The position numbers and the translations under genes are program-made. A DNA stretch of 35,136 nucleotides from Opitutus sp. GAS368 (GTDB lineage Bacteria; Verrucomicrobiota; Verrucomicrobiia; Opitutales; Opitutaceae): contig CAMBVX010000025.1 of assembly GCA_945871085.1 (NCBI GenBank), positions 1 to 35,136 of the forward strand. Direction: 5' to 3'. Below, one piece after another: positions 1 to 35,136 of this stretch. Position 1 is the first letter of the stretch. Every line of letters begins with the position of its first letter. The notes under the pieces are model-generated. The model was given only the letters and a program-made list of their open reading frames with translations, searched no databases and was not told where the DNA came from.

Positions 1-1382
1 CGGCCTTCGCGCAACCGCTGAACCGTCGGCGCTTTCTCCGCAACGTCGGCCTAGGCCTGTCCCTCCCCGTGCTGGAGTCGTTTGCTTCGCGGGTGCTGGC
101 CGCGACGCCCGCTGCGGCGGGCGCCCAGATCGCGACCACGGCCACCGGCGCGCCGTTGCGCACTGCCTTCCTCTATTTCCCCAACGGCGCCATCCCCTCC
201 GCGTGGTGGCCGAGCGAGGTGGGCAGCGATTTCACGCTCAACCGCACGATGGCGCCGCTCGCCAACGTGAAGCAGCACCTCCAGGTGCTCGGCGGCCTCA
301 CCGCGCTCTCCGCCAACGCGGGCCCGGACGGCGGTGGCGACCACGCGCGCGCCAACGGCACGTTTCTCACCGGCGTGCGCATCAAGAAAACGAACGGCGC
401 CGATTTTCGCGCCGGCGTTTCTGCCGATCAGATCATGGCGCAGCAGATCGGCCTCCTGACGCCGTTTCGCTCGCTCGAGCTTTCCTGCGACACCGTGCTC
501 AACGTCGGCACGTGCGACACCGACTATGCCTGCGTTTACCAGCACAACCTCGCCTGGAGTTCGCCGACGATGCCGCTCACACCCGAGGTGAACCCACGCC
601 TATTGTTCGAGCGGATGTTCGGCGCGGGCACTCCGAAGGAACGCGCGGCAAACCTCGCGATCCGTCAGGCGCAAAAACGCTCCGTGCTCGACTTCATTCA
701 AAACGATGTGCGCAGCCTCGCCCGCGAAGTGTCCGGTCGCGACCGCGAGAAGGTCGACGAATACCTTACCGGTGTGCGCGATATCGAACTCCGCATCCAG
801 GCCGCCGAACAATCCCGTGCGCAGCGTCCGCAACCCGACAGCGACGCGCCCGACGCCGGCATCCCGGCCAGCTACACCGACTACGTGCGCCTGATGTTCG
901 ACATGCTGCATCTCGCGTTTCAGACCGACAATACGCGCGTCGCCACGTTCATGATCGCCGGCGACGGCAACAACCGCGACTTCGCCGAAATCGGCGTCAA
1001 CGACGGGCACCACAACCTGTCGCACCACGGCGGGAAGCAGGACTGGATCGAGAAGGTCGAGAAGATCGACCACTGGTATGTCAGCCAGCTCGCCTACTTC
1101 CTCGAGAAGATGGAGGCCACAAAGGACATCGACGGCCACTCGCTTCTGCACAACTCCCAGATCGTCTACGGCAGCGCCAACGCGGACGGCAACCGCCACT
1201 CGCATACCAACCTGCCCGTCCTCCTCGCCGGACACGGCGGCGGCACGTTCACGCCGGGCCGCCACACGAAGTTCAACGACGAACCCGTCACCAACCTCTT
1301 CCTGAGCATGATGGATCGCATCGGCGGCACCCAGCGGATGGAACGTTTCGGCGACTCCACCGGACGCCTCGCGAAGATCTGA
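1..1382 (+). CDS. DUF1552 family secreted protein, 5' end outside window
   Basis: The frame is open from base 3, so the true start lies upstream. Bases 24-44 encode RRRFLRN followed by a hydrophobic stretch, a twin-arginine (Tat) signal, so the product is probably exported folded. A GTG at 69 is only an internal codon. The body carries DUF1552 hallmarks: a YFPNG segment near the N-terminus, a central LDFIQNDVRSLAREVSGRDR helix region, and a histidine-rich NDGHHNLSHHGG motif around bases 990-1032. The family is widespread in Planctomycetes and Verrucomicrobia, is usually encoded next to DUF1592 cytochrome-type genes, and has no established activity. Its usual partner would lie just upstream of the window. 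The next gene begins 17 bp downstream. A second copy sits at 10519-11871. Family assignment is strong; function unknown. Confidence 0.88.
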   Translation, partial: AFAQPLNRRRFLRNVGLGLSLPVLESFASRVLAATPAAAGAQIATTATGAPLRTAFLYFPNGAIPSAWWPSEVGSDFTLNRTMAPLANVKQHLQVLGGLTALSANAGPDGGGDHARANGTFLTGVRIKKTNGADFRAGVSADQIMAQQIGLLTPFRSLELSCDTVLNVGTCDTDYACVYQHNLAWSSPTMPLTPEVNPRLLFERMFGAGTPKERAANLAIRQAQKRSVLDFIQNDVRSLAREVSGRDREKVDEYLTGVRDIELRIQAAEQSRAQRPQPDSDAPDAGIPASYTDYVRLMFDMLHLAFQTDNTRVATFMIAGDGNNRDFAEIGVNDGHHNLSHHGGKQDWIEKVEKIDHWYVSQLAYFLEKMEATKDIDGHSLLHNSQIVYGSANADGNRHSHTNLPVLLAGHGGGTFTPGRHTKFNDEPVTNLFLSMMDRIGGTQRMERFGDSTGRLAKI

Positions 1383-1399
1383 GCGCCGCCCACTGAAGC

Positions 1400-2503
1400 A
1401 TGCATGCATCGCGGGCTCTGTCCGACTTGAAGCTGCGCCTCGCCCACGCCGCCGTCGCGTTTTGCCTGCTCTCAGGCGCGCAGATCCTGTGCGCCGCCGA
1501 CGCACCGCCCGCCGGCGCACCCCGTGGCGGGCGCGGCGGCCCCTTAACGGCGGAGGATCAAGCCGCCATCGCCAAGCTCACGGAACTTCCCACGTGGAAG
1601 CCCGGCGTCGCCGACGGCGACTACTCCATCTCCCCGCCCTACGCACCCGCGCCGGAAAACGCGCCGCGCGCAGGCGTCCCACAGGGCAAGGTCGTGACGT
1701 TTCACCTCGACCAAGCCGACAGCAAATTCTACCCGCCGGCACCCGGCCGCGGCGGCACTCCGCCCGGCCCGCGCGAGGTCAACGTTTACATCCCGGCCCA
1801 ATACGTTCCGGGCACGCCTGCGCCGCTGCTCTTCTGTCACGACGCGATGGGCATGCATGACAACAAACCCGCGCCCTACCTGCCCACCATTCTGGACAAC
1901 CTGATCGCCGACCAGCGCCTGCCGGCGATGATCGCCGTGATGGTCATGCCGAGTAATCAGCGCAGCCTCGAATACGACACCGTCTCCGGCAAGTTCGCAC
2001 AGTTCGTCGAGGCCGAGGTGCTCCCGCGTGTCGTCAAGGAGTGCAACGTCACCTTCACTACCGACCCCAACGCGCGCGCCACGCTCGGCGGCAGCTCGGG
2101 CGGTGCTGCGGCACTCTCGATGGCCTGGTTTCACCCCGAGCTTTACCGCCGCGTGCTCGTGTTCTCCGGCACCTTCGTTAACCTCCGCAACGATCCGGTC
2201 GCCGCCCCGCACGGCGCGTGGGAATACCACGAGAACTTCATCCCGAAGACCACGCCCAACAAGCCCCTCCGCATCTGGCTGCACGTTTCCGACCGCGACA
2301 ACGGCGCCAGTGGCTCAAGCGCCGGCATGGGCAACTGGGTCATCGCCAACCAGCGTATGGCCGAGGTGCTGAAAGCGAAGGGCTATCCCTACCAATTCGT
2401 CTACGCGAAGGAGGCGGGCCACGTGGACCGCCCCGTCCGCGCGACGACGCTCGCGCCCGCGCTCGAATGGCTCTGGCAGGACTACAAGCCTGCGACGAAG
2501 TGA
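1400..2503 (+). CDS. Secreted CE1-like/enterochelin-esterase-type alpha/beta hydrolase
   Basis: A 367-residue protein with a signal peptide (hydrophobic segment about residues 12-32) and a short Ala/Pro/Gly-Arg-rich stretch just after it. The hydrolase fold follows: the nucleophile elbow is GGSSGG with Ser233 as the likely nucleophile, and AGHVDRP supplies the probable catalytic His341. The sequence between them resembles the putative-esterase family (PF00756), which includes feruloyl esterases and Fes-type hydrolases. The most similar protein in the window is the one at 17724, which shares the EYDT..S..A.FV..EVLP block and WLW near the C-terminus. The likely job is hydrolysis of an ester on plant polysaccharide outside the cytoplasm, inferred from the CE6, CE15 and GH43 neighbours. 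Substrate is not determined. The ATG at 1400 is the first in frame after the DUF1552 stop. Confidence 0.85.
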   Translation: MHASRALSDLKLRLAHAAVAFCLLSGAQILCAADAPPAGAPRGGRGGPLTAEDQAAIAKLTELPTWKPGVADGDYSISPPYAPAPENAPRAGVPQGKVVTFHLDQADSKFYPPAPGRGGTPPGPREVNVYIPAQYVPGTPAPLLFCHDAMGMHDNKPAPYLPTILDNLIADQRLPAMIAVMVMPSNQRSLEYDTVSGKFAQFVEAEVLPRVVKECNVTFTTDPNARATLGGSSGGAAALSMAWFHPELYRRVLVFSGTFVNLRNDPVAAPHGAWEYHENFIPKTTPNKPLRIWLHVSDRDNGASGSSAGMGNWVIANQRMAEVLKAKGYPYQFVYAKEAGHVDRPVRATTLAPALEWLWQDYKPATK

Positions 2504-2543
2504 AGCCGCGAGCACTCATGCAGCAGCAACCCCATCTATCCCG

Positions 2544-3983
2544 ATGAATCGTCTCCCTCGTATGCTCTCCGCGGCGGCGCTCGCCGCGCTCGTCTTCGTT
2601 TCGGCCCAAGCCCAACCCAACAATAATTCCCCCGGCGGCACCCCGGGCGCTCCCGCCGTCGGCGGCCGCGGCCGCGGACCCGGCGTCGAATCCGGCCCCG
2701 GCACGGCCTATAAGTCCCCCGAGGTCAACGCCAACAGCTCGCTCACCTTCCGTCTGCTGGCACCCAACGCCAAGTCCGTGCGCGTGCTCACCGATATGCC
2801 GAAGCTCGGCAAAGTCACTGTCCACGGCTCCGCCGGCTACGACATGGTTAAAGACGAAAAGGGCATCTGGTCCTACACCACGCCGCCGCTCACACCCAGC
2901 TACTATCAATACTGGTTCATCGTGGACGGGCTTACGACGCCTGACCCCATGAACACGTTCGTCCGCCCAGCGACTGGGACCCCTGGCGTCTACAAGAGCG
3001 TGGTCGGGGTCCCCGGCAAAGAGGCCGAGTTCATGATGTTTCGTGACGTGCCGCACGGCAACCTGACCGAGCATCACTACTTGAATAGGGAGAACAAGAC
3101 GTCGCGTCGCGTGGTCGTCTACACGCCGCCCGACTACCACACCAGTGGCAAGAGCTACCCGGTCATTTACCTCCTCCACGGCTTCAATGACTCCGAACGT
3201 GGTTGGACGCAGTCCGGCATGGCCCACCACATCATGGACAATCTGATCGCCGAGGGGAAAGCCGTCCCCGCGATCATCGTCATGCCGTTCGGCCACAATA
3301 TCACAACGTCGATGGGAAAAGTGGCGGAAATTGCCTACACGCAGAAATCGCTCGGCTTCACGCCGCCGCCAGCGGCGGCACGTGGTGCGGGCCGCGGCGC
3401 AGCCGGCGCGCCGGGCGCCGGTGCAGCCCCGGGAGGTGCCGCTGCTGCCGCTCCTGCAACTGCCGCTCCCGCAGCTGGCGCTCCCGCAGCTGCCGTCCCC
3501 ATAGCCGGGGCTCCCGCAGCCGGCGGACGCGGAGGCGGCATTGGTGGCCCGACCGCAGATGGATGGTCGATGGAAAAGGAAATCCTCAATTACGTCATCC
3601 CCTACGTCGAAAAAGATTTTCGCGTGATCAAGCACAAGGATAGTCGCGCCATCTTCGGCTACTCGATGGGCGGCGGTCACGCCACCTCGATCGGCTTTGG
3701 GCACCCTGAAGTATTCTCCCACGTCGGCGGCATGAGCGGCGGCGGTGCCAATTTTATCACCTCCAACCCGGCGCGGGCGGCGACGGCGAACAAGGATTAC
3801 AAGATGATCTTCGTCGGTTCGGGCACCGAGGACGGCGCCATCAACGGCGCCCGCACGTCGCACGCGGCAATGACCGCACAAAACATCAAGCACATCTTCA
3901 GCGAAGATGTCGGCTACGGTCACGACTACCAAGTTTGGCGGCTCTACCTCTACCGACTCGCGCAGCAGACCTTCCGGGATTGA
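2544..3983 (+). CDS. Secreted CE1-like esterase with N-terminal E-set domain and Pro/Ala/Gly insert
   Basis: A 479-residue exported protein (signal peptide about residues 1-23, ending AQAQ). A Gly-rich spacer (about 28-55) leads to an early-set/CBM48-like beta-sandwich (about 58-150; SLTFRLLAPNAKSVRV is typical). The esterase domain follows, with VYTPPDY and YLLHG strands, nucleophile Ser374 in GYSMGG, an acidic residue in GSGTEDG (about 426) and His460 in GYGHDY. Between the strand ending IIVMPFGHN and the nucleophile elbow the domain is interrupted by roughly 63 residues (274-336) made almost wholly of Ala, Pro, Gly and Arg. The paralogue at 28621-29922 has the same architecture and an insert at the same place. 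Likely a feruloyl or acetyl esterase on hemicellulose; substrate inferred from context only. Confidence 0.87.
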   Translation: MNRLPRMLSAAALAALVFVSAQAQPNNNSPGGTPGAPAVGGRGRGPGVESGPGTAYKSPEVNANSSLTFRLLAPNAKSVRVLTDMPKLGKVTVHGSAGYDMVKDEKGIWSYTTPPLTPSYYQYWFIVDGLTTPDPMNTFVRPATGTPGVYKSVVGVPGKEAEFMMFRDVPHGNLTEHHYLNRENKTSRRVVVYTPPDYHTSGKSYPVIYLLHGFNDSERGWTQSGMAHHIMDNLIAEGKAVPAIIVMPFGHNITTSMGKVAEIAYTQKSLGFTPPPAAARGAGRGAAGAPGAGAAPGGAAAAAPATAAPAAGAPAAAVPIAGAPAAGGRGGGIGGPTADGWSMEKEILNYVIPYVEKDFRVIKHKDSRAIFGYSMGGGHATSIGFGHPEVFSHVGGMSGGGANFITSNPARAATANKDYKMIFVGSGTEDGAINGARTSHAAMTAQNIKHIFSEDVGYGHDYQVWRLYLYRLAQQTFRD

Positions 3984-4047
3984 GGCGCCCGTCCGTGGCG
4001 AAGGCCACCGAACCGAAATCAGCTCCTTGACCGACACTCGCACCTTC

Positions 4048-7000
4048 ATGAATTTTGCCATCCACTCGTCACGTCGCATCGGCTTTTTCCGCTTCATCGC
4101 ACTGTCCGGCTTCGCTCTCGGCCTGGCGTTCTCCGCTGTCGCGGCGCCGCTCAATGTCCTCTTCCTCGGCGACAGCGGCATCCATTTGCCCGGCACCCGC
4201 CTGCGCGATCTCGCACCGGCGATGATCGGTCGCGGTATCCATCTGGTCTACACCGAGGACACGCCGGCCGCGCTCTCGCTCGAAAACCTGAAGCGCTACG
4301 ACGCGCTCTTGATCTACGCCAACACCACGCGCCTCGAGCCCGCGCAGGAGCAGGCCCTCGTCGATTACGTCACGCAGGGTGGCGGACTCATCGCCGTGCA
4401 TTGCGCCTCGGCGGCGTTCGGCAACTCCGACCGCTTCATCGCGCTCGTCGGCGGGCGGTTTCACAGCCATCAGACCGGCACTTTCCGCACCCGCATCGCG
4501 GAGCCGAGCAGTCCCGTGATGCAGGGCTTCTCCGGCTTCGAGAGCTGGGACGAAACTTACGTCCACGACCGGCACAACGAGACCAATCGCACCGTCCTCG
4601 AATACCGCGAAAACGAGCCGTGGACCTGGGTTCGCTCCGAGGGCAAGGGTCGCGTGTTCTACACCGCGTGGGGCCACGACGCGCGCACGTGGACCAATCC
4701 AGGTTTTCAGGATCTCATGGAGCGCGGCATCCGCTACGCCGCCGGCCAGAAATTGCCCGACGCTCTTCCGAAGACGAGTTCCGTGGCCGCGTTCGAATAC
4801 GAGGACGCTTCGGAGACCTTGAAGGTCCCCAATTACAGCGCCGATCCGAATGCCAAGCGCGAAGGTGCCAATCCGTGGCCGAAGATTCAGAAGCCGATGA
4901 CGCCGCAGCAGTCGATGGAGCACATCGTGGTCCCGGCCGGCTTCGAGCTGCAGCTCTTCGCTTCCGATCCCGAGATCAAGAAACCCATCGCCATGGCTTG
5001 GGATGAGCGCGGCCGGCTCTGGATCATCGAAACCACCGACTATCCCAACCGCTTGGTCGAGCCGGGTCAGAAGGGCAACGACCGCATCGTGATCTGCGAA
5101 GACACGAACAGCGATGGCAAGGCCGACAAATTCACAGTCTTCGCCGAAGGGCTCAACGTCCCGACTTCTCTCACCTTTGCCCGCGGCGGCGTGATTGTGC
5201 ATCAGGCACCGGTCACCCTTTTCCTGAAAGACACCAACGGTGACGACAAGGCTGACATCAACGAAGTGTTGCTCACTCCCTGGAGTCGGGACGACACCCA
5301 TGCCGGGCCGAGCAACCTGAACTACGGCCTCGATAATTGGATCTGGGGAGTCGTCGGTTACTCTTCGTTCCGGGGAGGCAGCGTGGGCGGCAAGCCCGTT
5401 CCCCAAATTCGCCAGGGCATCTACCGCTTCAAGTCGGACGGCTCCGCGCTGGAGCCGATCCGCAATACGAACAACAACACCTGGGGCTTGGGCATTGACG
5501 AGAACGGCACGATCTTCGCCTCGACGGCCAACAACGTCCCCAGCGTGTATATGCCCATCGCCTCGCGCTATTACGCGCCAGCAGGGCTGACGGCCGGCGT
5601 CCTTGGGTCCATCGCAGACACCTCGCGCTATCTGCCCATCACACCGAAATTTCGCGAAGTTGACGTTTTTGGCGGCTACACGGCCGCCGCGGGCCACGCG
5701 GTCTATACCGCGCGTTCGTATCCGAAGCGTTACTGGAATCGCGTGGCATTTGTCACCGAGCCCACGGGCCATCTGGTGGGCGAGTTCAACCTCGAACCCA
5801 ATGGCGCCGCTTTCCGCTCGCGCAATCCCACCAATCTACTTTCCAGCGACGACGAATGGGTCGCGCCCATCATGGCCGAAGTCGGCCCGGATGGCTCGAT
5901 CTGGGTGATCGATTGGTATAACTACATCATTCAGCACAACCCCAAGCCCGCCGGCTTCGAAAACGGAAAAGGCAACGCTTACGAAAACCCGCTGCGCGAC
6001 AAACGCCACGGCCGCATCTATCGAGTCGTCTGGAAGGACGGCAAGCCGTCCGCGCAACCCAACCTCCACAATGCGAGCCCTGCCCAGCTCGTGGCCGCGC
6101 TGAAGAACGACAACCTGCTCTGGCGTCGTCATGCCCAGCGTCTGCTCGTCGAACGGGGCTACAAGGATGTCGTCCCCGCGCTCGTCGAACTCGCGAAAGA
6201 GCAGAGTGTGGACGAAATTGGCCTCAACGTCGGGGCCACGCACGCGCTGTGGACGCTCCATGGCCTGAACGCCTACGACACCTATCCTGCGGCGCTCGGT
6301 GCCGCGACTGACGCATTGAAGCATCCATCCGCCGGCGTGCGCCGCAACGCGGTGCAGGTGCTACCTCGCACGGTGGCCACCGCCAATCTCATTGCCTCCG
6401 GGAGCGTGCTCACGGATAGCGACGCGCAAGTGCGCCTTGCTGCCCTGCTCGCGATTGCCGACTCGCCCAACGTCCCCGCGACCGGCCGGGCGATCCGCGG
6501 CCTGCTGATGGCGCAGACCTCCACGCTTGATCGCTGGTCGGGGGATGCCGCCAAAATTGCGGCCACGGCGCAGTCCGAGGGTTTCCTCGCTGCCGTCACC
6601 CCCGAAGAGATGGCGGCCGCCCGCAATTCGATCGATCAAGCGTCCCGTCACCTGCTGGGATCGGCCTTGCTCGCGACGAGCGGTGCCGGGCTCCCGGCAG
6701 GCTGGGAACTCGTGCAGACCGCCGGCGAAGTCCAGGCCAGCCGGGCGAATAACTCGCGGAACGGCCAGCACTCGCTCCAAGTCGCGCTCAACGGTGAAGG
6801 TGCTGCCGGCGGGGCCAGCACCAAGGTCAAAGTGAAGCGCAATTTCCGCTACGAACTCACGGCTTGGATCAAGACCGAAGGGCTGCCGATGGCACCGCCT
6901 CAGGCAGGCCGCGGCCCCTCCGGTGGCGGTGGCCCGGGTGGGCGGGGTGGCGGCCTCGGGGCCGCGGGCGGCGCGACCGTGGCCCTCCAAGGGGGACCTG

Positions 7001-7713
7001 GTGGTCGCGGTGGCTTTGGCGGTGGCCCTCCCGGCGGACGGGGCGGTGCCCAGGCCACCGTGGCACGGGGAACGGCGGACTGGGCCCAAATTCGAGTCCC
7101 GGTGACCACGACCACTCAGGAAGAAATCACTCTCGTGGCCAGCGTTTCGTTGGGTGCTGCTTCCTCCGGCGGCACCACCAAAGGAACGGCGTGGTTCGAT
7201 GAAATCGTGATTCGCGAGATCGGTCCCACGGACGAAACGATCAGCGATCCGCTTTCCAGCGTCATTAACCACGTCACGGCCCGCATGGTCACTACCCCCA
7301 AGATCGCGGAGACGACCAGCGTTACGGCCCCGGCCGCGTTGACCCTTAACCTCGGGGCGATCCCCAACGTGATGAAGTTCGACAAAGCCGAACTCACCGC
7401 CAAGGCCGGCACGCGGGTGCGTCTGGTTTTCACCAATAACGATCACATGCCGCACAACGTCCTGCTGCTTCGCGCCGGCACGCTTGAGGCAGTCGGCGCG
7501 ATGGCGGACCGCATGGTGACGGATCCCACCGCCATGGTCCGCAACTATATCCCCGACACGGCGGACGTGCTGGCCAGCACGCCACTCGTGAACCCGAACG
7601 AAACCGCCGAGTTCACGTTCACCGCGCCCGCGACGCCCGGTCGTTACCCTTACGTCTGCACCTTCCCCGGTCACTGGCGTCTCATGCAAGGCACGCTCGT
7701 CGTCACGCCTTAA
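4048..7713 (+). CDS. ThuA / PVC beta-propeller / HEAT / azurin-like cupredoxin fusion protein
   Basis: The ATG at 4048 is chosen because it begins a clear signal peptide (about residues 1-32); an upstream ATG at 3907 would overlap the previous gene and hide it. Domains of the 1221-residue product, in order: ThuA-like (about 33-235, trehalose-utilisation glutamine-amidotransferase-like fold); a PVC 'putative membrane-bound dehydrogenase' beta-propeller (about 290-665, with DTNSDGKAD and DTNGDDKAD Ca-type loops); HEAT-like repeats (about 675-805); a beta-sandwich carbohydrate-binding-like region (about 870-1065) interrupted by a Gly/Arg-rich stretch (about 950-1008); and a C-terminal cupredoxin (about 1095-1221). 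The copper ligands can be read directly: His in HMPHN (His1136), then CTFPGHWRLM giving Cys1204, His1209 and Met1213 with the exact azurin spacing. It is probably a large secreted redox protein; substrate unknown. It lies 20 bp before the cytochrome gene at 7734. Confidence 0.88.
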   Translation: MNFAIHSSRRIGFFRFIALSGFALGLAFSAVAAPLNVLFLGDSGIHLPGTRLRDLAPAMIGRGIHLVYTEDTPAALSLENLKRYDALLIYANTTRLEPAQEQALVDYVTQGGGLIAVHCASAAFGNSDRFIALVGGRFHSHQTGTFRTRIAEPSSPVMQGFSGFESWDETYVHDRHNETNRTVLEYRENEPWTWVRSEGKGRVFYTAWGHDARTWTNPGFQDLMERGIRYAAGQKLPDALPKTSSVAAFEYEDASETLKVPNYSADPNAKREGANPWPKIQKPMTPQQSMEHIVVPAGFELQLFASDPEIKKPIAMAWDERGRLWIIETTDYPNRLVEPGQKGNDRIVICEDTNSDGKADKFTVFAEGLNVPTSLTFARGGVIVHQAPVTLFLKDTNGDDKADINEVLLTPWSRDDTHAGPSNLNYGLDNWIWGVVGYSSFRGGSVGGKPVPQIRQGIYRFKSDGSALEPIRNTNNNTWGLGIDENGTIFASTANNVPSVYMPIASRYYAPAGLTAGVLGSIADTSRYLPITPKFREVDVFGGYTAAAGHAVYTARSYPKRYWNRVAFVTEPTGHLVGEFNLEPNGAAFRSRNPTNLLSSDDEWVAPIMAEVGPDGSIWVIDWYNYIIQHNPKPAGFENGKGNAYENPLRDKRHGRIYRVVWKDGKPSAQPNLHNASPAQLVAALKNDNLLWRRHAQRLLVERGYKDVVPALVELAKEQSVDEIGLNVGATHALWTLHGLNAYDTYPAALGAATDALKHPSAGVRRNAVQVLPRTVATANLIASGSVLTDSDAQVRLAALLAIADSPNVPATGRAIRGLLMAQTSTLDRWSGDAAKIAATAQSEGFLAAVTPEEMAAARNSIDQASRHLLGSALLATSGAGLPAGWELVQTAGEVQASRANNSRNGQHSLQVALNGEGAAGGASTKVKVKRNFRYELTAWIKTEGLPMAPPQAGRGPSGGGGPGGRGGGLGAAGGATVALQGGPGGRGGFGGGPPGGRGGAQATVARGTADWAQIRVPVTTTTQEEITLVASVSLGAASSGGTTKGTAWFDEIVIREIGPTDETISDPLSSVINHVTARMVTTPKIAETTSVTAPAALTLNLGAIPNVMKFDKAELTAKAGTRVRLVFTNNDHMPHNVLLLRAGTLEAVGAMADRMVTDPTAMVRNYIPDTADVLASTPLVNPNETAEFTFTAPATPGRYPYVCTFPGHWRLMQGTLVVTP

Positions 7714-7733
7714 ACCGAAACCCCGCGCCCGCC

Positions 7734-10511
7734 ATGTCGCAGAAAAAAATCAATCTCGCCCTGCTATGGCTCGCCAGCAGCGGCACGATGACCGGCGGTG
7801 CTTCCTTGCGCGCCGCGGTGCCGCCGGCCGTCGCCTCCGCGTTCATCGAAAAGCACTGCGCCAGTTGCCACAACGACGTCGACAAGGAGAACGGACTCGA
7901 CCTCACGAGCCTCGCCTACGCGCCGGACGACGCGGCCAATTTCGCGATGTGGGTGAAGGTGCACGATCGCGTGCAGTCCGGCGAAATGCCGCCGGAGAAA
8001 AAGCCGCGGCCTGCGACGGCGGACCTCACCCAATTCGTGCAGACGATGGCGTCGACGCTGACCGCTTCCGAGCGGGCGATGACCGCGACCGAAGGCCGCG
8101 CCGTGCAGCGGCGGCTCAATCGCTACGAATACGAAAACGCGCTGCGCGATCTGTTGAACGTATCTTGGGCGCAGGTGAGAGACAAGCTGCCGCTAGAGGG
8201 TGAACGCTATGGCTTCAACAAGAGCGCCGAGGCTCTTGATGTGTCGTTCGTGCAGATGGAGCGCTACCTGTCTGCCTCGGACTACGCGATGCGGCAGGCG
8301 ATGGCGGCGGCGTTCGAACGACCGGCGAAAAGCGTGCGAAAGATATATGCGCGCGACGTAATCTCGGGCTATCAGCCGCGCGAAAACGGCACGCTGCCCG
8401 ACCGGCTGGCGTTCCCTGTGCTCGACTCGCGCGCGCAGACTGAGGTGCGTGCCGGCCGCGTCCCCAACTCCGACCCCGCGACCCGTGAACGCGAGGCCGT
8501 CGGCAAAGTTTCCAGTATCTTCAGCGACGCGGGTGGCTACAACTGGGGCTTCAGCGCGCCGACTTCCGGTCGTTATCGGATTCGCCTGAAAGGCTACAGC
8601 GTCTGGGTGAGCGGCGGCGGGATCGGCCGGTGGATGTTCGATGGGCAGGGGGCGGAAAAAGCTCCGACCTACTGGATGCCCGTCTGGCACCGGCCCAACG
8701 CCGACGAGATCTGGCCGGGTCGCAACGTCGAGCCCATCGGATTCTACGCGACCAGCTCCGGGCAGACCCGCCCGATCGGAGTGGGCGACTTTTCGCCCGA
8801 AGCGTCGGTCGTCGCAATCGAGGCCCAGCTCGCGGGCGGCGAGAGCGTTCGCACCGACGCCATGCGCTTCTTCCGCACGCGCGTGAACGGCACCGACGAA
8901 CAATACGTCAACCCGCTCGCGACGGCGGACGGCATGCCGGGCTACGCGGTCCAATGGCTGGAAGTCGAAGGCCCGCTGGAGGACCCGACCGCGATAACTG
9001 GATACAAGCTCCTTTTCGCCGACCTGCCCATGCGTCGCATGGAGGCCGGGCAAACGGGTGGAGTGCTGCTCGAAGGAATTTCGCTGGCTGGCGCCGGCGC
9101 CGGTCGCGGCGGAATTGGCCCCGGCGGGCCGGGCACCGCTCGCGGCGGCCCGGGCGGGCGCGCCGGTGGACGCGGCGGTCGCGGTGGCGGCGGAGGCGGG
9201 CTGATGGTCGATGTGTTTTCCGAAAATCCGGAACAAGACGCTGATCGACTCCTCCGCGGCTTCATGCAGACAGCCTACCGGCGGCCCGTGCGAGAGGTGG
9301 ATCAGCAGCGCTTCCTGGGGCTGTTCCAAAAGGAGTTCGCGCAAGGCTCGGGTTTTGCGCGCTCGATGCTCGCGGCTTACACGGGAGTGCTCGCTTCGCC
9401 GGGCTTTGTGTTTGTCGACGAGTCGCCGGGCCGGCTCAGCAACATGGCACTCGCCACGCGCCTCGCGCTTTTCCTCGGCAACTCCACTCCCGATGCTGCG
9501 CTCCGGGCGAAGGCCGAAAAGGGCGAACTGCACAACCCGGAGGTGTTGCGCGCTGAAACGGAGCGTCTCCTCAACGACCCGCGCTCCAGCCGCTTTGTCG
9601 AGGCCTTCACCGACTACTGGCTGGATCTGCGGAAAATCGACGACACGTCGCCGTCCTCGACTATCTACAACGACTACGAGATGGACGACCCTCTCAAGCT
9701 CGCCGCGCTCGACGAGACGCGTCTCTTCATCGCCGAGCTGCTGCGCTCCGATCTCCCCGCGCGCAACATCGTGGATTCCGATTTCACATTCCTCAACGGC
9801 CGCCTCGCCGCGCACTACGCGATTCCGGGCGTCGAAGGCGCGGCCATGCGTCGCGTGACGCTTCCCCCGGGCAGCGACCGCGGCGGCCTGATGACGATGG
9901 CCAGCGTGCTCAAGGTCACGGCCAACGGCACGACCACTTCGCCCGTGCTGCGCGGCCACTGGATCGCGGAGCGCATCCTCGGACTCGCGATCCTGCCGCC
10001 TCCGGCCGGCGTGAAGGCCGTCGAGCCCGACATCCGCGGCGCGGTGACCATTCGCCAACAGCTCGCCAAGCACCGCGAAGATGCTTCGTGCGCTTCGTGT
10101 CACATCAAGATGGACCCGCCCGGCTTCGCCTTGGAGAGCTTCGATGTGATGGGCGGGCGTCGCGACCGCTACCGCGCCGTGGCCGAGAATGTGCGTCCCG
10201 TGCGCGGCTTCGGCATGAGCGGACAAGCCTTCGCGTTTCACTATGGCCTCCCGGTGGACTCGGCTGGCGAACTGCCGGATGGCCGCGCCTTCAAAGACGT
10301 GCGCGAGTTCAAGGCTCTCGTGCTCAAAGACGAGCTGCCCGTCGCTCGCAATCTCGCGAAGCAGCTCGTGACCTTCGCCACCGGTTCTCCCGTGGGTTTC
10401 GCCGACCGCGCCGCGCTGGAGCAAATTCTGCAACGGGCCGCCACTCGCCATTACGGCGTCCGCACGCTCGTCCACGAGATCGTGCAGAGCGGGCTGTTCC
10501 AAAACAAATGA
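7734..10511 (+). CDS. DUF1587/1595/1592/1588/1585 planctomycete-cytochrome-type protein, two CxxCH motifs
   Basis: A 925-residue exported protein. After a weak signal peptide a PSCyt1-type haem site lies at residues 42-46 (CASCH). DUF1587 follows (about 115-185, [15 protein letters not shown]), then a beta-rich region (about 200-440), a Gly/Arg spacer (about 452-490), DUF1595 (about 500-575, [14 protein letters not shown]), DUF1592 (about 583-702), DUF1588 (about 704-815) containing a second CASCH at 786-790 followed by MDPPGFALE, and DUF1585 (about 850-923). This order is the standard architecture of the family, which is confined mainly to Planctomycetes, Verrucomicrobia and relatives and is usually paired with DUF1552, encoded here only 7 bp downstream. 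Both CxxCH sites suggest covalent haem and electron transfer in the periplasm; the substrate is unknown for the family. Domain calls are from recognised sequence signatures. Confidence 0.9.
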
Positions 10512-10518
10512 TCCCGTC

Positions 10519-11871
10519 ATGAAAGAATATTTCCCTGCCGCCCAAGCCCCGTTCATCGCCACCCGCCGCGCCCTCTCGCGCCGGCGCTTCCTCCAAGGCG
10601 CGGGCATCGCGCTGTCGCTGCCGCTGCTCGATGCCATGCTGCCACCGTTCGCCCGCGCGGCCAGTGGATCGTCGCCGCTCCTGCCGGGCGCGAAGCCGCG
10701 CCGGATGTTCGGTGTCTGCAACAACCTCGGCCTGCGGCCAGATCTCTTTTTCCCGACGGACAGCGGCGCGAACTACACGCCCTCGCCCTACCTGAAGCTG
10801 CTGCGGGAGCATCGTCAGGATTTCACCGTGTTCAGCGGCGTTTCGCACCCGAACGTGGATGGCGGCCACCCGTCCGACATCGCCTTCCTCACCGCCGCAC
10901 CGCACCCGGCGAGCAGTTCGTTCCGCAACACCATCTCGCTCGATCAGCACATCGCCGAGCGCATCGGCACGCTCACCCGCTTCCCCTCGCTCACGCTCGC
11001 AGTAAACGGCGGCGGGCGCGGCCTGTCGTGGACGGGAACGGGCGTCGCCATCCCGCCCGAGCAGAGCGCCGCCGAGGTGTTCAACCAGCTTTTTCTTCAA
11101 GGCACGCCCGAGCAGGTGCAGGCCCAAATCCGCAAGCTCGATTCCGGTCGCAGCATCCTCGACGCGGTCGGCGAGCAGGCCAAGGACTTCCAGCGCGATC
11201 TCGGCGCGCGCGACCGCAGCCGGCTTGAACAATATTTCACCAGCGTGCGCGACCTCGAGCACCGTCTCCAAGAGTCGAAGGGTTGGGAGAGCAGACCCAA
11301 GCCGATCGTCAGCGCCGCGCCGCCGGTCGACCCGACCAACCCCGCGCAATACATGGCCAAGGTTAAAGTCATGTATGATGTCGTTCGCCTGGCCTTCGAG
11401 ACCGACTCGACGCGCGCCGTCACGCTGATGCTCAACAGCGTCGGCACCCCGGTTATCTCTGACACCGGCGAAACCCTCACTGACAGTTACCACAACCTCT
11501 CGCACCACGGAAAAGCCGACGAGAAACTCTCGCAGCTCAAGATCATCGACGAGGGCCACATGAAGCTCCTCGCCGACCTGTTCCGCGATCTCAAGGCCGT
11601 GCGCGAGGGCGAGGAGACGCTCCTCGATCGCACGATGATCCTTTACGGATCCAACCTCGGCGACGCCAACGCGCACTCGACGATCAACATGCCGACGCTC
11701 TTTGCCGGCGGCGGCTTCCGCCACGGCCAGCACCTCTCGCTCGACCCGGCGGGCGGCATTTATCCGTTGCCGAATCTCTTCGTCTCGATGCTCCAGCGCA
11801 TGGGCTTCGAGGACGGGAAGTTCGCCTCCTCCACCGGCACAATGAAGGGCGTCGAGCTCAAGGGCGCCTGA
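10519..11871 (+). CDS. DUF1552 family Tat-exported protein
   Basis: A 450-residue protein with a textbook twin-arginine signal: SRRRFLQG at residues 20-27, a hydrophobic core and an ARAASG cleavage region near residue 50. The body aligns by eye with the DUF1552 protein at the start of the window: [22 protein letters not shown], an [21 protein letters not shown] helix segment, and the histidine motif SYHNLSHHG. It begins 7 bp after the DUF1592-type cytochrome gene, the classic PVC pairing, so the two are presumably co-translated and work together outside the cytoplasm. The biochemical role of the pair is not established. The copy at window position 1 is clearly diverged, so the two are not a recent duplication. 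Confidence 0.9.
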
Positions 11872-11889
11872 GCCCGCCGGAAGATTTCC

Positions 11890-12519
11890 ATGCTTTCGCG
11901 ATTCACAATTTCTCTCTTCTTCGCCGCCTGCGCTGCCGCCTGCGCGGCCGGAACAACCTTCACTCCTCCGCCCGGCCCGCTCGCCTCACCGGCCGCCATC
12001 GCGGCCCTCCGCGCCACCGTGCCGCCTCCCGCTGCCGGCGAAACCGTGGTCGATTTTGAGCAAGCGGAGATCGGCGCGCCGGTGCCGAAATGGGAGGAGA
12101 AAGGCGTGACCTTCGAACTTGCCGGCCCGCTCAAGCGCACGCCGGCGGCGAAACCGCGCGTGATGTTTTTTCCGCACCTCGCCACCGGCCACAAGGGCAT
12201 TCTCAATGCGATGTCCACCGATCAGGCCGTGCCGCTCAAAATGACGTTGCCCGGTGCCGGCGCGTCTTCGGTCACGCTCGTGCTCTGGGGTTCGACCGGT
12301 TGCCCGGCCGTCGTTGAGGCCTTCGACCAGGAGGGCAAGCTCGTCGACCAGCAGTCCCTGACCGCCGTGCCGAGCCGCAAAGCCCCGGACGAGCCCGTTC
12401 CTTTTGTGACGATTACGCTCAAGGGCCCGGCGATCGCCTCCGTCGCGCTCAGCGGCCCGCGCAACGGCGAATTTCTGGCGGCGGACGAGCTGCGCTTCGT
12501 GCCGTTGGCAAAGAAATAG
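11890..12519 (+). CDS. Secreted beta-sandwich protein of unknown function
   Basis: A 209-residue protein with an N-terminal signal peptide (LFFAACAAACAAG, which could also be read as a poor lipobox). I do not recognise a named family. The body begins VVDFEQAEIGAP and ends GEFLAADELRFVP, a layout like PEP-CTERM-style or carbohydrate-binding beta-sandwich domains whose first and last strands carry V.DFE and .DDV.F patterns. No catalytic motif is visible. It sits 18 bp after DUF1552 and 11 bp before the CE6-like esterase, so it is probably co-transcribed with both. A binding or accessory role for the DUF1592/DUF1552 pair or for the esterase is possible but is inference only. Confidence 0.75.
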   Translation: MLSRFTISLFFAACAAACAAGTTFTPPPGPLASPAAIAALRATVPPPAAGETVVDFEQAEIGAPVPKWEEKGVTFELAGPLKRTPAAKPRVMFFPHLATGHKGILNAMSTDQAVPLKMTLPGAGASSVTLVLWGSTGCPAVVEAFDQEGKLVDQQSLTAVPSRKAPDEPVPFVTITLKGPAIASVALSGPRNGEFLAADELRFVPLAKK

Positions 12520-12530
12520 AATCTGTTGTC

Positions 12531-13463
12531 ATGAAGAAACTCCTCCAGCTTCTGCTCCTCTCCACAGTGCTCGCATTCGCCTCGTCGGCCCTCGCCGCAC
12601 CCGATCCGAATTTTCACATCTTCCTCTGCTTCGGTCAGTCCAACATGGAAGGGGGAGGCGCGCTGCAGGAGAGCGACAAAACGGTCGACCGACGCTTTCA
12701 GGTCCTGGCCGACTTCGACACCCTGGCTCGCAACCGGAAGATGGGCGAGTGGTATGACGCCATCCCGCCGCTCACGAAACGCACCCGCGGCATCTCGATG
12801 ATGGACTACTTCGGCCGCACCATGGTCGCCAATCTGCCGGAAAAATACCGCGTGGGTGTCGTGAAGCTGGGTGTTTCGGGCACGCGCATTGAGCTCTGGG
12901 ACAAGGACGCCTTCCGCGCCTACCTCGACAACCTGCCTCCCGACGGACTTTGGAAAAAACCGCTCGCCGAACAGTATGACGGGAATCCCTACGAGTATCT
13001 CGTGAAGCTCGCCAGGATCGCCCAGCAATCGGGCGTGATCAAAGGCATCCTGATCCATCAGGGAGAATCCAACTTCGAGGACCAAGACTGGCCCAAGAAG
13101 GTGAAGAAAATTTACGACGATCTCATGAAGGATCTGAGCCTCGATCCCAAGGCCGTGACCCTGCTCGCCGGCGAGGTGGTCAATGCCGATCAAAACGGCG
13201 AAAAGGCCAACGCCAATGTGATCATGAAGAATCTTCCCGGGACGCTCGCTAATTCCCACGTGATCTCGTCCGCTGGCGTCCCCGCCAATCGCGACCGCCT
13301 CCACTTCACGGCGGACGGCCAGCGGGAAATGGGCCGACGCTACGCCGAAAAGATGCTCACTCTGATGGGCTACAAAGCAACTGAACCTAAAGAGCCCTCC
13401 GTGAAAATCTCGGCGTCCGCGCCGACGACGGCGCCGGAGCAAAAAGTCTCGGCGAAACCTTGA
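12531..13463 (+). CDS. Secreted CE6-like acetylxylan esterase / sialate O-acetylesterase-domain protein
   Basis: A 310-residue exported SGNH-type hydrolase (signal peptide about residues 1-23). Conserved blocks are easily seen: FGQSNMEG with nucleophile Ser37, KLGVSGT (about 112-118), HQGESN at 176-181, and DRLHF with Asp255 and His258 completing the catalytic set. This pattern defines the SASA domain (PF03629, DUF303) used by carbohydrate esterase family 6, whose members remove acetyl groups from xylan. The last 30 residues are a Ser/Ala/Pro-Lys tail outside the domain. Context (CE15, CE1-like proteins, GH43) agrees with a xylan deacetylase. Sialic-acid acetylesterase is the main alternative; nothing else here suggests sialic acid. 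Confidence 0.88.
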   Translation: MKKLLQLLLLSTVLAFASSALAAPDPNFHIFLCFGQSNMEGGGALQESDKTVDRRFQVLADFDTLARNRKMGEWYDAIPPLTKRTRGISMMDYFGRTMVANLPEKYRVGVVKLGVSGTRIELWDKDAFRAYLDNLPPDGLWKKPLAEQYDGNPYEYLVKLARIAQQSGVIKGILIHQGESNFEDQDWPKKVKKIYDDLMKDLSLDPKAVTLLAGEVVNADQNGEKANANVIMKNLPGTLANSHVISSAGVPANRDRLHFTADGQREMGRRYAEKMLTLMGYKATEPKEPSVKISASAPTTAPEQKVSAKP

Positions 13464-13741
13464 GTTTCGACCGCGCCGGGGCCACCCGCCGATGCCGCAA
13501 TCTCGGTGGGCCCACACCGGACGGTGCGCCTATGACTAAAGGAATAGGAGAAGCTATCACCATTGTTCGCTTGCTCGGCGCGAAACGGACCTGCCTCCTC
13601 TGCGCGTCACCCCACCCGGCCCTCGTCGTTGGTGGAGGTGCCCAAACCCCCAACCTTTCCGATGCCGCGCGGCGTCGCCGCGACACGCCCCCGCGTCGCG
13701 CGTGGGGCCTTCAGTTTTCAGTTTCAATCTCCAAGCAAGCC
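13464..13741 (+). other. Intergenic leader of the TonB receptor gene
   Basis: The longest gap in the first gene run (278 bp), so a separate promoter for the receptor is likely. I see no convincing sigma70 boxes. Visible structure: a GTGGGCCCAC palindrome near 13507-13516, a GC-rich imperfect hairpin near 13679-13700 lacking a T tract, and two TTCAGTT units at about 13709-13722. The receptor frame stays open back to 13460, but the upstream part is Arg/Pro-rich and unlike protein, so it is treated as untranslated. Confidence 0.4.
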
Positions 13742-16700
13742 ATGATCACCCCACACCCATCCCCGGCGGCCTTTGGCCGCTGCCTTGCCCTCGCACTGAG
13801 CATCCTCGGTGCCGCCCAACTCAACGCGCAGTCGACCGCCGCAGTCGACGCCGCCGCGCTCGCCAAATACGACAAGAACAAAAACGGCAAACTCGACCCC
13901 GACGAACTCGAACTCATGAACGCGGAGTCGGTCCTGCGCCTGTCCGCTTTCGAGGTTCGCACCGATCAGGACCGCGGCTATCAGGCGGCCAACGCCGGCT
14001 CCGGCGGTCGCATCGACATGCCGCTGAAGGACACGGCCTCGGCCATGTCCGCCTTTACCAAGGAATTCTTGGAAGACTGGAACGTCACCGACATGCGCGA
14101 TTCGTTTCGCTATGCGATGAATGTGGATGCCGGCAACCTCGCCCAGATGGGCACGCCCTACGGCGAATTTGAGTTCAACTTCCGCGGGGTCGGTTCCTCG
14201 GGCAACTATCCGACCAGAAACTATTTTCTCTTCTACGGAGTCAGCGACTCCTACAACACCGAGCGCTTCGAAATGTCTCGCGGACCGAACTCGATTCTGT
14301 TCGGCGACGGCCAGATCGGCGGAGTCGCCACCACCGCGACCAAGGTTCCACGCCTTGATCGGAACGCCTACTCTGCCTCCACGCGGTTCGACAACTGGGG
14401 CGGCATCCGCGGGACGCTGGATGTGAACCAGAAACTCGGGTCGATGACCGCCGTCCGCGTCAACGCCAAGGCCCAGAAAAATACGGTCTTTAGTGCCTGG
14501 CGCGACAACGCGACCAACGAGGACAAAGCGATCACGCTCGCCGCCGCCCACGCCTTTTCCAGACGCACCAAACTGCGCACCGAAATCGAATTCGGCCGGG
14601 AGCTGCGGATGACTTGGGCCAACACCTACGGCGATCAGACCGCCTACTACACTCCCGGCTACCTCTACGATCGCACCAACCCGAATCTACCCGTCAGCCA
14701 GGGCCTCGCCGGCATCACCGCGGTGAGCACCAATGCCTTCAACTGGACTTACATTCCTGGTCTGCCGCAGTTGGGCCTCATCAACACCGGTGGCGCGGCG
14801 GTGAATGATCGGTCCTACCGCTCCACGGGCCATGGTTTTCCCATCCAACCGGAAGGCCGCACCGATCTGCCCGGCATCCGCAACGCCGCGAAACTCCCCA
14901 ACCGCGAATTCAACCTCGGTGCCAACGACACGTTGGCCCGCTTCAAGAACCAAGTTTACAGCTTCTATCTGGACCATCAGATCGCGGACAACCTCTACGG
15001 CCAGATTTCGTATTACAACTACAGCAACGACCGCAACGAACGCTCCAACGCCCGGGTCGGCTCGCTCCAAATCGACATCAATCGCTTTCTCCCTAACGGA
15101 CAGCCCAACCCGAAGGTGGGCGTCGCGTATGGTGAGGCCACCCCTGGCAAGGGCCATCAGGACAACTGGGTCCGCGAGTGGCGCGGTCTGCTGAAGTGGA
15201 ACACCAAGCTGCCGTTCCGGGGCAAGGGGCAGTTCGCCGCGATTTTGGGTGAACGCAAGGAACGCTTCGAGGCCCGGGGCTTCACCCCGGTGCGGATCGA
15301 TGGCACGCTCAACCTGCTCGCGTCGGAAAACAGCATCCGGTATCGTTACTATGCCGATGAGCCGAACAAGTATGGCAGCCAGTTCCTGCCGCCTTCCACG
15401 CCCGGCTTCACCTACGGATTTGTGCAGACCGGATTCGCCTCCACCGAATTCAAGAACATCAAATACGCCCAGCTTGTGGCCGCCACGTCGTTTCTCGACG
15501 AGCGCGTTTCCCTCGTGCTCGGGACGCGCTATGACGACCAGCTCAACCGGCAGCAGGGTAACATCGCCGGATTCCCCGATGCCCGCGGCCTGCAGAGCTA
15601 CGGCGGCTTCGTGCCCGGAGTGGGCAATCGTCCGGGGGCTTGGAATATCGGCAAAGCCGAGCCCATCACCAGCAACGTCGGAGCGGTCGTCTGGCTCGAC
15701 CAGAAACAGCGCGTCGGAGCTTTCTACAACTTCTCGCAGAATTTCGCCCCTCCTACCTCGGGTTCGGCGAAGATCATCGGCTGGAACGCCGACGGCACCA
15801 TCGTCAGCGAAGGCTTCGGTGCCACCACCGGCAGCGGCCGCGAGTATGGCTTCCGCTTCAATCTCCTCGACGGCGCGCTCTACGCCGAGGCCCGCCGCTA
15901 CGACAACAAACAGGTCGATCGCATCGACGGTCCGCCTGTCGGCAACTTCAACGGCCTTTGGACGAACGCGGGCAACTTCTACAACTCTAACCCGGACTAC
16001 ACCAGTGTGGCCTGGCGCGACGTGGCGGCGCTCAACACCAACGGCTATGAGTTCCAAGTCACCGGAAACTTCAAGGGCTGGCGGCTCACGACCAACTACG
16101 CGTTGCCGAAGACCGAGAACATCTCGATCCGCCCCGTGACGCAGGCCTACTTCGCGGCGTTTCTCCCAAAGTGGACCGACTGGGCCAACACCCTCCGCAA
16201 CGACAAGGGCGATACCCTCACGACCGACAACCAGACCCAAATCCGCAACCAGATCATCAATCTTCAAAACAACTTTGCGGGCGTCGCTCCCGGGACGGTT
16301 AACAACGGCACGAACAAGTGGACCGGCTCGTTCAACGCCAATTATTCCTTCTCGCGTGAGAGCAAACTGCGCGGGTTCTCGGGCGGTTGGGCCATCAGCG
16401 GACGCGGGCCGCGCAAAGTCGGTTCGGTCAACCCCAACATCCTCTTCAACCTCCCAATCGGAGCCACGGCCACTCCGGCTCAAAACAAGCAGGCCTCTTT
16501 CGCCTACGTTTACGCCACGTCCTACTGGGTGCAGGACCTGAACGCCTCCTACTCGCGCCGCATCGGGAAGTATAATTGGAGGTTCCAGGTCAACGTGAAC
16601 AACGTCTTCGACAAGGATGACCTGCAATACCAGAGCTACACGACCTACCGTGAGCTTGGTCAGGGCTCCAATCCCTTCGTCGGCGGCATGGTCAACAACG

Positions 16701-16756
16701 GCTTCAACTACCTCGACCCGCGCAAGATCAGCTTCACCACCACGGTCAGCTTCTGA
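13742..16756 (+). CDS. TonB-dependent outer-membrane receptor with N-terminal EF-hand
   Basis: The ATG at 13742 starts a signal peptide ending near LNAQ (residue 30). Residues 44-55 then form a complete EF-hand loop ([12 protein letters not shown]: acidic or amide ligands at 1, 3, 5 and 9, Gly at 6, Leu at 8, Glu at 12). Next come a TonB-box-like VLRLSAFEV (64-72) and the plug domain ([51 protein letters not shown]). The rest of the 1004 residues is a beta-barrel rich in Tyr/Asn strands that ends [10 protein letters not shown] with the expected terminal Phe. Opitutaceae carry many receptors of this plug type. The likely cargo is oligosaccharide released by the neighbouring esterases, inferred from location. 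The usual carboxypeptidase-regulatory-like N-terminal domain is absent. Confidence 0.92.
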
Positions 16757-16844
16757 TCGCGCGGTTCGCTCCGTCCAAGACCCTCGGGCCGGCGCCGTTC
16801 TCACGCGCTGGCCCTTTCACTTTCACCCACCCGTCCGCCTAAAC

Positions 16845-17672
16845 ATGTCCCGCCTCTTCGCCACCACCGCCGGAATTGTCGCTGAAATTGACGGTGCGCT
16901 CCGCGCGCCGTCCCACCCGCTGACGTTCGACGAGATCTTCGGCTCCGACGATCCCGCCGCCCTCGTAAACTCCGCTTTCGCGTCCGGCCCCGTCGTCGCC
17001 GCACCGACCCGCCTGCGCGCTCCGCTCCAGTCGCAGGAAGTTTGGGCCGCCGGTGTCACTTACCTGCGCAGCAAAACTGCGCGCATGGCCGAAGCGAAGG
17101 ATGCCGGCGGCGGAACCTTCTACGACAAAGTTTACGCCGCCGATCGGCCCGAACTGTTCTTCAAGGCGACGCCCCACCGCGTCGTCGCACCCGGCGACGC
17201 CGTCCGCATCCGCGCCGACTCAAGCTGGAATGTCCCCGAGCCCGAGCTCACGCTCGCGATCAACTCCACGGGAAAGATCTTCGGCTTCACGATCGGAAAC
17301 GACATGAGCTCGCGCGACATTGAGGGCGAGAATCCGCTCTATCTTCCGCAAGCCAAGTCCTACCACCGCGCCGCTGCCATCGGCCCGTGCCTCGTCATCA
17401 CCGACACACTGCCCGCCCCCGAAACAGTCATCGCCATCGAAATCCGGCGCGCAGGCGTCGCCGTGTTTTCCGGCGAGACAACCGTCGGCCAAATCAAACG
17501 CCCGCTCCCCTCGCTCGCTGACTGGCTGTTTCGCGAAAACAGTTTCCCCCACGGCTGCTACCTCATGACCGGCGTCGGCGTGGTGCCCCCCGACAGCTTC
17601 ACGCTCCGGCACGGGGATGAAATCCGCATCACGATCGAGCCGGTCGGCACGCTCGTAAACACCGTCGATTGA
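16845..17672 (+). CDS. Fumarylacetoacetate-hydrolase-fold enzyme, possibly 2-keto-3-deoxy-sugar-acid dehydratase
   Basis: The ATG at 16845 gives a 275-residue cytoplasmic protein without a signal peptide, the only such product in the first thirteen genes. The FAH fold is shown by [10 protein letters not shown] (about 68-78), PELFFKA, the metal ligands Glu132 and Glu134 in PEPEL, and [25 protein letters not shown] (about 147-171) with Asp153. This last block is what I associate with the branch that includes 2-dehydro-3-deoxy-D-arabinonate dehydratase and related sugar-acid enzymes, rather than true fumarylacetoacetase. In a xylan/uronic-acid locus, a step in oxidative pentose or uronate degradation (Weimberg-like) fits. 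Substrate is inferred; the fold is secure. Confidence 0.88.
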
Positions 17673-17723
17673 ACCATCCTACGACCGCGAAGCCCTCGCC
17701 CTGAGCACCGCTCCTATCCCATC

Positions 17724-18677
17724 ATGCGCCTCCTCCCTCTCGCCTTCGCGGCGTTGTTGTCCGTCTCACTCGTTGTCGCTGCGGAGCCGGCCAAGCCCGC
17801 CACTGATCAATACTTCCTCGGTCCCGACTCCAAGCCGCAGGAAGGCGTGGCGAAGGGCACCGTCACCAAGGCCACGATCATCAGCAAAGTCTATGATGGC
17901 CGCACGTTCAACTATCAGGTCTACGTGCCCGCGAAATATGATGGCTCGAAACCGGCCGCCGTCTTTGTCGGCCAGGATGGCAACAACTTCGTGCGCGCGA
18001 TTAACGAGCAGACTAAGCAGCCGGGCGCGTGGCACGTGCCCGTGGTGTTCGACAACCTGATCCACAAAAAAGAAATGCCGATCACGATCGGCATCTTCAT
18101 CGATCCGAGTTCGCAGCAGCAGCGCGCCAACGAATACGACACCCTCTCCGACCGCTACGCGCGCTTCGTGATCGACGAGGTGCTTCCCGAGGTCGGCAAG
18201 ACCTACCGGCTCACGAAAGATCCCGACGGGCGCGCGATCGCCGGCTTTTCATCGGGCGCGATCTGCGCGTTCACGGTCGCGTGGGAGCGGCCGGACGCGT
18301 TTCGCAAAGTCGTGAGCTTCTTCGGCAGCTTCACCTCGATCGGCTACCGCCCCGCACAAGGCGACCGCCCGATGCAGCCCGGTGGCGACCTCTATCCAAC
18401 GCTCATCCGCCGAAACCCGATCAAGCCGCTCACCGTTTTCCTCCAGGACGGCTCCAACGATCTCAACAACCAGTTCGGCAGTTGGTGGCTGGCCAACCAG
18501 CAGATGCTCGCCGCGCTCGTATGGGCCAACGCCAACGCCGATCAGCGCAAATCTCCCGGCCCGCGCTATCGCGTGAACCACGCGTGGGGCGACGGCGGCC
18601 ACACCGCCAACCACGGCGCCGCCATTTTTCCGGACGTGATGCGCTGGCTCTGGCAGGGCTACGAACCCAAGGACTGA
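17724..18677 (+). CDS. Secreted CE1-like/enterochelin-esterase-type hydrolase
   Basis: A 317-residue protein with a signal peptide (about residues 1-20). The esterase domain has YVPAKYDG, VFVGQDG, a PVVFDNLIHKKEMP block, nucleophile Ser176 in GFSSGA, and His293 in GDGGHTANHG; the acidic member is probably in the LQDGSNDLNN region. It belongs to the same family as the protein at 1400 (shared NEYDT.S..YA.F...EVLP and a WLWQ.Y C-terminus) but lacks that protein's Gly-Arg spacer. It is encoded 51 bp after the FAH-fold enzyme and 35 bp before the large cytochrome protein, all in one direction. Probable periplasmic or extracellular ester hydrolase; the ester is not known. Confidence 0.85.
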   Translation: MRLLPLAFAALLSVSLVVAAEPAKPATDQYFLGPDSKPQEGVAKGTVTKATIISKVYDGRTFNYQVYVPAKYDGSKPAAVFVGQDGNNFVRAINEQTKQPGAWHVPVVFDNLIHKKEMPITIGIFIDPSSQQQRANEYDTLSDRYARFVIDEVLPEVGKTYRLTKDPDGRAIAGFSSGAICAFTVAWERPDAFRKVVSFFGSFTSIGYRPAQGDRPMQPGGDLYPTLIRRNPIKPLTVFLQDGSNDLNNQFGSWWLANQQMLAALVWANANADQRKSPGPRYRVNHAWGDGGHTANHGAAIFPDVMRWLWQGYEPKD

Positions 18678-18712
18678 GTTCCCGCCAAGCGCGGCTTCAC
18701 CGGAGATTCCCC

Positions 18713-21541
18713 ATGAGAAAGGCACCCCAAACGCTCCGGTCCGCGCTGGCTCTCGCCAGCGGACTGATTTGGGCCGACCCCACCCGCGCGGCCGAACGTC
18801 AGGCGACGCCCACCCCCGCCACCGCAAGCGTCACGACGATCACCGCCGCCGCCGAGGGGCCGCCGAACCCGCCGCCACCCGTTTACCTGTCGCCCGCGGA
18901 AAGTGTGAAACTCGTGCAGCTCCCGCCCGGCTACCGCCTCGAACTCGTGTTGAGCGAGCCCGATATCCGCGAGCCGGTCGTGAGCGTCTTCGACGGCAAC
19001 GGCCGCCTCTACGTCGCCGAGATGCGCACCTACATGCAGGACGCCGACGCCACCAACGAGAAGGCGCGCACCAGCCGAGTCTCCCTCCATTGGTCGTCGA
19101 AGGGCGACGGCCATTTCGACCGGCATTCCGTCTTCGTCGACGACCTGCTGCTTCCCCGGATGATTCTTCCGCTGAAGGACAGCGTGCTCATCCAGGAAAC
19201 CGATACCGGCGACGTTTACGAATACCGCGACACCGATGGCGACGGCGTGTCCGACGAGAAAAAACTATTTTTCAGTTTCGAGCCCCGCCGCGGTCAGAAC
19301 CTCGAACACCAGCCCAGCGGACTAATTTGGGCGGCGGACAACTGGATCTACACGACCTACAACGCCACCCGCATTCGCTGGACCCCACACGGCCCGATGA
19401 AGGAGCCGACCGCTCCCAACGGCGGCCAGTGGGGCCTCGCGCAGGACAACTACGGCAAGACCTTTGTCGTCAATGCCGGCAACGAGAATGGCCCGAGCAA
19501 CTTTCAACAGCCCATCGTTTACGGCGCGTTCAAGATGCGTGAAGAAATGTCGGCCGGCTTCAAAGAAGTATTCCCGCTCGTCGGCCTCGCCGATGTGCAG
19601 GGCGGCACGCTGCGTTTTCGCCCGGTCGATAAAACCCTCAACCACACGACCTCCGCCGCGGGCGTGGAAATTTATCGTGGCGACCGCCTGCCCTCCGACC
19701 TCGTCGGCGACATGTTGTTCGGTGAGCCGGTCGGTCGTTTGATCCGCCGTGCAAAGATCGAGGTGAAGGACGGTGTCACGAAGCTCCGCAACGCCCACGA
19801 AAAATCCGAGTTCCTCCGCTCCTCCGATCCCTTTTTCCGTCCCGTCAATCTCGTCAACGCGCCCGACGGCACGATCTACATCACCGACATGTATCGCGGC
19901 ATCATCCAGGAGGGCAACTGGACGCGCAAAGGCTCCTACCTCCGCGGGGTGATCGACCGCCATGGCCTGGCCGACAAGATCAACGGCGGCCGCATCTGGC
20001 GCCTGGTCCACGACAGCCTGAAGCCCGGCCCGCAGCCGCGCATGCTCGACGAGCAACCCGCGCAACTCGTCGCCCACCTCAGCCACCCGAACGGCTGGTG
20101 GCGCGACACCGCCCAGAAGCTCATCATTCTCAGCCAGGACCAGTCCGTCGTCCCCGCGCTCCGGAATCTTGCGCGCACTTCCGCCAAGCCGCTCGCCCGC
20201 ATCCATGCGCTCTGGACGCTCGAAGGCCTCGGGGGCCTCGACGCCGGCCTTGTCCGGGAAAAATTCAAGGACTCCGATCCCCACGTGCGCGTCGCCGCGA
20301 TCCGCGCGAGCGAAACCCTGCTAAAGGCCGGTGACGCCACGCTCCGCGCCGACGTCATCGCGCAGTGCAGAGATACCAACCCTGACATCGCGATCCAGGG
20401 GATGCTCACCGCGAATCTCCTGAAGCTCCCTGACGCAACGGCCATCATCACGAAAACCGCGCAGTCGAATCCGGTCGCAGGCGTGAAGGAAATCGCGGTG
20501 CAGCTTCTCAATCCGCTCGGCGGCTCCATCGGCACCCAGTTCACCGGCCCGCAACGCGCCCTGCTCGAGCGCGGCCAGGGAACCTACCTCGAGCTTTGTT
20601 TCGCCTGCCACGGCATCGACGGCAAGGGCACCCCGATCGATGGCAAGACCGCCACGCTCGCCCCGCCTCTCGCGGGCTCCGCCACCGCCACCGGCCACCG
20701 TGACGCGATCATCCTATCGCTCCTCCACGGAATCGGCGGACCGATCAAAGGAAAAACCTACGAAGCCCCCATGGCCCCGATGGGTGGCAACGACAACAAT
20801 TGGCTCGCCGCCGTCGCTTCCTACGTGCGCACCAGCTTCGGCAACCAATCGCCCCTTGTCACCGCGGAGGATGTGGCCCGTGTCCGCGCCGCCTTCCCCG
20901 ACCGTAAGGAAGCGTGGACGATCGAGACCCTCAACGCCCGCCTGCCGCAGCCGGTCGGCAATCGCAGCGCGTGGAAATTCACCACGAACCGCCCGGCCAA
21001 GTTCGGCGCCAGCGACACTCCCGCCACCGGTCCGACTGGGATGAGCTTCACTGCCACCGCGCCGGTGACGGGCGCGTGGCTGCAAATCGAACTTCCCGAA
21101 GCCGTCACAATTTCCGAGATGCGCCTCAGCAGCGCCAAATCGCCGCGCAACTTCACCCGCGCTTACAAAATCGAGCTATCCACCGACGGTGAGAATTGGG
21201 GCGAGCCCGTGGCCACCGGCCGTGGCCTCGGTCCGATCATCGACGTGGCGTTTAGCGCGACGAAAGCCCGGTGGATTCGCATCACTCACACGCAGTCGCA
21301 ATTCGGCCGAGGCGGGTTTGGCGGCCCTGGCCGCGCGGGCGGCAATTCTGCCAGCGCGAACGCCGCGCCCGTGGATGCCGCCGCGGCCAGCGCACCCGGC
21401 GCCAACGTTCCCACCGGTGCGAATCCGCCTCCCGCTCCGGCCGGTCGCGGCTTCGGCGGCGGTCCGCCGCCCACCGATTGGACGCTCGACGATGTCCAGC
21501 TCTATCAACCCGTGCCCACCGTCGCCGCCTCGTCGCCATGA
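18713..21541 (+). CDS. PVC beta-propeller / HEAT / cytochrome c / discoidin-like redox protein
   Basis: The ATG at 18713 begins a signal peptide (about residues 1-27). The 942 residues contain the PVC 'putative membrane-bound dehydrogenase' beta-propeller (about 67-435; PPGYRLELVLSEPDI, FDGNGRLYVAEMRTY, DTDGDGVSDE), HEAT-like repeats (about 448-540), and a cytochrome c domain with CFACH at 629-633 and a candidate axial Met in APMAPMGG (about 684-690). A discoidin/F5-8C-like beta-sandwich follows (about 750-862; LQIELPEAVTISEMRLSS, ENWGEPV, ARWIRITH), split near its end by a Gly/Ala/Pro stretch before DWTLDDVQLYQP. It is related to the fusion protein at 4048 but carries haem instead of copper. 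Probable secreted dehydrogenase or electron carrier with carbohydrate-surface binding; substrate unknown. The stop codon overlaps a stray ATG at 21538. Confidence 0.88.
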   Translation: MRKAPQTLRSALALASGLIWADPTRAAERQATPTPATASVTTITAAAEGPPNPPPPVYLSPAESVKLVQLPPGYRLELVLSEPDIREPVVSVFDGNGRLYVAEMRTYMQDADATNEKARTSRVSLHWSSKGDGHFDRHSVFVDDLLLPRMILPLKDSVLIQETDTGDVYEYRDTDGDGVSDEKKLFFSFEPRRGQNLEHQPSGLIWAADNWIYTTYNATRIRWTPHGPMKEPTAPNGGQWGLAQDNYGKTFVVNAGNENGPSNFQQPIVYGAFKMREEMSAGFKEVFPLVGLADVQGGTLRFRPVDKTLNHTTSAAGVEIYRGDRLPSDLVGDMLFGEPVGRLIRRAKIEVKDGVTKLRNAHEKSEFLRSSDPFFRPVNLVNAPDGTIYITDMYRGIIQEGNWTRKGSYLRGVIDRHGLADKINGGRIWRLVHDSLKPGPQPRMLDEQPAQLVAHLSHPNGWWRDTAQKLIILSQDQSVVPALRNLARTSAKPLARIHALWTLEGLGGLDAGLVREKFKDSDPHVRVAAIRASETLLKAGDATLRADVIAQCRDTNPDIAIQGMLTANLLKLPDATAIITKTAQSNPVAGVKEIAVQLLNPLGGSIGTQFTGPQRALLERGQGTYLELCFACHGIDGKGTPIDGKTATLAPPLAGSATATGHRDAIILSLLHGIGGPIKGKTYEAPMAPMGGNDNNWLAAVASYVRTSFGNQSPLVTAEDVARVRAAFPDRKEAWTIETLNARLPQPVGNRSAWKFTTNRPAKFGASDTPATGPTGMSFTATAPVTGAWLQIELPEAVTISEMRLSSAKSPRNFTRAYKIELSTDGENWGEPVATGRGLGPIIDVAFSATKARWIRITHTQSQFGRGGFGGPGRAGGNSASANAAPVDAAAASAPGANVPTGANPPPAPAGRGFGGGPPPTDWTLDDVQLYQPVPTVAASSP

Positions 21542-21661
21542 ACAACCGCATCACGGCGCGTTCAGTGCGACCCCACCGTCACCGGTTCTCGGAGCTGAAG
21601 GGTTGAGTGCGCCGCCGCCAAATTCCATCTCATCCCCAGATTTCTACCAGACCCCAAACCT

Positions 21662-23203
21662 ATGAAATCCGCCGCACCTGCCGTCATTCCTCTGACCGTA
21701 GCTTTTGTCGCCGGCCTTTTGTTCGCGAGCGCCGTTGGCGGCCTCAACGCCCAAACACCTCCGGCGCCCACCGCGGCACGCACTGCATTTCCCGGCATGC
21801 CGAGCCCGGAGGAACGGAAACGGTTGCAGGAACTCACCGCGCTCGACCACAAGAACGTGCAGGAGCAACTCGGGATCACGAAGCTCCGCCCCGGCCCGAG
21901 CGGCAGCACTGCGCCCGATGCGGTCAATCCCGCGAACTACGATCCCGCCAAGGCGAATCCGTTTCCCAACTTACCCGAGGTGCTCACGTTGAAGAACGGC
22001 ACGAAAGTCTCCACGCCCGAAATGTGGTGGAAGCAGCGCCGACCGGAACTCGTCGAGGACTTTGAGCGCGAAGTCATCGGCCGCGTGCCGAAAAATGTTC
22101 CCAAGGTCACGTGGGAGGTCACGCGCACCGTTCAAGCCCAAGTTGGCGATCGGCCCGTCGTTGCAAAACAGGTCATCGGTCACGTGGACAACTCCGCGTA
22201 TCCGGGCATCACGGTCGACATCAAGATGGCCGTCGTCACGCCGGCGGACGCGAAGGCGCCCGTGCCGGTGCTGATGATGTTCGGTTCAGGCGGCATGCCG
22301 GACGATCCCGCCCCAAACTTCGGCCGCGGCCCGGGCCGCACCGGCGCACCCGCGGGACCGATCGATCCACCTTCGACGACTCAACTCATCGCTGCGGGCT
22401 GGGGCTACGTTTCAATCAGCACTTCGAGCATCCAGGCGGACAATGGCGCGGGGCTCACCAAAGGTATCATCGGTCTCACGAACAAGGGCGAGCCGCGCAA
22501 ACCCGACGACTGGGGCTCGCTGCGGGCTTGGGCGTGGGGAGCGGCGCGAGGACTCGACTTTCTCGAGACCTACCCGGCGGTTGACGCGAAGCGCGTCGGC
22601 ATCGAAGGCGTGTCACGCTATGGCAAGGCCGCGCTTGTCACGCTGGCGTTCGAGCCGCGCTTCGCGCTCGCCCTCGTCGGCTCTTCCGGTGAAGGCGGCG
22701 CGAAGTTGCACCGTCGGAATTTCGGTGAGGCCGTCGAAAATCTCACCGGCTCGGGCCAATATCATTGGATGGCGGGCAATTTTTTGAAATACGGCACCGA
22801 GGAATCCAAGTTCGGACGCAAGGACGCCAGCGATCTCCCCGTCGATGCGCACGAGTTGATCGCGCTCTGCGCGCCGCGCCCCACCTTCATCAGCTACGGC
22901 ATTCCGGAAAAGGGTGATGCCAATTGGCTCGACCAGCAGGGCAGCTACATGGCCGCGGTCGCCGCCGGCCCGGTCTTCCGGCTGCTCGGAGTGCGCGACC
23001 TCGGTGACAAGGACGACTACCGCGTCGCAATAAAGCCGCCGGTAAACATGGGACTGCTCGACGGCGAACTCGCGTGGCGCCAGCACGACGGGGGACACGA
23101 GGATCGTTCAAACATGAAGCACTTCATCGCGTGGGCGAACAAACTCATCCGCCACACGCCGCCGGACGCCGCGAATAACGCAGCGCCTCAGGTCAAACCC
23201 TAG
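21662..23203 (+). CDS. Glucuronoyl methylesterase-like protein (CE15-type)
   Basis: A 513-residue exported alpha/beta hydrolase (signal peptide about residues 1-30). CE15 features: GVSRYGKAA with nucleophile Ser318 in the family's G-x-S-R-x-G-K signature, Glu344 in SSGEGGAK followed by the HRRNFGE region, DAHELIALCAPRP, and a C-terminal QHDGGHED with His479 as the probable catalytic histidine. CE15 enzymes cut ester bonds between lignin alcohols and the 4-O-methylglucuronate side chains of xylan; several characterised bacterial members come from Opitutus. A Gly/Arg/Pro spacer sits near residues 220-240. The stop TAG lies in a CTAG palindrome that also gives the stop of the convergent GH43 gene. 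Confidence 0.9.
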   Translation: MKSAAPAVIPLTVAFVAGLLFASAVGGLNAQTPPAPTAARTAFPGMPSPEERKRLQELTALDHKNVQEQLGITKLRPGPSGSTAPDAVNPANYDPAKANPFPNLPEVLTLKNGTKVSTPEMWWKQRRPELVEDFEREVIGRVPKNVPKVTWEVTRTVQAQVGDRPVVAKQVIGHVDNSAYPGITVDIKMAVVTPADAKAPVPVLMMFGSGGMPDDPAPNFGRGPGRTGAPAGPIDPPSTTQLIAAGWGYVSISTSSIQADNGAGLTKGIIGLTNKGEPRKPDDWGSLRAWAWGAARGLDFLETYPAVDAKRVGIEGVSRYGKAALVTLAFEPRFALALVGSSGEGGAKLHRRNFGEAVENLTGSGQYHWMAGNFLKYGTEESKFGRKDASDLPVDAHELIALCAPRPTFISYGIPEKGDANWLDQQGSYMAAVAAGPVFRLLGVRDLGDKDDYRVAIKPPVNMGLLDGELAWRQHDGGHEDRSNMKHFIAWANKLIRHTPPDAANNAAPQVKP

Positions 23204-24834
23204 GAGATTTTCGCCGCGAACTCGCGCTCGCGATATTCGAACCAATCGAAGTCCGCGTGCAGGGCGGCGCCGGACATGTCCTGGCAGGCGACGCCGACAA
23301 AGGCGCCGGTGAAGTTCGGTGCGCCGGGCACGGTCGCCTCGTCGGAGAGGGTGCTCGCGTCGAATTGCTGCGCCAACCACTGCCACGCGGTGTCACGGCC
23401 TTCGACGCGATATGCGAATCGCAGGCGCTCGTGATCAATCTCGGCGCGGAGCTCCACGCGCGCGCCGGTTGGGATCGCGACGGGCGCGGTGAAGGAGTCG
23501 GTCGATGGCGAGTCAGGCGTGCAGGACATCACGCGCAGGTGTTTACCGGCGGTCTCGTCGTGCGAAAGGTAGAGGTAGTGCAGCTTCGCGCTGTTATAGT
23601 AGCAAATGAGTCCGGCGGACTGCTGGTAGTGCTGCGGCTCAAACTCGATCACCGTGGATGCGCTGTAGCAGTGCGCCTGCTGGCGGCGCGCGACGAGCGA
23701 TTGTTTGAACTGACTGCCGAGCGTTTCACGGCCGAAGAGTCGGAGGTGGCCGGGGCGCGCGGTGACCGAAAATATCTCGTCGGGATACGGCGTGCGCAGC
23801 CACTGAAAGTGAATCGGCAGCTTGGCCGCATCGAAGTTCTCGCGCGTCGGCGCGCCGGGAAACGGATGGGCGGGGAGCGCGGGTGCAGCGACTTCGGTGG
23901 CCGGCAGGCCGGTGCCATCGGCGGTGCGCAGCCAGCCGTCGGCGCCCCACGACATTTTCTGGATGGCGGTCTCGCGACCGAGCGTGCAGCGGCCGCGGTT
24001 CCGCAGCGGACGGCCGCAGAGGAAGACCATATAAGTCTCGCCGTTCTGGGTCTCGACGATGTCAGCGTGGCCGGCGCGCTGGAGCTCGACATCGGGCCGG
24101 TGGCGCGCGGTGAGCACATAGGTGTCGGGGTGGAGCTCATAGGGTCCGTTGAGCGAACGCGAGCGCGCCATCGTCGCAGCGTGGCCCCAACTCGTGCCGC
24201 CCTCGGCGACGAGCAGGTGATAGTAGCCGCCGCGCTTGTAAACGTGCGGCCCTTCCGTGAACCAGATGTCGGTGCCGGCGAAAATATTCTTCCGCTCCCC
24301 GATGAGTTTACGCTCCTGCACCGAGTATTCTTGGAGGACGATGCCGTTGAAACGATTCTTCCCGGGGCGGTGATCCCAGAGCTGGTTGAGGAGATATTTT
24401 TTCCCGTCGTCATCATGAAACAGCGAAGGGTCGAAGCCGCTGCTGTTGAGGTAAACGGGATCGGACCATTCGCCATCGATGGTCGGGCAGGTGACGAGGT
24501 AGTTGTGGAAATCGCGCAGCGAGACGCCGCTGGCGCCGCCGACCGATGTGCGGCCGTAGCGCTTCACGTCGGTGTAGATGAGCCAGAAAAGTCCGTCGGC
24601 GTAAGTGAGGCACGGCGCCCAGACACCGCACGAATCGGGATCGCCGAGCAGGTTGAGCTGGCTCGGGCGCGTGAGTGGACGCGAGAGGAGTCGCCAATTG
24701 ACGAGATCTCGCGAGTGGTGGATCTGCACGCCGGGGAACCACTCGAAAGTCGAGGTCGCGATGTAGTAGTCGTCGCCGACGCGGACGATGGAGGGATCGG
24801 GGTTGAAGCCGGGGAGGATGGGGTTGCGGATCAT
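23200..24834 (-). CDS. xynB: GH43 beta-xylosidase/alpha-L-arabinofuranosidase
   Basis: A 544-residue protein without a signal peptide, so cytoplasmic. The five-bladed propeller carries the GH43 triad: Asp13 in GFNPDPSI (general base), Asp135 in SGFDPSLF (pKa modulator) and Glu194 in FTEGPH (general acid). A C-terminal beta-sandwich (about 330-540) shaped like that of Selenomonas-type XynB covers the active site in characterised relatives, and total length matches them. It hydrolyses xylo-oligosaccharides, and often arabinofuranosides, to monomers after uptake. It lies 18 bp downstream of the GPH symporter gene, the usual xynP-xynB type pairing. Its stop shares CTAG with the convergent CE15 gene. 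The start is the first Met and begins directly with the family's IRNPILPGFNPD sequence. Confidence 0.93.
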   Translation of the reverse strand: MIRNPILPGFNPDPSIVRVGDDYYIATSTFEWFPGVQIHHSRDLVNWRLLSRPLTRPSQLNLLGDPDSCGVWAPCLTYADGLFWLIYTDVKRYGRTSVGGASGVSLRDFHNYLVTCPTIDGEWSDPVYLNSSGFDPSLFHDDDGKKYLLNQLWDHRPGKNRFNGIVLQEYSVQERKLIGERKNIFAGTDIWFTEGPHVYKRGGYYHLLVAEGGTSWGHAATMARSRSLNGPYELHPDTYVLTARHRPDVELQRAGHADIVETQNGETYMVFLCGRPLRNRGRCTLGRETAIQKMSWGADGWLRTADGTGLPATEVAAPALPAHPFPGAPTRENFDAAKLPIHFQWLRTPYPDEIFSVTARPGHLRLFGRETLGSQFKQSLVARRQQAHCYSASTVIEFEPQHYQQSAGLICYYNSAKLHYLYLSHDETAGKHLRVMSCTPDSPSTDSFTAPVAIPTGARVELRAEIDHERLRFAYRVEGRDTAWQWLAQQFDASTLSDEATVPGAPNFTGAFVGVACQDMSGAALHADFDWFEYREREFAAKIS

Positions 24835-24852
24835 TGCGCGGGGGAGGGAGGA

Positions 24853-26304
24853 TTACGTGGTGGTGGCGCTGGCGGCGGCGGCGCGGCGGGCAGTGAGGTC
24901 TCGTTCGATCTCATCCACCTTGGATTTGCCCAGCGGGTAGATGTAGAGCGCGATGCCTTTCAGGACCGCGACGCCAGCCGGGAACAGCGAAAACGTGAGC
25001 GTGATGCCGAGGATGGCGGTCGCCGATTGCGGGACGTTGGGCAGGTAGTCGTATTTCGCGAGAATCCACGGCAGCATCAGCCCGGCAACGGCGGTGCCGG
25101 TCTTAATAGCAAAGAGCGATGCCGAATAGACGAGCCCGGTCGAGCGCCGGCCGAATTTCCACTCACCGTAGTCGGCGACGTCGGCATACATCGCCCACAC
25201 GAGCGCGGAGGCGGGGCCCATGCAGAAGGTGCCGACGGCCTGCACGGCCAGTTGCAGCCAAAAGTTATGAACCGGGATGAAGTAGAACGCCGCCCAACAC
25301 GAGGCCGTGACAAAGGTGAGCCCGTAGGAGAGCACGCGTTTGTCTGCGACTTTGGCGAAGAAGCTCAGGCAGTAGGAACCGAGCATCATGCACGCCATGC
25401 CAAGGGAGATGAACACGGTGACGCGGTCGAACAGGCCGAACAGCACGGGCTGGTTGTCGTAGCCGGCGACGTATTTGAAGTAGTAGAGGGCGCTGCCGTT
25501 ACGCAGGCCGATGAACGTGAGCGAGAAGATCGCGGAGAGCAGCAGCATGATCCACGGGTAGTTACGGAGCAGCTCTCCCACTTCGCCCACGGCGTTGTTT
25601 TTCTGCCCGGGCGGGACGGTGACGCGCTCCTTGGTCGAGGCAAAGCAGATCAGGAACATCACGACCGAGATCACCGCAAAGATCAGCATCGTGAGCTGAA
25701 AACCTTTCAGCTCGTCGACGACTTTGCCGGCTTCGTTGGCGCCGCCGCCGAGCCATTTCACGAGGGGGCGCACACTCAGCGAGACGAGCAGGCCGCCGCC
25801 AAACGCGCCCACGAAACGATAGCTCGACGCCAACGTCCGAATCCGCGGCGAGGGGCTGATGACGCCGAGCATCGACGAATACGGCACGTTGATGAACGAG
25901 TAGGCCAACATCATGAACGCATAACTGACGTAGGCATACACCACCTTGCCCGACGAACTCAGGTCGGGACTGGCGAACAGCATATAGCCGCCCAAGCCGT
26001 AGGGCAGGGCGAACCAGATCAGGTAGGGTCGGAATTTTCCCCAGCGGGTCTGCGTGCGATCCGCCATCAGGCCAATCAGCGGATCCGCTGCCGCATCGAG
26101 CAGGCGGACGACCAGAAACATCGTGCCGACCACCGCGGGCGTGATGCCCCAGACGTCGGTGTAGAAATACGTGAGGAAGATGCCGAAGGTCTGGAAAAAC
26201 AGATTCGAAGCGGTGTCGCCGAGGGCGTAGCCGACATATTCAGAAGTCTTGAGGCCATCTTTCGGTGGAGTCTTGAGGTCGTCTTTTGGGGGAGGTTTCA
26301 ACAT
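24853..26304 (-). CDS. GPH-family sugar/xyloside:cation symporter
   Basis: A 483-residue membrane protein with about twelve hydrophobic segments. The N-terminal signature VGYALGDTASNLFF followed by FYTDVWGI and DAAADPLIGLMADRTQTRWGKFRPY is diagnostic for the glycoside-pentoside-hexuronide:cation symporter family (MFS clan). Pairing with GH43 18 bp downstream suggests xylosides or arabinosides as substrate, as for XynP. Before the conserved domain is a charged extension holding two copies of PPKDxLKT, encoded by an imperfect 24-bp tandem repeat (26246-26269 and 26270-26293), which other family members generally lack. The gene starts 12 bp after the metallo-hydrolase stop. Confidence 0.93.
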   Translation of the reverse strand: MLKPPPKDDLKTPPKDGLKTSEYVGYALGDTASNLFFQTFGIFLTYFYTDVWGITPAVVGTMFLVVRLLDAAADPLIGLMADRTQTRWGKFRPYLIWFALPYGLGGYMLFASPDLSSSGKVVYAYVSYAFMMLAYSFINVPYSSMLGVISPSPRIRTLASSYRFVGAFGGGLLVSLSVRPLVKWLGGGANEAGKVVDELKGFQLTMLIFAVISVVMFLICFASTKERVTVPPGQKNNAVGEVGELLRNYPWIMLLLSAIFSLTFIGLRNGSALYYFKYVAGYDNQPVLFGLFDRVTVFISLGMACMMLGSYCLSFFAKVADKRVLSYGLTFVTASCWAAFYFIPVHNFWLQLAVQAVGTFCMGPASALVWAMYADVADYGEWKFGRRSTGLVYSASLFAIKTGTAVAGLMLPWILAKYDYLPNVPQSATAILGITLTFSLFPAGVAVLKGIALYIYPLGKSKVDEIERDLTARRAAAASATTT

Positions 26305-26316
26305 GGGGCGATGGGT

Positions 26317-27237
26317 TCAGCGCGGGGCGAGCGAGCGTTCGAGGGAAAGTTGGGCGCGATACGCTCGCTCGGCGGCGGTGATGAGCCGTCTCCACCCGTC
26401 GGGATCGATAAAGGGGTTTTCTTTTTCGCCGCGGTCGAGCCGGGCAAATTTTCTGGTCATGCCGAACTGATCGCCATGCGGCGCGAAGAAAATGTCGCAG
26501 GGGAGTGCCTTCAGTTTTGCGAACGTCCCCTCGAATTGCTCCGCAAAATCAGGGAAAAGTGGGTTGTTCACCAGGAGGGTGCCGGCGTTGATCGTCGCGC
26601 TGCTGAAGAATACTACGCGCCGCACGTGCTCGCCTTCGGTCACGTCCATCGTCCAGGAGGTCGCGCCGCGCGTGTGGCCCGGAGTGAGGTGCGCGGTGAG
26701 CGTGGTGCCGCCGAGCGCGATGCGCTCGCCGTCGGCGACGATCCGATCCACTTTCACGGGCGCGTAGAGGACCGTGTCCTTTGGCCACTGGATGTAGTCG
26801 TCGTCGCCGCCGGACTCGAGGGCGCGGGCATCGCCGGCGCTCGCGACGACCCGCGCGCCGGTGCATTTTTTCATGAGCGCGTGACCCGCGACGTGATCGA
26901 TGTGGGCGTGGCTGCTGAGGATGAATTTGATATCGGTGAGATTGAAGCCGAGTTGCTCCACGCCGCGCTGGATGATGGGCACGGTGTCCTCGAAGCCGGT
27001 GTCGAGCAGGAAGTGCCCCTCGGGTGTGGTGATGAGAAACGAACTCACGCCGACGGCGCCGACGTAGTAGATGTTGGCGATTAGGTGACGCGGCGGAGTG
27101 GCCGGGCGCCACGGATCAAACATGCGCTTGACCGCGGCGCGGTCGGGTGGCGCTGGCAGCGGGGATGGAGTTTGGGCGACGGCGATAGCGCCGATGGCGG
27201 AGAAGGCGGCGAGGCAGAGGAAGTGTGAGGCGTTCAT
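26317..27237 (-). CDS. Subclass B3-like metallo-beta-lactamase-fold hydrolase
   Basis: A 306-residue exported protein (signal peptide about residues 1-21). All six zinc ligands of the B3 pattern can be read: His110, His112, Asp114 and His115 in HAHIDH, His188 in TPGHTRG and His254 in APHGDQFG. The N-terminal IANIYYVGAVGVSSFLITTPEGHFLLDTGF is also B3-like. Family members are class B3 beta-lactamases, but many environmental B3-like proteins have no known resistance role. Here it lies in the middle of a hemicellulose operon (12 bp before the symporter gene), so hydrolysis of a sugar lactone or another cyclic or ester bond is a reasonable alternative. Its ATG overlaps in ATGA form with the frame that continues past the stop of the upstream esterase. 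Confidence 0.88.
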   Translation of the reverse strand: MNASHFLCLAAFSAIGAIAVAQTPSPLPAPPDRAAVKRMFDPWRPATPPRHLIANIYYVGAVGVSSFLITTPEGHFLLDTGFEDTVPIIQRGVEQLGFNLTDIKFILSSHAHIDHVAGHALMKKCTGARVVASAGDARALESGGDDDYIQWPKDTVLYAPVKVDRIVADGERIALGGTTLTAHLTPGHTRGATSWTMDVTEGEHVRRVVFFSSATINAGTLLVNNPLFPDFAEQFEGTFAKLKALPCDIFFAPHGDQFGMTRKFARLDRGEKENPFIDPDGWRRLITAAERAYRAQLSLERSLAPR

Positions 27238-27356
27238 CGGGGTTTAGGAACAGCGGAGGCGGGGTTAGACTTCATCATCTGCTCCAACGCGGCGTCGGCA
27301 AGCAGCGGTGTTTCTCGACGGCGCGTGGGCGGCCATCCGACAAACGGACGTTTTCG

Positions 27357-30992
<3,636 letters not shown>

Positions 30993-31592
30993 ATGCCCAC
31001 TACGTCTCAAACCATCGAACGCCTCGCCCGAAAGCAGGGAAGCATCCGTGCCCGCGACCTCATGCGGCGAGGACTGCCAAGCGTTTATCTTGGTAGGCTC
31101 GTGCGGCAAGGTCGGCTCGTGCGACGCGCGCGAGGCGTATACGCTCCCGCCGATCAGGAAATCAGCGGCACACATGACTGGGAACTCGCCTGCCTGCGCC
31201 TGCCCAACGGTGTGCTCTGCCTGCTGTCGGCCCTCGTTTACCACCGCATCGGCACTCAAAATCCGGCGGAAGTCTGGATGGCAATTGACGTGAAGGCTTG
31301 GCGCCCGCGGTTGGATTATCCGCGGATGCGCATCGTTCGTTTTTCCGGTCCTGCGCTTTCCCACGGAATTATGACGGTGAAGGCCGGTCGCGCGACGCTG
31401 CGAGTTTACGATCCGGCCAAGACCGTCGCGGATTGCTTCAAGTATCGCCACAAGATCGGACTGGAGGTTGCGGTGGAGGGGCTCCGGGAAGGCTGGCGGG
31501 CAAAAAAATTCAGCCTCGAAGAACTCGCAGCGGCAGCCCGCATTTGCCGGGTGCGCAACGTCATTCAGCCCTACCTCGAAATGCTCACATGA
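30993..31592 (+). CDS. abiEi: AbiEi-type antitoxin (type IV toxin-antitoxin)
   Basis: A 199-residue protein with an N-terminal winged-helix-like segment (TIERLARKQGSIRARDLMRRG, then LVRQGRLVRRARGVYAP) typical of AbiEi antitoxins, and a C-terminal part containing VYDPAKTVADCFKYRHKIG, also a family hallmark. AbiEi proteins repress their own operon through the N-terminal domain and neutralise the partner nucleotidyltransferase without direct binding in the characterised type IV systems. Its TGA overlaps the ATG of the toxin gene (ATGA at 31589-31592), showing translational coupling. Codon use and GC are lower than in the upstream sugar-ester locus, consistent with acquired DNA. Confidence 0.9.
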   Translation: MPTTSQTIERLARKQGSIRARDLMRRGLPSVYLGRLVRQGRLVRRARGVYAPADQEISGTHDWELACLRLPNGVLCLLSALVYHRIGTQNPAEVWMAIDVKAWRPRLDYPRMRIVRFSGPALSHGIMTVKAGRATLRVYDPAKTVADCFKYRHKIGLEVAVEGLREGWRAKKFSLEELAAAARICRVRNVIQPYLEMLT

Positions 31593-32503
31593 CCGCGCCT
31601 AAGAATCTGCCGGCATCCGTCAAAGCGCGCCTGCTCGCCGTGGCCGAACACCGCGGCGAGTCATTCAATCTCCTTGTGGTGCGTTTCGGTGTCGAGCGGC
31701 TGCTTTACCGTCTCAGCCAGTCGCGGCATGCCGACGGGTTTCTCCTCAAGGGCGCCATGCTGTTTGCCCTGTGGGACGAGAAGGCTCCCCGACCGACGCA
31801 GGATGTCGACTTCCTCGCGTTTGGGCCGACCGAGTTGAAACAAATCGAGGATACGTTTCGGGAGATTGTGGAAACGCCCGTGCCTGCTGATGGGCTCGTT
31901 TTCAAGGCCGATTCGATCCGGGCCGAACATATCAGGGAAGCCGACGCCTACGGCGGCGTGCGGGTGCGATTTGTCGCGTTGCTCGGCACGGGTGAAGTGC
32001 CACTACAGGTTGATCTCGGCGTTGGCGACGTCGTGACCCCGGCGGCAGAAAGAAGTGTCTTCCCGGCCCTGCTCGACTTTCCGGCACCGCATATCCGCTC
32101 GTATCCCATATACACCGTGGTGGCGGAAAAATTTGAGGCGATGGTTAAACTCGGCATCACGAACAGTCGGATGAAGGATTTTTTTGATGTCTGGTTTCTC
32201 GCCCGACGTTTCGAGTTCGACGGGACGACACTGCACCAGGCGATTCACGCCACCCTCGCGCGCCGCCAGACCGTGATCGGCGATCAACTCCCCTATCCAT
32301 TGACCGACGGCTTCGCCAAAGACGCGATGAAGCAAACTCAATGGACCGCTTTTCTTCGCCGCAACGGATTGACCGGGGCACCGCCGAACTTCGATGAGGT
32401 CGTTCAAGCCATTCGGGAATTCGTCGCACCAGTCCTGCGGAAGGACGGAATTGCAAGCCGGTGGAAGCCGGGGAAAGGATGGCGCCATGAGCACGCATCG
32501 TGA
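31589..32503 (+). CDS. abiEii: AbiEii-type nucleotidyltransferase toxin
   Basis: The ATG at 31589 is chosen because it overlaps the antitoxin stop and gives a 304-residue protein of normal family length; the frame is open further upstream but inside abiEi. The nucleotidyltransferase motifs are present: FLLKGAM (51-57), DVDF (Asp72 and Asp74), VDLGVGD (Asp142), and the helical motif EKFEAMV....SRMKDFFD (180-200) with Lys and Asp residues. AbiEii/AbiGii-type toxins (PF08843) act by modifying tRNA or another cellular RNA with nucleotides, causing growth arrest, in some cases during phage infection. All key motifs look intact, so the toxin is probably functional. Confidence 0.92.
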   Translation: MTAPKNLPASVKARLLAVAEHRGESFNLLVVRFGVERLLYRLSQSRHADGFLLKGAMLFALWDEKAPRPTQDVDFLAFGPTELKQIEDTFREIVETPVPADGLVFKADSIRAEHIREADAYGGVRVRFVALLGTGEVPLQVDLGVGDVVTPAAERSVFPALLDFPAPHIRSYPIYTVVAEKFEAMVKLGITNSRMKDFFDVWFLARRFEFDGTTLHQAIHATLARRQTVIGDQLPYPLTDGFAKDAMKQTQWTAFLRRNGLTGAPPNFDEVVQAIREFVAPVLRKDGIASRWKPGKGWRHEHAS

Positions 32504-32539
32504 ATCCACAACCCGACTACAGCCAGATTTTCACACTCA

Positions 32540-32560
32540 AGATTTGCCACAGATTTGCCA
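32540..32560. repeat. Adjacent direct repeat of AGATTTGCCA
   Basis: Two copies of AGATTTGCCA lie at 32540-32549 and 32551-32560, separated by one C, 37 bp after the AbiEii stop. Function unknown; it may simply be slippage. Confidence 0.5.
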
Positions 32561-32637
32561 GCGAGCGTGTTTTTGGCTTCCTTTAGGCTCGTTCCGTGTC
32601 ATTCTCTTGCACGTTTTAACTCACTAACAATCAACCC

Positions 32638-32661
32638 AAAAGCCCTGTCTTTCAGGCTTTT
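32638..32661 (+). terminator. Terminator-like hairpin downstream of abiEii
   Basis: AAAAGCCCTG pairs with CAGGCTTTT across the loop TCTTT, with one bulged C, and the right arm ends in a T run. This is the shape of a rho-independent terminator 135 bp after the toxin stop, immediately before the tRNA fragment. It may instead belong to the tRNA-associated sequence of an integrated element. Confidence 0.55.
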
Positions 32662-32680
32662 CCGTTGTCAGGTCTGAGGT

Positions 32681-32705
32681 GGTTCGAGTCCCGTTGGCCG
32701 CCCCA
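32681..32705 (+). other. tRNA 3'-end fragment (tRNA-His-like), candidate attachment site
   Basis: The 25 bases begin GGTTCGAGTCCCG and end GGCCGCCCCA. They match the T-loop, the 3' side of the T-stem, the 3' side of the acceptor stem, the discriminator base C and CCA of a tRNA. A C discriminator before CCA is characteristic of tRNA-His. No 5' half is present upstream: the bases preceding the T-loop cannot complete the T-stem. Such 3' fragments are what site-specific integrases leave at one end of an inserted element. No integrase is in the window. Confidence 0.6.
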
Positions 32706-32725
32706 TTCTGATAAGCAACAAGTTA

Positions 32726-32753
32726 GGCGTTTTCACTAAAAAGTGGCAACGCC
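32726..32753. repeat. Hairpin beside the tRNA fragment
   Basis: GGCGTT and AACGCC form the outer stem; CACT and AGTG form an inner stem after a 2+2 internal loop; AAAA is the loop. It lies 21 bp after the tRNA-like CCA. It may be a tRNA terminator carried along with the attachment region, or an integrase arm site. Confidence 0.5.
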
Positions 32754-32868
32754 CATTGGCAACATGTCCGCCAGCGTTTCAGGGTGTGCCCCTTTGTTTG
32801 CCGTGGCCAAACCGCCCCAAACCAGCCGACGTGATCGGCTGTGCTTCGCGGCGAAATTCGCGGGCGAG

Positions 32869-32900
32869 TTCGCTCTTTATTCGAAGAATAAAGAAGCGAA
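32869..32900. repeat. 14-bp stem hairpin with GAA loop
   Basis: Arms 32869-32882 (TTCGCTCTTTATTC) and 32886-32900 pair over 14 bp with one bulged A and a three-base GAA loop. The AT-rich core contrasts with the surrounding sequence. No T tract follows on either side, so an ordinary terminator is not favoured. No second copy was noticed in the window. Confidence 0.6.
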
Positions 32901-33130
32901 GAGGGTCAATCTAACAGGAGCCAATTCCCAAAATCCATTCTTGGCGTTGGGCGACACTGATGCGGGGATATTTTTGAAATCACTTGAGGCCACCAACCCT
33001 TGGGGCCGACAAACGCAGGTGTCCAAGTTTGCCCAAGTTAGTCGAAATTTCCAGGCAGGGGGCTTGCCTCCCCGTATTCAGCGGGAGGCTCGTTGATCGA
33101 ATGCCAACGGTGCAATCCACCCCGGCTCAA

Positions 33131-33150
33131 ATGTGTTCGTTCGAACACAT
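33131..33150. repeat. 20-bp near-perfect palindrome
   Basis: ATGTGTTCG and CGAACACAT flank a central TT, giving 9-bp perfect arms. It lies just beyond the decayed 3' end of the HsdR fragment. It could be an operator for a dimeric regulator or a recombinase site. It resembles a Gram-positive LexA box only in the TTCG/CGAA core and is in the wrong arrangement. Confidence 0.45.
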
Positions 33151-33199
33151 GACGATTCGCCATCAACGTTTGGTTGCAGAGCCCGCTCATTGCCAAGAT

Positions 33200-34232
33200 G
33201 GCCGCAGGACCTTGCCGGCGAACCCACTCGTCAAATGCTTTCGAAATCGATTCTTCGCGGGACGGTAGTTTGGAGACGTTGAGAATGTGCCGAAGGAAAT
33301 CGGCGAGGCTGGCTTTCGGATGCTGGTAGGCCTCCCTCCAGGCGTTCCTCTGTCACGAAGAGGTCGGGTCCTTGCAGGGCGGCACCGATGGCGGCGATGT
33401 CATCGGCTGTGAGGTCCTCACCACGCTGGAGCCGCTGCAGGGCTGGATTTTCGCCTGCGAGGTCTTTGACCAGCGCCTCGACTTGAGCGCGGTAGGTGTC
33501 AGCAAACGCACCTTCGCCGGTTGGACCGAAGACGATCCAATGCCGCTGTTGAATGTGATCGGGGAGCGAAAGGCGGACGAAGGTGCCTGCGGGGCGACGA
33601 TTCCTAAACCGCATGAGCGGAGCGAAGGTCTCCTGCAGCTGCATGATACGCGAACAGGTGAGATTGGCCCAAAAGGCGCCGGTCTGAGCGGTGGCCAGGG
33701 CTTCGAGATGCGGGCGAATTTCAGGAATGCTAGCAGCCTGTCGGACTTAGAAATTAAAGGCGTCCACAATGCGATAATCGCGAAAATATCTTTCAAAAAG
33801 ATTAAATATTGAGCTGCAAATGCCTTCGCCGGCCTAAGTCCGACAGCCTGCTAGCCGGGAGCAAAGCAAGGTGGTCGGTAATGCGCTCTCGGAGTTGCTC
33901 GACCTCACCGGCATCGGCTTTGAGGTGCGCGAGTGCGAGTTGCTCCGTCTGGTTCTCGAATTGAAGCTCGGGATAGGTGCCGGCGACGGAGAATCGCAGC
34001 AGTGGTGCGATGGCGTGAGAGAGGTGCGTGATGCGCTCTTCCGTGAGGTTTCCCCATAGGGCATTGGAGTCGGCAAGGCTTCGGACTTCCTCGGCGTGAG
34101 GCGAAACGTTGATATTCTCCAACGGCAGTGTGCCGACGAGATCGCGTAGCTGTCGGACCGTATGAAGTGCGGCTGCAAGTCGCCCACTTGCGCGAAAGAA
34201 GCACGGCGAGGCGTATTTTGGTATTCTGCCCT
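33200..34232 (-). pseudogene. Remnant of an HsdR-type restriction helicase subunit (C-terminal part), disrupted by a MITE
   Basis: Minus-strand coding sequence for the C-terminal region of a type I restriction R-subunit/DEAD-box protein can be read in pieces. From about 34232: FRASGRLAAALHTVRQLRDL, NALWGNLTEERITHLSHAIA, RERITDHLALLPAS. After the MITE at 33730-33854: IPEIRPHLEALATAQ, FWANLTCSRIMQLQETFAPL, WIVFGPTGEGAFADTYRAQ. A one-base frame change near 33331-33340 is needed to continue with AYQHPKASLADFLRHILNV and LPSREESISKAFDEWV. Similarity to known HsdR tails fades beyond about 33200, and the helicase and nuclease parts are absent upstream (stop TAG before 34232). So there are at least three lesions: 5' truncation, MITE insertion and frameshift. 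Family name from recalled HsdR C-terminal motifs; the pseudogene state is directly visible. Confidence 0.72.
33730..33854. mobile_element. 117-bp MITE with 17-bp terminal inverted repeats and CTAG target duplication
   Basis: The element spans 33734-33850 and is flanked by CTAG at 33730-33733 and 33851-33854. Its ends, CAGCCTGTCGGACTTAG and CTAAGTCCGACAGCCTG, are inverted copies with one mismatch (C versus G at position 4). The interior is AT-rich relative to its surroundings and has no reading frame for a transposase. Deleting the element and one CTAG joins the codons CCG GCT AGC ATT CCT and restores the minus-strand HsdR frame exactly, which fixes the insertion boundaries. CTAG target sites are known for IS5-type transposases, but the parent family is not established here. 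Confidence 0.85.
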
Positions 34233-34256
34233 AAATGATCCGTTGGCCTCCCGTCC

Positions 34257-34284
34257 ATGGTCGCCGGGCGACCATTGACAATGG
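34257..34284. promoter_or_regulatory. Stacked palindromes, probable operator of the AbrB/PIN toxin-antitoxin operon
   Basis: ATGGTCGCC-G-GGCGACCAT (34257-34275, 9-bp perfect arms) overlaps CCATTG-A-CAATGG (34272-34284, 6-bp perfect arms). They lie about 50 bp before the antitoxin ATG and cover the -35 box, the position expected for autorepression by an AbrB-type antitoxin or its toxin complex. Confidence 0.65.
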
Positions 34285-34302
34285 CCGGACCTAAAGAATA
34301 CT
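34275..34302 (+). promoter_or_regulatory. Sigma70-like promoter for the AbrB/PIN operon
   Basis: A perfect -35 TTGACA lies at 34275-34280, then 16 bp, then AATACT at 34297-34302 (4 of 6 to TATAAT). The -35 box sits inside the palindrome pair. The start codon follows 29 bp after the -10; no Shine-Dalgarno sequence is obvious. Confidence 0.6.
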
Positions 34303-34331
34303 GATCACCCTACAGAAAGATACTATCCTCC

Positions 34332-34577
34332 ATGACAACCTCTACCCTCTCTCAAAACGGGCAAACCACCATCCCGGCGAAGGTCCGGGAGTTTCTCCAC
34401 ATCGGGCCAAGCGACAAGTTGGTCTATCAGTTTGAAGGGAATCGGATTTTCTTGGAACCAGCGGTCGCTTCTACCGAAGCGCTTTACGGTGTGTTCAAGT
34501 CAGGGCGCAAGCCCCCCACCAAGGAGGAACTCCTTGCCGCGCGGCAAAAACACTACGCGGTAAAATATTCGCGGTGA
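34332..34577 (+). CDS. AbrB/SpoVT-family antitoxin
   Basis: An 81-residue protein whose first 45 residues form the swapped-hairpin AbrB/MazE fold: STLSQNGQTTIPAKVREFLHI followed by GPSDKLVYQFEGNRIFLEPA. The C-terminal half (GRKPPTKEELLAARQKHYA) is the likely toxin-binding tail. The gene overlaps the PIN toxin gene by four bases (GTGA at 34574-34577) and is preceded by stacked palindromes and a clear promoter, so it probably represses its own operon. It belongs to the VapB-like group defined by fold and partner. Confidence 0.9.
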   Translation: MTTSTLSQNGQTTIPAKVREFLHIGPSDKLVYQFEGNRIFLEPAVASTEALYGVFKSGRKPPTKEELLAARQKHYAVKYSR

Positions 34578-35014
34578 AAACGTTCATCCTCGATGCCAAC
34601 GTCGTTTTGCGGTTCCTGCTGGCGGACGACCCTGCCCAATCTCCCAAGGCCAAAGAACTATTCGTGCTCGCTGAATCGGGACGTGTCCGTTTGCGCCTTA
34701 CTCATGTCGCCGTCGCCGAACTGGTTTGGGTGCTTGGTTCTTTCTTCAATTTTCCTCGGCACGAGGTTGGCCCGAGATTGCGCGGACTCATTTTACACAA
34801 GGGCGTCGAAATTGATAACCAAGAGGTGATCTTGGGTGCGCTCGACCGCTTTGCCCGCATCAACGCCGATTTTCCAGACTGTTACGCGGCCGCCATCGCC
34901 GCCCACAGCGCGACGCCCGTCGCCAGTTACGACCGCGATTTCCGGAAATTTACCGATGTCACGTGTTTGAAGCCCGAGGAAATTCTAAACCTAAAAACGG
35001 CAGTTAGAAGATAG
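34574..35014 (+). CDS. vapC: PIN-domain ribonuclease toxin (VapC-like)
   Basis: A 146-residue PIN-domain protein starting at GTG 34574, which overlaps the antitoxin stop. The metal-binding acids are present: Asp7 in ILDANV, Glu49 in VAVAELVW, and Asp99/Asp102 in NADFPDCYAA, with Asp120/Asp122 in SYDRDFRKF. VapC toxins cut tRNA or rRNA when released from the antitoxin. All catalytic residues are intact, so the pair is likely active. The 122 bases after the stop contain nothing I recognise. Confidence 0.92.
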   Translation: MKTFILDANVVLRFLLADDPAQSPKAKELFVLAESGRVRLRLTHVAVAELVWVLGSFFNFPRHEVGPRLRGLILHKGVEIDNQEVILGALDRFARINADFPDCYAAAIAAHSATPVASYDRDFRKFTDVTCLKPEEILNLKTAVRR

Positions 35015-35136
35015 CCCGATGCGGCTGAGCGTCGGGAAAAAGCGTGGGGGTGAGCAGTCAGGCGGCGGTGCGTAGGCCCGATCAAGCCGGAGCAGGCAAC
35101 ATTGGTGGAGCCGGCCCCATGACGCCAAAGTTTTGA

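Follow-up and report, generated by a model that had tools for sequence, protein, structure and literature searches.

What does a copper-binding domain do at the end of a protein that begins with a ThuA domain and a beta-propeller? A gene of this kind lies in the window, by which we mean the whole stretch of 35,136 nucleotides from Opitutus sp. GAS368 that was analysed, and a preliminary description of it had proposed a sugar-oxidising propeller with a built-in electron acceptor. The open frame runs from 3907 to 7713 on the + strand, and the likely gene is 4048–7713, with a product of 1221 amino acids: because the ATG at 3907 falls inside the upstream esterase ORF (2544–3983) and a signal-peptide-like sequence begins at 4048, the latter ATG is the likely start. 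The product is laid out as follows (Pfam residue ranges in the text are counted from 3907, ligand residue numbers from 4048).

4048..4146, + strand: signal-peptide-like N-terminus of 33 amino acids (basic, hydrophobic, AVAA end; judged by eye)
4147..4776, + strand: ThuA domain (Pfam ThuA, 7.6e-35)
4903..6036, + strand: DUF7133/TIGR02604 beta-propeller (PF23500, 1.2e-116)
6079..6675, + strand: HEAT-like helical domain (HEAT_2, 4.3e-6, and helices in the predicted model)
6703..7227, + strand: beta-sandwich (strands in the model) with a Gly-rich insert of low confidence; relatives are CBM_4_9-like here
7339..7710, + strand: C-terminal auracyanin-like cupredoxin (PF00127, 4.2e-11)

As the preliminary description had it, the front of the protein consists of ThuA and a PVC dehydrogenase-like propeller. 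The ThuA domain (PF06283, residues 114–278) scores 121.5 bits against a gathering score of 33.4 and matches the fold of 4e5v (Z 22.8, rmsd 2.4, 203 aligned, model residues 1–210), which we take to be class I glutamine-amidotransferase-like, and the propeller matches both DUF7133 (residues 333–710) and TIGR02604 (Piru_Ver_Nterm; 231.8 bits against a cut-off of 122.2). The helical domain also stood, with helices in the model and a HEAT_2 score slightly short of its cut-off (27.3 versus 27.7 bits), while the beta-sandwich between it and the cupredoxin had gone unlisted; at the equivalent position L230, a relative with haem, matches CBM_4_9 (2.4e-7). The fold model of the whole chain has a mean pLDDT of 84.4 and a pTM of 0.82, with low-pLDDT stretches at 916–940 and 950–969 in the beta-sandwich region. 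The ThuA–propeller–HEAT–cupredoxin architecture is confirmed as real, far beyond chance, and we lean slightly towards viewing the product as a secreted multidomain redox protein that processes sugars.

Prediction of the whole chain, which had been suggested as a check, gave the propeller the predicted fold of a PQQ aldose dehydrogenase (3a9g: Z 27.6, rmsd 3.1, 289 aligned), with the AA12 structure 6i1q at Z 25.8 and the non-enzymatic HHIP also among the matches (Z about 23). A mixed-set propeller profile aligned with PF07995-type proteins, namely the 8 of 26 PF07995 loci showing the RN-motif pattern (E 2.5e-15, probability 98.5), and a haem-set profile aligned with 15 profile-found PF07995-type sequences (probability 98.5). 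A profile built from ThuA–copper propellers by themselves failed to align to the PF07995 dehydrogenase profile (probability 8.6), phmmer with the window propeller as a direct query gave no useful hit among solved structures (best E 0.27), and PF07995 was absent among the Pfam families matching the window protein up to E 0.1. When the family profile was compared with solved structures, designed and other repeat propellers outranked sGDH (1.2e-6), and folding the propeller on its own with the mixed alignment gave a pLDDT of 78.9, worse than the full chain. Two residues of the PQQ sugar dehydrogenase pocket have counterparts in the window protein (P0001).

5299..5301, + strand: His, residue 418, at the catalytic-base position of PQQ sugar dehydrogenases (sGDH His144), placed by profile alignment
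5476..5478, + strand: Asn, residue 477, at the Asn position of RNPQG (sGDH Asn229)

Both are present in 41/41 aligned rows, which comprise the window protein and the 40 of 55 relatives that passed a length and domain-order filter. The same 41/41 rows carry Asn at the RNPQG Arg position (sGDH Arg228), and Ala/Gly/Ser and Ile/Val at the two positions of the C-terminal RxR motif, presumably sGDH Arg406/Arg408, the arginines holding PQQ. Of the solved Asd-type chains, the four that could be aligned as far as this motif, 7cdy, 2g8s, 2ism and 3a9g, all keep RxR. Five PQQ-pocket positions could be aligned and three of them, the RNPQG Arg and both RxR Arg, are missing; because these arginines are absent, membership among plain PQQ enzymes was rejected. 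The position equivalent to sGDH Lys377, which is not conserved in the PF07995-type set or 7cdy and is absent from AA12, could not be placed in the alignment. No alternative cofactor site emerged in the propeller. As to PQQ synthesis, PqqE was over its cut-off in 0 of 29 genomes, this one included, which is weak evidence because it was likewise over its cut-off in 0 of 14 control genomes, and the source genome contains 15 PF07995 matches (best 4.7e-117), so that PQQ may well be used or imported. The proposal of a sugar-oxidising propeller thus keeps its fold and its catalytic His and loses three of the five pocket positions, and we see sugar oxidation by the propeller as evenly balanced.

Immediately downstream lie two further genes.

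7734..10511, + strand: PSCyt1 c-type cytochrome with PSD2–PSD5 and PSCyt3, the next gene, 20 bp on; a possible electron partner
10519..11871, + strand: DUF1552 (HXXSHH) protein (PF07586, 3.4e-78), 7 bp after the PSCyt1 gene

Further haem proteins are encoded close by in the window. Xylo-oligosaccharides as substrate are suggested solely by the surrounding xylan-type genes. Across the fetched loci, a Gfo/Idh/MocA gene with the motif GLGFG(A/S)EF was found in the fetched stretch around 35 of 52 ThuA–propeller–copper ORFs, as against 0 of 15 other propeller–copper ORFs (Fisher p 1.6e-6), with no match in the stretches of the other 17 of the 52; it adjoins haem forms too. Its nearest solved relative is DgpA, and the NCBIfam glycoside and disaccharide 3-dehydrogenase families match it far under their cut-offs. 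The window locus itself has no such partner, the single match in the genome being on another contig beside a haem paralogue. Its occurrence at many ThuA-type loci points to keto-sugar chemistry, and a keto-sugar is a possible product of propeller oxidation, albeit at somewhat less than an even chance.

These neighbours also bear on a different division of labour, in which the carrier would serve a separate secreted dehydrogenase while the propeller and beta-sandwich only bind polysaccharide. The lack of an identified cofactor site in the propeller, the presence of HHIP among its fold matches and the other haem proteins nearby would all fit such an arrangement. We nonetheless consider it unlikely: the putative catalytic His and Asn, invariant throughout the aligned rows, would be needless in a pure scaffold, and an extracellular donor role is improbable for the conserved Gfo/Idh/MocA neighbour, since in 30 of 32 of these proteins the nucleotide-binding motif starts at most 13 residues from the N-terminus, too early for a signal to fit before it.

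A slightly smaller likelihood attaches to the propeller being a glycoside hydrolase or lyase, possibly working via transient oxidation, with the carrier merely resetting or tuning it. This reading draws on Lac161_ORF7 (TIGR02604, HEAT, cytochrome c), the sole assayed haem-type relative that was found, for which the accessible text of the report describes release of glucose from lactose by a beta-galactosidase (Km 1.8 mM, kcat 13.2 per s) and no oxidation (PMC5342196), a result that also tells against a sugar-oxidising propeller. The same text remarks that the Km is like that of LacZ, and gives E. coli BL21(DE3)pLysS as the production host (PMC5342196), from which we infer that host LacZ could contaminate the preparation. 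A conserved haem or copper module would, moreover, be needless for a plain hydrolase. Sugar oxidation coupled to the C-terminal module is the reading that we slightly favour.

Judged by its residues, the C-terminus is an auracyanin-like predicted type-1 copper domain with all four ligands.

7453..7455, + strand: type-1 copper ligand His (His1136), in 41/41 aligned rows
7657..7686, + strand: type-1 copper ligands Cys1204 (7657), His1209 (7672) and Met1213 (7684) in CTFPGHWRLM, in 41/41 rows each

The full type-1 site of the preliminary description, with CTFPGH, Met and an upstream His-Asn, was borne out in sequence; its assignment to azurin as a family was not. In a looser pattern test, both ligand motifs occurred in 82 of 83 propeller–cupredoxin ORFs, with L092 failing the His-Asn pattern. 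The domain scores 43.6 bits for Copper-bind (PF00127; gathering score 21.2), and azurin proper was rejected on the equivalog TIGR02695 (35.2 bits against a cut-off of 105.1). The best solved relative of the C-terminus was auracyanin A (2aan, E 1.7e-23; 4.8e-25 when the C-terminal stretch was queried alone), with the top azurin at 5.1e-7. Azurin has Gly before the first His ligand, whereas the window protein has Pro (37 Gln, 3 Pro and 1 Glu across the 41 rows). A search for viral relatives of the cupredoxin found none.

What is new here is that this copper domain occupies the slot that holds cytochrome c in most propeller proteins of the same genome. Among its 38 propeller ORFs, 28 have CxxCH, three have a cupredoxin and none has both; the window ORF has no CxxCH, its cupredoxin taking the position of the C-terminal haem site. 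CxxCH was likewise found in 0 of 83 propeller–cupredoxin ORFs of the fetched loci, which were mostly chosen by their cupredoxin. Cytochrome c was verified by Pfam in all six haem forms scanned, and some haem forms also have the ThuA N-terminus. The copper form L213 is 71–73% identical to its haem sisters L211, L212, L214, L216 and L217 over 951–956 positions, and beyond the junction identity to these five drops to 21–25%; past the same junction, L216 stays 72–74% identical to the other four haem sisters. In the tree, the copper forms L213 and L215 nest among haem forms. None of 200 bootstrap trees built from 35 selected rows recovered the copper rows as a single clade, and a rougher tree of 141 propellers gave at least four haem/copper label changes. 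The carrier of one enzyme thus seems, from sequence comparison, to have switched from iron to copper with the rest of the protein unchanged.

Such sister pairs, about 72% identical and differing in haem versus copper, argue that the C-terminus is an electron carrier, and hence that the propeller or a near partner is redox-active. The notion of a built-in electron acceptor is well supported by the monohaem cytochrome c in the same slot of close relatives and by the PSCyt1/PSD c-type cytochrome protein encoded next downstream, and the C-terminal module is very probably a one-electron carrier. That it should instead store copper, or persist as a structural remnant with no part in electron transfer, is highly improbable, given that all four ligands are invariant and that the domain exchanges place exactly with cytochrome c, with which it has little in common besides electron-carrier function. 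Chance fusion of unrelated genes through an assembly or annotation artefact, for which the fragmentation of the source assembly into 630 contigs might speak, has a negligible likelihood and is already refuted, since many genomes, those of isolates among them, have the identical fusion and these span several phyla. The fusion was found across Verrucomicrobiota, Bacteroidota and a few other phyla, with Parapedobacter, Dyadobacter and Runella among the isolates that carry it, and the source genome contains 47 DUF7133 matches, sometimes two per ORF.

In the mechanism that we propose, the propeller would work outside the cytoplasm and oxidise a hydroxyl group on a sugar or glycoside, using a cofactor held otherwise than in the usual PQQ manner; for the window protein, the substrate would probably be a xylan-derived sugar or side chain. 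Electrons would leave singly for the Cu(II) of the attached cupredoxin, which would hand them on to c-type cytochromes, for example the PSCyt1 protein encoded next downstream. ThuA may then handle the keto-sugar, on which many relatives may also use the adjoining Gfo/Idh/MocA oxidoreductase without a signal-like start. Extended to the family, this yields the tentative suggestion that DUF7133 proteins are sugar oxidoreductases that retained the PQQ-aldose-dehydrogenase fold and catalytic base, replaced the PQQ site by an undescribed electron route and exchanged their carrier several times between haem c and type-1 copper.

DUF7133 proteins are numerous, and the haem/copper sisters amount to a natural experiment that provides ready test pairs and would reveal how iron gives way to copper within one protein of a lineage. 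With the PVC-type heme-binding CxxCH proteins (TIGR02604/PF23500), the window protein shares the propeller, the HEAT-like helices and the C-terminal carrier slot, but it has a cupredoxin in place of the CxxCH haem domain that names the family, and ThuA at its N-terminus. The PQQ sugar dehydrogenases (PF07995 sGDH/Asd and fungal AA12) have the propeller fold, the catalytic His and the RNPQG Asn in common with it, and differ in having the pocket arginines. Auracyanins A and B and azurin contain the same kind of type-1 copper domain, there not as a fused module. Copper nitrite reductases with a tethered cupredoxin or cytochrome likewise join an enzyme to a covalently attached redox domain, but their catalytic domain is unrelated and their electrons flow in the direction opposite to that proposed here. 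Lac161_ORF7 resembles the window protein in its TIGR02604 propeller, HEAT domain and C-terminal carrier, and differs in that its carrier is a cytochrome c and that the accessible text of its report gives three domains and no ThuA (PMC5342196). In Coprinopsis AA12-AA8, as described in the accessible part of the source, the propeller is joined to a cytochrome, a haem b carrier where the window protein would use type-1 copper (PMC6881789).

The open frame at 4048-7713 (+) encodes 1221 aa, to which Pfam and NCBIfam assign ThuA, DUF7133/TIGR02604, HEAT (just below the Pfam cut-off) and plastocyanin/azurin-type copper domains. When the structure of the whole mature chain was predicted, as the preliminary description had proposed, it gave a folded model (mean pLDDT 84.4, pTM 0.82) with a beta-sandwich preceding the cupredoxin; pLDDT was below 50 in two Gly-rich stretches of the beta-sandwich and in one stretch directly ahead of the cupredoxin. 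A haem relative, L230, gave a CBM_4_9 match (2.4e-7) on its beta-sandwich region. The main features of the window are as follows.

69-1382, + strand, DUF1552 (HXXSHH) protein
4048-7713, + strand, ThuA-propeller-cupredoxin protein
7734-10511, next gene, 20 bp after 4048-7713, PSCyt1/PSD cytochrome protein
10519-11871, + strand, DUF1552 (HXXSHH) protein, after the PSCyt1/PSD gene
16617-17672, + strand, FAA-hydrolase family protein
18017-21541, + strand, second DUF7133 protein, with cytochrome c (CFACH), then an F5/8 type C domain
26320-27237, - strand, metallo-beta-lactamase, NCBIfam subclass B3 (297 bits, cut-off 240)
30993-31592, + strand, AbiEi_4 antitoxin-type regulator

The neighbours include PF00756 esterases (one of them weakly xylanase/feruloyl-esterase-like, far below cut-off), a SASA protein, a TonB plug protein, the FAA hydrolase, a glucuronoyl esterase, GH43 and a GPH-type transporter, and the surroundings are predicted to be a xylan-type cluster, inside which the metallo-beta-lactamase lies. 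The FAA-hydrolase family protein weakly resembles GguC/AraD1, with scores far below cut-off, and is possibly part of an oxidised pentose pathway. PSCyt genes of this kind, some with carbohydrate-binding domains, have been described in Verrucomicrobia MAGs, with function unknown (PMC5615132). GGRGG runs are common to the adjacent genes 4048-7713 and 7734-10511, the run of the former falling within a low-confidence insert of the beta-sandwich model. A DUF1552 gene, two of which occur in the window, also lies upstream of a close relative at locus L069. Copper and haem versions of the DUF7133 protein stand within 11 kb of each other.

To assess the spread of the fusion, one genome per species was scanned using a cupredoxin alignment of three rows; of 559 relatives, the best 80 came mostly from Verrucomicrobiota and Bacteroidota, and a few records belonged to other phyla. 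An ORF census of those 80 loci and 20 stretches from G genomes found a propeller in 92 ORFs, a cupredoxin in 96 and both in 83. The 83 should not be taken as independent cases: the cupredoxin was what most loci were chosen by, and one region or more seems to be duplicated in the set (L069 and L158 share a layout). CxxCH occurred in 0/83 of these mostly cupredoxin-picked fusions. The propeller-cupredoxin fusion is real and recurrent. Within the window's family, 164/200 genomes matched the cupredoxin at E 1e-8, a count that takes in stand-alone cupredoxins. Domain order varies: L141 carries ThuA after the cupredoxin, and L113 (2731 aa) has two ThuA domains, the first ahead of the propeller and the second behind the cupredoxin.

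All four type-1 copper ligands are unvarying across an alignment of 41 rows, made up of the window protein plus 40 of the 55 relatives that passed a filter on length and domain order. Both ligand patterns are present in 82 of the 83 fusion ORFs, L092 failing one. The full type-1 copper site of the preliminary description is upheld as a prediction from sequence. Its azurin-type label holds for the plastocyanin/azurin-type family but not for azurin proper: the domain scores 35.2 bits against an equivalog cut-off of 105.1, and its closest solved protein by sequence is auracyanin A (2aan, E 1.7e-23), the best azurin match (E 5.1e-7) lying far behind.

The window's own genome was surveyed by propeller rather than cupredoxin. 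Among 38 propeller ORFs extracted from 47 matches, CxxCH followed the propeller in 28, a cupredoxin was present in 3 and both in none; one complete ORF had neither carrier and six were cut at a contig or stretch end. At the five weakest further places, L149 was a propeller-cupredoxin protein, L152 and L153 had CxxCH, and L150 and L151 neither. The haem label denotes the CxxCH motif, with cytochrome c confirmed by Pfam in 6/6 haem proteins scanned. The propeller of L048, the nearest haem paralogue seen, shares 52% identity with that of the window protein. In two further fusions, L036 and L037 (C151 and C163 of the genome), the propeller is preceded by a GDSL/SGNH-type esterase domain, and L037 also shows a weak ThuA match. 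A fourth fusion in the genome (L149:5075-7420, C45; 782 aa) has a weak DUF7133 match only, and cupredoxin matches in open frames of similar length recur across the family.

An L048-like propeller was found at E 1e-60 in 28 of 223 genomes of the order. The ThuA-propeller proteins among these relatives included haem forms and two copper forms outside the window's own copper group, L213 and L215, the latter incomplete and ending within the cupredoxin beyond the first His ligand. From ThuA through the beta-sandwich (951-956 positions), L213 is 71-73% identical to haem proteins L211, L212, L214, L216 and L217, whereas past one junction identity to the same five drops to 21-25%. The corresponding values were 53-55% and 18-20% against remoter haem forms (L219, L221-L224), and 83% and 63% against L215; after the junction L216 remains 72-74% identical to its four haem sisters. 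In an LG+G4 tree built on 908 columns covering ThuA, propeller and HEAT for 35 chosen rows, L213 and L215 grouped with five haem rows (support 100/100), nested in a wider haem group, and a single clade of copper rows appeared in 0/200 bootstrap trees. On a larger, rougher FastTree with long-branch warnings (141 propellers: 86 copper, 46 haem, 9 unlabelled), explaining the copper/haem labels takes 5 changes (a minimum of 4 by starred branches), versus 38 in shuffles. These natural swaps lend good support to a predicted electron-carrier role for the C-terminal domain, and so to the built-in electron acceptor suggested earlier.

The best fold matches of the full model were PQQ aldose dehydrogenases (3a9g, Z 27.6; 2ism, Z 26.4), followed by fungal AA12 (6i1q, Z 25.8) and sGDH (1qbi, Z 24.1, the aligned range starting in ThuA), with lactonases and non-enzymatic HHIP next (Z about 23). 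A mixed DUF7133 profile matched a PF07995-type profile (probability 98.5, E 2.5e-15), as did a haem-subset profile (E 1.5e-15); the narrow copper-subset profile on its own gave no alignment with it. In sGDH, His144 is the catalytic base and Arg228 and Asn229 lie at the quinone (PMC6881810), whose carboxylates are held by Lys377, missing from AA12, and further arginines (PMC6881789). In solved Asd-type proteins these places are read as a His followed by (F/S/N)GG, the RN pair within RNPQG and, towards the C-terminus, an RxR. This RxR we take to be sGDH Arg406/Arg408. The His position and the Asn of RN are each kept in 41/41 ThuA-copper rows, the Arg of RN is Asn in 41/41, and the C-terminal arginines are replaced by Ala/Gly/Ser and Ile/Val, respectively. 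Across 31 mixed propellers of the own genome, 16 retain the His, 23 the Asn and 7 the Arg of RN; the first C-terminal Arg is retained in 22 and the second in 0. PqqE was found above cut-off in 0/29 genomes by a search without positive control, and the PF07995 proteins present in the window's genome point the other way. Because of the replaced pocket residues the window protein is not filed as a PQQ enzyme; its propeller may work like one. The possible sugar-oxidising propeller of the preliminary description is supported in part: the predicted fold, the His and the Asn agree with it, but these arginines are lacking.

DUF7133 and PF23500 had no mention in the open-licence literature searched, TIGR02604 with its long name was confined to a single paper there, and the best matches listed described neither a cupredoxin-propeller fusion nor a copper/haem swap in titles or abstracts; since subscription journals were mostly outside the search, such absence is no proof of novelty. 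An azurin-gene survey reports matches in 7.59% of Verrucomicrobia genomes, and 'fusion' and 'ThuA' do not occur in its main text (PMC8779525). The fusion is undescribed within the mostly open-licence literature searched.

Relatives have other neighbours than the window gene: among 123 same-strand neighbour proteins of ThuA fusions (150-999 aa; 8 others left out), GFO_IDH_MocA matched 42, AP_endonuc_2 11 and ThuA 10. One protein type, carrying a GLGFG(A/S)EF motif that starts within 13 residues of the N-terminus in 30/32, made up 32 of the 123. It was present in the fetched stretch for 35/52 ThuA-propeller-copper ORFs versus 0/15 fusions lacking a ThuA immediately ahead of the propeller (Fisher p 1.6e-6, indicative because loci are related and some short), and it adjoins haem forms L230-L233 and L235 and copper form L229. 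At E 1e-70 it occurs in 28/223 genomes of the order, and 22 of these coincide with genomes holding an L048-like propeller (28 in all; tables compared by hand; hypergeometric 8e-20, uncorrected for kinship). The single match in the own genome directly follows L048, not the window gene. Among solved proteins, this neighbour type comes closest to DgpA (E 2.7e-19, confined to the N-terminal part), and its matches to the glycoside and disaccharide 3-dehydrogenase families fall far below cut-off.

Lactose use in Caulobacter is reported to run via 3'-ketolactose and likewise to involve a dehydrogenase in the periplasm and a putative hydrolase, with epimerases and a reductase close by (PMC9007349). 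Given this route, the partner gene and its DgpA/3-dehydrogenase likeness, ThuA-propeller fusions might by analogy carry out keto-sugar chemistry. A contrary datum comes from Lac161_ORF7 (TIGR02604, HEAT and cytochrome c), which was purified from BL21(DE3)pLysS and reported to hydrolyse lactose, with glucose release as read-out (PMC5342196). LacZ contamination is possible given that host, and glucose release would also be expected from oxidation followed by cleavage.
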